Shown here one piece after another: positions 1 to 64,000 of a DNA stretch of 64,000 bases. Below the pieces are notes generated by a model. That model worked only from the letters and a program-made list of their open reading frames with translations, did not search any database and was not told where the DNA came from. Both the position numbers and the translations under genes were made by a program. The stretch is from Streptomyces sp. SJL17-4 (GTDB lineage Bacteria; Actinomycetota; Actinomycetes; Streptomycetales; Streptomycetaceae): positions 372,001 through 436,000 of the forward strand of contig NZ_CP104578.1 in assembly GCF_036826855.1 (NCBI RefSeq). The letters are read 5' to 3'. How positions within the stretch are numbered: position 1 is the stretch's first letter; each line of letters begins with the position of its first letter.

Positions 1-278
1 GCGGCGACCATGTCGGAGATCTCCGCGTCGGTCAGCATCCACACGCCGCTGCCCTGGCTGATCCGGTGCACCGGCACGTCGAGCCGCTCGGCCTCCGCCA
101 GGACCACGGCCAGCGCCTCGGGGCCCTCGCAGGACGGAATCTCGGTGCGCCAGCGACCACCACCGGGGAAGGTGTGGGGCGAGGCGTCGGCGGGCGCCGG
201 GGCGGGCGCGCTCAGGCCGAGCGCGGCGAGCGCCTGCTCGGCGGGCCGGCGGGAGGTCGGAGAAGAAGCGTCGGTCAC
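1..278 (-). CDS. Hypothetical protein, N-terminal part (runs off left edge)
   Basis: Only the first 92 codons are inside the window. The GTG start at 278 is preceded by AAGGA six bases upstream, a good ribosome-binding site. The first 38 residues or so are rich in Ala, Pro and Ser and look disordered; a folded-looking part follows with the segments RWRTEIPSCEGPEAL and VHRISQGSGVWMLTDAEI. From memory this style of sequence belongs to a conserved actinobacterial family sometimes labelled U32-like peptidase, but I cannot confirm that without the rest of the gene, so no function is assigned. Its upstream region carries two pairs of TCGAAC hexamers. Confidence 0.6.
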   Translation of the reverse strand, partial: MTDASSPTSRRPAEQALAALGLSAPAPAPADASPHTFPGGGRWRTEIPSCEGPEALAVVLAEAERLDVPVHRISQGSGVWMLTDAEISDMVA

Positions 279-535
279 GGACCGTCCTTCATGTTCGATA
301 TGTCGGCCATTGTTCGAGACGGTGGATACGGGCGGCACAGATGCTCGTGCGCGGCCGAAGTGGGCCTGGGTGTTCGAGATTTCGTCAGCGGTTCGAAATT
401 CTGGCGTGACAGTAGGGAGGCCGCGCGAGGGGCGTCAAGAGGTCGTACAGGTACGGGCCGGCGCGAGGATGACGGCGCAAGGGGGGACGGCGCGAGGGGG
501 ACGGCGCACGGCCACGCGAACGGCGACACGCGAAG
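279..535. other. Intergenic region with repeated hexamers, no gene seen
   Basis: This stretch lies between the start of the partial left-edge gene and the terminator of the small gene that ends at 609. Neither strand has an ORF with convincing start and codon usage. The only structure I see is the set of GTTCGA/TCGAAC hexamers between 293 and 396. Confidence 0.5.
293..396 (-). promoter_or_regulatory. Two pairs of TCGAAC hexamers upstream of the left-edge gene
   Basis: GTTCGA occurs on the plus strand at 293-298, 312-317, 372-377 and 391-396. Within each pair the repeats are exactly 19 bases apart, and both pairs lie upstream of the GTG start at 278. As direct repeats they would read TCGAAC-N13-TCGAAC in the direction of that gene. 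The exact spacing suggests a regulator-binding site, but the protein is unknown. They are not arranged as the inverted TCGAAC-N4-GTTCGA SOS box. Confidence 0.35.
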
Positions 536-562
536 GGCCCGCCCCGGAGGACGGGGCGGGCC
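536..562 (-). terminator. Stem-loop terminator behind the small gene at 609-818
   Basis: GGCCCGCCCC at 536-545 pairs perfectly with GGGGCGGGCC at 553-562 around a seven-base loop. It sits 46 bases after the stop of the minus-strand small gene. There is no U-tract, which is usual in Streptomyces. Confidence 0.55.
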
Positions 563-608
563 GCTGGGTCGCAGGCGTCGTGGGTGGGTTGTCGGTCGTT
601 CCGCGGGG

Positions 609-818
609 TCAGCCGCGCTTCTCGGTCTGTTCCTCCCGTCCCACTCCGGGACGGGAGCGCTTGTCGTGGTGGCCGTCGGCGCCTTCCAGGTCGGTGTCGC
701 CGGCGCGGCCCTTCACCGCCTCCTCGGCGGTCTTCCGCGCCTCCCGGTCACCGCTCTCGCCCTCCGCGTCCGCCGGCGTGGTTCGGGCGGCGCGACGCCG
801 CCGCTCGTGCTCCTTCAC
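609..818 (-). CDS. Small highly charged protein, unknown function (69 aa)
   Basis: The GTG start at 818 has a strong ribosome-binding site, AAAGGAG, placed six bases upstream, which is the main reason for calling it real. The product is dominated by Glu, Arg, Asp, Lys and Gly, begins KEHERRRRAARTTPAD, has no hydrophobic segment and ends in a basic-acidic tail. Such a composition fits a disordered cytoplasmic protein. It is followed by a good stem-loop at 536-562. A possible 25-codon ORF ends 35 bases upstream and could be in the same transcript. I do not recognise a family. Confidence 0.5.
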   Translation of the reverse strand: MKEHERRRRAARTTPADAEGESGDREARKTAEEAVKGRAGDTDLEGADGHHDKRSRPGVGREEQTEKRG

Positions 819-853
819 AGGGGCTCCTTTCCTCGTGCTCCGCGAGGCGGGCA

Positions 854-931
854 TCATCCGGGGGCGGTCTCGCACACGCTCTCCGGGTCCGCCAGGCACG
901 TGTCCCACTCCTCGGAGCCCACGTCCTCCAC
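854..931 (-). CDS. Possible 25-residue peptide
   Basis: A GTG at 931 has AAGGGAG nine bases upstream and opens a 25-codon frame whose product is acidic and contains two cysteines eight residues apart (EEWDTCLADPESVCE). It ends 35 bases before the start of the small gene at 818, so the two could be co-transcribed. No modifying enzyme, transporter or toxin partner is adjacent. It could equally be chance: the only support is the ribosome-binding site, the position and a composition unlike the Arg/Pro-rich shadow frames around it. Confidence 0.3.
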   Translation of the reverse strand: MEDVGSEEWDTCLADPESVCETAPG

Positions 932-1117
932 CTCGGGCAGCTCCCTTGCGCCTACCCCGCCTCCCCCTCCCCATGCCGCACGTTCGGGCCACGGGGCGCA
1001 TCGGCCGCTGGGTGGGTGCGGCTGTCCGCCCGTGGGCGGGTGGGGCCAGTGGGATAGCGTGCGGTGGTTGGTTCGCAGGTGCGACGCCCGCGCACGAGCG
1101 CGGGAGCAGGGGTGAGG

Positions 1118-2185
1118 ATGAGTGATTCGGCGTGGGCCCGGTTCCGGCGGCACCGGTGGCTGCCACAGGCCGCGCTGGTCCTGCTGCTCGTGGCGCTGAC
1201 GGCGGGCTTCCTCCTGGTACGGGCCGAGCAGCGCGACCGGCACAACGAGGACGCGCTGGCCCGGGCCTGCGGCGGGGCGCTGCCCCGGAAGGACACGGCG
1301 GAGCTGCTGGCCGACGACGCCTGGTGGACGCTGCGGACCGGTCCGGGGCCGCGGGGCCTCGTGTCGTGCACCCTCGGCGGGGACGGTGAAGGTGACCCGT
1401 GGCTCACCGTGACGGCGGAGCCGGTCCTGGACCCGCCGCTCAAGGGCGTCCGGGTGGAGCACATCGTGGGCCGCACCGCGTACGAGGACATGCCCGACTG
1501 GGCCGAGGAGCACAAGCGGGCGGACCAGCTCGTCACGGTCCCCTGTCCGAACGGCCTGCCGGGGTACGCCCGCCCGGTCACGTCCTTCCGTGTCCACGCG
1601 TCCACGGACAGCCCGGCGACCGAGTGGCTCGGCGGGCTCGTCGCCGCCGTCGCCGAGGACGTACGCGCCGAGGGGCGCTGCGGCGGGGCCCCGGTGCGCG
1701 ACACCGACGTACGGCCCGTGTCGCCGTCCCCTCAGGACCCGGCGCCGGACGCGCCCCCGTCGGAGTGCGCCTGGTTCCGCCCGGCGCTGCTCGGCCCCGC
1801 CCTGAAGGGCGCCGAGCAGTCGTCCCACGGGTCCACGCACGCCTGGGCCAGGGCCTGTTCCACGACCCTCTCGAAGCCGGGCGGCGGCATGGTGGTGAGC
1901 TCCGCGAGCTGGTGGGGCGAGGTGTTGCCGGAGGTGCGTACGGAGTACGGGCGCGAGCTCGCCCAGGCCGGGCGCGGCGAAGGGCCGGCGGCCGGCGCGA
2001 AGACGTACGAGCTCGCCGTCTGGGCCGAGGCCCGGTGCGCCGGCGGCCGGACCCTGCACCGCCTCGGCCTGGAGGGAGCCGACCGCGATCTGCTCCTCGC
2101 CCGCGCCGACTCGCTTCTCGCGCGCTATCTGGACGCGTCGGGCGACTGCGGTGACACGAAGGTGCTCGGAAAGGTGTGGGGATGA
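1118..2185 (+). CDS. Membrane-anchored cysteine-rich extracytoplasmic protein (first of a pair)
   Basis: The 355-residue product has a short basic N-terminus, one transmembrane segment at about residues 14-33 (LPQAALVLLLVALTAGFLLV), and a long domain expected outside the membrane. Eight cysteines are spread along that domain in two sets of four, with similar surroundings such as RACGG, SCTLGG, RCAGG and SGDCG, which suggests an internal duplication held by disulfide bonds. An ATG at 1118 is chosen; a GTG at 1112 is in frame and also possible. The stop overlaps the ATG of the next gene by four bases, and the neighbour has the same architecture. No known family is recognised; a lipoprotein signal is absent. 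Confidence 0.75.
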   Translation: MSDSAWARFRRHRWLPQAALVLLLVALTAGFLLVRAEQRDRHNEDALARACGGALPRKDTAELLADDAWWTLRTGPGPRGLVSCTLGGDGEGDPWLTVTAEPVLDPPLKGVRVEHIVGRTAYEDMPDWAEEHKRADQLVTVPCPNGLPGYARPVTSFRVHASTDSPATEWLGGLVAAVAEDVRAEGRCGGAPVRDTDVRPVSPSPQDPAPDAPPSECAWFRPALLGPALKGAEQSSHGSTHAWARACSTTLSKPGGGMVVSSASWWGEVLPEVRTEYGRELAQAGRGEGPAAGAKTYELAVWAEARCAGGRTLHRLGLEGADRDLLLARADSLLARYLDASGDCGDTKVLGKVWG

Positions 2186-3321
2186 CCGAGAAGACGGAGA
2201 AGAACGAAGAGACCGCTGAGACCGCGGGGACCCAGGAGCGGGAACCGGACCGGCTCCTCCGGCACCGACGCCGCCGGCGGATACAGCTCGCGGCCGTGGT
2301 GGCGGGCGGCGCGGTCCTGGCGGCGGGCGGTCTGTTCTGGCTGTCCGGCGGTCTCCAGGCCTGGCTCGACGACCGCGCCCTGGACTCGGCGTGCGACGGC
2401 ACCCTGGCGGCCGGTCCCGTGCGGGAGCTCGTGGGCGGGGCCCAGGTCACGGCGGAGACGAGGACGGGCAGGGACTTCTGGCAGTGCCGGGTGAGCGAGG
2501 CCGACGAGGAGTACGAGGAGGACGGCCGGATCGACCTGCGCGTGACGGTGAGTGACGCACGGGACCGGGCACCCCTGCTGGAGGCGGCGGGCACCGACGC
2601 GCCCCTGGGCCACGGATGGACCGGCGGCTTCGCGTTCGATCCCGACCGGGAGCGGCGGGGCGAGGCGACCGCCAGTGTCCTGCTCGACTGCGGCGGCACC
2701 CGGGACGGCGGAATCGTCGCCGAGGTCCGCGCCAGGATGGACCGGGCCGACTTCGGCCGCCCGGAGGCGCGGGCGGGGCTCACCGCGGTGCTGACGCGGA
2801 CGGCGACGGCCTACGCCCGGCAGGAGGGGTGCGAGGTCACCGAGGGCGAGCCGGTCCGGAAGGTCGGCACCTCCGTGAACGCCTGGGACCACAAGCCCTT
2901 CGCCTCGGTCTCGGGCAGCTGCGCCGGCATCGTTGACCCGCGGACCGCCGCCCGCTGGGGCGTCCGGACGGCCGTCGAGACCGCGCCGGGACCGAAGCCG
3001 GTCGAGGGCTGCACGCTGGGCGGACTGCGGGGCGCACCGCTCTACACGTTCACCGCGTCGTACGGCCCCGCGCTGGAGTGGAGCGCACGGGAACGCCTCG
3101 AAGAACTGGCCGAACGGCCGGCGGGCGATGCCCCGGACGGCCGCTACGTCCTGTGGGCCGACTGCGGCACGACGGAACGCGCCGCCTACGTGGTCGCCCC
3201 CGCGGGCGGCGGACGCGGTCGCTCCCCCCTGGCCCTCGACCACACGGGCCTCCGCACCGCCCTGTCGGCCTTCGCCGAACGCTCGGCGCACACCCACCGC
3301 TGCACGCTCACCGCCGACTGA
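2182..3321 (+). CDS. Membrane-anchored cysteine-rich extracytoplasmic protein (second of a pair)
   Basis: This 379-residue protein begins at an ATG that overlaps the upstream stop (ATGA), so it is translationally coupled to its neighbour. It has a charged N-terminal tail of about 40 residues rich in Glu and Thr, a transmembrane segment near residues 35-55, then an extracytoplasmic domain with eight cysteines (SACDG, QCRVS, DCGGT, GCEVT, SCAGI, GCTLGG, ADCGT, RCTLT). The order and spacing of cysteines mirror the upstream gene, so the two are tandem paralogues. They probably act together at the cell surface. Role unknown. Confidence 0.75.
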   Translation: MTEKTEKNEETAETAGTQEREPDRLLRHRRRRRIQLAAVVAGGAVLAAGGLFWLSGGLQAWLDDRALDSACDGTLAAGPVRELVGGAQVTAETRTGRDFWQCRVSEADEEYEEDGRIDLRVTVSDARDRAPLLEAAGTDAPLGHGWTGGFAFDPDRERRGEATASVLLDCGGTRDGGIVAEVRARMDRADFGRPEARAGLTAVLTRTATAYARQEGCEVTEGEPVRKVGTSVNAWDHKPFASVSGSCAGIVDPRTAARWGVRTAVETAPGPKPVEGCTLGGLRGAPLYTFTASYGPALEWSARERLEELAERPAGDAPDGRYVLWADCGTTERAAYVVAPAGGGRGRSPLALDHTGLRTALSAFAERSAHTHRCTLTAD

Positions 3322-3437
3322 CCGTCTCCGCTGGTCTCGTGCCGCCCCGACCAGCGACGACGGGGAGCACGGCTGCCGTGTCAGTCCGCTGAAGTAGGCT
3401 TCCCGTCACCGCACACCGACTCGGAGGATCAAGAGCG

Positions 3438-4946
3438 TTGACCGGCCTGTCTGCCTTCCCGCTGCCCTTTCAAGCTTCCCGTTCGATTTCGTTCGCGACA
3501 CCCCGAACTCTGCGGGAACTTCAGATGATGCAGCTCAGCGCACACCTTCGGGCGAAGCCGGGGTGGTTCGAGAAGATGAACGACGCCGACGTCGTCGCCA
3601 GGTGGACACAAGAAGCGATCGCCCAGGGCCTCACCGAAGCCCAGGTTCGCTATGTGCTTGACGAACTCGTGCACTACGCCGCGCTGCGGGACCGGCGAAC
3701 CGGCGTCGAGGTGTCCGCCGTCGACGGGGTGTGGCAGTCGGACACGCTGATCGACGACACGCTCAGGGCCCGGCTGCGCGAGGCGGTCGAGGTTCTGGAG
3801 CAGGTCCCCGCAGCAGATCAGGACTGGCATCCCGGATCCGACGGCCAGGTACTGGATCTGGTCCATCCCTCACTGTTCTGCCTGGTGAGGGAGGCGAGCG
3901 GGGCGCCCGAAGAAGCGTGGCGGAACCCTGCGAACCACTACGCGAAGTACGAGTTCTCGGAGAAGTTCCAGTGGCTGCCCACGGAGGTCGACGTCAGTGA
4001 CGACGGCGCCGTCGCCTTCCGTTCGTACGTCAACAACGTTCACCCCGAGGCGCATCGCGAGCTGACCGCCGTCCTGCCGGATCTGTTCGCGCGCATGCGC
4101 CCGCTGCTGGAGAACGTGCTCACCGATCTGCGCCATCCGCGGCCCCTGCGGATCCAGGCCGATCCTTGGGGATGGTACGACTCGGAGCCGCAGCAGCCGG
4201 ACAAGTCCTCCTACAGCGACGACGCAGCCTACGAAGAGGCCCTCGACGCGTGGGAAAAGGCGCAGGACGACTGGTGGGAGAACCGCCGCCCGGTCATCCC
4301 GGACGCCCCGGCCTTCACCGCGCCCCAGGTGCCCGACGCATCCGACCGAGTCGACCTGCGCGGCCGCCGCCTCCAGGTCATCGTCAAGCTCGCCACCATT
4401 CACCTCACCCCGGACAAGCCCGAGTACCAGGGCGGTTCCTGGCACGTCGAGGGGATGATGAACGAGCGCATCGTCTCGACCGGCATCTACTACTGGGACA
4501 GCGAGAACATCACCGAGAGCCGGCTGAGTTTCCGGGCGGCACTCGACGACCCGGACTACGAGCAGAACGACGACAACGGTCTTCGTGACGTCTACGGCCT
4601 GGAGAACGAGGACGCTCTGAACCAGATATTCGGATCGGCGTCGACCCCGGCGGGCCGCTGCCTGGCGTTCCCGAACATCCTTCAGCACCGCGTCGGTTCG
4701 TTCCGCCTCACGGATCCCTCCCGGGCGGGACATCGCAAGATTCTCGCGTTCTTCCTGGTCGACCCGTCGGAACGGATCGTCTCGACAGCCGATGTACCAC
4801 CGCAGCAGCCGTGGTCCGACACCTCGACCATGACGCTCGAGCAGGCCAAGGACTTCCGCGAACAGCTCATGCGGGAACGCAAGTTCTTCGTGGACGAACA
4901 CAACGAGCAGCTCTACGAGCGGGAGTTCTCCCTCTGCGAGCACTGA
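3438..4946 (+). CDS. DUF4246 family protein
   Basis: The 502-residue product resembles the DUF4246 family, known mainly from fungi and sporadically in actinomycetes; its reaction is not established. Supporting segments are the opening AHLRAKPGWFEKMNDADVV, the central DLRGRRLQVIVKLATIHLTP, the GGSWHVEGMMNERIVSTGIYYWD block and AFPNILQHRVGSFRLTD near the C-terminus. HVEG...(H) residues in the latter two blocks are reminiscent of a 2-oxoglutarate/iron oxygenase fold, which is only an inference. The TTG at 3438 is chosen because GGAGG lies ten bases upstream; an ATG at 3526 would shorten it by about 29 residues. The gene stands alone. Confidence 0.7.
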   Translation: MTGLSAFPLPFQASRSISFATPRTLRELQMMQLSAHLRAKPGWFEKMNDADVVARWTQEAIAQGLTEAQVRYVLDELVHYAALRDRRTGVEVSAVDGVWQSDTLIDDTLRARLREAVEVLEQVPAADQDWHPGSDGQVLDLVHPSLFCLVREASGAPEEAWRNPANHYAKYEFSEKFQWLPTEVDVSDDGAVAFRSYVNNVHPEAHRELTAVLPDLFARMRPLLENVLTDLRHPRPLRIQADPWGWYDSEPQQPDKSSYSDDAAYEEALDAWEKAQDDWWENRRPVIPDAPAFTAPQVPDASDRVDLRGRRLQVIVKLATIHLTPDKPEYQGGSWHVEGMMNERIVSTGIYYWDSENITESRLSFRAALDDPDYEQNDDNGLRDVYGLENEDALNQIFGSASTPAGRCLAFPNILQHRVGSFRLTDPSRAGHRKILAFFLVDPSERIVSTADVPPQQPWSDTSTMTLEQAKDFREQLMRERKFFVDEHNEQLYEREFSLCEH

Positions 4947-5220
4947 ACATCCTCCAGCCTGGGTACCTGCGGGTCCGGAGGGCGTGGAGGCTCTGGACGA
5001 GGCCGTCGCTGATCTCGGAGTCGGAGCTCGCTGAGGGAAGGCGCGGCGGTCGAGCCGGCCCGCGTCGATCTACGGCGGCGCCTCGTCCGGGCGCCTCCGC
5101 TCCGAGCGGTGCCGGGTCATCCATTCGTACGACAGCACGGGCACGCCCCCGAGAAACCACGCAGAGTGGATCCCGACGCCGAGACGGGTAGGTGGCGATG
5201 CCGACTCATACGATCCGCCG

Positions 5221-6504
5221 GTGCTCGCGCGGAGCATGCGATCGAGCCCCGTCATGTCCGGGCCGCCGATGACCACGGTGGGCACGGGGCACTCGGCCGA
5301 ACGTGTCGTCCGCCCTCGGCGGGCCTTGCGCGCCGGCATCACGCACGCGGTGGCCGTCGGCGTGGCGGTCGTACTCGGCATCCTGCTGCCCGCGATCGGC
5401 GGCGGCTCCCGGGTCGCCGCCGACCGCGCCGTGGCGGTGCTGAACGTGCTCGGCGTCGGCGTCCTCAGCGTCACCACCCTGATCTTCTCGCTGATGTTCC
5501 TGGTCGTGCAGTGGGCCGCGGGCAACTTCAGTCATCGCCTCGCCCTGTTCCGCTCCGACCCGATGGTGTGGCGAGTGTTCGCCTTCGTCCTCGGAGTGCT
5601 GGTCTACTCCGTCACCGCGGTCCTGGCCATCGGCTCGCGTGCCACGGTGTCCGTGGCCGTGCCGATCGCCGCTCTGGCCATGGCTGCCGTCGCGTTCGTG
5701 CTCGTCCGCCGCCTCCAGCTCGTCGCACTGCGTTCGATCCAGCTGTCCCACGTCCTCGACGAGCTGCGTGACCGTGGCCTCCACGTACTCGACGTCTACT
5801 GTCCGCCGGGCGGTGCGCCGGACGCCCGGGAATCCGCACCGGGGGCGGTTCCGCCGCCCGAGTCCGCCACCGCGTCGGTCTCCTGGCGGGGTACCTCCGC
5901 ACTGGTCGAGCAGTTCAACCTGGTGCCGCTGGTCGCCGCTGCGCAGCGAGGGGACGCGGCTGTCGTCCTGCGGGTCAAGGTGGGAGACATCCTGTACCAC
6001 GGTGATGCCGTGGCCGACGTCCACCACGGCACGGTTCCGGAAGCCGAGGTCCTCAAGGCGGTCGTCGTCGGACCCGAGCGCACCTTCCACCAGGACCCCG
6101 TGCTCGCCTTCCGGCTGCTGTCCGACATCGGTCTGCGCGCGCTGTCCTCGGCGATCAACGACCCCGCCACCGCCGTACAGGCCCTGGACGCCATCGAGGA
6201 CCTCCTCCGCCATGCGGCTGCAGGACCGATCGCGCAGAAGACCCGGTCCATCACCGACGCATCCGGCACCGTGCGGGTGATCCTGCCGGTGGCCGACTGG
6301 GAGGGGCTCCTGCGGGTCGGTCTGGACGACATCCTCGCCATCGCACCCGGTATGCCGATGGTGCTCGCGCGCTGCCGGAAGCTTCTCGTCGGCGTGCTCT
6401 CCGTCGCCCCCGGCCACCTCCGCTCGGCGCTGGAGGAACGACTCGCGTGGACGGAACAACAGCTCACCGCCCGGCCCCCCTTCATGCGCGACGACGTCAG
6501 GTAG
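5221..6504 (+). CDS. DUF2254 family membrane protein
   Basis: The protein of about 427 residues has four predicted membrane segments in its first 170 residues (around 40-60, 77-100, 115-135 and 138-160) followed by a soluble domain of 250 residues. This layout and the segment LIFSLMFLVVQWAAGNFSHR match DUF2254, a family of unknown function. The C-terminal part contains SAINDPATAVQALD, a typical block of the family. The exact start is unclear: GTG 5221 gives the longest product, while ATG 5236, 5254 and 5269 are in frame and none has a convincing ribosome-binding site. It stands alone; the 270 bases upstream hold no gene I can support. Confidence 0.75.
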   Translation: MLARSMRSSPVMSGPPMTTVGTGHSAERVVRPRRALRAGITHAVAVGVAVVLGILLPAIGGGSRVAADRAVAVLNVLGVGVLSVTTLIFSLMFLVVQWAAGNFSHRLALFRSDPMVWRVFAFVLGVLVYSVTAVLAIGSRATVSVAVPIAALAMAAVAFVLVRRLQLVALRSIQLSHVLDELRDRGLHVLDVYCPPGGAPDARESAPGAVPPPESATASVSWRGTSALVEQFNLVPLVAAAQRGDAAVVLRVKVGDILYHGDAVADVHHGTVPEAEVLKAVVVGPERTFHQDPVLAFRLLSDIGLRALSSAINDPATAVQALDAIEDLLRHAAAGPIAQKTRSITDASGTVRVILPVADWEGLLRVGLDDILAIAPGMPMVLARCRKLLVGVLSVAPGHLRSALEERLAWTEQQLTARPPFMRDDVR

Positions 6505-6660
6505 TCCGTCCCGGCAACAGCCTCGTCCCGGAGCGGAATTCGCCCTCTCTCCGGTGCATGGGCGATGGGGCATGCTTGGTGGGGTCGCAGGGGCACGTGC
6601 ATGTGCGTGGGGCCCCTGCGGCCAGCGGCCCTTTCGACATTCGACCTTCGAGGATTGATC

Positions 6661-7533
6661 GTGAGCACACAGTCCGTCGCACGTCCGGCCGACGCCTCCG
6701 GCACCTTCGCCCTGGGTGGCGACCTAACGGTGAACCGTCTCGGTTACGGCGCCATGCAACTGACCGGCCCAGGCGTCTGGGGTGAACCCCGCGATCCGGA
6801 CGAGGCCGTCCGGGTCTTACGTCGAGCGGTCGAGCTGGGCGTCACCTTCATCGACACGGCGGACGCCTACGGCCCGTGCGTCAACGAGCAGCTGATCCGG
6901 AAGGCTCTGCACCCCTACGCCGATGACCTGGTCATCGCCACCAAGGGTGGCGTGACACGTCCGGGCCCGGACGACTGGCGGCCCGACGGCCGACCCGAGT
7001 TCCTGCGTGAGCGGGTGGAGCTGAGTCTGCGGCACCTGGGACTCGAGGTCATCGATCTGTACCAGCTCCACCGCATCGATCCCGACGTGCCGCCGGCCGA
7101 GCAGTTCGGTGCGTTGGCCGAGCTGCAGCAGGAGGGCAAGATCCGTCACCTCGGGCTGTCCGAGGTGACGGTCGAGCAGCTCAAGGAGGCCCGTACGCAC
7201 GTCGACATCGTGTCCGTGCAGAACCTCTACAACCTCGCGAACCGGTCGGCCGAGGACGTGCTCGCGTACGCCGAGGCCGAGAACATCGCCTTCATCCCGT
7301 GGTTCCCGATCGCCACGGGCGAACTCGCCCGACCGGGCGGACCGTTGGACGCCGCGTCCCGGCTGCACGGCGCGAGCCCCGCGCAGCTCGCCCTCGCCTG
7401 GCTCCTGCGCCGCTCCCCCGTGATGCTCCCGATACCGGGCACGTCCCGTGCCGCCCATCTGGAGGAGAACGTCGACGCCGCGCTGGTGCGACTCGACGAC
7501 GAGGAGTTCGAGGCCCTCACCGCCGCGGCCTGA
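6661..7533 (+). CDS. Aldo/keto reductase (contains a TTA codon)
   Basis: The 290-residue protein is a cytoplasmic NADPH-dependent oxidoreductase of the aldo/keto reductase superfamily. The catalytic tetrad is visible: D65 and Y70 in [11 protein letters not shown]95 in VIATKGG and H137 in LYQLHRID. The GTG start at 6661 is preceded by GAGGATTG. Codon 53 is TTA (6817-6819), so full expression should need the bldA tRNA. A perfect stem-loop follows the stop. Its substrate cannot be read from sequence; because it shares the TTA trait with the genes from 8952 to 18011 it might serve that pathway, but a DUF475 gene lies between. Confidence 0.85.
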
Positions 7534-7550
7534 GTGCCGCACCGCGTGAT

Positions 7551-7583
7551 CCGCCGGCGCGCGCCTCTGGCGCGCGCCGGCGG
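7551..7583. terminator. Bidirectional terminator between convergent genes
   Basis: CCGCCGGCGCGCGC at 7551-7564 pairs perfectly with 7570-7583 around a five-base loop. It lies between the stops of the aldo/keto reductase and the convergent DUF475 gene and can serve both. Confidence 0.7.
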
Positions 7584-7589
7584 TCCGGC

Positions 7590-8738
7590 TCAGACGCCGG
7601 AGGGCACCTCGGCCTTCTCGGTGGATCCCGTGTGTTCTCCCTCGCCCGCCGCCAGCCTGCGGTTGCGGCGGACGGAGGACCAGAAGGACCAGGCGATCAG
7701 GATGACACCGATGAGACCGGTGACCACCTCGGGGATCTGGTAGCGGATGGAGATCATGAGGATCACGGCCAGCGCGCCGATGGCGTAGTGGGCGCCGTGC
7801 TCCAGGTAGACGTAGTCGTCGAGGGTGCCCTGGCGGACCAGGTAGACCGTCAGGGACCGGACGTACATCGCGCCGATACCGAGGCCGAGCGACATCAGGA
7901 CGATGTCGTTGGTGATCGCGAAGGCGGCGATGACACCGTCGAAGGAGAAGGAGGCGTCGAGGACCTCCAGGTAGAGGAACATGAAGAACGCGGCCTTGCC
8001 GGCCATCACAATCGCGGGGACCTGCTTGCCGCTCCTCCGGGCCTCTTCCTCGGCCTCGTGCTCGCGCTCCTCCTCTTCCTCCAGCTTGTTCTCGAAGTAG
8101 CCGGAGAGACCGCCGACGACGAGGTACGTGATCAGGCCGAAGACGCCCGAGAGCAGGACGGTCGACGCCTTGTCGACGTGCGTGCCGCCGTGCTGGTGGG
8201 CCTGGGTCGCGAAGGTCATGGCGCTGATCGCCAGGACGACCAGGGCGATGCAGACCGACAGCATGTCGATCTTGCCGAGCTTGGCGAGCGGGCGCTCCAG
8301 CCAGCCGAGCCACTTGATGTCGCGGTCCTCGAAGATGAACTCGAGGAAGATCATCAGCAGGAACATCCCACCGAAGGCCGCGATCGACGGGTGGGCGTCG
8401 GTGACGAGCTGCTCGTAGCGCTCGGCGTCGTTGATCGCCAGATCGACGGCCTCGATGGGGCCGACCTTGGCACTGATCGCCACGATCACGACGGGGAAGA
8501 CCAGCCGCATGCCGAAGACGGCGATGAGCACACCGATGGTGAGGAAGATCTTCTGCCAGAAGGCATTCATCTTCTTCAGGATCCCGGCGTTGACCACCGC
8601 GTTGTCGAAGGACACCGAGATCTCGAGGATGGACAGGATCGCCACGATCCCGAAGGCCGCCCAACCCCCGTATATCACCGCCGCGACGAGGCCGAGCGCG
8701 GTCACCGCGAACGACCAGCCGAACGTCTTCAGAAGCAC
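7590..8738 (-). CDS. DUF475 / TerC-like integral membrane protein
   Basis: The 382-residue product has at least eight hydrophobic segments and matches the DUF475 family, which belongs with TerC, the membrane component linked to tellurite resistance and to metal-ion handling. Diagnostic blocks are the paired acidic membrane motifs ILEISVSFDNAVVNAG near residue 40 and EVLDASFSFDGVIAAF near residue 255, each putting Asp/Glu within the membrane, as expected of an ion-binding transporter. A highly charged Glu-rich loop lies near residues 205-225. In Streptomyces such genes often accompany TerD-type proteins, but none is adjacent here. The GTG start at 8738 has only a weak ribosome-binding site. 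Confidence 0.85.
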   Translation of the reverse strand: MLLKTFGWSFAVTALGLVAAVIYGGWAAFGIVAILSILEISVSFDNAVVNAGILKKMNAFWQKIFLTIGVLIAVFGMRLVFPVVIVAISAKVGPIEAVDLAINDAERYEQLVTDAHPSIAAFGGMFLLMIFLEFIFEDRDIKWLGWLERPLAKLGKIDMLSVCIALVVLAISAMTFATQAHQHGGTHVDKASTVLLSGVFGLITYLVVGGLSGYFENKLEEEEEREHEAEEEARRSGKQVPAIVMAGKAAFFMFLYLEVLDASFSFDGVIAAFAITNDIVLMSLGLGIGAMYVRSLTVYLVRQGTLDDYVYLEHGAHYAIGALAVILMISIRYQIPEVVTGLIGVILIAWSFWSSVRRNRRLAAGEGEHTGSTEKAEVPSGV

Positions 8739-8951
8739 TGGCTACCCAATCGTTTTGTGCGGGGCTCCCCCGCGCTGTACCTGTCTTTACCAAACCCTGA
8801 CCGAAGTCTAGAGCGAAACCCCGCAGTCCTGACGCATACCGGCCAACGGCACGTACCTTCCATCCGTCGATGGCCGGCCAACGCAAGGCCCGCGCCCCGC
8901 ACTTGAGGACGCCCGGGACACCCGTACACCATCAACGTGTGGTACACAGGC

Positions 8952-9848
8952 ATGATGTCTTCCCAACTCCCCTTACGCTTCGGTGTCAACATGTTCGTCA
9001 CCGGTTCGCGACACGAGTGGCGTGCGAAGTGCCGCAGAGCCGAGGAACTCGGTTTTGATGTGGTCGGAGTGGCCGACCACCTAGGAATGCCCGCACCGTT
9101 TCCGGCGATGGTGCTCGCCGCCGAAGCGACCGAACGAATACGGCTGACGACGTTCGTGTTGAACACGCCGTTCTACAATCCCGCTCTTCTCGCACGTGAT
9201 GTGGCGAGTACCGACCAGTTCATCGACGGGCGTATGGAGCTCGGGCTCGGCGCAGGCTATGTGAAGGCCGAGTTCGACACCGCGGAGATCCCGTTCCCCA
9301 GCGGCGGAATGCGGGTCGACCAGCTGGAACGGACGGTGACCACGCTGCGTCGTCTGTTCAACGACCCCGAATACCAGCCGCGTCCGGCGCAGCCCTCCGG
9401 GCCGCCCCTGCTCATCGCGGGCTGGGGCGACCGGCTGCTGCGGGTGGCCGCCGCGCACGCCGACATCATCGCTTTCCCGGGAGGCTGGGCGAACGCCGCC
9501 GGCGATTCACTTCAACTGGCCGGAACCGCGCAGATGGAAGAACGCATCACCTATGTGCGCGGCCTGCTCGGCGACCGCGCCGACTCCGTGGAACTCAATC
9601 TTCTGGTGCAGCAGGTAATTCCGCCCTCCGAAGGCGCCTCGGTACCTGACAGATTCGCTCCCCTGCCGCCCGACGCCGCGCACAGCCCCGAGGACGTTCC
9701 CAGCGTGTTGGTCGGAACCCCCGCGGACATGGCACAGCAGATCAAGGAACGTCGCGAGCGCTACGGCTTCACCTACTTCACGGTCATGGAATACAACATG
9801 GAGAATTTCGCTCCGGTCATCGCCGCGCTCGGGGAGCGGTCGGCGTGA
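8952..9848 (+). CDS. LLM-class (luciferase-like) flavin-dependent oxidoreductase, TTA codon at position 8
   Basis: The 298-residue protein has the TIM-barrel pattern of the luciferase-like monooxygenase class, probably using F420 or FMN: FGVNMF at the first strand, VADHLGMP, RIRLTTFVLNTPFYNP, and GRMELGLGAGYVKAEFD. Members oxidise or reduce small metabolites. The start is taken at ATG 8952 (ATG 8955 and GTG 8937 are alternatives). Codon 8 is TTA (8973-8975), implying dependence on bldA. Its stop overlaps the GTG of the following histidine phosphatase gene (GTGA), so the two are coupled. They converge on the LuxC-like gene across a shared terminator. Participation in the neighbouring pathway is inferred. 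Confidence 0.8.
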   Translation: MMSSQLPLRFGVNMFVTGSRHEWRAKCRRAEELGFDVVGVADHLGMPAPFPAMVLAAEATERIRLTTFVLNTPFYNPALLARDVASTDQFIDGRMELGLGAGYVKAEFDTAEIPFPSGGMRVDQLERTVTTLRRLFNDPEYQPRPAQPSGPPLLIAGWGDRLLRVAAAHADIIAFPGGWANAAGDSLQLAGTAQMEERITYVRGLLGDRADSVELNLLVQQVIPPSEGASVPDRFAPLPPDAAHSPEDVPSVLVGTPADMAQQIKERRERYGFTYFTVMEYNMENFAPVIAALGERSA

Positions 9849-10498
9849 ATCCCGCTCTCGCCCGGGGCGGCTCCACGACCCTTGTGCTGCTACGCCACGG
9901 TGAGACGGCCCTGACACCGGAGAAGCGGATATCCGGCAGTGGCGGCTCGGATCCGGCGTTGTCGGAGACCGGGCTGCGGCAGGCCGAGGCCGCCGGCAGG
10001 GTGCTCGTGGCACGCGGCCCGGTGCAGGCGGTGGTGTCCTCGCCGCTGCGCCGGGCCCGGCAGACGGCCGAGGCGGCGGCTCGTCGTCTGGGACTGGAGG
10101 TCCATGTCGACGAAGGGCTCACCGAGGCGGATTTCGGCGCCTGGGAGGGACTTACCTTCGCCGAGGTGCGCGAGCGCCACCCGGACGAGCTCGCGGCGTG
10201 GCTCGCCTCTCCGAAGGCCGTGCCGGGCGGAACCGGGGAGACGTTCTCCGCGGTCGCCCGGCGGGCCACTCTCTCGCGGGACCGCCTCCTGGCACGGTAC
10301 GAGGGGCAGACGGTGCTGGTCGTGTCGCATGTCGGGGTGCTGCGGACACTGCTTCGGCTGGCGCTGGGCGCACCGCCGGTGACGCTGTTCCGGATGGAGC
10401 TGTCGGCGGCCTCGCTGTCGGCCGTGACCTATTCCGGGGACGGGGCCGCGTCGGTACGACTGCTCAACGACACGTCGCACCTGACGGACCACCGCTGA
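9845..10498 (+). CDS. Histidine phosphatase family protein
   Basis: This 217-residue protein belongs to the histidine phosphatase (phosphoglycerate-mutase-like) superfamily. The phospho-acceptor motif LLRHGET is near residue 16, SSPLRRARQTAE near residue 65 supplies the conserved arginine, the catalytic acid region is EADFGAWEG, and the second histidine is in VVSHVGVLRTL. The family removes phosphate from sugars, nucleosides, cobalamin precursors and others; the substrate here is unknown. The GTG start overlaps the stop of the luciferase-like gene by four bases, so the pair is one operon. It lacks the RNase H domain found in the common actinobacterial bifunctional relative. Confidence 0.8.
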   Translation: MNPALARGGSTTLVLLRHGETALTPEKRISGSGGSDPALSETGLRQAEAAGRVLVARGPVQAVVSSPLRRARQTAEAAARRLGLEVHVDEGLTEADFGAWEGLTFAEVRERHPDELAAWLASPKAVPGGTGETFSAVARRATLSRDRLLARYEGQTVLVVSHVGVLRTLLRLALGAPPVTLFRMELSAASLSAVTYSGDGAASVRLLNDTSHLTDHR

Positions 10499-10503
10499 CC
10501 GCG

Positions 10504-10544
10504 GCAGCCCCTGGGGTGGTGCTCGGCACTGCCCCATGGGCTGC
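10504..10544. terminator. Long bidirectional terminator between phosphatase and LuxC-like genes
   Basis: GCAGCCC at 10504-10510 pairs with GGGCTGC at 10538-10544, and an inner stem running from 10512 to 10536 closes on a three-base loop with two G-T pairs. The result is a nearly continuous 19-pair hairpin midway between two convergent genes. Confidence 0.7.
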
Positions 10545-10589
10545 ACGCGGGGCGGTGCCGGGCACAGCCCCGGTGGTCGTCAGCGGCTG

Positions 10590-11951
10590 TCAGCGTCGAA
10601 TCGTCTTGGTCCGCATGAGGAACTCGGCGAGGTAGCCGTCGTGCGGCAGGCCGTGCGCCATCCACGGTGTCGGATGGTCACCGACGTAGACGTTGGCGAT
10701 GGTCGGCTCGGCCACCAACGCGTCGATCAGGTTCGCGTCGGTGGTGACGGCGGTGAGGACGAGGGTGTCGCGCAGCGGCCGGATCCCGGCGTCGCGGTCC
10801 CAGGGGGCGACCCACGCGCAGGGGAAGCCCAGTTCCATGCCGAGCTGTTCGGCGAACGGGCTGTCGAGCTGGTGCACCGCCGGCCGGAGCGCCGCCGAAC
10901 CGTCGCCGAGATCGCCGACGATGCTGTCACCGCCGAGCCAGGGCTTGGTGCCCGCTGCCCGCTGCCGCAGGTACGCGTCCCACCGACGGGCGGGACCGAT
11001 GGGCATGACGGGCAGGACCGCGCGTTCGTCCGTCGGGGGCAGGGTGGGCAGCGCGGCGAGGCGTTCGGCGAGCGCCGCGGCCACGGGCGCGGGGTCGCCC
11101 TCGACGAGTATCCCGGTGGCGTTGACGCAACCGACGCCCCCACCACCGCTGATCGACTCCACGAGGGTGTCGACGATCGGCTCCCAGTCCGTCTCGGCGG
11201 TGATGAGTATCTTGGAGCGCCCGGGTCCCTGCGGCAGTACGCGTCGGTCGTCCGCGTACTTGCCCACGACGTCCGCGCCGCCGTACACCATTCCCAGGTC
11301 GGCGTGCCGGAGGATGTCACCGGCCACGTCGTGGTCGGTGGGCAGCAGCGCGATTCCCTCGTCGCCGAACCCGGCCTCGCGCAGGGCGGTGATCAACCGG
11401 TGGGGAGTGAAGGGCTCACGACGGGAGGGGCGCACGGCGACGCGATAGCCCAGCGCGAGGGCGTCGAACCAACCCTGGTGCACCGCGGGGTGGTTGCCCG
11501 CCGCGTGGACGGCGAACACCTCACCGCGCCGGGTCCACACCGCCGCGCCGCCCTGGGCCCGCGGATCGCGCCACGAGCCGACCGCGGCGGCCGGCCGCGC
11601 GTTCTCCACGCTGTGGCGGATCCGCTCGGCGGCCCCCGCGATGTCGGCGGTGGCGTCGCGCACCACCGTGATCGGTATCCCGGTGGTCGCACTGACGGTG
11701 CGCTGGTACTCCTCCGCCGTCAGCCCCGCGACCGTCTGCGTGGCGAAGGCCCGGCCCGCCTGTGCGAACGCCGCGATCCGTGCGTCGAGGGGTGGCGCCG
11801 GTGCTCGGCGCATGGCCTTGATCGCGCGGGTGACGTAGAGCGAGGGTGCGAGGCTCAGTGTCGCGACCTGGTTCCCGGTGAGATCTCGCACGGCCTCCTG
11901 GCGCCGGGACCGATAGGGGCCTCCGGGGCCGAGAACGTCCAGGGACAGCAT
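10590..11951 (-). CDS. LuxC-like acyl reductase (aldehyde dehydrogenase superfamily)
   Basis: The 453-residue protein fits the LuxC/acyl-CoA reductase branch of the aldehyde dehydrogenase superfamily, which reduces an enzyme- or CoA-bound acyl thioester to an aldehyde with NADPH. The catalytic cysteine is likely C275 in GGGGVGCVNATG, and the nucleotide-binding region contains VHAAGNHPAVHQGW and RPSRREPFTPH. Its ATG overlaps the stop of the LuxE-like gene (TGATG), so the two are translated together, as expected of an acid reductase pair. It is the last gene of a four-gene minus-strand run and ends at the shared terminator. The acyl substrate is unknown. No luxA/luxB/luxD set is present, so light emission is not implied. 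Confidence 0.75.
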   Translation of the reverse strand: MLSLDVLGPGGPYRSRRQEAVRDLTGNQVATLSLAPSLYVTRAIKAMRRAPAPPLDARIAAFAQAGRAFATQTVAGLTAEEYQRTVSATTGIPITVVRDATADIAGAAERIRHSVENARPAAAVGSWRDPRAQGGAAVWTRRGEVFAVHAAGNHPAVHQGWFDALALGYRVAVRPSRREPFTPHRLITALREAGFGDEGIALLPTDHDVAGDILRHADLGMVYGGADVVGKYADDRRVLPQGPGRSKILITAETDWEPIVDTLVESISGGGGVGCVNATGILVEGDPAPVAAALAERLAALPTLPPTDERAVLPVMPIGPARRWDAYLRQRAAGTKPWLGGDSIVGDLGDGSAALRPAVHQLDSPFAEQLGMELGFPCAWVAPWDRDAGIRPLRDTLVLTAVTTDANLIDALVAEPTIANVYVGDHPTPWMAHGLPHDGYLAEFLMRTKTIRR

Positions 11952-13009
11952 CAGTACACGCCCTCGACCACGGCCGTGGCACCGAAGGTCGCCACGGGTG
12001 CGACGTCCGCGACCGAGTCACCGAAGCCGCCGTCCACCGGTGCGATCCGCGTCGCGCAGTCCCGCTCGATGTTGTTGACCAGCAAGGCGCTTCGGCTCAT
12101 GTGATGCACCACGATGCGCCCGCGCTCCCCGTACGGAACCACCTGGCCGGTGTCGGGGTCGATCACCCGGAACGTGGTGTACGGCGCGAAGGAGTCGAAG
12201 ACGCACGGCTCGTCGTCCCGGAGACCGGGTCGCTCCACCGCTGTCCCCAGCATCATCGTGCCGCCGTACCCGCCGACCAGCTTGATGCCGCCGAAGACCT
12301 CGTCGCGCAGCAGGTCCCGGGTGTCGGCGTCCAGATGCGTACCGCCCCAGATGATCGCGCGAACCTTCCGGTTCACCAGCTCGACCAGGTCGTCGTGCTG
12401 CGAAAGGCGCTCGAGGAGCGGCGGGGTGGCGAAGAGGACGCCCACGTCCTGGCCGGTCAGGATGTGGCCGACCTGTTCGATGAGGTGATCGGTGTAGGCG
12501 TCGGCGACGTCCGTCCGGCCCTCCGCGATCAGCTTCTTCACCCATCGCGGGTCCAGATCGATGCTGAAGTTCAGCCCACCCCGCAGCGTCGCGGTGTCGA
12601 CCGCCATCGCTCCGACGTTGTGCGGCCCGGTGGGGACGGCACTGAGCCAGTCGACGTCTCGGGGTACGCCGTGGGAGTCCAGTCGCTCACTGAACCACTC
12701 GACGCTGCGCCGATGCCACTCCGCGCTGTACGGGACCGCCTTGGGCCGCCCCGTGGTCCCGCCGCTCTCGTAGACGGCCGCCTCGTGCTTGTCGCCGTAG
12801 CCACGGGGAATCAGGTCACGTACGGCGATGTCGCGCAGCTCGTCCACCACGTTGGGGAACAGGCTGAGATCGTCGAAGTCCCGGACATCGGTCAGCGGAT
12901 CGAAATCGAGACTCTCGGCCCGTCTCAGCCAGAACGGGGACCCGGTCTCCGGACTGAAGTGCCACCGCATCATCTCCCGAACGAACTCTCCGCCGGTGTG
13001 CTCGACCAT
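11951..13009 (-). CDS. LuxE-like acyl-protein synthetase / AMP-forming ligase
   Basis: This 352-residue protein resembles LuxE and phenylacetate-CoA-ligase-type adenylating enzymes, which activate a carboxylic acid as acyl-AMP and pass it to a thiol. The phosphate-binding motif ESGGTTGRPKAVP lies at residues 81-93, GGYGGTMMLGTA near residue 235 resembles the second adenylation motif, and YGERGRIVVHHMSRSAL lies towards the C-terminus. The ATG at 13009 has AGAGGAAG just upstream. The gene ends one base into the LuxC-like gene, and 38 bases separate it from the upstream flavoenzyme. Together with LuxC it would turn an acid into an aldehyde; which acid cannot be told. Confidence 0.75.
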   Translation of the reverse strand: MVEHTGGEFVREMMRWHFSPETGSPFWLRRAESLDFDPLTDVRDFDDLSLFPNVVDELRDIAVRDLIPRGYGDKHEAAVYESGGTTGRPKAVPYSAEWHRRSVEWFSERLDSHGVPRDVDWLSAVPTGPHNVGAMAVDTATLRGGLNFSIDLDPRWVKKLIAEGRTDVADAYTDHLIEQVGHILTGQDVGVLFATPPLLERLSQHDDLVELVNRKVRAIIWGGTHLDADTRDLLRDEVFGGIKLVGGYGGTMMLGTAVERPGLRDDEPCVFDSFAPYTTFRVIDPDTGQVVPYGERGRIVVHHMSRSALLVNNIERDCATRIAPVDGGFGDSVADVAPVATFGATAVVEGVY

Positions 13010-13047
13010 GGTCTTCCTCTCGGAACAGGTGGACAGAAGCCCGGGAT

Positions 13048-14133
13048 TCACCGGGCGGTGGAGAGTCCCGTCGTGTCGATCCAGGATTCCTTCTCGAGCA
13101 CGAGGTCTCGGACGATCTCTCCGGCGGCAGGTGCCTGACACAGTCCCTGACCGGAGAAGCCGGCCGCGTAGAAGAACCGGCGGGAGTGCTCGCGGCCGAT
13201 GAAAGCCATCCCGTCCGGGCTGACGTCGAGGTCACCGCTCCATCCGCTGTCGAGGCGGTGGCCGGCGAGCGTCGGAAAGGTCGTGCCGAGGTGGTGCGAC
13301 ACCCGTCGCAGCCAGTCCTGTCGGGTCTCGTCCGGAGCGGGGCGGCCCATCCCCACGAGGATGCGGTCCCCCCAGCTTCGAATCCGCAGGCTGGAGGGGT
13401 GCATGGTCATCGGCAGAGCGTCGTGCGGGGCACTGCCGGGGGCGTCGGTCAGGAGCATTTCGACGGGGTACGTCGTCACAGGAAGGCGCACGTCGGCCAT
13501 GGCGGCGACCGTGCCCGCCCAGGGGCCTGCCGCGCAGATCACATGGTCGGCGCGGATGCTTCCCGACGGCGTGTGGACCCGACCGTCCGGGTCGATGCCG
13601 GTGACGGGTGTGTCCGTGCGCAGGACGGCGCCGGCCTGCTGGGCCGCCTCGGCATAGCCGCGCACGATCGCGGCGGGGTCGCAGGCGTAGGCCTCGGGCG
13701 ACCAGGCGGCCGCCAGGACGGTCCGCTCGTCGACCAGCGGATTGAGCCGCGCCGCTTCGGCCGCGGTCACCAGTTCGACGTCCACTCCGGCTGCCCGCTG
13801 TGCGGCGTGGGTCTGCCGGAAGTCCCGCACCTGCTGTTCGTCGGTGAACAGCACGAGGAGGCCGATGCGCCGCAGACCGAGGTCGGTTCCGGTGCGTTCG
13901 GCGAAGGCCCGGTAGGCGGCCAGGCTCCGGACGGCGAGGCTGCTGATGAGGGGCTTGCCCGGAAAGTAGGTGCGCACCACGCCCGCGGTGGTCCCGGACG
14001 ATCCCGATCCGAGTGCGCCTCGCTCCAGCAGGACGGTACGGACGCCCGACTCGGCGAGCCGGAACGCTGTCGAGTTGCCGATGACACCGCCGCCGATGAC
14101 GACGGCGTCCACGCGTTCGGGGAGTCGGCTCAC
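13048..14133 (-). CDS. FAD-dependent amine/amino-acid oxidoreductase (DAO family)
   Basis: The 361-residue protein has the Rossmann motif VVIGGGVIGNSTA at about residues 11-23, the acidic adenosine-ribose contact (LLERG), the SGSSGTTAG flavin block and a C-terminal RRFFYAAGFSGQGLCQAPAAGE motif, all typical of the glycine/sarcosine/D-amino-acid oxidase family. These enzymes oxidise secondary or primary amines next to a carboxylate. The GTG start overlaps the stop of the upstream cucumopine-synthase-like gene (GTGA). A role in dehydrogenating a cyclic amine made by that neighbour is attractive but inferred. The cytoplasm is the likely site; no signal peptide. Confidence 0.8.
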   Translation of the reverse strand: MSRLPERVDAVVIGGGVIGNSTAFRLAESGVRTVLLERGALGSGSSGTTAGVVRTYFPGKPLISSLAVRSLAAYRAFAERTGTDLGLRRIGLLVLFTDEQQVRDFRQTHAAQRAAGVDVELVTAAEAARLNPLVDERTVLAAAWSPEAYACDPAAIVRGYAEAAQQAGAVLRTDTPVTGIDPDGRVHTPSGSIRADHVICAAGPWAGTVAAMADVRLPVTTYPVEMLLTDAPGSAPHDALPMTMHPSSLRIRSWGDRILVGMGRPAPDETRQDWLRRVSHHLGTTFPTLAGHRLDSGWSGDLDVSPDGMAFIGREHSRRFFYAAGFSGQGLCQAPAAGEIVRDLVLEKESWIDTTGLSTAR

Positions 14134-15143
14134 CGCTGGCGGACCGGTTCGTCGGAGCGCAGCTGGCGCAGGTGGTCTCCGGCTTCCCACGGGTACAGGT
14201 GCAGGTTCCAGCCACCCAGGCAGTTGATGTAGAGGGCGAGCTGGCCCGCCACGGCGAGGAAGTCCTCGCGGTCGAGCCGGTCGACGCAGTCCAGGAAGCG
14301 CTGGGTGAAGCTCCACAGCTGTTCCAGGCCGCAGTAGCCCAGGAACTCGGCAGGAATGCCGACCAGCAGGCGCGTCATATGACGCAGTGAGTCCATCGGC
14401 ATGTCCTGGACCGCGCCGCGGATCAGACCGCCGTACGTGGCGTAGCCCAGCGGCCGGGTCTCACCGTTGACGAACAGCAGAGTGGGCAGCACCGTCTCGA
14501 AGCTTCCCGCCCCGGAAGGGATCGACCCCGCGTGGAGGTCGGCGAGCTCCTTCGGCTCGGAGAGCCAGGCCCGTTCGGTCGCGGTGTGCACGTCGTGGAT
14601 GAGTCGGCTCGCGTCGGGATCCGCGGCGGTCAGCTTCGGAATGCGGTGGCCGCCTTCGGCTCCCGCCCTGCGGACCTCCACCAGGATCGGCTTCTTCGTC
14701 GAATAGACCGAATCCCAGACCGCCTTCCCGGCCTCCAGCAGTCCCGGCACGTCCTCCTGCCGGATCCGGCCCACCGGGGACGCCGGCATCGGTTCGGTCA
14801 GCGTGCCGTACTTGATGCCCAAATGCTGCAGAGCGGAGAGGAATACGGTCCCGTCGGGTGCGTCGCGTCGATCGGGTATCCGGGTTTCCGCGGTCAGGTG
14901 CAGCAGCGAGGGGATCGGTGCCGCGTGATAGAGGTGCTCTCCCGCCACCAGCGCGTGTCCCTGCAGGCTCTGGTAGGGCAGAGCCTCCCATAACGCGTCG
15001 GCGAGTTCGGTGTTGCGGCCGTCGAGTTCCGCGGTCACGGTGATGCCCAGGTCGGGCCAGGAAATCTCGATCTGCCGGCCGGAAATCGTTTCAGTCAAGG
15101 CTTTTCCTTCGTTCGGTTGACCTGTATGAGAACTCCCTGCCAT
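14130..15143 (-). CDS. Cucumopine-synthase-like protein (cyclophilin-like plus helical domain)
   Basis: This 337-residue protein has an N-terminal half with the look of the cyclophilin-like DUF3830 fold (GITVTAELDGRNTELADAL, WEALPYQSLQGHALV, LYHAAPIPS) and a helical C-terminal half (MDSLRHMTRLLVGIPAEFL, GLEQLWSFTQRFLDCVDRL) resembling the C-terminal bundle of cucumopine synthase. Cucumopine synthase joins L-histidine to 2-oxoglutarate with ring closure. The assignment rests on recalled similarity and needs a profile search. Codon 51 is TTA (14991-14993). ATG 15143 has GAGG four bases upstream; a TTG at 15098 with GAAGGA is an alternative start. First gene of a coupled four-gene run. Confidence 0.55.
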   Translation of the reverse strand: MAGSSHTGQPNEGKALTETISGRQIEISWPDLGITVTAELDGRNTELADALWEALPYQSLQGHALVAGEHLYHAAPIPSLLHLTAETRIPDRRDAPDGTVFLSALQHLGIKYGTLTEPMPASPVGRIRQEDVPGLLEAGKAVWDSVYSTKKPILVEVRRAGAEGGHRIPKLTAADPDASRLIHDVHTATERAWLSEPKELADLHAGSIPSGAGSFETVLPTLLFVNGETRPLGYATYGGLIRGAVQDMPMDSLRHMTRLLVGIPAEFLGYCGLEQLWSFTQRFLDCVDRLDREDFLAVAGQLALYINCLGGWNLHLYPWEAGDHLRQLRSDEPVRQR

Positions 15144-15222
15144 CGCGCCTCAACGTACCGGCGATCACGTGCGGCCCCACCCCTGATCAACCCCCTATCG
15201 TGGCGGGCCTCCCACCCCAGCG

Positions 15223-15237
15223 CCGGTGGATCACCGG
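15223..15237 (-). terminator. Short stem-loop after the LAL regulator
   Basis: CCGGTG at 15223-15228 pairs with CACCGG at 15232-15237 around a three-base loop, 26 bases past the stop of the regulator gene. It is short, so it may be a weak terminator; it also lies in the promoter region of the four-gene run that starts at 15143. Confidence 0.3.
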
Positions 15238-15263
15238 AGCCCACCGGCCGGACGCGGAGTGCT

Positions 15264-18011
15264 TCAGTGATCCGCCGAGCCCACCAGGCCCAGCTCCACC
15301 GGCAGGCCGAATCGGCTGCTCACTCCGAGTTTTCGATAGGTCTTGGTGAGATGCTGCTCCACGGTGCTCACCGTGATGAAGAGAGTCCGGCTTATCTCAC
15401 GGTTGCTCCGCCCCTGGGCCGCGAGGGCCGCGACCTTGCGCTCGGCTTCACTGAGCAGGGCGAACCTGTGGATGGTCGTCCGCAACGCGGGCTTGTCGCC
15501 CGGTTCCTCCGCCCTGCCGGAATTCTGCAGCCTCCGGTAGAGCGGTTCGGCCCCGCACGTCTTGGCCATCCGCTTCGCCTGATGGTTGATGAGCCTGAAT
15601 TCGGCGACATGGCCGCATTCGAGTTCCGCGTCACTCGAATCGGCGAGCGCCATGGCCAACTCGAGCCGGTCCCCGGAGTCGAGGAGCACCTTCACCGCGT
15701 CCCTCAGCAGGGAAGCTCGGGCCGGCTGCTTCACCGTCGCGGCCATGATCCGCAGGGAGCGCCCACGCACTCGGGTGTCGTCGACGTCCGCCAGCGCCAA
15801 CTGCTCGTCGAGGAGTGCTGTGGCACCGAGTGGATCGTCGAGACGCAACCGCGCCTCCGCCAGGTCGCTTCGCCAGGGGACGACATTCGGACGGTCGAGA
15901 GCGGTGCCGCGGAGAAGGCGACCGCACGTCTGAAAGTCCGCCAACGCCGCGTACGGGCGGTTGTTCTCGAGGTAGAAGCGTCCACGAGCACGCAGGAAGT
16001 GCAGCCAGAGCGGATTGCGACGCGCCTCGGGAAGCACCTCCTTGATGAGGGTCTCCGCTTCGTCCGTCCTGCCCATGGCCGTGGTGACGTGGACGAGGCA
16101 GGAGAGCGGCAGCCCGAGGGCCGCACCCCAGTTGTGCCGAGGCATCACGGTCACGGCGCGGCGCGAGTGCCGCTCGGCCTCGACCAGGTCACCCCTGCGG
16201 AGCGCCACGAGGCCCTGGACGGCCGCGAGCACGGCCACCCACGCCACGGCCTGCAGCGCTTCGGCCTCCGGCCCGAGCGCTTCGCACCAGCGTTGGGCGT
16301 CGTCCAGCCTGTTGTCGAAGGTGAGAACGAGCAGAGCGGACAGCACGGTGACCGGGAGGGCGTCGGCGATCCTGCAACACTGCAGGACCTGTTCGGCACT
16401 CTTGACGAGGTCGCTCCACGACTCGCACTCGGCGGTCTCCTCGGCGCGGTGCGACGGGGTGGTCCCGTCGGCACCGTCCGTGCCCTTGAAGGGCACCACC
16501 CATCGAATCCACTGACGCGCGAGCGTCGACTCGGCGGCACCGGTCAGATCGCACTCGCCTTCCTGGGTGCCGGCCCGCTCCAGCACCAGGGCGGCCTCGT
16601 CGGCGCGGCCCTGCCAAGCGAGGAGGGTACTGAGCGCCACGACGTCCCGGTCGGCCAGACCGCCCTCCTGGAGCAGGGAGTACAGCGGCGCGAGGAGTGG
16701 GGTCACCGCCGTCGGCTTCGTCAGCCACAGGACCCGCGCCAGCGCGCCCGTCACCTCGGCCCGCTCCCGGGCATCGCCGCAGGCTTGCCGGGCAACCTCG
16801 AGGAACTCGGCCGCGCGGCTGGGATTCCCTTCCCTCAGCGCTTGCCAGGCGGCGTCGCGGAGGACGTCCACGGACCAGTTCTCCGCGATGCCCCCCGCGG
16901 CGACCAGACGTTCGGCGACCTCGGACGGCACCGCGCCGTCGGAGTGAAGCAGCAGTGCGGTGCGCTCGTACAGGGCGGCGAGCGCCTCGCCGTCGAGCCC
17001 GCTCAGCGCGGCGGCCCGGGCGGCCTGGTGGCTGAACCATCCGGAGCGGAGCAGCCCCGTTCCGGCGAGAGCGTCCAACGCCTCCACTACCGTCCGCTGC
17101 TCGCTGTCGAGCAGCCGGGCCAGTACGTCGGCCGATGCCGGGGCACCGAGGGCGGCCAAGCCGCGGGCCACATCGAGGAGTCGAGGATCCCAGCGGTGCA
17201 GGCACGCCTCGACGGCGACCTTGAAGTGAGCCCCTTTGAGCGCCGCGTCCGTCGGGGAGACCGCATCGACGTCTTCGGGATCACGCTCGTAGAACCCGCG
17301 ACACCGGTCCTGGAACAGCGCCTCAAGGAGCAGCGGACTGCCGCCTGTCGCCGCCAGGAAGGAGGGAGCGAGCCGTTCCGCGTTCGCCTCCCCCAGACGT
17401 CGCTTCCGCAGCCAGTCGGTCACGCCGTGACGGGAGAGCGGCTGCACGTTCAGAAGATGGAAGTACGGCTGCTTGATGAACTCGGCCAGGACCAGCGGGG
17501 GCTCGGAACTGAAGACGCGCCACTCGGCGAATACGGTGACGACGGGATTCGACGCGAGTCGGCGCAGGATCAGCAGGAGAGCCTGCAGACTGGCCGGATC
17601 CGCGTATTGCGTGTCATCGACAGCCAGCACCAGAGGTTGCCCACCCGCGGCTTCGAGGAGTAGCTCGGTCAGCTCATCCACTGCGCAAGGGCTCAGCGAA
17701 GAATCTCGGGAATTCACTCCCGGAAGGGCGAGGAGCCGCTCGACCCGCTCCCCCTTCTCCACGCCAAGATCGATGGAGCGTAATAACTGAGCCAGCACGC
17801 CTAAGGAGTGGACCTGCCCGGATCGTGCCCCCGACGCACTCAGCACGAGGGCGCCGGCGCTCTTCGCGTACCCGGTGAAGCCGGAGAGGAGTGTCGTTTT
17901 CCCCGCGCCCCCCGGGCCTGTCACGAGGGCGACCGTTCGGCCGTTCGTCGTGCAGTCGTTCAGCATTCGCTTCAGGCTTTGAAGCTCGATTTCCCTCTCG
18001 ACCAAAACCAC
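15264..18011 (-). CDS. LAL-type LuxR-family regulator with three TTA codons
   Basis: The 915-residue product is a large ATP-binding regulator of the LuxR family. An N-terminal AAA-type ATPase has Walker A GPGGAGKTT at residues 32-40 and a Walker B-like LVLAVDDTQYAD; a long helical middle region follows; the C-terminal helix-turn-helix contains GRSNREISRTLFITVSTVEQ and HLTKTYRKLGVSSR. Such proteins usually activate a nearby secondary-metabolite cluster. Codons 70, 76 and 77 are all TTA (17802-17804, 17784-17786, 17781-17783), an unusually dense set, so translation should depend strongly on bldA. The GTG start at 18011 lies about 50 bases after a good sigma-70 promoter. It sits 120 bases upstream of the biosynthetic run on the same strand. 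Confidence 0.9.
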   Translation of the reverse strand: MVLVEREIELQSLKRMLNDCTTNGRTVALVTGPGGAGKTTLLSGFTGYAKSAGALVLSASGARSGQVHSLGVLAQLLRSIDLGVEKGERVERLLALPGVNSRDSSLSPCAVDELTELLLEAAGGQPLVLAVDDTQYADPASLQALLLILRRLASNPVVTVFAEWRVFSSEPPLVLAEFIKQPYFHLLNVQPLSRHGVTDWLRKRRLGEANAERLAPSFLAATGGSPLLLEALFQDRCRGFYERDPEDVDAVSPTDAALKGAHFKVAVEACLHRWDPRLLDVARGLAALGAPASADVLARLLDSEQRTVVEALDALAGTGLLRSGWFSHQAARAAALSGLDGEALAALYERTALLLHSDGAVPSEVAERLVAAGGIAENWSVDVLRDAAWQALREGNPSRAAEFLEVARQACGDARERAEVTGALARVLWLTKPTAVTPLLAPLYSLLQEGGLADRDVVALSTLLAWQGRADEAALVLERAGTQEGECDLTGAAESTLARQWIRWVVPFKGTDGADGTTPSHRAEETAECESWSDLVKSAEQVLQCCRIADALPVTVLSALLVLTFDNRLDDAQRWCEALGPEAEALQAVAWVAVLAAVQGLVALRRGDLVEAERHSRRAVTVMPRHNWGAALGLPLSCLVHVTTAMGRTDEAETLIKEVLPEARRNPLWLHFLRARGRFYLENNRPYAALADFQTCGRLLRGTALDRPNVVPWRSDLAEARLRLDDPLGATALLDEQLALADVDDTRVRGRSLRIMAATVKQPARASLLRDAVKVLLDSGDRLELAMALADSSDAELECGHVAEFRLINHQAKRMAKTCGAEPLYRRLQNSGRAEEPGDKPALRTTIHRFALLSEAERKVAALAAQGRSNREISRTLFITVSTVEQHLTKTYRKLGVSSRFGLPVELGLVGSADH

Positions 18012-18069
18012 TGGAACGGCTCCCCGAATTTAGTTTTCGCACGCACTTGAAAAACTTAACTGTATCTTC

Positions 18070-18098
18070 AACGTAACTTCGCCCCTGCGGGCAGTCAA
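18070..18098 (-). promoter_or_regulatory. Sigma-70 type promoter of the LAL regulator
   Basis: Read on the minus strand, TTGACT (18098-18093) is separated by exactly 17 bases from TACGTT (18075-18070), which fits the vegetative promoter consensus. The surrounding DNA is locally AT-rich for this genome, and the predicted start gives a leader of about 50 bases before the GTG. Confidence 0.6.
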
Positions 18099-18149
18099 GA
18101 TCCCCTTGCCGGGACCGTCACCTCCGGGGTCCGCCCAGCGAGCCAGCGG

Positions 18150-18917
18150 TCAACTACGGAGGTGTGACGCTCCGTTGAGGTCGAGGATCGTTCCGGACGA
18201 CCATTCAGCGGCGGGAGACGCGAGCCACAGGACGGCGGCCGCGATCTCGGCGGGCTCGGCCACCCGGCCGAAGGGGCTCTGGGCACGGATCGCGGCTCCC
18301 TCGGCCCCCTCCAGGCGGGACGAGACCCGTTCCGTGGCGAAGAATCCGGGCGCGACCGAGGCGACGGCGATCCCGTACGGGGCGAGGGAGACCGCGAGCG
18401 ACTGGCCGAGCGCGTGGACGGCGGCCTTGGTGGCGCCGTAGGCCGGGTGGTCGGGTTCGCCCCGGAAGGCGCCCCGGGAGCCGATGTTCACGATGCGGCC
18501 CCCCGATCCCTGGTCGATCATCCGCCGAGCCGCGAGATGGCTCAGGTTGGCCGTGGCGAGCAGGTTCACGGACACGTGCTGCTGCCAGACCGCCACCCAC
18601 TCCTCGTACGGGGTCTCGGGGAGGGGGTGGCGGAGGTTCACCGCCGCGTTGTTGACCAGTACGTCGATCCCCCCGAGCGCCTCGGCCGCCGTGTCGGCCA
18701 CGGCCACGGCCCCCGCGGGGTCCCCCAGGTCGCCGCCGACCAGGGTGTGGCCCGTTCCGTCGAGGGATTCCAGGGTGACGCGGGCCTCCTCTGCGCGGGA
18801 GGCGAAGTGGACGGCGACCCGGTCGCCGTTGGCCGCGAACGCCTGGGCGACGGCCCGGCCCAGGCCCCGGGAGGCACCACTGATGAGGACGCGACGACCA
18901 GAAGCGGGCAGTTTCAT
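18150..18917 (-). CDS. Short-chain dehydrogenase/reductase
   Basis: The 255-residue protein is a classical SDR. The cofactor motif GASRGLG is at residues 14-20, VNNAA near 88-92, and the catalytic S147, Y160 and K164 are seen in NIGSRGA and YGATKAAV. The C-terminal region PAEIAAAVLWLASPAAEWSSG is typical of the FabG-like subgroup. It reduces or oxidises a carbonyl/hydroxyl group with NAD(P)H in the cytoplasm; the substrate is unknown. It follows a quinone-oxidoreductase gene on the same strand with a hairpin between them, and it has no TTA codon, so I do not place it in the cluster upstream. Confidence 0.85.
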   Translation of the reverse strand: MKLPASGRRVLISGASRGLGRAVAQAFAANGDRVAVHFASRAEEARVTLESLDGTGHTLVGGDLGDPAGAVAVADTAAEALGGIDVLVNNAAVNLRHPLPETPYEEWVAVWQQHVSVNLLATANLSHLAARRMIDQGSGGRIVNIGSRGAFRGEPDHPAYGATKAAVHALGQSLAVSLAPYGIAVASVAPGFFATERVSSRLEGAEGAAIRAQSPFGRVAEPAEIAAAVLWLASPAAEWSSGTILDLNGASHLRS

Positions 18918-18996
18918 CAGGGGGCCTTCCGAGCGGGGACTTACCGCCGGTCATTCTCCACGGCGGCCTCGTCGCGCCGGGCGGCTAGGCCGGGGG

Positions 18997-19021
18997 CGAG
19001 CGGCCGGCCGCGGCCCGCTCG
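18997..19021 (-). terminator. Stem-loop after the quinone oxidoreductase gene
   Basis: CGAGCGG at 18997-19003 pairs with CCGCTCG at 19015-19021, 26 bases beyond the stop of the minus-strand oxidoreductase gene. The GC-rich stem and its position fit a terminator that separates it from the short-chain dehydrogenase gene. Confidence 0.45.
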
Positions 19022-19046
19022 GAGCAGCCGGCCGCGGCCCCGCGGC

Positions 19047-19970
19047 TCAGGCGACCGTCAGGACGATCTTGCCCGTGGTGCTGCCCCGCTCGCCGATCGT
19101 GTGGGCCTTCGCCGCCTCGGCGAGCGGCACGACGGCCTCGACCACCGGCCTCAGCTCCCCGCGCTCCACCAGGGCCGCGATCTCGCGCAGGCCGAGGTGG
19201 TCGGGCTCCACCAGGACCCAGGTCGCCCGCACCCCGTCCCGCGCGGCGGGGACGTCGTCCGGGCCCGGCAGGGTGATCAGCCTGCCCCCGTCTCGGAGCA
19301 CTTTCAGGGAGCGTTCGGCCGTCTCCCCGCCGATGCCGTCGAGGACGACGTCCACGTCGGAGACGACGTCCTCGAAGCGGGTCCCGCGGTAGTCGACCAC
19401 CTCGTCCGCGCCCAGCTCCCGCACCAGGTCGTGCTTGCCCGCGCTCGCCGTGCCGATGACGTACGCCCCGCGGGCCTTGGCGATCTGGACGGCGAAGTGG
19501 CCCACTCCTCCGGCCGCCGCGTGCACCAGCACCCGCTCTCCGGGGCGGACGTCCGCCGCGTCGACGAGGGCCTGCCAGGCGGTGAGCGCCGCAAGCGGCA
19601 GCGCGGCGGCCTCCACGTGGGTCAGGGAGGCGGGCTTGGGCGCGAGGTGTCGTGCCGGGGCCACCACGTACTCGGCGTAGCCTCCCGCCTGCCGGGGGAA
19701 CAGCGGCATGCCGAAGACCTCATCGCCGGGGCGGAAGATCCCCACGCCGGGGCCCACGGCCTCCACCGTGCCGGAGACGTCCCACCCGACGGCCGGGACG
19801 GCGCCCCACTCGATGAGGGCCCCACCGGCACGGGTCTTCCAGTCGACGGGGTTCACTCCGGCCGCGTGGACCCGCACCAGGACCTCGTTCAGGCCGGGCT
19901 CGGGGCGCTCCACCTCGCGCTCGACCAGGTTCTCGGGTCCGCCCCACTGCTCCACGACCATCGCACGCAT
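19047..19970 (-). CDS. NADPH-dependent quinone/zinc-type oxidoreductase
   Basis: The 307-residue protein is a medium-chain reductase of the quinone oxidoreductase type. The N-terminal half carries the catalytic-domain features MRAMVVEQWGGPENL and GVNPVDWKTRAG, and the NADP-binding motif is HAAAGGVGHFAVQIAK at residues 150-165. The cysteine and histidine ligands for the catalytic zinc are absent, as in quinone reductases. The ATG at 19970 is chosen because the conserved N-terminus begins there. It is divergent from the GlxA-type regulator gene at 20098, which probably controls it through the repeats between them. Confidence 0.85.
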   Translation of the reverse strand: MRAMVVEQWGGPENLVEREVERPEPGLNEVLVRVHAAGVNPVDWKTRAGGALIEWGAVPAVGWDVSGTVEAVGPGVGIFRPGDEVFGMPLFPRQAGGYAEYVVAPARHLAPKPASLTHVEAAALPLAALTAWQALVDAADVRPGERVLVHAAAGGVGHFAVQIAKARGAYVIGTASAGKHDLVRELGADEVVDYRGTRFEDVVSDVDVVLDGIGGETAERSLKVLRDGGRLITLPGPDDVPAARDGVRATWVLVEPDHLGLREIAALVERGELRPVVEAVVPLAEAAKAHTIGERGSTTGKIVLTVA

Positions 19971-20062
19971 GCTGTCCGCCTCGTTTCCGTCTCGATCGGC
20001 ACGCCCCCGGACCGTTCCGGGGGCGATGCCTCCACGATCCGGTAGCGCGGTCCGACATGGTG

Positions 20063-20097
20063 TTGGCCGTTTGGCCAGCATGTGACAGGATCTGGCC
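20063..20097 (+). promoter_or_regulatory. Repeated TTGGCC operator and possible leaderless promoter
   Basis: TTGGCC occurs at 20063-20068 and 20071-20076, and CTGGCC at 20092-20097 directly before the ATG of the GlxA-type regulator. The first repeat followed by 17 bases and CAGGAT (20086-20091) also resembles a promoter that would start transcription at or near the ATG. The repeats sit between two divergent genes and may be the regulator's own binding sites. Confidence 0.35.
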
Positions 20098-21153
20098 ATG
20101 GGGAACGCAGCAGAACCGGCGACGGGGGCCGCGCGGGAAGGTGCGCCGGTGCCGCCGCACCGGGTCGCCGTGCTCGCGCTGCCCGGGGTGCCCCCGTTCG
20201 AGCTGGGCATTCCCTCCCGGGTCTTCGGCAGCGCCGAGGGCGCCGACGGCCGTGCCTTGTACGAGGTCACGGTCTGTACCGCCGACGGTGCCCCGGTGCT
20301 CAGCGACGCCGGGTTCACCGTGCAGCCCTCGGCCGGTCCCGAGGCGCTCGCCGCCGCCGACACCGTGGTCCTGCCGCCCACGCACGCCATGCCCGAGCTC
20401 GGGCGTGGCGGTCCGCTGCCGCCCGAGGTCGCCGCGGCCATCGCCGGCATCCGGCCCGGCACCCGCCTGGTGTCCATCTGCACCGGCTCGTACGTGCTAG
20501 CCGCCGCCGGGCTCCTCGACGGCCGGCCCGCCACCACGCACTGGAACCTGGCCCCGGAGTTCCGCCGGGCCTTCCCTCAGGTCAAGGTGGACGAGGACGT
20601 GCTCTTCGTCGACGACGGCGATGTGCTGACCTCCGCGGGCGTGGCCGCGGGTGTCGACCTCTGCCTGCACATGATCCGCCGCGACCACGGTGCCTCGGTC
20701 GCCAACCGCGCCGCCCGGATGTGCGTGGTCCCTCCGTGGCGGGACGGCGGGCAGGCCCAGTTCATCGACCGTCCCGTGCCGGAGCCCACCCTGGCCAGCA
20801 CCACCGCCACCCGCGCCTGGGCCCTGGAACACCTCGCCGAGCCCCTCACCCTGGCCCGGCTCGCGGAGCACGCCCGGATGAGCCTGCGGTCCTTCACGCG
20901 GCGGTTCCGCGACGAGGCCGGGGTGACCCCGGTGCAGTGGCTCACGGCACAACGCCTCGAACTGGCCAGGCAGCTGCTTGAGACGACCGACCTTCCGATC
21001 GACCTCGTCGCCCATCGCGCAGGCCTCGGCTCCGGGAACTCCCTCCGCGCGCACATGCGGACGGCCTTCGGGGTCTCGCCCGCCGCCTACCGCCGCGCGT
21101 TCGGCACCGGCACTCCGGCAGGACACGGACAGGAGGCGGAACCGTCCGCGTGA
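20098..21153 (+). CDS. GlxA-family transcriptional regulator (DJ-1/PfpI plus AraC)
   Basis: The 351-residue protein has an N-terminal DJ-1/PfpI-like domain (about residues 20-190; the nucleophile elbow is SICTGSYVLAAAG) and a C-terminal AraC-type double helix-turn-helix (about 240-340; MSLRSFTRRFRDEAGVTP and AGLGSGNSLRAHMRTAFGVS). Regulators of this kind sense small metabolites or stress and activate a neighbouring gene. The divergent quinone oxidoreductase is the obvious target. The next gene downstream, an antiporter, begins about 135 bases after its stop. Confidence 0.85.
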   Translation: MGNAAEPATGAAREGAPVPPHRVAVLALPGVPPFELGIPSRVFGSAEGADGRALYEVTVCTADGAPVLSDAGFTVQPSAGPEALAAADTVVLPPTHAMPELGRGGPLPPEVAAAIAGIRPGTRLVSICTGSYVLAAAGLLDGRPATTHWNLAPEFRRAFPQVKVDEDVLFVDDGDVLTSAGVAAGVDLCLHMIRRDHGASVANRAARMCVVPPWRDGGQAQFIDRPVPEPTLASTTATRAWALEHLAEPLTLARLAEHARMSLRSFTRRFRDEAGVTPVQWLTAQRLELARQLLETTDLPIDLVAHRAGLGSGNSLRAHMRTAFGVSPAAYRRAFGTGTPAGHGQEAEPSA

Positions 21154-21289
21154 GCGGCTCCGCAGGGGTGGTCAGCGCCCCGTCAAGGCCGCTGTCGGCG
21201 TGCTGGCACGGCGCGGCGCGGCATTCGTCCTACGCTGCAACGCCGGGACGAACCCGCCGGGACCGAGCCTCTCCGAAAGCACGGACGTC

Positions 21290-22516
21290 TTGCTTGCCGT
21301 CACCGTCATCGCGGGCATTCTGTTCACCTGGTGCGTCCTGTCGCGCCGACTCGCGCTGTGGAGCGTCACCGCACCGATCGCCATGATGGTGGCGGGCATC
21401 GCCCTCACCAGTGGCTCGGACCCGCCGCTCGTCTTCGACTTCGGCGACATGGCCGGCTTCGAGCACGCGGTGGAGGTCGTCCTCGCCCTGCTGCTCTTCG
21501 TCGACGCGACCGAGGTTCCGGCGGGAGCCGTCCGACGGGAGAAGAGCGTCGTCGCCCGTCTCCTGGGCGTCGCCCTGCCGCTGACCCTGGGCGCCGCGTT
21601 CCTGACCGCGCTCGCCTTCTTCCCCGACCGGCCCGGATGGGTTCTGGCGACTCTGGCGACGGTCGTCGTCCCGCTCGATCTGGCGCCCGCCGCGGCCGTC
21701 GTGCGGGACGAGCGCATTCCGGCGCGCCTGCGGGAGGTGCTCAACGTCGAGGGCGGCCTCAGCGACGGGATCGTCTCCCCGGTGTTCCTGATCTGCGTCG
21801 CCGCCGCCGCCGAGTACCGCACGGTCGGCGACGACTACGCCGAGGCCCTCCTCGGCGCCCTCACGGCGGCGGGCTGGGCCGTCGGCGCCGGATCGCTCGT
21901 CGGCCACCTGGCCGGACGGCTGCTGCGCCGGTCCTGGGCGAGGGGCTGGACACTGCCTGCCGCGACGAGGCTCGCGGTGCTGAGCGTGCCCGTCGCCGCG
22001 TACTCCCTGTCCCTCGCCCTGGGCGGCAACGGCTTCGTCGCCTCGTTCGTCGCCGGCGTGTGCGTCGCCCCGTCGCTGCGGCATCTCCCCGAGGACACCG
22101 TGAAGATGACGGACGACCTGGTCACCCTCCTGACACTCGCCCTGTGGTTCCTCTTCGGCCAGATGGTCAACGACGAGTTCTGGGACGGCTTCCACCTCTC
22201 CGTCATCCTCTACGCCGTCCTCGCCTGCACCCTGGTACGCCTGGTGCCCGTGACGCTCGCGCTCATCGGTACGGATCTGTCCCTGTCCGACAGGCTGTTC
22301 CTGGGATGGATGGGGCCCAGAGGGGTGGCCTCGGTGGTCTTCGGCCTCCTCGCCGCCATCGAACTGCGGGACGCCGGTGGCGGTGACTTCATCTCCCGGG
22401 TGATGGTGATCACCGTCATGGTCAGCATCGTCCTGCACGGCCTGAGTTCCGAGCCCATGGGCCGCCGCTACGCCCGACGTCGGCGCGTCTCGCCGGAACC
22501 CCGGGCCGGGGGGTGA
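21290..22516 (+). CDS. Cation/proton antiporter (CPA1/NhaP-like)
   Basis: The protein of about 408 residues has eleven or twelve membrane segments and resembles sodium/proton antiporters of the CPA1 group. Informative segments are LLLFVDATEVPAG, VVVPLDLAPAAAVVRDERIP (the position of the ion-binding acidic pair), LNVEGGLSDGIVSPVFL and GWMGPRGVASVVFGLLA. It would export Na+ or K+ in exchange for protons at the cell membrane. The start is uncertain: TTG 21290 places the first membrane helix at the N-terminus; in-frame GTG codons farther upstream would add a non-hydrophobic tail. A perfect hairpin follows the stop. Confidence 0.8.
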   Translation: MLAVTVIAGILFTWCVLSRRLALWSVTAPIAMMVAGIALTSGSDPPLVFDFGDMAGFEHAVEVVLALLLFVDATEVPAGAVRREKSVVARLLGVALPLTLGAAFLTALAFFPDRPGWVLATLATVVVPLDLAPAAAVVRDERIPARLREVLNVEGGLSDGIVSPVFLICVAAAAEYRTVGDDYAEALLGALTAAGWAVGAGSLVGHLAGRLLRRSWARGWTLPAATRLAVLSVPVAAYSLSLALGGNGFVASFVAGVCVAPSLRHLPEDTVKMTDDLVTLLTLALWFLFGQMVNDEFWDGFHLSVILYAVLACTLVRLVPVTLALIGTDLSLSDRLFLGWMGPRGVASVVFGLLAAIELRDAGGGDFISRVMVITVMVSIVLHGLSSEPMGRRYARRRRVSPEPRAGG

Positions 22517-22519
22517 GGA

Positions 22520-22558
22520 TGTGCGGCGGGCCGGAGCTCACCTCCGGCCCGCCGCACA
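22520..22558. terminator. Perfect 17-pair bidirectional terminator
   Basis: TGTGCGGCGGGCCGGAG at 22520-22536 pairs with 22542-22558 without mismatch around a five-base loop. It lies between the convergent antiporter and proX genes and can end transcription from both sides. Confidence 0.85.
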
Positions 22559-22579
22559 CCCGTCGGCCCGCCGCTCACC

Positions 22580-23554
22580 TCAGGACGGGAGCCAGGTCCG
22601 CCAGGTGGCCTCGTTCTCCTTCACCCAGCGGCCTGCCGCCTCCTGCGGCGACAGCTTCTGGTCCGCGATCATCAGGGCGACGTCGTTCTGCATGTCGGTC
22701 GTCCAACGGAACTTCTTCAGGAAGGCGGCCGCGTCGCCGCCGCCGTCCGCGAAGCGGGCGTTGAGGAACTTCTGCAGGGGCGTGTGCGGGTACGCGCAGG
22801 CCACCTTCTCGGGGTCGGCGTCGCAGCCCTCGGTGTACGCGGGCAGCTTCACCTCCGTCATCGGGACCTTCTCGAACAGCCACTGGGGCTTGTACCAGTA
22901 GCTCAGGAAGGGCTTCTTCTCCTTGGCGAACTGCTTGATCTGCGTGATCTGCGCCGCCTCCGAGCCTGCGAACACGACCTGGTAGTCGAGGTCCAGGGTG
23001 TTCACCAGCGCCTTGTCGTTCGTCACGTACGACGGGGAGCCGTCGAGGAGCTGGCCCTTGCCGCCGCTCTCCGCGGTACGGAACTCCTCGGCGTACTTGT
23101 TCAGGTTCTTCCAGTCGGTGACGTCCGGGTGCTTCTCGGCGAAGTACGTCGGTACGAACCAGCCGATGTGGCCGGTCACCCCGAGATCGCCGCCGCGCGC
23201 GATCGTCCCCTTGTCCTCGATGTACCGCTTCTCCTGCTCCGGGTGGCCCCAGTCCTCCAGGATGGCGTCCACCCGGCCCTGGCTGAGCGCGTCCCAGGCA
23301 GGCACCTCGTCGATCTGGACGGTGTCCACCCGGTAGCCGAGCTCGTGTTCGAGCAGGTACTGGGCGACGGCGACGTTGGCCTGCGCGCCCACCCACGACT
23401 GGACGGAGAGCGTCACCGTACGGGAGCCCTTCGCGTCGGCGTACGGGGAGGACTGGCGGGTCATGTCGGCGGCGCCGCAGCCGGTGAGGCCGGCCACCAG
23501 GGCGGCCCCGGTCACGAGTGCGGAGCCACCGAGCGCGATGCGTGTGCGAGCCAT
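22580..23554 (-). CDS. proX: Glycine betaine/osmolyte ABC transporter substrate-binding lipoprotein
   Basis: The 324-residue lipoprotein has a signal peptide with lipobox LTGC (Cys26) and a ProX/OpuAC-type binding domain that captures quaternary amines outside the membrane. Aromatic residues that could form a cation-pi cage occur in SVQSWVGAQANV, DWGHPEQ, GHIGWFVPTYF and FLSYWYKPQWLFEK. It is the last gene of a minus-strand operon with a gap of one base after the permease gene, and it ends at the strong hairpin. With the upstream permease and ATPase it forms an uptake system that works with the choline-oxidising enzymes encoded first in the operon. Confidence 0.9.
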   Translation of the reverse strand: MARTRIALGGSALVTGAALVAGLTGCGAADMTRQSSPYADAKGSRTVTLSVQSWVGAQANVAVAQYLLEHELGYRVDTVQIDEVPAWDALSQGRVDAILEDWGHPEQEKRYIEDKGTIARGGDLGVTGHIGWFVPTYFAEKHPDVTDWKNLNKYAEEFRTAESGGKGQLLDGSPSYVTNDKALVNTLDLDYQVVFAGSEAAQITQIKQFAKEKKPFLSYWYKPQWLFEKVPMTEVKLPAYTEGCDADPEKVACAYPHTPLQKFLNARFADGGGDAAAFLKKFRWTTDMQNDVALMIADQKLSPQEAAGRWVKENEATWRTWLPS

Positions 23555-23555
23555 C

Positions 23556-25544
23556 TCAGGCCCCCTTTCCTACGGGTTCACGGCGCTGCGTCGGCGGGGT
23601 GACGCGGTCGAGCATCAGGCCGAGGCAGACGATCGCCGCGCCCGCGACCAGACCGGTCGCCAGGTCGCCCTGGGCGAGGCCGAACACCGCGTCGTAACCG
23701 AGCGCACCGCCGCCCACGAGGCCGCCGATGACGACGACGGCGAGGACGAGCACCACGCCCTGGTTGACGGCGAGCAGCAGCGCGGGCCGGGCCAGCGGCA
23801 GTTGGACCTGGAACAGCTGCTGCCGTCCGGTCGCGCCCATCGAGCGCGAGGACTCCATCGCGGCCGGGTCGACCCCACGTACGCCCTGGGCCGTGATCCG
23901 TACGACGGCGGGCAGCGCGTAGACCACGGCGGCGGCGACCGCCGGGGCGCGGCCCACACCGAACAGGGCGACCACCGGAATCAGATACACGAACTGCGGC
24001 ATCGTCTGGAAGACGTCGAGCACCGGACGCAGGGCGCGGCCCAGGCGGGTGCTGCGGGCCGCGGCGATGCCGAGCGCGCAGCCGAGCAGCAGCGTCACGG
24101 CCACGGCGGCCAGCACCTGGGACAGCGTGTCGAGCGCCGGGTCCCAGACGCCGAGCACACCGATCGCGGCCATCGCCAGGACGGCGGTCACGGCGGTGCG
24201 CCACGTGCCGATGAACAGGGCGAGGGCGCCGACGGCCAGCAGGACCGCCCACCAGGGCAGCCACTGCAGGCCGTCGCGCAGGGGGTTGAGGACCCAGGTG
24301 GTGAGCCGCCCCGCCCAGTCGGCGGTACCGCCGACGAGGGGCACGCCGGAGTAGAGGTGGGCGGTCATCCAGTCGACGGCCGCGTTGACGGGCTGGGCGA
24401 TGTCGACCGTCCACGGGTCGGGCCAGGTGAGCCGGTCGGACAGGCGGCCGGCGACGGCGACGACGGCGGTCGCCACGAGAGCGACGGCCCAGCCGAGCCG
24501 GGACCGGCGGGCCGGAGCCGTACCGATCCGCTCCCCCGCCGCCGCGGTGACCCGGTCGAGGACGATGGCGAGCAGCACGATCGGCACACCGGCGGCGAGG
24601 GCGGCACCGACATCGACGGAGGCCAGCGCCTGGTAGACACGGTCGCCGAGACCGCCCGCGCCGATGACGGACGCGATGACGGCCATGCCGAGCGCCATCA
24701 TGATCGACTGGTTGACGCCGAGCAGGAGCTCCTTGCGGGCCAGCGGCAGCCGGGCGGTAAGCAGCCGCTGCCTGCCGGTGGCGCCGAGGGACTCGGCCGC
24801 CTCCATGACGCCGGCGTCCGCGCCGCGCAGCCCGAGCGCGGTGAGCCGGGCCATGGGCGGGGCGGCGTAGACGACGGTCGCGAGGACGGCCGCGGGCACG
24901 CCGATGCCGAAGACGAGGACGACGGGCAGGAGGTACGCGAAGGCCGGCAGCACCTGCATGGTGTCGAGGACCGGCCGGAGGGCGCGGTTCATCCGGTCCG
25001 ACAGGCCGGCGGCCAGGCCGAGGACTCCTCCGAGCAGCACGGACGCGGCGACGGCGACGACCATCAGGGCGAGCGTCTGCATGGTGGGCACCCACATGCC
25101 GAGCAGCCCGCACACCGCGAAGGCGGTGACGGAGGTCAGCGCGAGGCGGACGCCCGCGACGCGCCAGGCCAGCAGCCCGGCGGCGGCGGTGACGCCGGCC
25201 CAGCCGAGGGCGAGCAGCAGCAGGTACACCGCGCGGACGGACACGACGACGACGTTGCTGACGTGCCCGAGGAAGTGGAGGAAGAGCGGGTGGCCGTCGC
25301 GGTTGTCGATGATCCAGTCGCTGGTGCGCTCCAGCGGCCCGGACACGTCGACGGCGAGCGACGCGGGCCAGCTGCCGCCGCCCAGGAGGACGGTTCCGAG
25401 GACGAGCGCGACGGCCGCGCCGGCGCCGATCAGCCCGCCACGGTGGCGCGCGAGCGCGCGCAGCGCACCGGGCGCGGCGTCGGACGCGGCGGAGGTGGTG
25501 GTGGTGGTGGGGCGGGGAGGAGCGGGAGTGACGGTGGCGGTCAT
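23556..25544 (-). CDS. proW: Glycine betaine ABC transporter permease, two permease domains fused
   Basis: The 662-residue protein is about twice the usual length of a ProW permease because it contains two homologous permease domains in tandem. Each half has an EAA loop: MEAAESLGATGRQRLLTARL in the first and MESSRSMGATGRQQLFQVQL in the second, each followed by PLAR..LLLGVNQ-like segments. About a dozen membrane segments are evident, with a soluble linker near the middle. The fusion would supply both halves of the membrane channel in one chain. The ATG at 25544 overlaps the stop of a 36-codon ORF (ATGA), which supports this start over longer in-frame options. Confidence 0.85.
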   Translation of the reverse strand: MTATVTPAPPRPTTTTTSAASDAAPGALRALARHRGGLIGAGAAVALVLGTVLLGGGSWPASLAVDVSGPLERTSDWIIDNRDGHPLFLHFLGHVSNVVVVSVRAVYLLLLALGWAGVTAAAGLLAWRVAGVRLALTSVTAFAVCGLLGMWVPTMQTLALMVVAVAASVLLGGVLGLAAGLSDRMNRALRPVLDTMQVLPAFAYLLPVVLVFGIGVPAAVLATVVYAAPPMARLTALGLRGADAGVMEAAESLGATGRQRLLTARLPLARKELLLGVNQSIMMALGMAVIASVIGAGGLGDRVYQALASVDVGAALAAGVPIVLLAIVLDRVTAAAGERIGTAPARRSRLGWAVALVATAVVAVAGRLSDRLTWPDPWTVDIAQPVNAAVDWMTAHLYSGVPLVGGTADWAGRLTTWVLNPLRDGLQWLPWWAVLLAVGALALFIGTWRTAVTAVLAMAAIGVLGVWDPALDTLSQVLAAVAVTLLLGCALGIAAARSTRLGRALRPVLDVFQTMPQFVYLIPVVALFGVGRAPAVAAAVVYALPAVVRITAQGVRGVDPAAMESSRSMGATGRQQLFQVQLPLARPALLLAVNQGVVLVLAVVVIGGLVGGGALGYDAVFGLAQGDLATGLVAGAAIVCLGLMLDRVTPPTQRREPVGKGA

Positions 25545-25651
25545 CGGCCCCACCGCCCCATGGCGTCGGGGGCGGGGGCGCCGCGGCGCGGCGCCGGGTT
25601 CGCGGCACCGGTCGTGCCGCCCGGCGGCGGCCAGGTCGTATGGGCGTACAT
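25541..25651 (-). CDS. Possible 36-residue peptide coupled between proV and proW
   Basis: The stop of the ATPase gene overlaps an ATG (TGATG at 25651), which opens a 36-codon frame whose own stop overlaps the ATG of the permease gene (ATGA at 25541-25544). The product is rich in Pro, Gly, Ala and Arg, with [12 protein letters not shown] at its start and no hydrophobic helix. The double coupling suggests that ribosomes pass through it, either to make a peptide or to keep the permease translated. The codon bias of this genome makes such frames easy to produce by chance. Confidence 0.4.
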   Translation of the reverse strand: MYAHTTWPPPGGTTGAANPAPRRGAPAPDAMGRWGR

Positions 25652-26724
25652 CAGGCCACCGCCTTTCCCGTCGCGGCCGGGACCCCGGCGACGACACCGA
25701 GGAGTCCCGCGTGGTCGACCACGCCGAGGCAGCGGCCGTCCTCGACGACCCGGGCGTTCACTCCCGTGCGGGCGACGGCCTCGATGGCCTCGTGGACGGT
25801 GGCGCTCGGGGCGAGCGCGGGGCCGGCGTCGCGCTCGTCGGCGAGCGCGGGGCGCATCGCCGAGCGGACGGTCAGCACCTGCTCGCGCGGTACGTCCCGT
25901 ACGAAGTCCCTGACGTAGTCGTCGGCGGGGGCGCCCACGATCTCCTCGGGCGTGCCGAGCTGCACGATCCGGCCGTCGCGCATCAGCGCGATGCGGTCGC
26001 CGAGCTTCAGCGCCTCGCTCAGGTCGTGGGTGATGAAGACCATCGTGCGGCCCTCCTCCCGGTGCAGGCGGACGACCTCCTCCTGCATGTCCCGGCGGAT
26101 GAGCGGGTCGAGGGCGCTGAACGGCTCGTCGAACAGCAGGACTTCGGGGTCCACGGCGAGCGCGCGGGCCAGTCCGACCCGCTGCTGCTGGCCACCGGAC
26201 AGCTGGCTCGGCCTGCGGTGCTCCATGCCCTCCAGACCGACCTTGGTGATGAACTCGGCGGCGCGTTCGCGCCGTTCGCCGCGTCCCACGCCCTGGATCT
26301 CCAGCCCGTACGCGACGTTGTCGAGCACCGTCCGGTGCGGGAGCAGCCCGAAGTGCTGGAAGACCATCGCCGCCCGGTGGCGGCGCAGCTCGCGGAGCCG
26401 GCCGGTGTCCATGGACAGCACGTCCTCGCCGTCGATGGAGACGGTGCCCGACGTCGGCTCGATGAGCCGGGTCAGGCAGCGGACGAGCGTCGACTTGCCC
26501 GAGCCCGAGAGGCCCATGACGACGAAGACCTCGCCCTTGCGGACGTCGAAGGAGACGTCGCGGACGGCGGCGGTGCAGCCGGTGCGCTCGCGCAGCTCCG
26601 AGGCGGCGAGTGAGGCGAGCTCCTCGTCGGCCGGCACGCGGTCGGCCTTCGGGCCGAAGACCTTCCACAGGTCGCGTACGGAGAAGACGGGCTCGGCGGT
26701 GTCCTGGGTCACGGTGCTGTTCAT
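25651..26724 (-). CDS. proV: Glycine betaine/proline ABC transporter ATP-binding protein
   Basis: The 357-residue protein has the ABC ATPase motifs Walker [10 protein letters not shown] at residues 71-79, the signature LSGGQQQR, Walker [15 protein letters not shown] and the switch histidine in VFITHD. A C-terminal region of about 100 residues ([43 protein letters not shown]) is a CBS-domain pair fragment, which in this family senses ionic strength. The N-terminal helix before the ATPase core (about residues 25-50) is also typical of ProV/OpuAA. The ATG overlaps the stop of betA (ATGA). Confidence 0.9.
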
Positions 26725-28247
26725 CGTCGGGTGCCTCCCAGCAGGTCCACGCATTTCTCGCCGACCATGAGCACGCCGATCATCGGGTTGACGGCGGTCA
26801 TGGTCGGGAAGACGGACGCGTCGGCGATCCGGATGTTGTCGAGGCCCCGGATCCTCAGATCGGGTGCGACGACGGCGAGTTCGTCGTCGACGGCGCCCAT
26901 CCGGCAGGTGCCGGCCGGGTGGTAGACGGTGTGCGCGACGTGGCGGGCGTACGCGCTGAGCTCCTCGTCGGAGGTGACCTCGGGTCCCGGGCACACCTCG
27001 CGCTTCAGCCATCCGGCCAGCGGTTCGCTCGCCGCGATCTCCCGGGCGATGCGGATGCCGTCGACGAGGGTCCGGCCGTCGTAGTCGTCCTCGTCGGTGA
27101 AGTAGCGGAAGTCGAGGGCGGGCTTGACCTCGGGGTCGGCGCTCGTGAGGTAGAGCCGGCCGCGGCTGCGCGGCTTGGGGATGTTCGGGGTCATCGACAC
27201 GCCGTGCGCGGGCCGTTCGTAGCCGATCCGCTCCGGGTTGTCGGTGAAGGGGATCTGGTAGAAGTGGAACATCAGGTCCGGCCCCTGGGACTCCGGGTCG
27301 CGGCGGACGAAGAGCCCGGCGTCGGAGTCCATCGCGGAGTTCTCCGGGATGGGGCCGTGGGTCTCCCACACGATGACCGACTCGGGGTGGTCGAGCAGGT
27401 TCTCGCCGACGCCCGGCAGGTCGTGTACGACGGGGATGCCGAGCTTCTCCAGGTCGGCGCGCGGTCCGATGCCGGAGTGCAGCAGCAGGCGCGGGGTGTC
27501 CACGGCGCCCGCGCACACCAGGACCTCGCGCCGGGCGCGTACGACGTGCTCCGTGCCCTCCTTGGTGCGGATGTGCACCCCGGTGGCGCGGGTGCCTTCG
27601 AGTTCGAGGCGGTACGCCCAGGTCTCCAGGGCGATGTGGAGGTTCGGCCGGTCCAGGAACGGGTGCAGATAGGCGACCGAGGCGGAGGACCGCTTGTTGT
27701 TCTCGGGGTGGTAGGCGAGGTCGAAGAAGCCGACGCCCTCGTGGAAGGGCTGCCGGTTGAAGCCCTCGACGCGCGGGACGCCGAGCGCGGTCTGCGCCGC
27801 GTCGACGAAGTCCCGGGCTATCGCGTTCCGGTCGGCCTCGTCGACGGGGACGATGTTGTTGCGCAGCCGGGCGAAGTAGGGGTCCATCGCCGCCGCGTCC
27901 CACCCCTCGGCACCCGCCTCGGCCCACTCGTCCCAGTCGGAGGGAAGGGGCTTGAACGCGATGAGGGTGTTGTGCGAGGAGCAGCCGCCGAGGACCCGGG
28001 CGCGGCTGTGGCGGATGTACGAGTTGCCGCGCGGCTGCTCGGTGGTGGGGTAGTCGTAGTCCAGCTCGCCGCCGAGCAGGCCCATCCAGCGGCGCAGGGT
28101 GAGGACGTCGTCGCGGCCGACGTCGCTGGGGCCGCCCTCGATGACGGCGACGGTGACGTCCGGGTTCTCGGTCAGCCGGGAGGCGATCACCGAACCGGCG
28201 GTGCCGCCGCCGACGACGACGTAGTCGTAGACGTGCTGGTCGTTCAT
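26721..28247 (-). CDS. betA: Choline dehydrogenase / GMC oxidoreductase
   Basis: The 508-residue flavoprotein belongs to the GMC family. The dinucleotide-binding motif [17 protein letters not shown] is at the N-terminus, [10 protein letters not shown] contacts the flavin, and the catalytic His lies in [16 protein letters not shown] with a second conserved block [17 protein letters not shown] at the C-terminus. In this operon it is best read as the enzyme that oxidises choline to betaine aldehyde; GMC enzymes for other alcohols share these motifs. Start and stop overlap the neighbouring genes by four bases each, so it is tightly coupled to betB and proV. Confidence 0.85.
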
Positions 28248-29752
28248 GCCCGGTCCTTCGCCGTGGTGCCCGCGAACCAGCGCACGGGGCGCGGAGCGAG
28301 GTTCTGGTAGATGTGCTTGGCCTCGCGGTATTCGGCGAGGCCGCTGGGGCCCAGTTCGCGGCCGATGCCGGACTTTCCGAAGCCGCCCCATTCCGCCTGC
28401 GGCAGGTAGGGGTGGAAGTCGTTGATCCAGACGGTGCCGTGGCGCAGCCGTGCCGCGACGCGCCGGGCGCGGTCCTCGTCGGAGGTCCACACCGCTCCGG
28501 CGAGGCCGTACTCGGTGTCGTTGGCGAGGGTGACGGCCTCCTCCTCGGTGCGGAAGGTCTCGACGGTGAGGACGGGGCCGAAGATCTCCTCACGGACGAC
28601 GCGCATGCCGCGGTGGCACCGGTCGAGGACGGTGGGCCGGTAGAAGTAGCCGGGACCGGCGGGCCGCTCGCCGCCCGCCCGCAGGACCGCACCCTCGCCG
28701 AGGGCGGAGGCCACGTACTCCTCGGTCCTCGCCACCTGGGCGGCGGAGACCAGCGGGCCGCACTCGACGCCCTCGTCGGTGCCGCGGCCGAGCCGGATCA
28801 GTTCGGCGCGGCGGGCGAGCTCGGCGACGAAACGCCCGCGCAGTGACTCCTCGACGATGAGGCGGGAGCCGGCGGAGCAGACCTGGCCGCTGTGGATGAA
28901 GGCGGCGTTGAGCGCCTGGTCGACGGCGGTGTCGAAGCCCTCCGGCGTCGAACAGGCATCGGCGAACACGACGTTGGGGTTCTTTCCGCCCAGTTCGAGG
29001 GCGACCTTCTTCACGCTGTCGGCGGCGGCCTTGGCGACCTTCGTGCCGCTGACGAGACCACCGGTGAACGAGACCAGGTCGACGTCGTGGTGCTCGGCGA
29101 GCCGGGCGCCGACGGTGTGACCGGGGCCGGTGACGATGTTGGCCGCGCCGAGCGGCAGTCCGGCCTCCAGGAGCAGTTCGACGAGTACGACGGTGCTCAG
29201 CGGGGTGATCTCGCTGGGCTTGATCACGAAGGTGTTGCCGGCGGCGAGGGCGGGCGCGATCTTCCAGCTGGCCTGGAGCAGCGGGTAGTTCCACGGCGTG
29301 ATCAGGGCGCACACCCCGACGGGCTCGTGCACGACGACGCTGCGGATGTCGTTCGAACCGGCGTCGACGACCCGCCCGCCGTCCTCCTTCTCGACGAGGT
29401 CGGCGAAGTAGCGGAAGGCGTCGCGGACGCAGTCGACGTCGACGCGGCCCTCCTCCAGCGTCTTGCCCGCGTCCTGGCTCTCCAGGGCGCCGATCCGCTC
29501 GCGGTCGCGCTCAAGCAGGTCTGCGACCCGTCGCAGCAGGGCGGCCCGCTCGGCGACCGGCGTACGCGGCCAGGAACCGTCGTCGAAAGCGGCTCGTGCC
29601 GCGGTCACGGCGTCGTCGGTGTCCTGGACACCGCCCTCCGCGACGACCGCGAAGGCGGTCTCGTCGACGGGGTCGATGATCTCGCGTGTGGCACCGGACA
29701 GGGCTGCGCGCCACTCTCCGCCCACATGGATGGTCTGTTGTGCTGCCGTCAC
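28244..29752 (-). CDS. betB: Betaine aldehyde dehydrogenase
   Basis: The 502-residue protein is an NAD(P)+ aldehyde dehydrogenase. The catalytic cysteine is in SGQVCSAGS, the general base glutamate in LELGGKNPN, and the cofactor region is [13 protein letters not shown]. The family as a whole accepts many aldehydes; the position ahead of the choline dehydrogenase and a betaine transporter argues for betaine aldehyde, giving glycine betaine as osmoprotectant. It is the first gene of the operon. The GTG start at 29752 has AAAGG upstream. The intergenic region to the divergent DUF1232 gene is 153 bases and must hold both promoters. Confidence 0.85.
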
Positions 29753-29871
29753 GTCGCGTATGGCCTTTCGTTCCTCTGAGTCCCCCTGCCGGTATCACCG
29801 GCGGTTCGGCCGCCTGCCCCGGCTTCTCGGATCCATGCGCGATGCGTTGCGGAGAGTGTTCCTCGTCACGC

Positions 29872-29900
29872 TTGAAGCAGGAGTAAACAGGGCATATCGA
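29872..29900 (+). promoter_or_regulatory. Possible promoter of the DUF1232 gene
   Basis: TTGAAG at 29872-29877 is separated by 17 bases from TATCGA at 29895-29900, five bases before the ATG. If used, the transcript would have almost no leader. The -10 box is imperfect. Confidence 0.35.
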
Positions 29901-29905
29901 GCAGC

Positions 29906-30274
29906 ATGGACAGCAGCACCCTCTGGCTCGTCGCGGTCGTGGTTCTCCTGCTCGCGGTGGCCGGATGCGCGGCCGTGCTGCTCGTACGCGTCTTCCGGGC
30001 GCGGCGGCTGCTGAGGGACGCCGGTGTCCCGCTCCAGTCCAAGGCCCTGTTCTGGGCGGCGGTGGTGTACACGATCTCGCCGGTCGACCTGATCCCGGAC
30101 CCCGTCTACCTGGACGACATCGGCGTCCTCCTGATCGCCCTGCGGGCCCTGCACGCCGCGGCCGCCCGAAGCGGGGCGGACACCGAGGTCATGCCTGCAG
30201 GCATGCCCACAGGCATGCCCACGGGCTCGGATGCCTCGATCAGTGGTCCGAGCGGCGTGCCTCCGCGTCCTTGA
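29906..30274 (+). CDS. DUF1232 (YkvA-like) small membrane protein
   Basis: The 122-residue protein has an N-terminal membrane segment (LWLVAVVVLLLAVAGCAAVLL) and the DUF1232 core KALFWAAVVYTISPVDLIPD followed by DIGVLLIALRALH, the hallmark of this family of unknown role. The C-terminal tail is unusual: PAGMPTGMPTG is encoded by repeated DNA that includes a perfect 16-base palindrome. Its last 35 bases overlap the end of the convergent MFS gene. Confidence 0.75.
   Translation: MDSSTLWLVAVVVLLLAVAGCAAVLLVRVFRARRLLRDAGVPLQSKALFWAAVVYTISPVDLIPDPVYLDDIGVLLIALRALHAAAARSGADTEVMPAGMPTGMPTGSDASISGPSGVPPRP
30190..30205. repeat. Perfect 16-base palindrome inside a coding region
   Basis: CATGCCTGCAGGCATG reads the same on both strands. 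It lies in the repetitive 3' part of the DUF1232 gene, about 35 bases beyond the stop of the convergent MFS gene, so it could end transcription of that gene or bind a dimeric protein. It may also be a by-product of the GMPTGMP repeat. Confidence 0.5.
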
Positions 30275-31406
30275 CCGCGCGTTCCGCCGCCAGGTGCCAG
30301 AGCAGGGTGAGGGCGGTCACGCCGGCTGCCGCGAGTCCCAGTTCGGCCGGGGCGAGCCCCAGCCACTCCTGTGCCATACCGCCCAGTCCACCGCCGAGGG
30401 CGACGCCGATGTAGAGGGCGGAGGAGTTGAGGCCGAGCAGGACCGGCGCGGCGGCGGGACCGAGGGCGATGAGCCGGTGCTGTTGGGGGACGACGACGAT
30501 GCCGACGGTCACCCCCCAGGCGACCGCCCAGACCAGGGTGGAGCCGAGGGTGCGGGTCGCCGGCAGGGTGAGGGCGAGGGCGAGCGCCGCGAGCGCGAGG
30601 GCGGCGGTGAGGACACGGGCGGAGTCGTACCGGTCGACCAGGCGTCCGGCGGCGATGTTCCCCGCGAGGGTGCCGACGCCCCAGGCCAGCAGGATCAGAG
30701 TGAGGAGCCGTCCGTTGCCATCGGTGGCGTCCAGCAGGGCCGGGGCGATGTAGGTGTAGAGGGTGTAGGTGCCGAGGAAGGCGAGGGAGGTGACCGCCAG
30801 CAGTGCCAGGACTCGGCCCTGCTTGAGCGGGCGCAGGCGGTCCGGCAGGGAGGAGGCGGGGAGCGTCACTCCGGGGAGAGCGACGGCGATGCCCACGCCG
30901 GCCAGCAAGCCGATCCCGACGACGGCCCACAGGGTGATGCGCCAGTCGGTGCCGCCGACCAGTATGCCGAGTGGCAGCCCCAGCGCGGTCGCCGAGGTCA
31001 GGCCGCCCAGCACGAAGGCGAGCGCCCGGCCGCGGTGTTGCGGTGGAGCGATGGCGGCCGCGGTGCTGGACGCCGCGGAGGTGATGACGCCCGCTCCCAC
31101 GGCGGTGATGATCCGAGCGGCCATCACCAGCTCGTAGCTGGTGCCCAGGGCGGTGGCGGCGTTGCCGATCACGAAGACGGTCAGGGCGATCAACAGCGCC
31201 GAACGCCGGTTCAGACCGCTGGTGAGGGCCCCCGTCACCGGCGCCGACAACGCCAGCGTCAGTGCGAAGGCCGTCACTAATTGACCGGCCGCCGCAGTGG
31301 AGACGTCCAGGTCGGCCGCTATGGCGGGAAGCAGGCCCGCGATCACGTAGCCGTCGGTGCCGACGGCGAATGTCGCCGCGGCCAGAGGGAGAAGTCGTTT
31401 CAGCAC
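30240..31406 (-). CDS. MFS exporter (contains a TTA codon)
   Basis: The 388-residue protein has twelve predicted membrane segments and the features of drug/metabolite proton antiporters of the major facilitator superfamily: TFAVGTDGYVIAGLLPAIA in helix 1, the loop TSGLNRRSALL and AVGAGVITSAASSTAAAIAP in helix 5. The GTG start at 31406 has GGAAAGG upstream. Codon 43 is TTA (31278-31280), suggesting bldA-dependent expression. It is divergent from an ArsR-type regulator gene across a strong inverted repeat, so it is probably repressed by that protein and induced by the exported compound, which is unknown. Confidence 0.85.
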   Translation of the reverse strand: MLKRLLPLAAATFAVGTDGYVIAGLLPAIAADLDVSTAAAGQLVTAFALTLALSAPVTGALTSGLNRRSALLIALTVFVIGNAATALGTSYELVMAARIITAVGAGVITSAASSTAAAIAPPQHRGRALAFVLGGLTSATALGLPLGILVGGTDWRITLWAVVGIGLLAGVGIAVALPGVTLPASSLPDRLRPLKQGRVLALLAVTSLAFLGTYTLYTYIAPALLDATDGNGRLLTLILLAWGVGTLAGNIAAGRLVDRYDSARVLTAALALAALALALTLPATRTLGSTLVWAVAWGVTVGIVVVPQQHRLIALGPAAAPVLLGLNSSALYIGVALGGGLGGMAQEWLGLAPAELGLAAAGVTALTLLWHLAAERAVKDAEARRSDH

Positions 31407-31462
31407 GAAGTGCGCCGCCTTTCCGGAGCCCTGCGGAGGTGGGTGGGCAGCACGATAGACAA

Positions 31463-31503
31463 ATACATGGATGCTTGTCCATGTATCAATGAATCACTAG
31501 GCT
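31463..31503 (+). promoter_or_regulatory. Operator and promoter between MFS and ArsR-type genes
   Basis: ATACATGGA at 31463-31471 and TCCATGTAT at 31478-31486 form a perfect inverted repeat around six bases. A promoter for the regulator overlaps it: TTGTCC at 31475-31480, 17 bases, then TAGGCT at 31498-31503. Binding to the repeat would block the regulator's own promoter and probably the divergent MFS promoter. Confidence 0.7.
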
Positions 31504-31532
31504 GGGCTCCAGACACCGACGGAAGGAGAGCC

Positions 31533-31856
31533 ATGCGCGAGGTGTCCCAGCCGGCGACCGAGGCGATCCGCATCGTGGATGTGCTGCGCGCACTGGCCGA
31601 TCCCGTGCGGCTCGACATCGTCCAACGGCTCGCCGTGACCGGCGAGGAGAGCTGCAATGCCATCGGCGAAGACCTGGACGTCCACCAGACCACGCTGTCC
31701 CACCACTACCGCGTACTCCGCGAGGCGGGCGTCACCTGGACCACCGTCCAGGGACGATCACGACTGGTACGGCTGCGCCGAAACGACCTGGACACGCTGT
31801 TCCCCGGCCTGCTGGACTCCGTACTGAACGGAGCACGCCACACACGACGGAGCTGA
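31533..31856 (+). CDS. ArsR-family winged-helix repressor
   Basis: The 107-residue protein has the ArsR pattern: ALADPVRLDIVQRLA in the first helices, DLDVHQTTLSHHYRVLREAG as recognition helix and GRSRLVRLRRNDLD as the wing. There is no obvious cysteine metal site beyond a single Cys in EESCNAIG, so the inducer is more likely organic than a metal. The ATG at 31533 has GGAAGGAGAG upstream. It is divergent from the MFS exporter and both promoters surround a perfect inverted repeat, so it likely represses the exporter and itself. Confidence 0.85.
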   Translation: MREVSQPATEAIRIVDVLRALADPVRLDIVQRLAVTGEESCNAIGEDLDVHQTTLSHHYRVLREAGVTWTTVQGRSRLVRLRRNDLDTLFPGLLDSVLNGARHTRRS

Positions 31857-31892
31857 GGCGCCCGGCGGGGACCGCTGCCCGTCAGGCGCCTC
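31855..31892. terminator. Stem-loop between convergent ArsR and FMN reductase genes
   Basis: GAGGCGCC at 31855-31862 pairs with GGCGCCTC at 31885-31892 around a 22-base loop that has internal pairing. It starts at the last base of the regulator's stop codon and lies before the end of the convergent gene. Confidence 0.55.
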
Positions 31893-31908
31893 TCCGCCGG
31901 CTCATACG

Positions 31909-32532
31909 TCACACCGGTGCGCTCTCCTCGTGCGTCTCGTACGGGAACAGCGCCGGCGGGGCCTCCCCCTCGAAGTACGTCTTCGCCCGGGCCAACGCCC
32001 GTTCGTCGGCGCGTACCTGGCCCGGTCGGGAACCGTTGCCGAGGAGGACTCCGCCGAACCGCATCCGGAGGTACGCCGCCGTGTTGTTGAGGGTGGTGGC
32101 CATGCCGTCGGCGACGGCCTCGTCCTCGTCGGACAGGGCCGCCACCGCCCACAGCGTCCGTCCCGCCATCCGCTTCTTGAAGTCCAGGCCGGGAACGCCG
32201 AGCCAGCCCGACCAGTAGTCGAGGTAGCGCTTGGTCTGGGCGGAGAGGGTGTACCAGTACAGCGGGGAGGCGATCACGATGTCGGTGGCCTCCAGGGTGG
32301 CCTCCTGCAGGGTCCGTTCGGCCTCCGACACCGGCCAGTCGCCGTCCTCGTGGCGTCCGTCCTGGAAGTCCGGCAACGGCAGCCCGTTCAGGTCGATCCA
32401 CCGCTGCGGGATGTCGGTGGGCAGGGCCTCGGCGGCGGCCCTGGCGAGTATCTCGGTGTTGCCGTCGGCGCGGGAGCTGCCGAGCACGAACAGGAAGGAG
32501 CGGTCCGCGGAACGCGGGGAATGAATGATCAT
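31909..32532 (-). CDS. NADPH-dependent FMN reductase / flavodoxin-fold protein
   Basis: The 207-residue protein has the flavodoxin-like fold: LFVLGSSRADGNTEILARAA is the phosphate-binding loop for FMN and ASPLYWYTLSAQTKRYLDYW the second flavin-contacting block. Such enzymes reduce FMN or quinones with NADPH. The ATG at 32532 lies seven bases beyond the -10 box of a MerR-type promoter, so its expression is expected to be activated by the divergent regulator. No membrane segment or signal is seen. Confidence 0.85.
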   Translation of the reverse strand: MIIHSPRSADRSFLFVLGSSRADGNTEILARAAAEALPTDIPQRWIDLNGLPLPDFQDGRHEDGDWPVSEAERTLQEATLEATDIVIASPLYWYTLSAQTKRYLDYWSGWLGVPGLDFKKRMAGRTLWAVAALSDEDEAVADGMATTLNNTAAYLRMRFGGVLLGNGSRPGQVRADERALARAKTYFEGEAPPALFPYETHEESAPV

Positions 32533-32538
32533 GGCTCG

Positions 32539-32570
32539 ACGCTAACGATTGACACTGATGTCAAGGTCAA
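32539..32570 (-). promoter_or_regulatory. MerR-type promoter with 20-base spacer
   Basis: Read on the minus strand, TTGACC (32570-32565) and TAGCGT (32544-32539) are 20 bases apart, three more than optimal, and the spacer contains the inverted repeat TTGACA-N4-TGTCAA (32549-32564). An overlong spacer with a central dyad is the hallmark of promoters that MerR proteins activate by DNA distortion. It drives the FMN reductase gene. Confidence 0.7.
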
Positions 32571-32604
32571 GTCGATCCCGGACGGGGCGGAAGGCGGAGC
32601 GGGC

Positions 32605-32964
32605 ATGCTGATCGGGGAGTTGTCGCGGCGCACCGGGGTGAGCGCCCGGCTGCTGCGCTACTACGAGGCGCAGGGGCTCCTGGAGGCACGGCGCGGCCCG
32701 AACGGCTATCGCGCGTACGACGAGGACGCGGTGGCCACCGTCCGCAAGGTCCGCGCCCTGCTGGCCGGCGGGCTGCCCACCGAGGTGATCCGGGTCGTCC
32801 TGCCCTGCACCGGCGAGGACGGGACGGCGTTCGACTGGTGTGCCGACATCCGGGATCTGATGCTCCGTGAGCTGGCGTCCACCGACGCCCGTATCGACGA
32901 CCTCCACCGCCGTCGCACCACCCTCGCCGGTTACCTGGACGGCTCGCGATCCGCCATCTCGTGA
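32605..32964 (+). CDS. MerR-family transcriptional regulator
   Basis: The 119-residue protein has the MerR N-terminal DNA-binding domain (MLIGELSRRTGVSARLLRYY, then GYRAYDEDAVATVRKV) and a short C-terminal coiled coil (about residues 82-112). Two cysteines flank the start of that helix (LPCTGED and FDWCADI), which could bind a metal or be redox-active. The ATG at 32605 has GGCGGAG upstream. It is divergent from the FMN reductase gene whose promoter has the MerR architecture, so that gene is the likely target. A hairpin follows the stop. Confidence 0.85.
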   Translation: MLIGELSRRTGVSARLLRYYEAQGLLEARRGPNGYRAYDEDAVATVRKVRALLAGGLPTEVIRVVLPCTGEDGTAFDWCADIRDLMLRELASTDARIDDLHRRRTTLAGYLDGSRSAIS

Positions 32965-32972
32965 TCCGACAA

Positions 32973-32997
32973 GGGGCCCTCATGGCGTGAGGGCCCC
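32973..32997. terminator. Bidirectional terminator between MerR and hydrolase genes
   Basis: GGGGCCCTCA at 32973-32982 pairs perfectly with TGAGGGCCCC at 32988-32997 around a five-base loop, between convergent genes. Confidence 0.8.
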
Positions 32998-33022
32998 CGT
33001 CATGGACTGTTCTCCGGGTCGG

Positions 33023-34621
33023 TCAGGAGCGGTGCCGCAGCCCCGGGAGGCCCGGGGGCGTCGGGAGCGGGAGGTCCAGGCGGTTCTGCGCCTGGGCCGG
33101 CGTGGCCCGGCAGGTCACGTCCGCGGCCGGCAGTCGGCCCGTCGTCAGATAGGCGGTGGCGGTCTTGTCGGCGCAGGACTTGGAACCGTAGATGCCGTGG
33201 CCCTCACCGCCGAGGACGGTGACCATCCGGGAGCCCTTCATGGTGCGGCGCAGTCCCACTCCGCTGACCAGCGGCGTCTGGGAGTCCCACTCGTTCTGGA
33301 GGATGAGCGCTCCGACGGAGTTGTTCACCTTGGTGGCGGGCTCGGACCCGTTCTTCCAGAACGCGCACGGCTTGATGTTCGACGCGAAGTCGCCGTACAG
33401 CGGGTACCGGACCTTGTCGCGGATCGCGTCGCGGCGGTACTGCTCCGGGTCGCGCGGCCACGAGCGGGTGTCGGCGCACGCCACGGCCCAGAAGGCCGCG
33501 TCCGAGTTGTCCGAGGGGACGGCGCGGGCGAACGACGGCGGTACGTGGCGGGGCGCCGCGCTCCGCCGCGACGGCGCCGGGGCGGGAGCCCCTTCGGCGG
33601 CCTTCTTGAGTTCGGCGATCGCCTCGGCCGCGCCCTTCACGTCGAAGAACATGGCCCGTCCGCCGCGGATGTCGTCGCCGGTCAGGAGGGTGCCCTGCAC
33701 GTCGATCGGCTCGCGGTCGGCTCGGGCGACCAGGTCCCAGTAGGTCTTCCCGACCTCGGCCGGGGTGTCGCCGAGGCCGTACGTCGCGTGCCGCTCGGCG
33801 GTCCACGCGCTCCAGCGCTGGAACGCCGGTTCCGCGCCCTCCGCCCACACCTGGATCATGCCGCGCCAGATCCGCTGCGGGTCGACGGCGCTGTCCAGCA
33901 CGAACCGGTCGGAGCGCTTCGGGAACATCTGCGTGTAGACGGCGCCCAGGTAGGTGCCGTAGGAGTACCCGACGTACGAGATCTTCTTCTCGCCGAGCAC
34001 GGCGCGGATGACGTCCGTGTCCCGTGCGGTGTTGCGGGTGGTGAGGTGGGGCAGGACGTCACCGCCCTTCGCCCGGCACTTCTCGGCGACGGTCCGCGCC
34101 CACCGGACGTCCTTGTCGAACGTCGCGGCCTTGTACGGGCGCTGCCAGTTCAGCTCGTCCTCGTTCAGACCGCAGCTCACGGGCGAGCTCTGGCCGACGC
34201 CGCGGGGGTCGAAGCCGATCAGGTCGTACCGCTCCTTCACCGCGGCCGGCAGTTCCGAGCTCATGTACAGGGGCATGTCCAGGCCCGGCCCGCCGGGGCC
34301 GCCGGGGTTGAGGAGCAGGACACCACGCCGCTTCTGAGGGCTCGTCGCCTTGATCCGGGACACGGCGACGTCGAGCTTCCTGCCGCCAGGACGGGCGTAG
34401 TCGAGCGGCACCTTGAGCGTCGCGCACTGGTGGTTCGCCGGTGCCTCGGCCTCGCAGCGCTTCCAGCGCGGGGTCTGCTGGGTGTACTGCTTCAAGAGGT
34501 CGATGGAGACCGCCCGTCGGGGGGCCGGGGCGGCCGCGGACGCGACGGCGGGCGTGAGAGCGGGCACGAGGGTCGCGACCGCGCTGATGGCCACGAGGGG
34601 TGCTATGCGTGTGCTTCGCAC
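33023..34621 (-). CDS. Secreted alpha/beta hydrolase, tripeptidyl aminopeptidase type
   Basis: The 532-residue protein begins with a Sec-type signal peptide (about residues 1-29, ending SAVASAAA-like) and matches the Streptomyces secreted tripeptidyl aminopeptidase/SlpD-SlpE group. The nucleophile serine is in VGYSYGTYLG, the oxyanion region in LLLNPGGPGGPGLD, the acid in LQNEWDSQTP and the histidine in GGEGHGIYGSKSC. It would remove tripeptides or hydrolyse small esters outside the cell. The C-terminal TAP-like domain ends in a Pro-rich tail. Start is the GTG at 34621 with AAGGATC upstream. No coupled partner. Confidence 0.85.
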   Translation of the reverse strand: MRSTRIAPLVAISAVATLVPALTPAVASAAAPAPRRAVSIDLLKQYTQQTPRWKRCEAEAPANHQCATLKVPLDYARPGGRKLDVAVSRIKATSPQKRRGVLLLNPGGPGGPGLDMPLYMSSELPAAVKERYDLIGFDPRGVGQSSPVSCGLNEDELNWQRPYKAATFDKDVRWARTVAEKCRAKGGDVLPHLTTRNTARDTDVIRAVLGEKKISYVGYSYGTYLGAVYTQMFPKRSDRFVLDSAVDPQRIWRGMIQVWAEGAEPAFQRWSAWTAERHATYGLGDTPAEVGKTYWDLVARADREPIDVQGTLLTGDDIRGGRAMFFDVKGAAEAIAELKKAAEGAPAPAPSRRSAAPRHVPPSFARAVPSDNSDAAFWAVACADTRSWPRDPEQYRRDAIRDKVRYPLYGDFASNIKPCAFWKNGSEPATKVNNSVGALILQNEWDSQTPLVSGVGLRRTMKGSRMVTVLGGEGHGIYGSKSCADKTATAYLTTGRLPAADVTCRATPAQAQNRLDLPLPTPPGLPGLRHRS

Positions 34622-34803
34622 AGTGAGTCAGATCCTTGCGGGAGGTGGATGATGCGTCTCATGCACCCTCGCGCAACGGGCAGTTGTGCGAATCCTTCCC
34701 CCGGTCACCCCCGCGTCCGCCCACAGGAGGAGCGCGCCCCGATGAATGGTTCCCGAGGCGGAGAACGCGACCCGCGGTTTTTCCGTCCGGCCCTGGCGCT
34801 CTC

Positions 34804-35691
34804 CTACGGTCGGGCCAGGACGTTCAGAGCGGCGGGCCGCACCCGGAGGGTCACCGGCAGGGCCGCGTCGACCTCGCCGTCCGCGCCGTACGGGAGGGGG
34901 CGGTCCGCTTCGATGCGGATCTCCTTGCCACGCAGGATCTCGACCTCGGGCCGGTTCACGTGCGCGCCCGTCTTGAGCTCGTTCATCATGGCGAAGAAGA
35001 GGCGCTTGGGTGCCTTCTTGATGACCACGACGTCGAGCAGCCCGTCGTCGATCCGCGCGCCCGGTGCGACGTTCCTGCCGAAGCCGTAGAAGCCCGAGTT
35101 CGCCACGACCACGGTGTAGCCGGTGCGCTCGTGCCGCACCCCGTCGACGGTGACGCGGTACGTGGCGGGCTTCCAGGCGAGGACCGCCCGCAGACCGCCC
35201 GCGTAGTACGAGGCCGCGCCGCGCAGCACGCGGGAGGCGTTGGCGTGGCGGTTGGCCACCGCGTCGACGCCCGCGTACACACTGCCGAGGACGCAGGTCC
35301 GCGCGTGCACGGCGGACTCCACCTCGATCGTGTCGACGGCCCGCGGCTCGCCGTGGAGCAGTATCTCGACGAGCCGCGGCGCGTCCGTGGGGAGGCCAAG
35401 GGCGCGCGCGAAGTCGTTGCCGCGACCCGCGGGGACCAGGCCGAAGACCGTGTCCGTACCGCTGAGCGCACCGCCGACGCAGCCGGCCATCCCGTCACCG
35501 CCGACGGCGAGCACGACGTGCCCGCGTGCTCCGGCCTCCTGGGCGAGCTCTCGTGCGTGCTCCAGGCTGCGGCTGTAGACGGTGTCGAGCCTCGCACCCG
35601 CCTCTCGCAGCAGACGGGCCAGCGGGAGCAGACCCGCCGTGCCGCTGGAGCCCCCTGCGGTGGGGTTGACGACGGCGGTGAACTGTCGCAT
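34804..35691 (-). CDS. Diacylglycerol/lipid kinase (DagK/YegS type)
   Basis: The 295-residue protein has the DAGK catalytic signature: VNPTAGG near the N-terminus, the glycine-rich loop VLAVGGDGMAGCVGGALSG and PAGRGNDFARALGLP. It phosphorylates diacylglycerol or a related lipid with ATP at the membrane face. The ATG at 35691 has GGAGG nine bases upstream. It follows an alkyl-DHAP-synthase-like flavoprotein gene on the same strand with 32 bases between, a pairing also found with TetR and glpD in mycobacteria, which suggests a lipid-assembly role. Confidence 0.85.
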   Translation of the reverse strand: MRQFTAVVNPTAGGSSGTAGLLPLARLLREAGARLDTVYSRSLEHARELAQEAGARGHVVLAVGGDGMAGCVGGALSGTDTVFGLVPAGRGNDFARALGLPTDAPRLVEILLHGEPRAVDTIEVESAVHARTCVLGSVYAGVDAVANRHANASRVLRGAASYYAGGLRAVLAWKPATYRVTVDGVRHERTGYTVVVANSGFYGFGRNVAPGARIDDGLLDVVVIKKAPKRLFFAMMNELKTGAHVNRPEVEILRGKEIRIEADRPLPYGADGEVDAALPVTLRVRPAALNVLARP

Positions 35692-35723
35692 GGGTCTGGC
35701 CTCCGGGCGGCAGAAGTAGGGGT

Positions 35724-37319
35724 TCAGCGGACGGGGATGAGGACTCCGGGACTGAGCACACCGGAGGGGTCGACCTCGGCCTTGACGGCCTGCAGCATAC
35801 GGATGCCGAGGGGGCCGATCTCCCGGGCGTACCAGTCGCGGTGGTCGGTGCCGACGCCGTGGTGGTGGCTGATGGTGCCGCCCGCGGCCAGGATCGCGTC
35901 GTTGGCCGCCCGCTTCGCCGGTTCCCAGTGCGCGACGGCGTCCTCCCCCTGCGCCGAGACGACGGTGAAGTACAGGGAGGCGCCGTTCTCGTACGTGTGC
36001 GAGATGTGGCACATGACGAGCGGCGGCGTGCCGGCCTCGGTGAGGGTGCTCGTCAGCGCGTCCCGCACGGCCGTGTAGAGGCCGGGGACGGCCGACCAGA
36101 AGGCCGCCGTCTCCAGTGTCTCGGCGAAGGCGCCGGCGTCGAGCAGCGCGTCCCGCAGATAGGGCGCGTTGTACCGGCCGTGCTCCCACTTGTCGCCGGG
36201 CTCCTCACCGATGAGCTCGCCGTCGCAGGCGAGGAGGACCTCACGGGCGACGGCCCGGCGGGCCATCGTCTCCTCGGCGCTGCCCTCGTAGCCGACGATG
36301 GCCATGCAGCCCGGGTTCTGCGGGAGTTCGGCGCTGCCGATGGCGTCCGGCTGCGCGAGGCCGATGAAGGTCTCCGACTCGTCCGAGAGCCGCAGCACCG
36401 TGGGCCGCGGGCCGTCCTGGGCCAGTCGGCGCAGTGCCGCCGTGCCGTCCTCGAAGGAGGCGAAGCGCCAGCCCTCGTAGATCCGCTTCGCGGGGAGCGG
36501 ACGGATGCGCACGGTCACCGCCGTGATCACGCCGAGGGCGCCCTCGGAGCCGAGGACCAGCTGGCGCAGGTCGGGGCCGGCCGCCGAGCGCGGGGCGCGG
36601 CCGGTCTCCAGGGTGCCTTCGGGGGTGGCGACCGTCAGGCCGAGGACCATCTCGTCGAAGCGGCCGTATCCGGCCGACGCCTGGCCGCTGGAGCGGGCCG
36701 CGGCGAAGCCGCCGACGGTCGCCCATTCGAAGGACTGCGGGAAGTGTCCGAGGGTCCAGCCCCGCTCGTTGAGCAGTGCCTCGCACTGCGGGCCGCGCAG
36801 ACCGGGCTGGAGTGTCGCGGTGCGGGACACCTCGTCGACGGCGAGCAGCTGGTCGAGCCGCCGCAGGTCGAGCGCGACGAACGGCCGCTTCGTGGTGGGC
36901 GCGAGTCCGCCGACGACGGAGGTGCCGCCGCCGAAGGGCACGGCGGCGACGCCGTGTCCGGCGCAGGCCCGCAGCACGGCGAGGACCTCGTCGTGGTCGC
37001 CCGGCAGCACGACCGCGGCGGGGATGTCGTCGACTTCGCCGGCGCGGATGCGCAGCAGGTCGGGGGTCGACTTTCCGCGGGTGTGCCGGATGCGGCTCTC
37101 GGCGTCCTCCCGCAGTCCGTCGGGCGCGCCGAGGGCCGCCCGCAGCGCGGTGCGGGCCTCGTCGGTCAGCGCCGGGGCGGGCGGTTCGATGGCGGTGAGG
37201 TCGGCCGGGCCGCTCTCGCGCGGGGTGACGCCGAGCAGGTCACGCAGCAGGCCGGTGACCGAGTCGGGCAGGGGTGCCGCCTTGGCCGGGTCGCCCCAAC
37301 CGCTCCACAACATGTCCAC
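35724..37319 (-). CDS. FAD-binding oxidase, alkyl-DHAP-synthase-like
   Basis: The 531-residue protein is a vanillyl-alcohol-oxidase-fold flavoprotein. The FAD-binding block is AAVPFGGGTSVVGGLAP, with TLGHFPQSFEWATVGGFAA next, and the triple histidine motif TISHHHGVGTDH near residue 480 matches alkyl-dihydroxyacetone-phosphate synthase, which makes the ether bond of ether lipids. Whether the bacterial protein makes ethers or a different product is not established. GTG 37319 is preferred over GTG 37349 because the conserved MLWSGWGDPAK region starts there. Divergent from the TetR gene. Confidence 0.8.
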   Translation of the reverse strand: MDMLWSGWGDPAKAAPLPDSVTGLLRDLLGVTPRESGPADLTAIEPPAPALTDEARTALRAALGAPDGLREDAESRIRHTRGKSTPDLLRIRAGEVDDIPAAVVLPGDHDEVLAVLRACAGHGVAAVPFGGGTSVVGGLAPTTKRPFVALDLRRLDQLLAVDEVSRTATLQPGLRGPQCEALLNERGWTLGHFPQSFEWATVGGFAAARSSGQASAGYGRFDEMVLGLTVATPEGTLETGRAPRSAAGPDLRQLVLGSEGALGVITAVTVRIRPLPAKRIYEGWRFASFEDGTAALRRLAQDGPRPTVLRLSDESETFIGLAQPDAIGSAELPQNPGCMAIVGYEGSAEETMARRAVAREVLLACDGELIGEEPGDKWEHGRYNAPYLRDALLDAGAFAETLETAAFWSAVPGLYTAVRDALTSTLTEAGTPPLVMCHISHTYENGASLYFTVVSAQGEDAVAHWEPAKRAANDAILAAGGTISHHHGVGTDHRDWYAREIGPLGIRMLQAVKAEVDPSGVLSPGVLIPVR

Positions 37320-37358
37320 TTCGAAAGGGTTCCTTACGGTCTGTTTCACGGATGGCGC

Positions 37359-37387
37359 TGCCACTCGGCCGACGCTGGCATTACACT
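37359..37387 (+). promoter_or_regulatory. Possible leaderless promoter of the TetR gene
   Basis: TACACT at 37382-37387 fits a -10 box and lies seven bases before the ATG of the TetR gene, so transcription would begin at the start codon. The -35 region (TGCCAC at 37359-37364) is poor. The region also holds the divergent flavoprotein promoter and probably the TetR operator. Confidence 0.35.
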
Positions 37388-37394
37388 GTGACAG

Positions 37395-37994
37395 ATGACG
37401 CCCATTCGTCACAACCATGAAGACGCAGATCCCGTGCTCGACGCCGCACGCGACTGTGTGCTCGCCGTCGGCGTACGGCGAACCACCCTCACCGACATCG
37501 CCCGGCGCGCGGGCGTGTCCCGGATGACGATCTACCGGCGCTGGCCCGATGTGCGCAGCCTGGTGGGTGACCTGATGACCCGTGAGTGGATCGCCGTCGC
37601 CGCCGGTGCCATGCCGCCCCCCGACGAGGACCGGCCCGAGCGGGAGCGGATCGTCGACGGACTCGTCGCGGGAGCCGCGGCGTTCCGGGCCCACCCGCTC
37701 TTCCACAAGATCCTCGACGTCGACCCCGAGCTGTTGCTGCCGTACATCCTCGACCGCCGGGGCGCCAGCCAGGACGCCCTGCTCGGGCTCCTCCACTCGG
37801 CACTCGAGTACGGCCACGAGGACGGCTCGGTGCGCCGCGTCCGGACGGACCTGCAGGCCCGCTCCCTGCTGCTCGTCGTCCAGTCCTTCACGCTCTCGCT
37901 GCGCACCATGACCGACGAGACCGATCCCGAACTGAGCGAAGCCGCCTTCCTCGACGAGCTGCGCACCCTGCTGGAGAGGACCATCGCCCCATGA
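37395..37994 (+). CDS. TetR-family transcriptional regulator
   Basis: The 199-residue protein has the TetR DNA-binding domain at its N-terminus (VLAVGVRRTTLTDIARRAGV then SRMTIYRRWPD) and a helical ligand-binding part. It ends by overlapping the start of the glpD-like gene (ATGA), and it is divergent from the flavoprotein-dagK pair, so it is placed to control both arms of a glycerolipid module. Ligand unknown; a lipid or acyl-CoA would be a reasonable guess. Confidence 0.85.
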   Translation: MTPIRHNHEDADPVLDAARDCVLAVGVRRTTLTDIARRAGVSRMTIYRRWPDVRSLVGDLMTREWIAVAAGAMPPPDEDRPERERIVDGLVAGAAAFRAHPLFHKILDVDPELLLPYILDRRGASQDALLGLLHSALEYGHEDGSVRRVRTDLQARSLLLVVQSFTLSLRTMTDETDPELSEAAFLDELRTLLERTIAP

Positions 37995-39568
37995 ACCCCA
38001 CGAGCAGCCCCGCCCTGCCCGGCTCCTCCCTCAACGCCCGGCGGCGCCTGCGCGAACTGGGCCGGCTCGCCGACGGCGCCGCCGACGGCGTGGTCGACGT
38101 CCTGGTCGTCGGGCTCGGTGCCACCGGGGCCGGGGCCGCGCTCGACGCGGCCACCCGCGGGCTCACCGTCGCCGCGATCGACGCCCACGACCTCGCCTTC
38201 GGCACGTCCCGCTGGAGCTCCAAGCTGATCCACGGCGGACTGCGCTACCTCGCGTCGGGGCAGCTCGACGTCGCCCACGAGAGCGCGGTCGAACGCGGCA
38301 TCCTCATGGAACGCACCGCCCCCCACCTCGTACGCGCACAGCCCTTCGTCCTTCCCCTCACCCCGCTCGTCAGCCGCGGCCAGGCCGCCCTCGCCCGGGC
38401 CGGCTTCCTCGCCGGCGACCTGCTGCGCGTCGGCGCCCGCACCGCGCGGAGCACCCTGCCCCAGCCGCGCACGCTGTCCGCCGTCGAGACCCGCCACCTC
38501 GCCCCCGCCCTGCGCCCCACCGGGCTGCGCGGCGGGCTGCTCTCCTGGGACGGCCGGCTCTCCGACGACGCACGCCTGGTGACCGCGATCGCCCGCACCG
38601 CCGCCGCGTACGGCGCCCGTGTCCTCACCCGCACCCGGGCCCTGGAACTCCACCGCGACGGTGCGCTGGTGCGCGACGAGACCACCGGCCAGGAGCTGCG
38701 GATCCGCGCGCGCACGGTGATCAACGCGGCCGGCGTCTGGGCGGGCGGCCTCGTCGACGACGTACGCCTGCGGCCCTCGCGCGGCACCCATCTCGTCCTG
38801 CGCTCCGAGGACCTCGGCCGGCTCTCCGCGGGCCTGCACATCCCGATCCCCGGCGAGACGAACCGCTTCGTCCTGGTCCTGCCCCAGGGCGACGGACGTG
38901 TGTACGTCGGTCTCACCGACGAGCCCGTCGACGGCGACATCCCGGACGTGCCGGAGGTCCCCGAGACCGACATCGGCTTCCTCCTCGACGTCCTCGGCTC
39001 CGCGCTGGACGTCACCGTCCACCGCGCCGACGTGGTCGGGGCCTTCGCGGGGCTGCGGCCGCTGCTCGACACCCGGGACGCGGCCGGCCGTACCGCCGAC
39101 ATCTCGCGCAAGCACGCCGTGCTCACCTCTCCCTCCGGCGTCGTGACCGTCGTCGGCGGCAAGCTGACCACGTACCGCCGCATGGCCCAGGACGCCGTGG
39201 ACGCCGCGGTGGCCTCCGGCGGTCTGACCGCCGGGCCGTGCCGTACCGCGTCCGTCCCCCTCGTCGGCGCCGCCCGGCCGCAGGTCCTCGCCGGGCTCGA
39301 CGTCCCGGCCCGTCTCGTGTACCGCTACGGCTCCGAAGCACCCGCCGTGCACGCGCTCGGCCTCGAAGACCCCGCCCTCGCGCGGCCCGTCGTCCCCGGC
39401 CACCCGGTCACGGGCGCCGAGCTGGTGTGGGCGGTCCGCCACGAAGGCGCCCTCGACACCTCCGACCTCCTCGACCGCCGCACCCGCATCGGCCTGGTCC
39501 CGGAAGACCGCGCCGCGGCCGAGGACGCGGCCCGGGACGCCCTCGCGCACACCGCCCAGCCGCGGTGA
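37991..39568 (+). CDS. glpD: Glycerol-3-phosphate dehydrogenase (FAD, GlpD type)
   Basis: The 525-residue flavoprotein has the Rossmann motif VLVVGLGATGAGAALDAATR near residue 38, the GTSRWSSKLIHGGLRYLASG block and the later VVTVVGGKLTTYRRMAQDA motif, which together define GlpD. It oxidises sn-glycerol 3-phosphate to dihydroxyacetone phosphate and passes electrons to quinone. Coupled by a four-base overlap to the TetR gene. The product, DHAP, is also a precursor of the substrate of alkyl-DHAP synthase, whose homologue is encoded divergently. Confidence 0.85.
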   Translation: MNPTSSPALPGSSLNARRRLRELGRLADGAADGVVDVLVVGLGATGAGAALDAATRGLTVAAIDAHDLAFGTSRWSSKLIHGGLRYLASGQLDVAHESAVERGILMERTAPHLVRAQPFVLPLTPLVSRGQAALARAGFLAGDLLRVGARTARSTLPQPRTLSAVETRHLAPALRPTGLRGGLLSWDGRLSDDARLVTAIARTAAAYGARVLTRTRALELHRDGALVRDETTGQELRIRARTVINAAGVWAGGLVDDVRLRPSRGTHLVLRSEDLGRLSAGLHIPIPGETNRFVLVLPQGDGRVYVGLTDEPVDGDIPDVPEVPETDIGFLLDVLGSALDVTVHRADVVGAFAGLRPLLDTRDAAGRTADISRKHAVLTSPSGVVTVVGGKLTTYRRMAQDAVDAAVASGGLTAGPCRTASVPLVGAARPQVLAGLDVPARLVYRYGSEAPAVHALGLEDPALARPVVPGHPVTGAELVWAVRHEGALDTSDLLDRRTRIGLVPEDRAAAEDAARDALAHTAQPR

Positions 39569-39628
39569 CATGCGAGGGGCGGCGCGGGTGAGGCGCGGGG
39601 CCCCGGCACCGCGGCTACCGTCGGCTCC

Positions 39629-40450
39629 ATGGAACGAATCCGAGCGGTCCTGGTCGACATCGACGGCGTGCTCACCGTCTCCTGGAAGGCCCTGCCGGGA
39701 GCGGTCCCGGCCATGGAGCAGCTGCGCGGCGCGGGGCTCCGCGTCGCGCTGGTCACCAACAACACCTCCCGCACCAGGGCCGCCATCGCCACACGGCTGG
39801 CCGGCCTCGGCTTCCCCGTCGAGGCGGAGGACGTGCTGACCGCCCCGGCGGCCACGGCGGCGTATCTGCGCGAGCACTTCCCCGGCGCGCGCTGCCTCCT
39901 GCTCAACAGCGGGGACGTACGGGAGGACCTGCCGGGCGTCACGCTGGTCGAGGAGGATGCCGACGCCGACGTCGTCGTGCTCGGCGGGGCCGGGACCGAG
40001 TTCGGCTACGAAGCCCTCAACCGGGTCTTCCGGCACCTGCGGCGCGGGGCCCGGCTGGTGTCGATGCACCGCAATCTGTACTGGCGAACCGAGGGCGGCC
40101 TCGACCTGGACACCGGGGCCTTCCTCGAAGGGCTGGAGAAGGCCGCCCGTACCGAGGCGGAGGTGACGGGCAAGCCGGCGCCGGCCTTCTTCGCGAGCGC
40201 CCTCGCCCATCTCGACGCCGACGCCTCGGAGGCGCTGATGATCGGCGACGACATCGAGTCCGACGTGCTGGCCGCCCAACGGTCCGGCATCACCGGCGTC
40301 CTGGTGAGGACGGGCAAGTACCTCCCCGAGACACACCGCGCCGCCTCCGGCACGCCCGACCACGTCCTCGACTCCTTCGCCGACCTGCCCGCCCTGCTCT
40401 CCGCGCTCGCCGCCGGCCATGGCGGAACCGGGCGCGTGTCCCCGGGGTGA
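39629..40450 (+). CDS. HAD-superfamily phosphatase (subfamily IIA)
   Basis: The 273-residue protein has the HAD motifs: nucleophile D10 and D12 in VLVDIDGVLT, motif II in VTNNTSRTRAAI, the lysine in TGKPAPAFF and the acidic motif MIGDDIESDVLAAQ. The C2 cap between them is that of subfamily IIA, which includes nitrophenyl phosphatases, glycerol-3-phosphate and pyridoxal phosphatases and LHPP. Given glpD upstream, glycerol 3-phosphate is a conceivable substrate, but the 60-base gap and family breadth leave this open. Confidence 0.8.
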   Translation: MERIRAVLVDIDGVLTVSWKALPGAVPAMEQLRGAGLRVALVTNNTSRTRAAIATRLAGLGFPVEAEDVLTAPAATAAYLREHFPGARCLLLNSGDVREDLPGVTLVEEDADADVVVLGGAGTEFGYEALNRVFRHLRRGARLVSMHRNLYWRTEGGLDLDTGAFLEGLEKAARTEAEVTGKPAPAFFASALAHLDADASEALMIGDDIESDVLAAQRSGITGVLVRTGKYLPETHRAASGTPDHVLDSFADLPALLSALAAGHGGTGRVSPG

Positions 40451-40571
40451 GAAGCCCTTCCCGGTCTCCGTGATGTCCGATCCAGCGAGCGCGGGCAGAA
40501 TTGACGTGGGAGTCCCGCTCCGTCGGTGAGCAGCGCGCTCGCCGTTCGTCCGTGCCCGGAAAGGGGGCCCT

Positions 40572-42665
40572 GTGTCCTCGCCTCGACCGGGGGGTCGGCC
40601 GGGAGACGAGCAGGCTCCCGGGCCGCTCTGGTCGGAGCCCGGGACGCTGCTCGAGCACGTGGCGGTGGCCGTGCTCGGCATCGACGAGGACGGCCGGATC
40701 TGCTACTGGGGGCCCGGTGCGCAGCGGCTCTTCGGCCATCGGGCCGCGGACGTCCTGTCCCGGCCGGCCGCCGTCCTCTTTCCCGCCGCGCCCCTCGACG
40801 GGGCCGGTGCGGCGGAGCGCCTCGCGGAGCGCGGTCGCACCCTGGGGTACTGGCGGGCACGTGTACCGACGCTGCACCGGGACGGCAGGGTGTTCGACTG
40901 CGGGTTCCGGGTCTTCCCGGTGACCGGCGCCGAGGGCCGCTCCGTCATTCTCGGGCTGGCGAGCGAGAGTGCGGGCCTCGACCGGGTGAAGACCAACCTC
41001 GCCTTCCTCGACGCGCTGTTCGCGACCTGCCCGATCGGCCTGGTGATGCTCGACGAGAACCTGCGGTACGTCCACCTCAACCAGGCGCTTGCGGACATGG
41101 ACGGGGCCCCGATCGAGGACCACATCGGCCGCACCATGGCGGAGTTCATGATCACGTCCGACGGGGGCGCGTACCAGCGCATGCTCCGGGCCGTCGCCGA
41201 CGAGGGCCGGACCGTCGTGAGCACGCTGGTCGTGCTCCGTACGCCGGGCCGTCCCGATCGGGAGCAGGTGCGTTCCGTGAGCTTCTTCCCGCTCAGTCAG
41301 GCCGTCGGCTCACGGCCCGGCGTGGGAGGACTCCTCGTCGACGTCACCGACCGTGAGCAGGCCCTCCTGGAGGCGGCCGCCGGGCGGGAGCGGCTGGCAC
41401 TCCTCGACCGGGCCGCGGCCCGCATCGGCACCACGCTGGACGTGAACGTCACGGCCCGCGAGCTGGTCGAGGCGGTCGTTCCCGAGTTCTGCGACGCCTC
41501 CGTGGTGGAGGTCGTGGAGTGGAAGGACGAGCGCGAGGTGTTCGATCCGGAGTCGGTGCTGGTCACCCGCCGGATCGCGGCCGACACCTGCCTGCCGCCG
41601 CCCGCCCAGGAGCTGGTCGGCGGCCTGGAGCGGGTGACGTATCCGCCGGGCTCGACCATCCACCAGGCCCTCACGACGGGCCGTCCCGTCTGCGTCCCCG
41701 TGAACAGCGACTTCATGACCCGGACGGTCATCCACCAGGCCCGCGCCCAGCTCCTGGTCGACAGCGGTCTGACGTCGCTGCTCATCGCTCCGCTCATCGC
41801 GCGGGGCACGGTGCAGGGCATCATCATGTTCGGCCGCTCCGGCGGCCGGCCGGACTTCACCGAGGAGGACCTCCGCCTGGCGGGAGAGCTCGCCTCGCGG
41901 GCCGCGCTGTGTCTGGACAACGCGCGGCTCTACAGCCGGGTCCAGGACATCGCGCTCACCCTCCAGCGCGCGCTGCTGCCCACCGCCCTCGCGAGCAGCC
42001 CGTCCGTGCTCGTCGCCCACCGCTACCTGCCGGGCAGCCACGTCACCGAGGTCGGCGGCGACTGGTACGACGTGATCGATCTGCCCGGCGGCCGGGTGGC
42101 CCTGGTGGTCGGCGACGTGATGGGACACGGCGTGCCCGCGGCGGCGGCGATGGGCCGTCTGCGCATCACCACCAAGGCGCTGGCCCGCCAGAACCTGGAA
42201 CCCGACCGGCTCCTCGCGGAGCTCGACGCCTGCGCCCAGGACGCCGGCATCGCGTACGCGACCTGCCTCTACATCCGCTACGACCCGGGGACGGGCCTGG
42301 CCCGCATCGCCAACGCGGGTCATCTGCCGCCGCTGCGGCGCCGGCCGAACGGCACGGTCGAGTCGATCGACGAGGTGCTGGGGGTGCCGCTGGGGGTGGG
42401 CGGCGTGCCCTTCCGTACGACCGAGACCGAGCTCCACGACGGCGACACCCTCGCCTTGTACACGGACGGCCTGGTCGAGGCGCGCGGCCTCGACATCGGT
42501 GAGGGCATGGCCGCGTTGCGGTCTCAACTCGAAGGCGCGACCGGCACGTTGGAGGAGACGGCGGACGGCATCCTGGCTCGGCTGCTGCCCGAGGCACCCA
42601 CCGACGACGCCGTGATCGTGCTCGCCCGGATCCGGCGCGAAGGCCCCGGGGGCGCCTCGGCCTGA
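40572..42665 (+). CDS. PAS-GAF-SpoIIE (PP2C-type) protein phosphatase
   Basis: The 697-residue protein has two PAS domains (about residues 20-140 and 140-260), a GAF domain (about 270-450) and a C-terminal SpoIIE-type PP2C phosphatase (about 480-690). The phosphatase metal ligands are seen in VGGDWYDVI and VVGDVMGHGVPAAAAM, and NAGHLPPLRR and YTDGLVEARG follow. Such proteins dephosphorylate anti-anti-sigma factors in partner-switching circuits that respond to stress; no anti-sigma gene or kinase domain is adjacent. The GTG start at 40572 is used. The last codons are part of a 35-base tandem duplication running past the stop. Confidence 0.85.
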   Translation: MSSPRPGGRPGDEQAPGPLWSEPGTLLEHVAVAVLGIDEDGRICYWGPGAQRLFGHRAADVLSRPAAVLFPAAPLDGAGAAERLAERGRTLGYWRARVPTLHRDGRVFDCGFRVFPVTGAEGRSVILGLASESAGLDRVKTNLAFLDALFATCPIGLVMLDENLRYVHLNQALADMDGAPIEDHIGRTMAEFMITSDGGAYQRMLRAVADEGRTVVSTLVVLRTPGRPDREQVRSVSFFPLSQAVGSRPGVGGLLVDVTDREQALLEAAAGRERLALLDRAAARIGTTLDVNVTARELVEAVVPEFCDASVVEVVEWKDEREVFDPESVLVTRRIAADTCLPPPAQELVGGLERVTYPPGSTIHQALTTGRPVCVPVNSDFMTRTVIHQARAQLLVDSGLTSLLIAPLIARGTVQGIIMFGRSGGRPDFTEEDLRLAGELASRAALCLDNARLYSRVQDIALTLQRALLPTALASSPSVLVAHRYLPGSHVTEVGGDWYDVIDLPGGRVALVVGDVMGHGVPAAAAMGRLRITTKALARQNLEPDRLLAELDACAQDAGIAYATCLYIRYDPGTGLARIANAGHLPPLRRRPNGTVESIDEVLGVPLGVGGVPFRTTETELHDGDTLALYTDGLVEARGLDIGEGMAALRSQLEGATGTLEETADGILARLLPEAPTDDAVIVLARIRREGPGGASA

Positions 42666-42723
42666 TCGCCGGGACACCCCCTGGCGGTGCCTCGGCCTGA
42701 TCTCCGAGACACCCCCCGGCAGT
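42654..42723. repeat. Tandem 35-base direct repeat over the 3' end of the phosphatase gene
   Basis: The sequence beginning GCCTCGGCCTGATC at 42654 is repeated from 42689 with few differences (GCCTCGGCCTGATC again, then GAGACACC for GGGACACC). The first copy holds the stop codon of the phosphatase gene; the second contains an identical stop context outside any gene. Confidence 0.75.
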
Positions 42724-42737
42724 GCCCCCGGCTCCGC

Positions 42738-43802
42738 TCAGCCGCCGCTGGACGAGCGCACCCGCAGGCGGGGAAGGACGAACAGCCGGTGCCGGGGAGC
42801 GTCCGGCTGCTCGATCCTGCGCACCAGCAACTCCACGGCGGACGCGCCGACTTCATGCTTCGCGGGGGCGATGGCGCTCAGCGGGATGTCGGCGAGTCCC
42901 GCCACCTCGTCGTCGTACGCCACGATCGCGACGTCGCCGGGGACCCGGACGGATCGCGCGCGCGCCTTCCTGAGCAGCGCGAGCGCGTGGTTGTCGGGAT
43001 GGGCGATGACGGCGTCGACCCGGCCGGCCGCCACGGCGTCCAGCAGTTCCTCGACCGGGTCGTCGTACTCCGGGCTCCCGGGGCCCGCGTCGCCGGTGTC
43101 CAGGACGGACGCCGGAAGAGGGGCTCCGAGCCCGGCCGCGCGTACCCCGGCCTCGAAGCCCTCGATGATCCACTGCGCGGTCGGGCTGGTGCCGCGTACG
43201 AGCAGGGCGAGGCGCGTGCGGCCCGCCTCCGCGAGATGCCGCACGGCCAGGCGTGCCCCGTGGACGTGGTCCGACACCACATGGTCGATGCCGGCCATCT
43301 CGTCCGTCTCGGGGCGGCGCTCCACGATCACGACGGGGACGGGCAGGTGCTCGTACCAGCCGCGGGGCCCGGTCGGGACGACGAGCAGCCCGTCGACGCC
43401 GTCGCCGATCATCCTCTCGACCTGCGCGCGCTCCTCGTCCGCGTCGTACCCCGAGATGTCGAGCACCAGCCGGGCGTTCCGGGCGGCGGCGGCCTCGCGC
43501 GCACCCTTGATCACCTCGGGGTAGTAGTAGTCGGCGGACGGCACGATCAGGCCGATGACGCGCTCCCGGCCGCGGGCCGGTGCGGCGGGGTCGGTGTCCG
43601 CGGGTGCGGTCTCCGCCCAGGTCTCGGGCAGCATGGCCCCGCCGTGCACCCGGGCGACCAGGCCGCGGTCGGCGAGTACCTCCACGTCCCGGCGGATCGT
43701 GACCGGGGAGACTCCCAGCTCGGCGGCGAAGTCGCTGACCCGGAGGGAGCCCTCTTCGCGCAGCCTGCGCAGGATCGCCTGATGCCTGTGTTCCGCGTGC
43801 AC
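42738..43802 (-). CDS. DeoR-headed, LacI-type sugar-responsive regulator
   Basis: The 354-residue protein joins a DeoR-type helix-turn-helix (about residues 5-55: RLREEGSLRVSDFAAELGVS, PVTIRRDVEVLADRGLV) to a LacI/GalR periplasmic-binding-like sensor domain (from about residue 80: IGLIVPSADYYYPEVIKGAR). It is therefore not a standard LacI protein, whose head is different. It is divergent from the secreted family 8 polysaccharide lyase and probably controls it in response to a sugar released from the polymer. The 210 bases between the two starts hold the promoters; no clear palindrome is visible. Confidence 0.8.
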   Translation of the reverse strand: MHAEHRHQAILRRLREEGSLRVSDFAAELGVSPVTIRRDVEVLADRGLVARVHGGAMLPETWAETAPADTDPAAPARGRERVIGLIVPSADYYYPEVIKGAREAAAARNARLVLDISGYDADEERAQVERMIGDGVDGLLVVPTGPRGWYEHLPVPVVIVERRPETDEMAGIDHVVSDHVHGARLAVRHLAEAGRTRLALLVRGTSPTAQWIIEGFEAGVRAAGLGAPLPASVLDTGDAGPGSPEYDDPVEELLDAVAAGRVDAVIAHPDNHALALLRKARARSVRVPGDVAIVAYDDEVAGLADIPLSAIAPAKHEVGASAVELLVRRIEQPDAPRHRLFVLPRLRVRSSSGG

Positions 43803-44012
43803 GTACCCGCTCCCCTCGAACGACGGCCCAGTTCAGAAGCAGTGTAGCCACCTTGCGATCGATTCTGTCTGTTCTCTGTCGAATGGACATTGCATGGCTG
43901 TTCCTGTTCAAACCGTTGCTCTCTTGCTTTTCTGCGTGTTAGAAACCCCACGCTCACGAGCCAGCGACAGCGCCGAGGCAACGACGCGCTCCTCCCGTAA
44001 AGGTCGTCTCCC

Positions 44013-46454
44013 ATGCCATCTCCCTGGCCTCGCCGCACCTTCCTCCACGCCGCCGGTGGGGGCGCGCTCGCCGTCGGACTCACCGGGACTCTCGCGCACC
44101 CCGCCGGCGCCTCCGAAGTCCTCGACGCCGCGGGGACGTTCACCGCCGCGTCCGACGCGGAGTACGACGCGCTGCGCGGCAGGTGGCGCGACCTCGTCCT
44201 CGGTACGGGCTTCAGCCCGACCGCGGAGCCGTTCCGGACCATCCTCGGCACCCTCGGCACGACCGCGGCCGGCTACCGGGCGACGATGGCCCCGGCAAGC
44301 GGTTCGCTCTGGCCCGGCCGCTCCTGGGCCGACCCGGAGCCCGATCTCGACGCCGAGTCGTACGCCTTCTCGGCGGCCATGAACGACAGCTACAACCGGC
44401 TGCGCACCATGGCCGAGGCGTACTCCCAGCCGGGCACCGGACTGACCGGGGACACCGGACTGCGGGACGCCGTCCTCACCGGGCTCGACCACCTCTACTC
44501 CGAGGTCTACAACGAGCACACGACGCGGTACGGCAACTGGTACAACTGGCAGATCGGCGCCCCGCAGGCGCTGATGGACACCTGTGTGCTGATGTACGAG
44601 CACCTGTCGGCGGCGCAGATCTCCGCCTACTGCCGGGCCGTGGACGCGTTCGTGCCGGAATCGGTCTTCGCCTCGTACACCGGGACCAGTACCGGAGCCA
44701 ACCGGGTCGACCTGTGCCGCGGAGTCGTCCTGCGCGGCATCGTCGGCAAGGACCCGGCCAAGATCACGCTGGCGTCCCGGGCGCTGGCCCCGGTCTTCCC
44801 CTACGTCACCTCGGGCGACGGCTTCTACGCCGACGGGTCGTTCGTCCAGCACCGCAACGTCCCCTACATCGGCGGTTACGGCGCGGTGCTGCACGACGGT
44901 GTGGGCCGGCTGCTCGCGCTGCTGCGCGGGTCGAGCTGGGAGGTGACGGGACCGGGCACACAGCTGTTCCTCGACACGATCGAGAAGGCCGTCGCGCCGT
45001 TCATCTACAACGGTCTGATCATGGACAACGTCAGCAGCCGGGGCATCAGCCGCATCGGCACCAACGAACACCAGCGCGCCCACGGCCTGATGGCGACCAT
45101 CCTGCTGGTCGGCCAGGGGGCGAGCCCCGAGGAGAACGCCCGCTGGCGGGCGATGGTCAAGGGCTGGCTGCGACGCGACTACTACTACCCGGCGCTCAAG
45201 AACCCCGGCCTCAGCCTGATCAGGGCCTCGCTCCTGCAGGCGCTCCAGGACGACGCCTCCGTGCAGGCCGCACCCGAGCCCGTCGAGCACCGGCTGTTCC
45301 CCAACATGGCACGGGCCACCCACCGGCGCCGCGACTGGGCGGCCTCCTTCTCCATGGCCTCGAACCGCATCGCCCACTACGAGTTCGGCAACGGCGAGCA
45401 CGCCCGCGGCTACCACACCGGCGCCGGGTGGCTCTCCTGGTGGGGCCGCGACTTCGGTCTGGAGCAGTACTCGGACGCCTACTGGCCCACCGTCGACCCC
45501 TACCGCCTGCCCGGCATCACCGCCTCGCGCAAGCCGCTCGCCGACGGCGAGGGCGGCAACTGGGGGCAGCCCATGCCGGACGCGGCCTGGGTCGGCGGCA
45601 CCACCGACGGCGAGTACGCCGCCATCGGCCAGCACCTCAAGGGCCTCTCCAGCACCCTGGACGCCAAGAAGTCCTGGTTCTGCCTCGACGACTCGATCGT
45701 CTGCCTCGGCGCCGGCATCACCGCCACGGACGGCCATGCCGTCGAGACGACCGTCGACAACCGCGCCCTCGGCGCGACGGGCGCCCCCGTCCTCACGATC
45801 GACGGCCGGCCGCAGCCGGTCGCCCAGGGCTGGACGGGCACCTTCGACGACGCCGAGTGGGCCCACATCGCCGGACAGGCGGGGTACGTCTTCCCCGGCG
45901 GCGCCAAGCTCGGCGCGGTACGCGAGGAGCGCACCGGCTCCTGGCGGGACATCAACACCGGCGGCTCCCCCGACCCGATCACCCGCCGCTACCTGACCCT
46001 CGTCACCGACCACGGCATCGATCCGACCGGCGGCGACTACGCCTATGTCCTGCTGCCGGGAGCGAGCGCCAGCACCACCGCGCAGCGCGCCCACGACCGT
46101 GGATGGCTGCGGATCCTCGCCAACTCCGGTGCCCAGCAAGGCGTCCGCGTGCCGAAGCTGGCCCTCACCGCCGTGAACTTCTGGAGCGCGGGCACCGTCG
46201 AGAGGCTGCGCGCGAGCGCCCCCGCCTCCGTACTCGTACGGGAGCACCGCAACGGCACGGCGACCCTCGTCGTCTCGGACCCCGCGCGGCAGGCCACGTC
46301 CCTGGAGATCGTCTGGAACCGCAGGGTGAGCACGGTGCTCTCCAAGCCCGCCACGGTCACCGCCGCCACGACCGGTTCGTCGCTGAAGCTCACCTTCGGC
46401 GATCTCACCGGCCAGGCCGGCGCGCCCCAGAAGATCACCGTCCGCCTCGGCTGA
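44013..46454 (+). CDS. Secreted polysaccharide lyase family 8 (hyaluronate/chondroitin/xanthan lyase type)
   Basis: The 813-residue protein starts with a twin-arginine signal (PRRTFLHAAGGG, cleavage near residue 33). The catalytic triad of family 8 is visible with the exact spacing of pneumococcal hyaluronate lyase: N230 in GANRVD, H280 in FVQHRNV and Y289 in IGGYG. An alpha/alpha toroid (about 40-380) is followed by the beta-sandwich domains. It cleaves uronate-containing polysaccharides by beta-elimination outside the cell. Which polymer it attacks is unknown; an exopolysaccharide cluster starts 480 bases downstream. It has a terminator and a divergent DeoR/LacI-type regulator. Confidence 0.9.
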   Translation: MPSPWPRRTFLHAAGGGALAVGLTGTLAHPAGASEVLDAAGTFTAASDAEYDALRGRWRDLVLGTGFSPTAEPFRTILGTLGTTAAGYRATMAPASGSLWPGRSWADPEPDLDAESYAFSAAMNDSYNRLRTMAEAYSQPGTGLTGDTGLRDAVLTGLDHLYSEVYNEHTTRYGNWYNWQIGAPQALMDTCVLMYEHLSAAQISAYCRAVDAFVPESVFASYTGTSTGANRVDLCRGVVLRGIVGKDPAKITLASRALAPVFPYVTSGDGFYADGSFVQHRNVPYIGGYGAVLHDGVGRLLALLRGSSWEVTGPGTQLFLDTIEKAVAPFIYNGLIMDNVSSRGISRIGTNEHQRAHGLMATILLVGQGASPEENARWRAMVKGWLRRDYYYPALKNPGLSLIRASLLQALQDDASVQAAPEPVEHRLFPNMARATHRRRDWAASFSMASNRIAHYEFGNGEHARGYHTGAGWLSWWGRDFGLEQYSDAYWPTVDPYRLPGITASRKPLADGEGGNWGQPMPDAAWVGGTTDGEYAAIGQHLKGLSSTLDAKKSWFCLDDSIVCLGAGITATDGHAVETTVDNRALGATGAPVLTIDGRPQPVAQGWTGTFDDAEWAHIAGQAGYVFPGGAKLGAVREERTGSWRDINTGGSPDPITRRYLTLVTDHGIDPTGGDYAYVLLPGASASTTAQRAHDRGWLRILANSGAQQGVRVPKLALTAVNFWSAGTVERLRASAPASVLVREHRNGTATLVVSDPARQATSLEIVWNRRVSTVLSKPATVTAATTGSSLKLTFGDLTGQAGAPQKITVRLG

Positions 46455-46574
46455 CACCGAGGCGAAAGGCTAAAGAACAAGCCAAGCATGACCCGGTCGG
46501 CGCGTCCGGAACGGCTCGGAATCGGCGGCGCCGGTGACCCGGGGACATGCCGTCGTCACAGGTCACCCGGCACG

Positions 46575-46598
46575 CCTCCGCCGTCAACGCGGCGGAGG
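46575..46598 (+). terminator. Stem-loop after the polysaccharide lyase gene
   Basis: CCTCCGCCG at 46575-46583 pairs with CGGCGGAGG at 46590-46598 around a six-base loop, 120 bases after the lyase stop. Confidence 0.6.
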
Positions 46599-46860
46599 AC
46601 CGTCACCCGCCGGTCATTCCACCTTCAAAGGTTCAGCACATTTTGCATACATCCCCTCTCCAGACGGGCTTCGATGCTCTAGATTGACCATGCTTCACAG
46701 CTCGGACACCAGGCGACAAATGATGATCTTTCGGTCCAGCGCCAGGGACAGCCCGTAGTCGCGTCCCCTGTCGCCTGAATGAGCGTGTTCACGTAACGCT
46801 GCAACACCGGTGCGTCATGCGCGGGGTGGGCGGGGCCCCCCCTGACGAGAGGAACAGCGC

Positions 46861-46930
46861 GGCGCGGGAGGCGGGGGCCTCCCGAGGGGAGGAGCGGCGC
46901 GGGGGGCGGGGGCCTCCCGGGGGGAGGAAC
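46861..46930 (+). repeat. Two 35-base tandem repeats, each with a hairpin and ribosome-binding site
   Basis: The units 46861-46895 and 46896-46930 differ at only three positions. Each contains a GC hairpin around GGGGGCCTCCC and ends in GGGGAGGA(G/A)C. The second unit supplies the ribosome-binding site of the sugar transferase gene, whose GTG is at 46932. A more diverged third copy may precede them (about 46820-46860). Confidence 0.8.
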
Positions 46931-46931
46931 C

Positions 46932-48455
46932 GTGTGGAGCCAACACGTCGAGCCCACTGACGCCCTGGGGGGGTCTGTGCAGCAGGGTGAGTTAGTCAGT
47001 CCGTTCCCATCGGCGCGCGGACGGCTGGAGAACGGACCGATCAGCCGGACCACCACCGACTGGGAGCAGCGCTACCGCCGGGCCGTCATCACCAGCGACA
47101 CCGTGGCCACCGCCTTCGTGGTGGCGGCGATCGGCGGCTTCTTCGGGGTCCGGGACGCGGCCGACTGGCACGAGAAGTGGAGAATTCTCGCCTTCGCCAC
47201 CGAACTGCTCGTCCTGGCGGCGCTCGCGGTGAGCCGGTCCTGGTCCCCCGCCGTACTCGGCCAGGGCGCCGAGGAGTTCCGCCGGCTCGGACGCTCGCTC
47301 TGCGCGGCGGCCGTCCTCCTGGCGCTGGTCGGGATCGCCCTGACCTCGCGCAACATCAAGCTCTGGATCTTCGTCGCGATACCGGTGATCGCACTCGTCA
47401 CCATGACCGAGCGGTATCTGCTCCGCCTCTGGCTGCACAAACAACGGAAAGAGGGACGGTGTCTGCGCCCGGTGCTCGCTGCCGGGAGCCCGGCCACCGT
47501 GCGCGATCTGATCTCCCGGACCCGGAAGTTCCCGCACCTCGGCTGGCGGGTGGAGGCGGTGTGCACGGCGGACCGTCCCGGGCTCGACGTCGACCAGGTG
47601 GACGGGGTGCCGGTCGTCGGTGAACTGGCCGACGTGGCGGGCCATGTACGCCGCAACGGCTACCGGGTCGTCGCGGTCACACCGGACCCGCACTGGTCTC
47701 CGGACCGGCTGCAGCGGCTGGCCTGGAACCTCGAGGGCAGCGATGCCGAGATGGTCGTGGCGCCCGTGCTCATGGAGGTGGCGGGGCCGCGGCTGCACGT
47801 CGACGCGGTGCTGGGGATCCCGCTGCTGCGGGTCAGCATGCCGACCTTCACCGGGGGCCGCCGGGCGGTCAAGGAGGTCGTCGACCGGCTGGGCGCGGCG
47901 ATCCTGCTGATGCTGCTGGCACCGCTGATGCTGGTCGTCGCCCTGCTCGTGCTGGTGGACAGCCGGGGTGGCGCGGTCTACCGGCAGCGCAGGGTCGGCA
48001 AGGACGGCCGCGAGTTCACCATCCTCAAGTTCCGCACCATGGTCGTCGGCGCCGACGCGGCACGCGCCGAACTCGCCCACCGCAACGAGGGCGCAGGCCT
48101 GCTGTTCAAGCTCCGCCGCGATCCACGGGTGACCCGGGTGGGAACGGTGCTGCGCCGGTACTCGCTCGACGAACTGCCGCAGCTCTTCAACGTGCTCACC
48201 GGCTCCATGTCGCTGGTCGGCCCACGGCCGCCGTTGCCGGAGGAGTCCGCCGCGTACGGGCCGGACATCCGGCGGCGTCTCCTCGTCAAGCCGGGACTCA
48301 CCGGCCTGTGGCAGATCAGCGGACGCAGCGACCTGTCGTGGGAGGAGGCGGTCCGGCTGGATCTGCGGTACGTGGAGGACTGGTCGCTCGCCCTGGACAC
48401 GGTGATCTTGTGGAAGACGCTGCGTGCGGTGATCCATGGGCAGGGGGCCTACTGA
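46932..48455 (+). CDS. Exopolysaccharide polyprenyl glycosylphosphotransferase (initiating enzyme)
   Basis: The 507-residue membrane enzyme starts chain assembly by moving a sugar 1-phosphate to undecaprenyl phosphate. Four membrane segments occupy about residues 50-165, a nucleotide-fold region follows, and the C-terminal sugar transferase domain (about 310-507) shows KEVVDRLGAAILLMLLAP, RQRRVGKDGREFTILKFRTM, GPRPPLPEES and KPGLTGLWQISGRSDLSWEE. The GTG at 46932 has GGAGG four bases upstream. Codon 21 is TTA (46992-46994), so translation of the first gene of the cluster should need bldA. The start is set by the repeated hairpin leader just before it. Confidence 0.85.
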   Translation: MWSQHVEPTDALGGSVQQGELVSPFPSARGRLENGPISRTTTDWEQRYRRAVITSDTVATAFVVAAIGGFFGVRDAADWHEKWRILAFATELLVLAALAVSRSWSPAVLGQGAEEFRRLGRSLCAAAVLLALVGIALTSRNIKLWIFVAIPVIALVTMTERYLLRLWLHKQRKEGRCLRPVLAAGSPATVRDLISRTRKFPHLGWRVEAVCTADRPGLDVDQVDGVPVVGELADVAGHVRRNGYRVVAVTPDPHWSPDRLQRLAWNLEGSDAEMVVAPVLMEVAGPRLHVDAVLGIPLLRVSMPTFTGGRRAVKEVVDRLGAAILLMLLAPLMLVVALLVLVDSRGGAVYRQRRVGKDGREFTILKFRTMVVGADAARAELAHRNEGAGLLFKLRRDPRVTRVGTVLRRYSLDELPQLFNVLTGSMSLVGPRPPLPEESAAYGPDIRRRLLVKPGLTGLWQISGRSDLSWEEAVRLDLRYVEDWSLALDTVILWKTLRAVIHGQGAY

Positions 48456-48489
48456 TGCGCGGGGGACGTCGTCCGGTCGGCTCGGGGAC

Positions 48490-48520
48490 GGCAGGCCGCG
48501 AGGGCCTGCCCGGGGGGAGG
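48490..48520 (+). promoter_or_regulatory. Hairpin plus ribosome-binding site in front of the sugar dehydrogenase gene
   Basis: GGCAGGCC at 48490-48497 pairs perfectly with GGCCTGCC at 48503-48510, and GGGGGGAGG follows directly. The arrangement and sequence closely copy the leader of the preceding gene (GGGCCTCCCGGGGGGAGGAAC there, GGGCCTGCCCGGGGGGAGG here). It could act on translation or be a mild terminator between the two genes. Confidence 0.55.
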
Positions 48521-48528
48521 AACAGGGC

Positions 48529-49845
48529 ATGAGAGTCAGCGTTTTCGGGCTCGGTTACGTGGGCTGTGTGTCGGCCGCGTGTCTCGCGAGCCTCGGTCAC
48601 GAGGTCATCGGAGTGGACGTGAACCAGGTGAAGGTCGACCTGGTCAACGACGGCAGGGCCCCGGTGGTCGAGGAGCGGATCGGCGAGCTCGTCGCCGACG
48701 TCGTGCGGGCCGGTGCGTTACGCGCCACCCGGGACGTCCACGAGGCGATCACGGCCAGCGATGTGTCGCTGGTCTGTGTGGGCACGCCGTCGGAGCCCAA
48801 CGGCAGCCTGTGCACCACCTACTTGGAGCGGGTCACCGAGGAGATCGGTGCCGCGGTGGCCGAGCGGGGCGGGCGGCAGACCGTCGTGTTCCGCAGCACC
48901 ATGCTCCCGGGCACCTGCCTCGACCTGCTGGTCCCGATCCTGGAGAAGTTCGCCGGCGGCACGGCCGGGGTGGACTTCGGGGTCGCGGTCAACCCGGAGT
49001 TCCTGCGCGAGGGCACCAGCGTGCGGGACTTCTTCGACCCGCCCAAGACCGTCATCGGCGAACTCGACCGGGCGAGCGGCGACATGGTGGCGGCGCTGTA
49101 CGACGGACTGCCCGGCGAGGTGTTCCGGGTGCCGATCCCGACGGCCGAGGCGATCAAGTACGCGGACAACGCGTTCCACGGCCTCAAGATCGGCTTCGCG
49201 AACGAACTGGGCGCGGTGTGCCGGGCGCTCGGGGTCGACTCGCACCAGGTGATCGACGTGTTCCTGGCCGACCGCAAGCTGAACATCAGCCCCGCCTACC
49301 TGCGGCCCGGCTTCGCCTTCGGTGGCTCCTGCCTGCCCAAGGACCTGCGCAGCCTGGTCCACGCGGCGCGCCGGCACGACGTCTCGGTGCCCATCCTCGC
49401 CCATGTGCTGCCCTCCAACGCCGACCATCTGCAGCGCGCGGTGGAGCTGGTCGAGCGCACCGGGAAGCGCCGGGTGGGCATGTTCGGTCTCTCCTTCAAA
49501 CCCGGCACCGACGACCTCCGCGAGAGTCCGCTCGTCGAGCTGGCGGAGCGGCTCTTCGGCAAGGGGTACGACCTGCGGATCTACGACCCCAACGTGAACC
49601 TCTCCCGGCTCCTCGGCGCGAACCGCGAGTACATCGAGACCCGGCTGCCGCATCTCGCGCAGCTGCTCGCGGACTCGGTCGACGAGGTGCTCGACCATGC
49701 CGAGGTGTGCCTGGTCGGGACCGGGGACCCGGCCGTCCTGTCGGCGCTGCCCCATGGCGACGCCCCGGTGATCGTCGATCTCATCCACCTTCCCGACGCC
49801 GACGCGCGCCGGGCCGAACCGGGGTACGTGGGCCTTGCTTGGTGA
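48529..49845 (+). CDS. GDP-mannose/UDP-glucose 6-dehydrogenase, AlgD-like (contains a TTA codon)
   Basis: The 438-residue protein oxidises a nucleotide sugar to its uronic acid with NAD+. The Rossmann motif GLGYVG is at residues 7-12 and the catalytic cysteine is C268 in GFAFGGSCLPKDLR, the same number as in Pseudomonas AlgD. Segments such as VNPEFLREGTSVRDFFDPP, SPAYLRPGFAFGGSC, GTDDLRESPLVELAE and GANREYIETRLPH resemble AlgD more than typical UDP-glucose dehydrogenases, so GDP-mannuronate is the better guess. Codon 64 is TTA (48718-48720). The ATG at 48529 follows a hairpin and GGGGGGAGG. Confidence 0.8.
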   Translation: MRVSVFGLGYVGCVSAACLASLGHEVIGVDVNQVKVDLVNDGRAPVVEERIGELVADVVRAGALRATRDVHEAITASDVSLVCVGTPSEPNGSLCTTYLERVTEEIGAAVAERGGRQTVVFRSTMLPGTCLDLLVPILEKFAGGTAGVDFGVAVNPEFLREGTSVRDFFDPPKTVIGELDRASGDMVAALYDGLPGEVFRVPIPTAEAIKYADNAFHGLKIGFANELGAVCRALGVDSHQVIDVFLADRKLNISPAYLRPGFAFGGSCLPKDLRSLVHAARRHDVSVPILAHVLPSNADHLQRAVELVERTGKRRVGMFGLSFKPGTDDLRESPLVELAERLFGKGYDLRIYDPNVNLSRLLGANREYIETRLPHLAQLLADSVDEVLDHAEVCLVGTGDPAVLSALPHGDAPVIVDLIHLPDADARRAEPGYVGLAW

Positions 49846-51115
49846 CACTTCGTTCGATGACACGGCCAGGGGCGACGGGCCGGCTCGACGCGCGCTGATC
49901 CTGGTGGAGAACCTGTCGGTGCCGTTCGACCGCCGGGTGTGGCAGGAGTGCACGACGCTGCGCGACGCGGGCTGGGAGGTGCACGTCATCTGCCCCCGGG
50001 GGGAGAAGCGGGACACGGAGCCGGAGGCGGTGATCGACGGGGTGCGGATCCACCGCTACCCGTTGCGCGCCGCCACCGGCGGGCCGGCCGGCTACCTGCG
50101 GGAGTACGGGACGGCCCTGTGGCACACGATCCGGCTGGCCCGCGAGGTCGGCCCGGTCGACGTCGTCCACGCGTGCAATCCGCCGGACCTGCTGTTCCTG
50201 CCGGCCCGGTGGCTGAAGCGCCGCGGGGCGCGGTTCGTCTTCGACCAGCACGACCTCGTCCCCGAGCTGTACCTCTCCCGGTTCGACCGCGGCGAGGACC
50301 TGCTCTACCGCGCCGTGTGCGCGCTGGAACGGATGACCTACCGGGCCGCGGACGTCGTGCTCGCCACGAACGAGAGTTACCGGGATGTCGCGCTGCGCCG
50401 TGGGGGCCGGCGGCCGGAGGACGTCTTCGTGGTGCGCAGCGCGCCCGACATCGACCGCTTCCACCCGGTGCCGCCCGAGCCGGAACTGAAGCGCGGCAAG
50501 CCCCATCTGCTGTGCTACCTCGGCGTCATGGGCCCGCAGGACGGCGTCGACTACGCCCTGCGCGCCCTCGCGAAGCTGCGCGACGAGCTCGGGCGGACCG
50601 ACTGGCACGCGGTGTTCGTCGGCGCCGGAGACGCCTTCGACGCGATGGTCGAGCTGTCCCGGCGGCTCGGACTCTCGGAGCAGGTGCAGTTCACGGGCCG
50701 GATCCCGGACGCCGACCTCGTGCGGTACCTGTCCACCGCGGACGTGTGTCTCTCCCCCGATCCGCGCAATCCGCTCAACGACGTGTCGACCATGAACAAG
50801 GTCCTCGAGTACATGGTGATGGGCCGGCCGATCGTCTCGTTCGACCTCCGGGAGGCGCGGGTCTCCGCCGGTGACGCCGCCGTGTACGCGCCCGCCAACG
50901 ACGAAGCCGCGTTCGCCGGGCTCGTCGCACAGCTCCTCGACGATCCGGAGGAGCGCGCCCGGATGGGCAGGATCGGCCAGGAACGGATCGGCGGGCAGCT
51001 CGCCTGGCGGCACTCGCAGCGGTCGCTGCTGGCCGCCTACGCCGCCGCCTGCCGTGACGAGACCCCCGTGTCGGTGAACGGCCCGGTCCGGACGGGGAGA
51101 AGGCCGCGCCGTTGA
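49835..51115 (+). CDS. Glycosyltransferase family 4 (WbuB-like)
   Basis: The 426-residue protein has the GT-B fold pattern of family 4: ENLSVPFDRRVWQECTTL at the N-terminus, DVVHACNPPDLLFLPARW, FVFDQHDLVPELYLSRF, and the donor-binding C-terminal block VSTMNKVLEYMVMGRPIVSF. It adds a sugar to the lipid-linked chain at the inner membrane face. The TTG start at 49835 lies inside the end of the preceding gene (11-base overlap) and has a weak ribosome-binding site, so translation is likely coupled. The end overlaps the next gene by four bases. Confidence 0.8.
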   Translation: MLGDTSFDDTARGDGPARRALILVENLSVPFDRRVWQECTTLRDAGWEVHVICPRGEKRDTEPEAVIDGVRIHRYPLRAATGGPAGYLREYGTALWHTIRLAREVGPVDVVHACNPPDLLFLPARWLKRRGARFVFDQHDLVPELYLSRFDRGEDLLYRAVCALERMTYRAADVVLATNESYRDVALRRGGRRPEDVFVVRSAPDIDRFHPVPPEPELKRGKPHLLCYLGVMGPQDGVDYALRALAKLRDELGRTDWHAVFVGAGDAFDAMVELSRRLGLSEQVQFTGRIPDADLVRYLSTADVCLSPDPRNPLNDVSTMNKVLEYMVMGRPIVSFDLREARVSAGDAAVYAPANDEAAFAGLVAQLLDDPEERARMGRIGQERIGGQLAWRHSQRSLLAAYAAACRDETPVSVNGPVRTGRRPRR

Positions 51116-52509
51116 GCGATGACACCATACGTCTGGTCACGATCGGAAGGATCTTCCGTCGGCGTGGGCGGCTCCTCACCATCCTGGCCGTGGTGGGCGC
51201 GCTCGTCGGCCACGGCACCTCCCTGCTGATTCCGCCGCGCTACACGACGTCGGCGTCGGTGCTGCTGCCCGGGGCGTGGGAGGAGCGCGAGCTGCTGACC
51301 CAGGCGGAGATCGCGACCAGTTCGGTGGTGGTCGACCGCGTGGCCGCCGCGCTCGGCTGGCCCGGCGTCGATGGAATCGAACTGCGGGACCGGGTGAGTG
51401 CCGAGGCCGCCGACGGGAACATCATCAAGATCTCGGGGACGGCCGACACCCCGGCGCGCGCACAGCGGCTGTCCGACACGGTCGCCGAGGAGTTCGTCAC
51501 CTTCGCCGCGCAGGTCGTGGGCGACGACACCGACCCCGAGGCGGCGGCGCAGCCCGAGGCGCTGCGGCAGCTGGTGGTGAAGACCACCCGCCGTATCAAC
51601 GAGCTGGCCGATGAGGCCGGTCCTGGCCGGACCGTGGAGAGCGTGCAGACCCGTACCGAGCTCGCGAAGCTGCGTACCGCGCTGCAGGAGGCCGTGGACA
51701 AGCTGGATCAGGCCGACCCGGCGACCGACCGTCCCGACATGGTCGTCATGGGCCCGGCGGCCCGGCCCGCCGGCGAGGCCCCGCCGACGAGGGTGCAGCT
51801 CGTCGTCGCCGGAGCGCTGCTGTTCGTCCTGCTCGCGGTCATCGGTCATCTCGCCGCCGCGCGGGTGGGCCGCCGGCTGCGCACCGGGGCGGACATCACC
51901 GCGGCCCTGGGTTCGACACTGCTCGGCGCCGTCGACGTACCGGGTGAACGGGCCGCGGACCGGCCGAAGGGCGGCGGCCCGCGGGCCCTGTTCCGACGCC
52001 TCCTCGGCATCGACGTCCGCTGGGACCTGCCGTCCCCGGGGGCCTCCGGCGACGACGAGAGCAGGCAGATCCGCTACCGGCGGGTGTGCGCCCGCCTCCG
52101 GGACCGGCTGCCGGCCCCCCGGCGGCTGTTCGTGGTGGTCCCGGACGGCGACGAGACCGCCCGTCGGGCCGCCGCGCAGCTCGTCGCCGAGGCGGGGAAC
52201 GACTCCTCCCCGGACTCTTCGAGCGGCGGTCTCCTCACGCTGCACGTCGTGGGGGTTTCGGTGTCCCGGCCGATGGTGCCGGACCGCGGCACCGAGTCCG
52301 GTGCCCTGGTCGTGGTCAGCGCGGGCAGCTGGACCGCGGCGGAGCTCGCCGGGATCGCCGAGGCGTGTGCCGACGCCGGGCACGAGGTCGTCGGCACCGT
52401 CCTCGCCGGTACGGTCTGGGCCCGTCCGGCGCGTTCCCCCCACCGACCTCGCCGCACCGCCACACCGGCACCCGTGGCGGGCGGCGACGCGACGGGAGGT
52501 GAACGGTGA
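51112..52509 (+). CDS. Wzz/YveK-like chain-length protein with degenerate kinase domain (first)
   Basis: The 465-residue protein has a membrane segment near residues 22-40, an extracytoplasmic Wzz-like domain, a second membrane segment near 225-247 and a cytoplasmic part. This is the layout of the polysaccharide co-polymerases that set chain length, often fused to a tyrosine kinase. In the cytoplasmic part the expected Walker A loop is replaced by VVVPDGDETARRAAAQLV, lacking the lysine, so kinase activity is unlikely. TTG start overlaps the upstream stop (TTGA); the stop overlaps the next gene (GTGA). Confidence 0.75.
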   Translation: MSDDTIRLVTIGRIFRRRGRLLTILAVVGALVGHGTSLLIPPRYTTSASVLLPGAWEERELLTQAEIATSSVVVDRVAAALGWPGVDGIELRDRVSAEAADGNIIKISGTADTPARAQRLSDTVAEEFVTFAAQVVGDDTDPEAAAQPEALRQLVVKTTRRINELADEAGPGRTVESVQTRTELAKLRTALQEAVDKLDQADPATDRPDMVVMGPAARPAGEAPPTRVQLVVAGALLFVLLAVIGHLAAARVGRRLRTGADITAALGSTLLGAVDVPGERAADRPKGGGPRALFRRLLGIDVRWDLPSPGASGDDESRQIRYRRVCARLRDRLPAPRRLFVVVPDGDETARRAAAQLVAEAGNDSSPDSSSGGLLTLHVVGVSVSRPMVPDRGTESGALVVVSAGSWTAAELAGIAEACADAGHEVVGTVLAGTVWARPARSPHRPRRTATPAPVAGGDATGGER

Positions 52510-54050
52510 CGGCACGTACGACGGCGGAGACGTCGGCCACCGCTCCCCTGCTCGACCTCCAGGTCCTGGTGGTGGCGGTCCGCAGACGACGCCGCCTCTG
52601 GGGCTCCCTGACCCTCCTCGGACTGCTCCTCGGCGTGGCCGTCGCCGTGCTGCTGCCACCACCGCCGACCGCGACGACCAAACTCCTGGTCGCCCATCAG
52701 GAGGACCAGCCGAACGACCCCGGGACGCTGATCCGGACCGACGCCGCGCTGCTGCGGACCACCCGGATCGCCGACCGGGCACTCCGGTCCCTCGGCTCCC
52801 GGGAGAAGCCCGAGGACTTCATGGAGGACTACGAGGGTGTCGGTCTGACCAACAACCTGCTGCGGATCGATGTGGCGGGTGACAGCGACGCCGAAGCCGT
52901 GGCCCGCGCCCAGGCGCTGGCCGACGCGTTCGTCGCCGACCACGTCAGGCGGATACGGGAAGCGGCGAACGCCGAGTCCAAAGCCCTGCTCGACCAGCGC
53001 GACCGACTGCGGGACGACCTCGCCCAGGTCGACAGGGCGATCGGGGAGGGATCGTCGGAGACCGGGCCGAAGGTGTCGGCGAACATGGAATCCCTCTTCG
53101 CCCGCCGGGCCGAACTCACCTCGCAGATCTCCGACTTCGGCCGACGCGCCGCGGAGGCGCGGATCGGCACGCCCCGGCTCGTCGCCGGCACACAGATCGT
53201 GGACGCACCGCGTGCGGTGCGGCACTCCCTGCCCAAGGCCGCCGCCACCAACGCGGCGATCGGGCTCGCCCTGGGACTCGCGCTCGGTCTCGCGGTGGCC
53301 GCGGTCGGCGCGGTCGTGGCGGACCGCCCCGTGCTGCGCCGGGAGATCGCGGCGCACCTCGGCGCCTCCGTGATCGCCGAACTGCCCCGCCGGTCACCCC
53401 GGTGGTGGCAGCGCCGACGGGTCCGGGCGGCCCGGACACGGCTCACCGCGTCCCTGGCACGCACCGTGCGCGGCTCCGCCGAGCCGGTGTCCCTGCTCGA
53501 ACTGGGCTCCGCCGGCGCCACGAGCGGGCTCGCCCTGGACCTGGCCGCGGCGCTGGCGGCGGACGGGCCCGTGGCCGTCATCGACGGCCTGCCCGGCCTC
53601 CCGCTCGCCCACCGCCGCCCGAAGCCGGGAGACCCCACCGTGGTCGGCGCCGAGCGGGCCTCGTCCGTCCCGCATCAGCAGCGCCGGCTCGGTGTCGGCT
53701 CGGTGGCACCGGGTACGGCGTGGACCGACCTCCAGCACCTCGGCACCCGGACCGTCCTCGTCGTACGCGCCGGGCACGGCAGCGCCGCGTGGCTGCACAC
53801 CGTGGCGCGGCACCTCGCCGACCAGCGCATCGCGGTGATCGGTGTGGTGCTGGTCGACCCCGATCCGGGCGACCGGACCGACGGCACGCTGTGGGACGGG
53901 CCGTACGCCGCGCCACGCGTCGAGGGCGAGCGGCCGGCCCGGCGGAACGGCGGGGGTACCTCCCACGCCGTTCAGGCGGTGCGGGAGGGCCGGCGGCGGC
54001 CGATGTGGGCGGCACGGGTCTCCGACAGCGACGACCAGGACGGGCGGTAG
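52506..54050 (+). CDS. Wzz/YveK-like chain-length protein with degenerate kinase domain (second)
   Basis: The 514-residue protein is a paralogue-like partner of the preceding one: membrane segment near residues 32-52, an extracytoplasmic region with a coiled-coil portion (about 150-220, EAANAESKALLDQRDRLRDD), a second membrane segment near 250-275, and a cytoplasmic ATPase-like domain. The P-loop position reads ELGSAGATSGLALDLAAALA and the next strand VAVIDGLPG, so the fold is kept but the lysine is lost. There is no tyrosine-rich tail. It would act in export and length control, with regulation by a pseudokinase. Coupled to its neighbour. Confidence 0.75.
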   Translation: MTARTTAETSATAPLLDLQVLVVAVRRRRRLWGSLTLLGLLLGVAVAVLLPPPPTATTKLLVAHQEDQPNDPGTLIRTDAALLRTTRIADRALRSLGSREKPEDFMEDYEGVGLTNNLLRIDVAGDSDAEAVARAQALADAFVADHVRRIREAANAESKALLDQRDRLRDDLAQVDRAIGEGSSETGPKVSANMESLFARRAELTSQISDFGRRAAEARIGTPRLVAGTQIVDAPRAVRHSLPKAAATNAAIGLALGLALGLAVAAVGAVVADRPVLRREIAAHLGASVIAELPRRSPRWWQRRRVRAARTRLTASLARTVRGSAEPVSLLELGSAGATSGLALDLAAALAADGPVAVIDGLPGLPLAHRRPKPGDPTVVGAERASSVPHQQRRLGVGSVAPGTAWTDLQHLGTRTVLVVRAGHGSAAWLHTVARHLADQRIAVIGVVLVDPDPGDRTDGTLWDGPYAAPRVEGERPARRNGGGTSHAVQAVREGRRRPMWAARVSDSDDQDGR

Positions 54051-54053
54051 GAC

Positions 54054-55979
54054 ATGTGTGGCATCGCGGGTACGTACCGATGGCCGGACGGGAAGGTCGT
54101 GACCGACCGGCTCACCGACACCCTCGCCCACCGTGGTCCGGACGGGGCGGGCCGGTACAGCCATCGGGCCGGTGACGGCGAGGTGCACCTCGGGCACCGT
54201 CGGCTGGCCATCGTCGACCTGTCGGAGACCGGCGCCCAGCCGATGGTCTCGGACGGGCTCGTCCTGACGTACAACGGCGAGCTGTACAACGCGCCCGAGC
54301 TGCGGGCCGAACTGGCGGCCGGCGGGGTGCGCTTCCGCGGTACGTCCGACACCGAGGTGCTCCTGGAGGCCTGGCGGCGCTGGGGCACGGACTGTCTGCC
54401 CCGGCTGCGCGGCATGTTCGCGTTCGGGATCTTCGACGAGCGCACCGGCGAGCTGGTCCTCGCCCGCGACCAGCTCGGCATCAAGCCGCTGTTCCTGCTC
54501 CGGCGCGGTGAGGGCCTGGTGTTCGCCTCGGAGCTGAAGGCGCTGGCCGCCGCCACCGGCGGATCGCTTCAGGTGGACGACGCGGCGCTGGTGGCCTCGC
54601 TGCTGTACTACTGGGTGCCGGACTCGCGGTGCGCGTTCCGCGAGACGGAGAAGCTGCCGCCGGGGACCTGGCTGCGCGTCCGGCCCGACGGCCGGGTGGA
54701 GCGCGGCCGGTACTGGAACCTGAAGGACGTCGCCGCCGAGGGCCGTGAGCGTGCCCGCAGCGGCGAGCTACCGGACGTGGCCGCCGTCGTCGAGGAGTCG
54801 ACCCGGCGCCATCTGATCTCCGACGTGCCCGTGGCGACGTTCCTCTCCGGCGGTCTCGACTCCAGCTATCTGACCGCGCTCGCGGCCCGCGACCTGCCCG
54901 GGATCTCCGCCTACACGATCGGGTTCCGCGCCGAGGACGCCAAGTTCGAGGCGATGCCGGACGACCTCCGGTACGCCCGTCAGGTGGCCGAGCGGTTCGG
55001 CGTGGACCTGCACGAGATCGAGATCGCCCCGGACGTGCTCGATCTGCTGCCGCGGATGACGTACCACCTGGACGAGCCGATCGGCGACCCCGCCGCGATC
55101 AACACGTTCCTGATCTGCTCGGCCGCCCGGGAGGCCGGAGTCAAGGTGATGCTCTCGGGGATGGGCGCCGACGAGCTGTTCGCCGGTTACCGCAAGCACC
55201 TGGCCAACCTGATCGCGCTGCGCTACCAGCGCGTCCCGGGCCCGCTGCGGCGCGGCCTGTCCGCGGCGGTGGACCGGCTGCCGGTCGCCACGGCACGCCG
55301 GGGGTACCGGTCGGTGCGCTTCGCGAAGCGGTTCCTCTCCTTCGCGGACCTGCCGGAGGAGACCGCGTTCCGGCGCAGCTACACCATGTACGACCAGGAG
55401 GAGCTGCTCGCCCTGGTCGATCCGGACCTGGCCGGGACGGTCGGGGACGTGCTGACCGAGCACGCGGACGTCTACGAGGACAACGACCTCGACGACTTCG
55501 TCAACCGCATGTGCCTGGGCGACGCCCGGATGTTCCTGCCGGGCCTGAACCTCGCGTACACGGACCGGTCGAGCATGGCCGCGTCGACCGAGGTGCGGGT
55601 GCCGTACGTGGACGTCGAGGTGGTCAGGGCGGCGTTCGCGGTGCCCGGCGACCGCAAGATCGTCGGACGGCAGGGCAAGGCCGTTCTCAAGGAGGCGGCC
55701 ACCTCGGTCCTGCCCCGGGAGATCGTGTACCGGCCCAAGGGCCTGTTCAGCGCCCCGCTGCGCGCCTGGATGAGCCGGGACCTGGCACCGCTGGTGCGCG
55801 AGGTGGTGAACGACGGCGTGCTCGTCCGGAACGGTTTCCTGCGCCGCGACGCGCTGGCGCGCATGGTCGCCGAGGACGCCGCCGGGCAGCGGGACTTCTC
55901 CAAGCATCTCTGGCATGTGCTGACCCTCGAGTACTGGTATCGCGGCGCGACCTCCGGGTCCGGCCGGGACACGTACTAG
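54054..55979 (+). CDS. Asparagine-synthase-like glutamine-dependent amidotransferase
   Basis: The 641-residue protein has an N-terminal class II glutamine amidotransferase domain (Cys2 in MCGIAGTYRWPD, LAHRGPDGAG, RLAIVDLSETGAQPM) and a C-terminal ATP-pyrophosphatase domain with SGGLDSSYLTALAA and LSGMGADELFAGYRKH. In polysaccharide clusters this type is thought to amidate uronic acid carboxylates rather than make free asparagine. It starts three bases after the stop of the second chain-length gene. A uronate from the AlgD-like dehydrogenase would be the natural acceptor here. Confidence 0.85.
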   Translation: MCGIAGTYRWPDGKVVTDRLTDTLAHRGPDGAGRYSHRAGDGEVHLGHRRLAIVDLSETGAQPMVSDGLVLTYNGELYNAPELRAELAAGGVRFRGTSDTEVLLEAWRRWGTDCLPRLRGMFAFGIFDERTGELVLARDQLGIKPLFLLRRGEGLVFASELKALAAATGGSLQVDDAALVASLLYYWVPDSRCAFRETEKLPPGTWLRVRPDGRVERGRYWNLKDVAAEGRERARSGELPDVAAVVEESTRRHLISDVPVATFLSGGLDSSYLTALAARDLPGISAYTIGFRAEDAKFEAMPDDLRYARQVAERFGVDLHEIEIAPDVLDLLPRMTYHLDEPIGDPAAINTFLICSAAREAGVKVMLSGMGADELFAGYRKHLANLIALRYQRVPGPLRRGLSAAVDRLPVATARRGYRSVRFAKRFLSFADLPEETAFRRSYTMYDQEELLALVDPDLAGTVGDVLTEHADVYEDNDLDDFVNRMCLGDARMFLPGLNLAYTDRSSMAASTEVRVPYVDVEVVRAAFAVPGDRKIVGRQGKAVLKEAATSVLPREIVYRPKGLFSAPLRAWMSRDLAPLVREVVNDGVLVRNGFLRRDALARMVAEDAAGQRDFSKHLWHVLTLEYWYRGATSGSGRDTY

Positions 55980-56006
55980 AAGGCCGAGAAAAACAAGGGG
56001 ACTTCG

Positions 56007-58187
56007 GTGAAACAGGTTGTACAGAACTACAAGAGCGGCGAGCTCGCGGTGCTCGACGTGCCGGTGCCGGGATGCAAGCCGGGCGGTGTGCTGGTCCGCA
56101 CCTCCTACTCGCTGATATCGACCGGGACCGAGCTCATGAAGGTCTCCGAGGCCGGCATGTCGATGCTGGGCAAGGCCCGTTCCCGGCCGGACCAGGTGGC
56201 CAAGGTCATGCAGAGCGTGGCCACCAACGGGATTCCCGCCACCTACCAGAAGGTGATGGGCAAGCTGGACTCGTACACTCCGCTGGGCTATTCGCTGTGC
56301 GGGGTGGTCGAGCAGGTCGGCCCGGGGATCGACGACGTGAAGGTCGGCGACGTCGTGGCCTGCGCCGGAAACGAACACGCCCTGCACGCCGAGCTGAACT
56401 GGGTGCCGAAGAACCTCTACGCCAAGGTGCCGGACGGTCTCGCGCCGCGGCACGCGGCCTTCGGCACCGTCGGGTCGATCGCGATGCAGGGCGTCCGCCG
56501 CGGCGAGCCCCAGCTCGGCGAGGTGGCCCTGGTCATCGGCCTCGGGCTGATCGGACAGCTGGTGGTGCAGCTCCTCGCCGCTTCGGGGGTCCGCGTCGTC
56601 GGGGCCGACCCGGACCCGGCGCGCTGCGAGCTCGCCGAGCGCCTGGGCGCCGCGGCCTGCGGCGATCCCGCGTCCACGGCCGTGGAGGCCGCCGTCGCCG
56701 AACTCACCGACGGTCACGGCGTGGACCAGGTGTATCTGGCCGCCGGCGGCGGCAGCAACCAGCCCGTCGAGCTGGCCGCCCGGCTGTGCCGGGACCGCGG
56801 CCGGGTCGTCGACATCGGCAAGTGCCGCCTGGACCTGCCGTGGAACGCGTACTACGAGAAGGAGCTGGACGTCCGGTTCTCCCGCTCGTACGGCCCCGGG
56901 CGGTACGACCCGGAGTACGAGCTCGAAGGGCGGGACTATCCGATCGGCTACGTGCGGTGGACCGAGCGCCGCAACCTGGCGTGCTTCCTCGATCTCGTGG
57001 CCCGGGGCAGTGTCGACGTGGAGCCCCTGGTGTCCCACGTCGCCGACTTCGACGACGCCGTCGAGACGTACCAAGGGCTGAAGGACGGCGATCTGAAGGC
57101 CGTGGCCGTGCTGTTCCGGTATCCCGAGGTCCGGGGGGAGGCTCCGGCGCCGGCGGTCGCCGTGCCTGTCGTTCGACGCGGCGGCGGAGTGCCCGTCCCG
57201 GCCCGGCCGGCGAAGACGCCGGTGCGCCTCGCGTTCGTCGGCGCCGGGAACTACGCGACGTCGATGCTGCTGCCGCACCTGGCCCGGCGCGACGGTGTCG
57301 AGCTGTCCACCGTCGTCACCACGACGGCCCTGTCCGCGGCCAACGCGCAGCGGAAGTTCGGCTTCGCCGAGGCGACCACCGATCTCGACGCCGTGCTCGG
57401 CGACCCGTCCATCGACGCGGTGTTCGTCGTCACCCGGCACAGCTCGCACGCCGAACTGACCCGCAGGGCGCTCCTCGCAGGCAAGACGGTGTTCGTGGAG
57501 AAGCCGCTGGCCCTCACCGAGGACGAGCTGGCCGGTGTACTGGCGGCGGTGGAGGAGTCCGGGAACGACCGGCTCCAGGTCGGCTTCAACCGCCGGTTCG
57601 CACCGCTGCTCCAGGAGGCGAAGCAGCGCTTCGGCGCCCGGACCGGTCCGGCGAGCCTCCGCTATCTGGTCAACGCGGGCCGGCTGCAGCACGGCAGCTG
57701 GTACCTCCAACAGGGCACCGAGGGCTCGCGTTTCGCCGGCGAGGGCGGACACTTCATCGACACGGCGAGCTGGCTGCTCGGAGCCGACCCGGTCTCGGTG
57801 TACGCGGTCGCCACGTCCGGCACCGACGACCTGCAGGTCGTGCTGCGCTACCCGGACGGGTCCACCGCCACCATCAGCTACGTCACCACCGGCCCGTCGA
57901 GCTTCCCCAAGGAGACGCTGGACCTCGTCGCGGACGGCAAGGTGCTGCGGCTCGACGACTTCGTCCGCGCCTCGGTCTACGGGACCAGGCGCTGGGTCAG
58001 CTCGCGGCTGCCGCAGGCCCGGAACAAGGGCCAGAACGCCGAGCTGGCCGCGTTCGTCAGGGCGGTGCGGACGGGCGGACCGATGCCGGTGCCGCTGGAG
58101 TCGCTCGTGGCCACCACGGCGGCCACCCTCGCCGTACGGACCGGTCTGGCCGGCGGCGCGCCGGTGACGTTGGCGGGGGCTCGATGA
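56007..58187 (+). CDS. Bi-domain oxidoreductase (zinc-type dehydrogenase plus Gfo/Idh/MocA)
   Basis: The 726-residue protein fuses two NAD(P) oxidoreductases. The first half (about residues 1-370) is a medium-chain dehydrogenase (AFGTVGSIAMQGVRRGEPQL, VALVIGLGLIGQLVVQLLAA). The second half (from about 405) is a Gfo/Idh/MocA type sugar dehydrogenase (RLAFVGAGNYATSMLLPHLA, VFVEKPLALTEDELAGVLAA). Fusions like this are recurrent in surface-polysaccharide clusters, next to a heparinase-like gene. The likely job is to modify a sugar, for instance oxidation followed by reduction. GTG start at 56007 with AAGGGGA upstream; stop overlaps the next ATG. Confidence 0.85.
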   Translation: MKQVVQNYKSGELAVLDVPVPGCKPGGVLVRTSYSLISTGTELMKVSEAGMSMLGKARSRPDQVAKVMQSVATNGIPATYQKVMGKLDSYTPLGYSLCGVVEQVGPGIDDVKVGDVVACAGNEHALHAELNWVPKNLYAKVPDGLAPRHAAFGTVGSIAMQGVRRGEPQLGEVALVIGLGLIGQLVVQLLAASGVRVVGADPDPARCELAERLGAAACGDPASTAVEAAVAELTDGHGVDQVYLAAGGGSNQPVELAARLCRDRGRVVDIGKCRLDLPWNAYYEKELDVRFSRSYGPGRYDPEYELEGRDYPIGYVRWTERRNLACFLDLVARGSVDVEPLVSHVADFDDAVETYQGLKDGDLKAVAVLFRYPEVRGEAPAPAVAVPVVRRGGGVPVPARPAKTPVRLAFVGAGNYATSMLLPHLARRDGVELSTVVTTTALSAANAQRKFGFAEATTDLDAVLGDPSIDAVFVVTRHSSHAELTRRALLAGKTVFVEKPLALTEDELAGVLAAVEESGNDRLQVGFNRRFAPLLQEAKQRFGARTGPASLRYLVNAGRLQHGSWYLQQGTEGSRFAGEGGHFIDTASWLLGADPVSVYAVATSGTDDLQVVLRYPDGSTATISYVTTGPSSFPKETLDLVADGKVLRLDDFVRASVYGTRRWVSSRLPQARNKGQNAELAAFVRAVRTGGPMPVPLESLVATTAATLAVRTGLAGGAPVTLAGAR

Positions 58188-60154
58188 CGGTGAGCTCGGG
58201 GAGTGCGGGCTGGTACGTCCGGCGGTTGTCCGCGATGGGGCCGCGGGAGGTCGGCGGCCGGGTGGGCGACGCGGTGCGCAGGCGGCGCTGGCGGTCGGCG
58301 CTGCCGGACTGCCCGAGCGTGACCGGTGCCCGGTTCACCGCCGTGCTGCCCGCCGGGGCCCTCGCCTCGGTGCCGCCGGACGCCGCGAAGCGCCTCGTGG
58401 CCGAGGCGGACCGGCTGATGGCCGGGCACGCCGAGTACTTCGGGGTGCGCCGCGACGACCTGACCGACCCGGACTGGTGGTACGACCCGAAGACCGGGCG
58501 CCGGGCTCCGTGGGGGTACGCCTTCGACGTGCCGTACCGGAGCGAGGAGGCGGTCGGGGACATCAAGCAGATCTGGGAGCTGTCCCGGCACCAGTACCTC
58601 ACCGTGCTCGCCGCCGCCTACGCGGTCACCGGGGACGAGCGGTACGCCGAGCGGGTGGCCGGGCACCTGCGGTTGTGGTGGGCGGCCAACGCGCCGCTGC
58701 GCGGAGTGCACTGGATCAGCGGCATCGAGCTGGGGATCCGGCTGCTGTCCTGGGTGTGGGTCCGGCGGCTGCTCGACGGCTGGCCGGGCGCGGCCGCGCT
58801 GTTCGAGGACAACCCGGTGGCGCGGAAGCAGATCTGGTACCACCAGCGTTGGCTGGCCGCCTTCCCCAGCCGGGGGTCCTCGGCGAACAACCACGTCATC
58901 GCCGAGGCCGCCGGGCAGTTCGCCGCGGCCTGCGCGTTCGGCTGGTTCCCCTCCTCGGCGCGTTGGCGGGCGGACGCGATGCGGTCCCTCGAACGGCATC
59001 TGCGGAGCAACACCTTCGGCTCCGGGCTCAACCGCGAGCTGGCCACCGAGTACCACGGACTCGTCCTCGAACTGGGCCTGGCCGCGGTGGCCGAGGCGGA
59101 TGCCGCCGGCGTGGCGGTCCCGCCGACGGTCCGTCTGGTGCTGCTGCGGATGACCGACGCGCTCGCTGCGATCGTCGACGGCCGGTTACGCCCACCACGT
59201 CAGGGGGACGCGGACGACGGGCACGGTCTGATCGTGGACGGCGCGGGCACCGACCGCTGGGCCTCGCTCCTCGCCACCGGGGACGCCGTGTTCGGCCGGC
59301 TCGACTGGTGGCCGGAGGTGACCGGCACCGATGTGCGCACCCCGCTGCTCGCCGCGCTCGTCCGGCCGTACGCGAAGACGGGCCAGGGGGCGACCCGCCC
59401 GGCGCGCCGGCCGGCCCACTTCGCCGACGCGGGCATGACGATCCTGCGCGGTCCCGAGGAGATCTGGTGCCGCTGCGACGGCGGCCCGCACGGCTTCCTC
59501 TCCATCGCCGCCCATGCCCACGCGGACGCGCTCTCCGTGGAGGTGCGGCACGACGGGGTCGACGTGCTCGCCGACCCGGGGACGTTCTGCTACCACGGGC
59601 AGCCCGAGTGGCGGCAGTACTTCCGGTCGACGCTCGGCCACAACACCCTGCAGTGGGACGGCGATGACCAGTCCGTCTCCGGTGGCCCGTTCCTGTGGAC
59701 CCGGCACGCCCGCACCCGCGTCCTGGTCGCGGACCCGTCGCACGGCCCCGCCGGGGGAACGGCCCGCTGGTGCGCCGAGCACGACGGCTACCGGGGCACC
59801 GTGCACCGCCGCCGGGTGGAGCTGACCGCCGCGAGCCGGGAGCTGCGCGTGGTGGACGAGGTCCGCGGCGACCGCGGGCCCGTGCGTCTGGCGTTCCACC
59901 TCGGTCCTGCGATCTCCGCGGACCTGACGGGGAACCGGGCGGTGCTCGCCTGGACCCGGGACGGCGAGGACCGCTCCGCGGTGCTCGACCTGCCCGGGGA
60001 GCTGTCCTGGCGGGCGCATCGCGGCGAGACCCACCCGCCGCTGGGCTGGTACTCCGCGGGCTTCGGGCGCAAGGAACCCGCCACCACGCTGGTCGGCACC
60101 GGCTTCGCCGACGGCGTGTCCGGGTTCACCACCGTGCTCGGATTCCGCGGCTAG
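58184..60154 (+). CDS. Heparinase II/III-like (alginate-lyase family) protein, TTA codon
   Basis: The 656-residue protein has an alpha/alpha toroid domain (about residues 90-340, containing RELATEYHGLVLELGLA-like helices and SSANNHVIAEAAGQFAAA) and a C-terminal Hepar_II_III beta-sandwich with the key block SIAAHAHADALSVEVRHDG and DVLADPGTFCYHG. The family cleaves uronate-containing polymers by elimination; in biosynthetic clusters it may trim or epimerise the product. No signal peptide is evident, so the site of action is unclear. Codon 335 is TTA (59186-59188). The ATG overlaps the preceding stop. Confidence 0.8.
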   Translation: MTVSSGSAGWYVRRLSAMGPREVGGRVGDAVRRRRWRSALPDCPSVTGARFTAVLPAGALASVPPDAAKRLVAEADRLMAGHAEYFGVRRDDLTDPDWWYDPKTGRRAPWGYAFDVPYRSEEAVGDIKQIWELSRHQYLTVLAAAYAVTGDERYAERVAGHLRLWWAANAPLRGVHWISGIELGIRLLSWVWVRRLLDGWPGAAALFEDNPVARKQIWYHQRWLAAFPSRGSSANNHVIAEAAGQFAAACAFGWFPSSARWRADAMRSLERHLRSNTFGSGLNRELATEYHGLVLELGLAAVAEADAAGVAVPPTVRLVLLRMTDALAAIVDGRLRPPRQGDADDGHGLIVDGAGTDRWASLLATGDAVFGRLDWWPEVTGTDVRTPLLAALVRPYAKTGQGATRPARRPAHFADAGMTILRGPEEIWCRCDGGPHGFLSIAAHAHADALSVEVRHDGVDVLADPGTFCYHGQPEWRQYFRSTLGHNTLQWDGDDQSVSGGPFLWTRHARTRVLVADPSHGPAGGTARWCAEHDGYRGTVHRRRVELTAASRELRVVDEVRGDRGPVRLAFHLGPAISADLTGNRAVLAWTRDGEDRSAVLDLPGELSWRAHRGETHPPLGWYSAGFGRKEPATTLVGTGFADGVSGFTTVLGFRG

Positions 60155-60162
60155 GGGGGCGC

Positions 60163-61800
60163 GTGGGGATCAGGGGGTGGTACGGGGCGTGGGCGGTGGC
60201 ACCGCTGACGGTGGTCCTGCTGGTGGCGACCGGCTGCACGAGCACGCCGGACGCCCCGACGAAGGCGGCCGGTACGGCCGCCGGGTCCGGTACGCCCACC
60301 GGGTCGGGGGCGAGCGCCGGGTCCGGTACGCCCACCGGGTCGGGGGCGACCGCCGGGTCGGGGGCGACCGCCTCCCCCGACGCCCCCGGAGCGCCCTCCG
60401 CGTCCCCGGCCCGGGTGTGCGACCGGCCCGCGGCCGGGCCGGTGCAGGCTCCGGCGGGCGCGGTGACGGTCGACCCCGCGGTCGTCGGCGACCTGGCCGC
60501 GAAGACCGAGAACAGCCCCCCGCACACCACGTTCTGGCTTCGGCCGGGCAAGCACCGACTGGAGCCCGACCCCTACGCCCAGGTCATGGCCAAGGAGGGG
60601 AACCGCTACCTCGGCGCGCCGGGCGCGGTGCTGGACGGCCGGAAGGTCAACCAGTACGCGTTCGGCGGCACAGCCCGCGACGTCACCATCCGCCACCTGA
60701 CGGTGGAGCGCTTCGTCGCGCCGCACAACGAGGGCGTCGTCAACCACGACATGGCCGACGGGTGGGTGATCGAGCACGCGACCATCCAGTACAACTCCGG
60801 CGCCGGGCTGATGGCCGGTGCTCGCCAGCGGCTCCGCGCCAGCTGCCTGCGCGACAACGGCCAGTACGGCATGAACGCGTACAAGACCGGCGACTCGATC
60901 CGCGGCCTGGTGGTCGAGGGCAACGAGATCGTGGGCAACAACACCGACGACTGGGAGCGGCGGCAACCCGGCTGCGGCTGCACCGGCGGCATCAAGTTCT
61001 GGGCCGTCGACGGCGCCGACGTACGGGGCAACTGGGTGCACGACAACCGCGGGACCGGCTTGTGGGCCGACAACAACAACAACGACTTCCGTTTCGAGGA
61101 CAACCTGCTGGAGTCCAACGACGGTGCCGCGCTGATGTACGAGACCAGCTACAACGCGGTCATCCGGAACAACACGATCCGACGGAACAACTGGGTCGAG
61201 GGCCGCGCGTACGCCGAGGACGGCGACGACTTCCCGTACGCGACCGTCTATGTGTCCGAGGCCGGCGGTGAACCACGGATCCCGGCCCGTACGGACAGGA
61301 TCGAGATCCACGGGAACGTCCTGGAGAACAACTGGAACGGGATCACCCTGTGGGAGAACGCCGACCGGTTCTGCAACAGCCCGGCCAACACGTCGACCGG
61401 CTACTGCACCTTGCTGGTGAAGGACACCGGCCGCTGCGCGCGGCCGGCGATCGCCGTCGCACCGCTCTACGACGACTGCCGGTGGAAGACGCAGCGGGTC
61501 GACATCCACGGCAACCGCTTCGTCCTCGACCCGTCCGTCGTCGGCTGTACGACGGAGTGCGGGCGCATGGCGGTGTTCGCCGACGACGGCACCTCCCCGG
61601 ACTGGTCGCCGTACAAGGGCGGGCGGGTGGCCGAGGCGATCACCCACCACCAGCGGAACAGCTGGCACGGCAACGTCTACCGCGGACCGTGGAGCTTCGT
61701 CGCCGGCGACCGGAGCCGGACGCTGGACTCCCGGCAGTGGCAGGGCACGCCGTACCGACAGGACGCGGGCAGCAGCTTCGGCCCCCGGGCCGGTGGTTGA
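60163..61800 (+). CDS. Right-handed parallel beta-helix lipoprotein
   Basis: The 545-residue product has a lipoprotein signal with lipobox VATGC near residue 24, a low-complexity linker of Gly, Ser, Thr, Ala and Pro built from 12-residue repeats (AGSGTPTGSGAS), and a long beta-helix domain of Asn-rich turns (IVGNNTDDWE, WADNNNNDFRFEDN, IRNNTIRRNNWVEGR). Beta-helix proteins include pectate lyases and mannuronan C5-epimerases such as AlgG; the active residues cannot be assigned here. It is anchored outside the membrane where it could modify the exported polymer. GTG start with a G-rich site just upstream. Confidence 0.75.
   Translation: MGIRGWYGAWAVAPLTVVLLVATGCTSTPDAPTKAAGTAAGSGTPTGSGASAGSGTPTGSGATAGSGATASPDAPGAPSASPARVCDRPAAGPVQAPAGAVTVDPAVVGDLAAKTENSPPHTTFWLRPGKHRLEPDPYAQVMAKEGNRYLGAPGAVLDGRKVNQYAFGGTARDVTIRHLTVERFVAPHNEGVVNHDMADGWVIEHATIQYNSGAGLMAGARQRLRASCLRDNGQYGMNAYKTGDSIRGLVVEGNEIVGNNTDDWERRQPGCGCTGGIKFWAVDGADVRGNWVHDNRGTGLWADNNNNDFRFEDNLLESNDGAALMYETSYNAVIRNNTIRRNNWVEGRAYAEDGDDFPYATVYVSEAGGEPRIPARTDRIEIHGNVLENNWNGITLWENADRFCNSPANTSTGYCTLLVKDTGRCARPAIAVAPLYDDCRWKTQRVDIHGNRFVLDPSVVGCTTECGRMAVFADDGTSPDWSPYKGGRVAEAITHHQRNSWHGNVYRGPWSFVAGDRSRTLDSRQWQGTPYRQDAGSSFGPRAGG
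60280..60371 (+). repeat. 36-base coding tandem repeats in the lipoprotein linker
   Basis: Two nearly identical 36-base units (60280-60315 and 60316-60351) and a partial third encode the flexible GTPTGSGA linker between the lipid anchor and the beta-helix. Copy number in such arrays often varies between strains. Confidence 0.8.
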
Positions 61801-61801
61801 G

Positions 61802-63037
61802 ATGGACGAGGACCTGAGCCGGGACCGGCGTACGCCGAAGGCCGTCGGGATCGTCTGGGCACTCCTCGGCCTCAACACGCTCGGCTCCGCCGGGGCGAAG
61901 ACCGTCGTCGCGATCCCCCGCTCCCTCATCCAGATGGCCACCATGGGCGCGCTGGTCGCGGCGTTCGCGCTGGCGCTCGCGCTCAACGCCCGGCTGCGCA
62001 TCCGGCCCAGCGCCTTCCTGTTCCTGCTCACGCTGCTGCTCGTGCCGAGCGTGATCGCCAGCGTGCAGCTGGAGGTCGGGTTCGGCGCGTTGTTCCGCTG
62101 CGCCCGGCTGGCCCTCTTCGTCGGCACCCTGTGGCTGCTCAGCCGCTGGTGGGACGGCGGCCTGACGTTCGTCCGCCACCACATCCGGATGTACTTCGCG
62201 GTCCTGGTCCTGGTGGCCGCGGGCCTGGCCGTCTCACCGGCCACGGCCATGCCCGAGTACTACGGCGGGCGTCTGGTCGGCGCGCTGTGGCCGCTCACTC
62301 CGCCGCAGATCGGACAGTACGCCGCGGTGGTCATCGGGCTCGCCGTGCTGCTCCTGCTCGGCCGCCGGACCACCGGGTCCGGCGCCGCGGTGGTCATCGT
62401 GCCGTCCCTCGCCCTGCTCGCGATGACCCACACCCGGACGGCCACGCTCGGCCTGCTCATCGGTCTCGTGCTCGCGATCGGCTCTCTCGTCCTGACCAGC
62501 GGCGCCGCCCGCCGGTTCTTCGCCTGGGCGGTGCTGTGCGCCACGGTGGCCGCGGTGGTGTTCAGTTCCGCGCTGCGGACGTGGTTCCTGCGCGGGCAGA
62601 GCCAGGAGAACTTCGCCAACCTCACCGGCCGGGCCAAGGTCTGGGACGCCCTCCTCGCGGCCCCCCGGACGACCGGGGAGAAGGTGTTCGGCACGGGCCT
62701 GGGCGACAAGTCGTTCGACGGGCTGCCGATCGACAACAGCTGGCTGGCCGTCTACGACGAGCAGGGGCTGATCGGCGTCACCCTCGTGGCGGCGATCGTC
62801 ATCGTGCTCGGCGGTGTCGCCTTGCTGCGGCCACCGTCGCTGCCGAGGGCCTGCGCGATCTTCCTGATCAGCTACTGCGGGATCTCGTCGTACACCGAGG
62901 TGGGCCTCGGCGACGCCTCGGCGTATCTGCTCCATCTGGCCCTGGCCGCCTCGCTCCTCGCGCTCCCCGCCCCGGCCGCGCCCCTCCCGACACACGACAT
63001 CCCCCGACGACGCAGCCCGCTCCGGGCCAGGAGGTGA
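61802..63037 (+). CDS. O-antigen ligase / Wzy-like polysaccharide polymerase
   Basis: The protein of about 411 residues has ten to twelve membrane segments and one larger extracytoplasmic loop late in the sequence (LRGQSQENFANLTGRAKVW, GTGLGDKSFDGLPIDNSWL), the pattern of the O-antigen ligase/Wzy family; the NLTGRAKVW and DNSWL blocks are typical. It would join repeat units on the outer face of the membrane. The ATG at 61802 is used; GTG 61793, which overlaps the preceding stop, is the alternative. Directly followed by the second glycosyltransferase gene. Confidence 0.75.
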   Translation: MDEDLSRDRRTPKAVGIVWALLGLNTLGSAGAKTVVAIPRSLIQMATMGALVAAFALALALNARLRIRPSAFLFLLTLLLVPSVIASVQLEVGFGALFRCARLALFVGTLWLLSRWWDGGLTFVRHHIRMYFAVLVLVAAGLAVSPATAMPEYYGGRLVGALWPLTPPQIGQYAAVVIGLAVLLLLGRRTTGSGAAVVIVPSLALLAMTHTRTATLGLLIGLVLAIGSLVLTSGAARRFFAWAVLCATVAAVVFSSALRTWFLRGQSQENFANLTGRAKVWDALLAAPRTTGEKVFGTGLGDKSFDGLPIDNSWLAVYDEQGLIGVTLVAAIVIVLGGVALLRPPSLPRACAIFLISYCGISSYTEVGLGDASAYLLHLALAASLLALPAPAAPLPTHDIPRRRSPLRARR

Positions 63038-63044
63038 CCTGAGC

Positions 63045-64000
63045 ATGCATGTCCTCGTGGTCCACAACCGCTACTCATCGGCGCAGCCGAGCGGGGAGAA
63101 CAGGGTCGTCGACGAAGAGGTGGGGCTGCTGCGCGCGGCCGGCCACCGGGTCGACGTGTTCGAGCGGCGCAGCGACGACATCGCCGGCCGCTCCCTGCTG
63201 GGCAAGGTCGCGGTGCCGCTGCTGGTGCCGTGGAATCCGGCGGCCCGCGCGGAGCTCACCGCCCGGCTCCGCGCCGACCGGCCGGACGTGGTGCACGTCC
63301 ACAACGTGTTCCCGCTCCTGTCGCCGGCGGTCCTCGCCGCCTGCGCGGACGTGGGTGTGCCCGTCGTCGCCACGCTGCACAACTACACCCAGGTCTGCCC
63401 GCCCGGCACGCTGCACCGGGACGGCCGGCAGTGCACCGAGTGCGTCGGGCCGGCGCTGCCGCTGCCCGCCGTCCGGCACGGCTGCTACCGCGGCTCCCGG
63501 CTCGCGACCGTTCCGCTCGCGGTCAGCCTGTCGGTCAACCGGCGGCGCTGGTGGACCGGCGTCGAGCGGTTCCTCTGCATCTCCGCGGCGCAGCGCGACG
63601 TCCTGGTGCGGTCCGGCATGCCGCCCGAGCGGCTCGCGGTGAAGCACAACTTCGTACCCGACCCGGGAACCGTACGGACGGGCGCCGGCGAGCAGCTGCT
63701 CTTCCTCGGCCGCCTCGCGGAGGCCAAGGGCATCCGGCTGCTCATGGCCACGTGGGACGAGATCGCCGCGGCCGGCGGTGTGGGCGTGCCGCTCGTGATC
63801 GCGGGGGCGGGGCCGCTGGAGCGCGAGGTGACCGCCTGGGCGGCGGGCCGGGACGACGTGCGGTACGCCGGCCTGTGGGACCCGGCGGAGTGCCGGCGGG
63901 CCGTCGCGCGGTCGGTGGCCGTGGTGGCTCCCTCGCTGGCCATGGAGACGTTCGGCCTGGTGGTCGCGGAGGCGATGGCGGCCGGGGTGCCGGCCGTCGC
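63045..64000 (+). CDS. Glycosyltransferase family 4, partial at the right edge
   Basis: The reading frame is open from an ATG at 63045 to the window end (318 codons). The ribosome-binding site GGAGGTGA at 63030-63037 is near-perfect and contains the stop of the upstream gene. The product starts MHVLVVHNRYSSAQPSGEN, has DVVHVHNVFPLLSPAVLAA, VVATLHNYTQVCPPG, and the donor-site part LFLGRLAEAKGIRLLM and MAMETFGLVVAEAM-like residues near the end, as in GT4 enzymes. Several cysteines (QVCPPG, CTECVG) cluster mid-protein. It continues the exopolysaccharide operon. Confidence 0.8.
   Translation, partial: MHVLVVHNRYSSAQPSGENRVVDEEVGLLRAAGHRVDVFERRSDDIAGRSLLGKVAVPLLVPWNPAARAELTARLRADRPDVVHVHNVFPLLSPAVLAACADVGVPVVATLHNYTQVCPPGTLHRDGRQCTECVGPALPLPAVRHGCYRGSRLATVPLAVSLSVNRRRWWTGVERFLCISAAQRDVLVRSGMPPERLAVKHNFVPDPGTVRTGAGEQLLFLGRLAEAKGIRLLMATWDEIAAAGGVGVPLVIAGAGPLEREVTAWAAGRDDVRYAGLWDPAECRRAVARSVAVVAPSLAMETFGLVVAEAMAAGVPAV

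Follow-up and report, generated by a model that had tools for sequence, protein, structure and literature searches.

What small molecule is made by the genes between 8,952 and 15,098 of the window, the 64,000-nucleotide stretch of DNA from Streptomyces sp. SJL17-4 analyzed here, and from which amine and which carbonyl compound? A first-pass annotation had regarded them as a candidate undescribed natural-product locus, in which a LuxE/LuxC pair supplies an aldehyde, a cucumopine-synthase-like protein condenses it with an amine such as histidine, and a flavoenzyme oxidizes the resulting ring. The open frames on which that reading was built are all present, and the products assigned to them and to their flanks are as follows.

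7590..8738, minus strand, TerC/DUF475 membrane protein (PF04332, E = 2e-137)
8952..9848, plus strand, F420-dependent LLM oxidoreductase, 298 aa (TIGR03621; Bac_luciferase, E = 1.7e-28)
9845..10498, plus strand, histidine phosphatase, 217 aa (His_Phos_1, PF00300, E = 1.3e-58)
10590..11951, minus strand, EhpG-type aldehyde-dehydrogenase-fold reductase, 453 aa (Aldedh, E = 3.9e-12)
11951..13009, minus strand, EhpF-type adenylating enzyme, 352 aa (PDB EhpF 3l2k/3hgu; AMP-binding)
13048..14133, minus strand, DAO-type FAD oxidoreductase, 361 aa (PF01266, E = 2.2e-67)
14130..15098, minus strand, McbB-type Pictet-Spenglerase (PSase) (Cucumopine_C; PDB 3x27; identity to McbB)
15264..18011, minus strand, LAL-type LuxR regulator (AAA_16 and GerE, the LAL architecture)

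Gene layout

The genes for PSase, DAO and the EhpF- and EhpG-like proteins lie on the minus strand, and the LLM and phosphatase genes, which overlap each other by 4 bp, converge on them from the plus strand. The profile matches of the last two proteins and of DAO agree with the luciferase-like oxidoreductase, phosphatase and flavoenzyme originally named there, and the LLM protein scores 342 bits against TIGR03621 (cut-off 213). PSase likely starts at the TTG at 15098 behind GAAGGA, which gives 322 aa; the ATG at 15143 (337 aa) is a possible alternative. The GTG start of the DAO gene, whose match lies in an open frame at 13048-14316 (minus strand), overlaps the PSase stop by 4 bp (GTGA), and the EhpF- and EhpG-like genes overlap by 1 bp (TGATG). 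The four genes had been described as overlapping throughout, but the likely ATG start of the EhpF-like gene at 13009 leaves a 38-bp gap to the DAO gene. As had been noted before, PKS and NRPS families are absent, here from 19 scanned ORFs, which are part of those that lie in the region from 3.4 to 28.5 kb.

An McbB-type Pictet-Spenglerase

In a Pfam profile search, the minus-strand frame at 14130-15143 matched Cucumopine_C (E = 3e-45) and did not match DUF3830, the second family suggested for it. The closest solved structure is PDB 3x27 (E = 1e-88; query residues 11-328 on chain residues 11-333), which bears the molecule name "Cucumopine synthase" and is taken as the McbB structure in PMC11015028. 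PSase and McbB are 47.8% identical over 312 aa, with both domains covered. R92, H107 and E117 of PSase (numbered as in P0001) are invariant in 20/20 aligned sequences, the window included, and align with R72, H87 and E97 of McbB in the 3x27 alignment, where the offset was set by hand. The latter three are presumably the active-site Arg, His and Glu of McbB. An AlphaFold2 model of PSase, built on an alignment of 20 close sequences, has a mean pLDDT of 48.

Homologues on Agrobacterium and Rhizobium plasmids, in contrast, share 27.5-28.5% identity with PSase among hits covering at least 79% of the query, and the agrobacterial proteins are presumed to be cucumopine-type opine synthases from their DUF3830 label. 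Because PSase is nearer than these homologues (about 28%) to McbB (48%), a tryptophan enzyme, tryptophan is a likelier amine than histidine, and the cucumopine/histidine reading was dropped. Judged by its sequence, PSase is an McbB-type Pictet-Spenglerase, for which beta-carboline formation from tryptophan is predicted.

The EhpF/EhpG-like pair

LuxE and LuxC, the names first given to the next two proteins, turn an acid into an aldehyde by a two-enzyme logic with ANL- and ALDH-type proteins, and LuxE is acylated on Cys. Neither protein of the locus, however, matches PF04443 (LuxE) or PF05893 (LuxC) at E <= 1 in a Pfam profile search, and the alignment of nine EhpF-like sequences has no invariant Cys, so that membership in LuxE/LuxC was rejected. 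The Pantoea counterpart of EhpG hits PF05893 at 18.5 bits (cut-off 21). The specific kin are EhpF and EhpG. The EhpF-like protein aligns with the EhpF structures 3l2k/3hgu (E = 3e-79, residues 51-396 of P0003), is 40% identical to Pantoea EhpF, and in the profile search matches AMP-binding (E = 5.8e-14) and not AMP-binding_C, the ANL C-terminal domain; its C-terminus reads EGVY in seven and EGLY in one of the eight rows of the nine-sequence alignment that reach the end. The EhpG-like protein is 34% identical to the ALDH adjoining EhpF on a Pantoea phenazine plasmid and 57% identical to that of a B. ubonensis phenazine cluster, and its Cys275 is invariant (6/6 aligned). In phenazine clusters, the gene immediately following an EhpF-like gene encodes an EhpG-like partner. 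EhpF-O except EhpJ convert phenazine-1,6-dicarboxylate into D-alanylgriseoluteic acid, griseoluteic acid being a 6-hydroxymethyl phenazine, according to PMC3175449.

At 84% identity or more, EhpF was found in only 3 of 199 genomes, and these three are also the ones whose PSase reaches 84%, which speaks for the pathway proposed below. Against it, 12 of the 15 genomes that gave a PSase match lack such an EhpF, and EhpG has matches at E <= 1e-60 in 38 of the 199. Among 16 sampled PSase-less pairs, three lie in clear phenazine clusters, another has a PhzE-like neighbor at 26-27%, and four (L084, L089, L094 and L097) have neighbors of mixed kinds. An EhpG-like neighbor is missing at 17 of the 58 places listed for EhpF-like genes, and in 2/5 annotated plasmid stretches (L059 and L060). 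No phz family was found among the neighbors scanned around the SJL17-4 locus. Since EhpF/G-like pairs are widespread and clear phenazine clusters account for only 3/16 of those sampled, the substrate cannot be read off from the kinship, and the idea that it proves a phenazine-like substrate was rejected; the kinship counts as support rather than proof.

Comparison of 39 loci

Thirty-nine loci, the SJL17-4 window included, fall into several architectures. The exact set of six genes (PSase, DAO, EhpF, EhpG, phosphatase and LLM) defines the A type (11/39). The B type (22/39) has PSase, DAO and phosphatase with a cassette of a Carbam_trans-family carbamoyltransferase and an SRPBCC-type protein, and lacks EhpF/G; the AB type (3/39) has both EhpF/G and carbamoyltransferase and lacks LLM; and three loci have neither EhpF/G nor carbamoyltransferase. 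EhpF/G thus stand alongside PSase in 14/39 loci, the window included, a co-occurrence that had been expected. DAO is present in 38/39 loci, the phosphatase in 36/39, and LLM in all 11 A-type loci and none of the 28 others; the Nonomuraea locus L061 gave matches to PSase and DAO only. The strand of the phosphatase relative to PSase varies among architectures. A-type PSases form one clade (support 100/98), and the six genes occur together in 10/10 of the other A-type loci. Gene families, gene order, conservation, and kinship to McbB and EhpF/G are all observed here.

The flanking genes behave differently. The LAL activator, although its architecture is as annotated, finds no match better than 37% in any of the 38 other loci, and within the stretch examined 2 of the other 10 A-type loci have a 36-37% match and none a close counterpart; not being conserved, it was rejected as part of the locus. 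The TerC/DUF475 family occurs in 8/38 clustered loci, the window included, with a partial 99% match in L025, and its protein is regarded as a frequent neighbor of A-type loci that is probably not biosynthetic.

Proposed pathway and its alternatives

In Streptomyces sp. ID38640 and S. alboverticillatus, these six genes were put forward in 2021 as the cluster for pyridindolol, a putative assignment given without genetic proof in the accessible text (PMC7955054). The antiSMASH output described there held no cluster linkable to pyridindolol, which bears out the suspicion that cluster finders may miss such a locus. The hypothesis, as far as the accessible text presents it, joins Trp with glyceraldehyde or its phosphate, aromatizes the ring by an FAD and/or F420 enzyme, and reduces the carboxyl group by the aldehyde dehydrogenase, leaving the ligase and the phosphatase without a role there (PMC7955054). 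Rather than being undescribed, the SJL17-4 locus would be a new member of this already hypothesized pyridindolol-type cluster.

The locus probably makes, from tryptophan and a sugar-derived aldehyde, pyridindolol, which we take to be 1-(1,2-dihydroxyethyl)-3-(hydroxymethyl)-beta-carboline, or a close relative. PSase would join L-tryptophan to a sugar aldehyde of three carbons, of which glyceraldehyde-3-phosphate is the probable one, and close the ring of a tetrahydro-beta-carboline; that the aldehyde is phosphorylated is suggested by two things only, the conservation of the phosphatase and PMC7955054. Tryptophan might instead meet another carbonyl compound, oxaloacetaldehyde as used by McbB (PMC7024544) or an alpha-keto acid, such as the alpha-ketoglutaric acid of KslB (PMC12513458), to give a different 1-substituted 3-hydroxymethyl-beta-carboline. 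The 48% identity to McbB speaks for such a choice, but it is unlikely, given that the phosphatase found with PSase and DAO in 36/39 loci fits a phosphorylated aldehyde and that pyridindolol-associated strains share the gene set (PMC7955054).

In the route to pyridindolol, DAO, whose ID38640 homologue is 39% identical to StnP2 (PMC7955054), would oxidize the tetrahydro ring to the aromatic beta-carboline-3-carboxylate. The earlier idea of Pictet-Spengler-type chemistry followed by a possible ring oxidation through the flavoenzyme is thereby retained. The phosphatase would strip the side-chain phosphate brought in by the sugar-phosphate aldehyde. The EhpF-like enzyme would then activate the 3-carboxylate as acyl-AMP, the acyl group would pass to Cys275 of the EhpG-like reductase, which would reduce it to the 3-aldehyde, and the LLM enzyme or a host reductase would form the 3-hydroxymethyl group. 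The role of LLM, aldehyde reduction or ring redox, is uncertain; EhpF/G occur without LLM in 3/3 AB-type loci, where the step would call for a different reductase.

From cluster context only, we infer that the pair reduces a tricyclic aromatic carboxylate. It probably acts on beta-carboline-3-carboxylate after ring closure instead of supplying the condensing aldehyde, and this placement, like the phosphatase role given above, is our own proposal. The older assumption, in which the pair makes the aldehyde from some acid for condensation with histidine or tryptophan and oxidation by DAO, agrees with the need of Pictet-Spenglerases for an aldehyde and with the presence of an ANL- and ALDH-type pair in the direction of PSase. 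It is nevertheless quite improbable: PSase, DAO and phosphatase are kept without the pair in 22/39 loci, which argues that EhpF/G are a tailoring cassette; their kin in phenazine clusters meet an acid on a finished ring system; and PSase is distant from the agrobacterial plasmid homologues. A silent locus, or one that comprises no single pathway because LLM and phosphatase are unrelated to the minus-strand operon, is very hard to believe despite the convergent orientation and the lack of LLM in B and AB loci, as the six genes stay together in 11/11 A-type loci, whose PSases are 82-90% identical to the window's, and the phosphatase is on the PSase strand in 22/22 B and 3/3 AB loci.

Few beta-carboline pathways have been worked out, and the accessible part of PMC12513458 names only STR, McbB and KslB as skeleton-forming enzymes, StnK2 not being counted. 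The pyridindolol-type route proposed here would give roles to both genes that the published hypothesis leaves unassigned: the ligase would form one half of an EhpF/G-type acid reductase, and the phosphatase would handle a sugar-phosphate aldehyde. More tentatively, PSase, DAO and phosphatase could be a fixed core for dihydroxyethyl-beta-carboline-3-carboxylate on which lineages swap cassettes (EhpF/G with LLM, carbamoyltransferase with SRPBCC, or both without LLM), the second branch perhaps leading to undescribed carbamoylated beta-carbolines. This carbamoyltransferase-bearing sister family is larger and less explored, no product of it was found in the open-license literature, and rule-based cluster finders may miss it.

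Comparison with known systems

McbB resembles PSase over the full length of its two domains, and the residues matching its R72, H87 and E97 are retained. McbB also decarboxylates and oxidizes (PMC7024544), whereas the SJL17-4 locus has a separate DAO flavoenzyme and the 3-carboxyl group is expected to be reduced. The agrobacterial DUF3830 plasmid proteins are likewise similar along the whole length, Cucumopine_C region included, but at about 28% identity only. LuxE/LuxC of bacterial luminescence follow a similar two-enzyme ANL and ALDH-type logic, yet belong to other Pfam families, and the Cys on which LuxE is acylated has no invariant equivalent in the EhpF-like alignment. EhpF/EhpG of the D-alanylgriseoluteic acid pathway share the EhpF sequence kinship, the missing ANL C-terminal domain and the adjacent ALDH-fold partner; the Pantoea pair is 40%/34% identical and acts on a phenazine diacid, while a beta-carboline acid is the expected substrate here. 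For the putative pyridindolol cluster of ID38640, PMC7955054 lists the genes in the order found here: a PSase, an FAD oxidoreductase, an AMP-binding ligase, an aldehyde dehydrogenase, a histidine phosphatase and an F420 LLM enzyme. Its likeness, and that of S. alboverticillatus, is judged by listed families, order and lengths: lengths are equal for PSase (322 aa), EhpF (352 aa) and EhpG (453 aa), and those of DAO, phosphatase and LLM are 361, 217 and 298 aa in SJL17-4 against 370, 218 and 293 aa in ID38640. The flanks differ, an AraC regulator and flavin reductases being listed for ID38640, whereas LAL and SDR genes flank the locus of SJL17-4.

Organization of the locus

The locus is best explained as a source of pyridindolol or a close relative, made from tryptophan and a C3 sugar aldehyde. 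The window spans positions 372,001-436,000 of an 8.54-Mb single-contig genome with exactly one McbB-type Pictet-Spenglerase (PSase), whose nearest relatives reside in Streptomyces. All the genes claimed by the first-pass annotation are present, and their matches to protein families, at E values between 1e-12 and 1e-67, are well beyond chance. Four minus-strand genes form an operon, and two plus-strand genes, which share 4 bp, face it:

14130-15098, minus strand: PSase (322 aa; TTG start preceded by GAAGGA)
13048-14133, minus strand: DAO flavoenzyme (361 aa; GTGA overlap)
11951-13009, minus strand: AMP-binding (EhpF-like) enzyme (352 aa)
10590-11951, minus strand: aldehyde-dehydrogenase-like (EhpG-like) enzyme (453 aa; TGATG overlap)
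8952-9848, plus strand: F420-dependent LLM oxidoreductase (298 aa, from coordinates)
9845-10498, plus strand: histidine phosphatase (217 aa)

Elsewhere in the window, a polysaccharide lyase family 8 enzyme with all three domains present is encoded at 44013-46454 (plus strand). The region 46932-58187 (plus strand) carries a series of co-directional ORFs and resembles a cluster for an exopolysaccharide or glycoconjugate; of four ORFs scanned, three matched a bacterial sugar transferase, an asparagine synthase and an ADH/GFO-IDH fusion, and one gave no match.

Identity of the PSase

The PSase had been described as cucumopine-synthase-like, which holds at the family level (Pfam Cucumopine_C, E = 3e-45), but the protein is nearer to McbB (47.8% identity over 312 residues) than to the Agrobacterium/Rhizobium plasmid proteins, mostly annotated as DUF3830, whose matches covering most of the query show 27.5-28.5% identity. 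All 20 sequences aligned share the residues that correspond to R72, H87, and E97 of McbB, which we take to be catalytic. The best solved relative, matched over nearly the whole length (E = 1e-88), is PDB 3x27, which bears the molecule name "Cucumopine synthase" and serves in PMC11015028 as the structure of McbB with tryptophan bound. Four other solved "Pictet-Spenglerase"/Cucumopine_C proteins (PDB 9uwa, 9uwb, 9ns6, and 9k0a) have their halves apparently swapped relative to the PSase, judging from a full alignment for 9uwb and from the alignment of the PSase N-terminal half to the chain end for the other three, which suggests a circularly permuted branch.

The EhpF/EhpG-like pair

The next two enzymes had been called LuxE-like and LuxC-like, an identity that must be replaced: PF04443 and PF05893 are absent from the pair at E ≤ 1 in a Pfam profile search, and the AMP-binding protein is kin to EhpF, its best match in the PDB (E = 3e-79; second best, E = 4e-7). 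A LuxE-type acyl-Cys is disfavored because no invariant Cys was found among nine aligned EhpF-like sequences. In the EhpG-like enzyme, Cys275 is a residue kept by all six sequences compared. The EhpF structure paper reportedly proposes that EhpF and EhpG jointly reduce an acid via its adenylate. In a Proteus phenazine operon, ehpF lies next to ehpG (PMC11278526), and EhpF-O, minus EhpJ, are described as converting phenazine-1,6-dicarboxylic acid into D-alanylgriseoluteic acid, griseoluteic acid being a 6-hydroxymethyl phenazine (PMC3175449).

EhpF relatives occur in 28 of 72,556 plasmid records searched, and the neighborhoods of five were viewed. An aldehyde dehydrogenase directly follows in three, those of Pantoea, B. 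ubonensis, and Streptomyces sp. Mg1 (34%, 57%, and 39% identical to the window EhpG-like enzyme, respectively), the first two stretches being phenazine clusters by annotation. Neither remaining stretch has this arrangement: in L059 the dehydrogenase lies on the opposite strand a few genes off, and in L060 none was found within 13 kb. In a search of 199 genomes of relatives, EhpG-like proteins (E ≤ 1e-60) were found at 41 places in 38 genomes, all 41 with an EhpF-like match within 2 kb, and 41 of 58 EhpF-like places (E ≤ 1e-40) have an EhpG-like partner equally close. The pair is a two-gene module found widely. Eighteen regions containing both were hand-picked, two with and 16 without a PSase; of the latter, three can be clearly recognized as phenazine clusters, and a fourth has nothing beyond a weak PhzE-like match. 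Since the module is widespread and mostly outside phenazine clusters, kinship alone cannot give its substrate. One such pair, in L089, lies near an AfsA-type gene.

Comparative genomics of PSase loci

We compared 39 loci: 37 with a PSase from one contig scan, the window, and L061, found by tblastn in a plasmid collection. The 37 were retrieved via exact peptide words of the query and are therefore close relatives (72-90%) rather than a survey of the family. DAO is present in 38 of the 39 and the phosphatase in 36. Architecture A (11 loci) comprises PSase, DAO, EhpF, and EhpG, the phosphatase and LLM genes lying on the opposite strand. Architecture B (22 loci: L018-L024, L026-L038, L013, and L015) comprises PSase, DAO, a carbamoyltransferase, an SRPBCC-type protein (Polyketide_cyc2/SRPBCC), and phosphatase, without EhpF/G. 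Three loci (AB; two Nocardia, one Streptomyces) combine EhpF/G with the carbamoyltransferase, and L014, L017, and L061 lack both. The B carbamoyltransferase belongs to the Carbam_trans family and is NodU-like, yet far under NodU's own cut-off; the window's genome has no close enzyme of this kind, its sole match (35%) lying elsewhere. No paper joining carboline, carbamoyltransferase, and Streptomyces was found in the open-licence literature. Because 22 loci retain the core without the pair, the proposal that LuxE/LuxC act first in the pathway is disfavored.

In a PSase tree of 41 rows (the 39 loci, McbB, and L050), a single clade (100/98) holds all 11 A loci and is nested in a 15-row group (99/94) with two AB and two B Nocardia loci. 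The third AB locus, L016, branches earlier with weaker support. For the tree as a whole, the bootstrap was not fully settled, and the outgroup branches are long. The simplest reading of this topology is that A descends from an AB-like locus after loss of the carbamoyltransferase. L050 (genome G080), whose PSase is 47% and adjoining DAO 43% identical to those of the window, forms a separate, more distant branch.

PSase matches, fragments among them, occur in 15 of the 199 genomes. EhpF at ≥84% identity is found in three of the 199, the same three that have PSase at ≥84%, and is missing from the other 12 genomes with a PSase match. The matches in G040, G038, and G006 are short or split, possibly broken copies.

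A xanthine-dehydrogenase-type molybdenum subunit lies near 17 of the 39 loci (L011-L015, L019-L022, L026, L029-L031, L033, L034, L036, and L038), accompanied in several arrangements by a TadA-like deaminase; in L029 the former exceeds the TIGR02965 cut-off and the latter falls under its family cut-off. This may reflect hitch-hiking or a functional link.

Discussion

In the pathway we propose, tryptophan would condense with a C3 sugar aldehyde, probably phosphorylated, to give a tetrahydro-beta-carboline, whose ring would be aromatized by DAO. The phosphatase would free the diol, EhpF/G would convert the 3-carboxylate into an aldehyde, and LLM or a host enzyme could reduce the latter to the alcohol. 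Within the searches made, three things are new: assigning two genes of this cluster to EhpF/EhpG, comparing tailoring cassettes across PSase loci, and the sister family bearing a carbamoyltransferase.

The locus picked out by the first-pass annotation is a real and sensible finding, but it is not undescribed, because this kind of cluster has already been proposed in print for pyridindolol (PMC7955054). Of 12 open-licence papers that mention pyridindolol, the others do not, by their titles and the starts of their abstracts, concern its biosynthesis; later proof may exist in subscription journals. According to PMC7955054, Streptomyces sp. ID38640 gives MS signals fitting pyridindolol and its glucoside and encodes a StnK2 homolog (49%) whose surroundings were proposed as the pyridindolol BGC, and the producer S. 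alboverticillatus has a syntenic region. Tryptophan and glyceraldehyde(phosphate) were proposed there as starting materials; the FAD and/or F420 enzyme would aromatize the ring, and the dehydrogenase would reduce the carboxyl group. The ligase and phosphatase were not given a role. The ID38640 proteins listed in PMC7955054 and those of the window agree closely in length: 322 and 322 aa for the PSase, 370 and 361 for the FAD oxidoreductase, 352 and 352 for the ligase, 453 and 453 for the aldehyde dehydrogenase, 218 and 217 for the histidine phosphatase, and 293 and 298 for the F420-dependent LLM enzyme, respectively.
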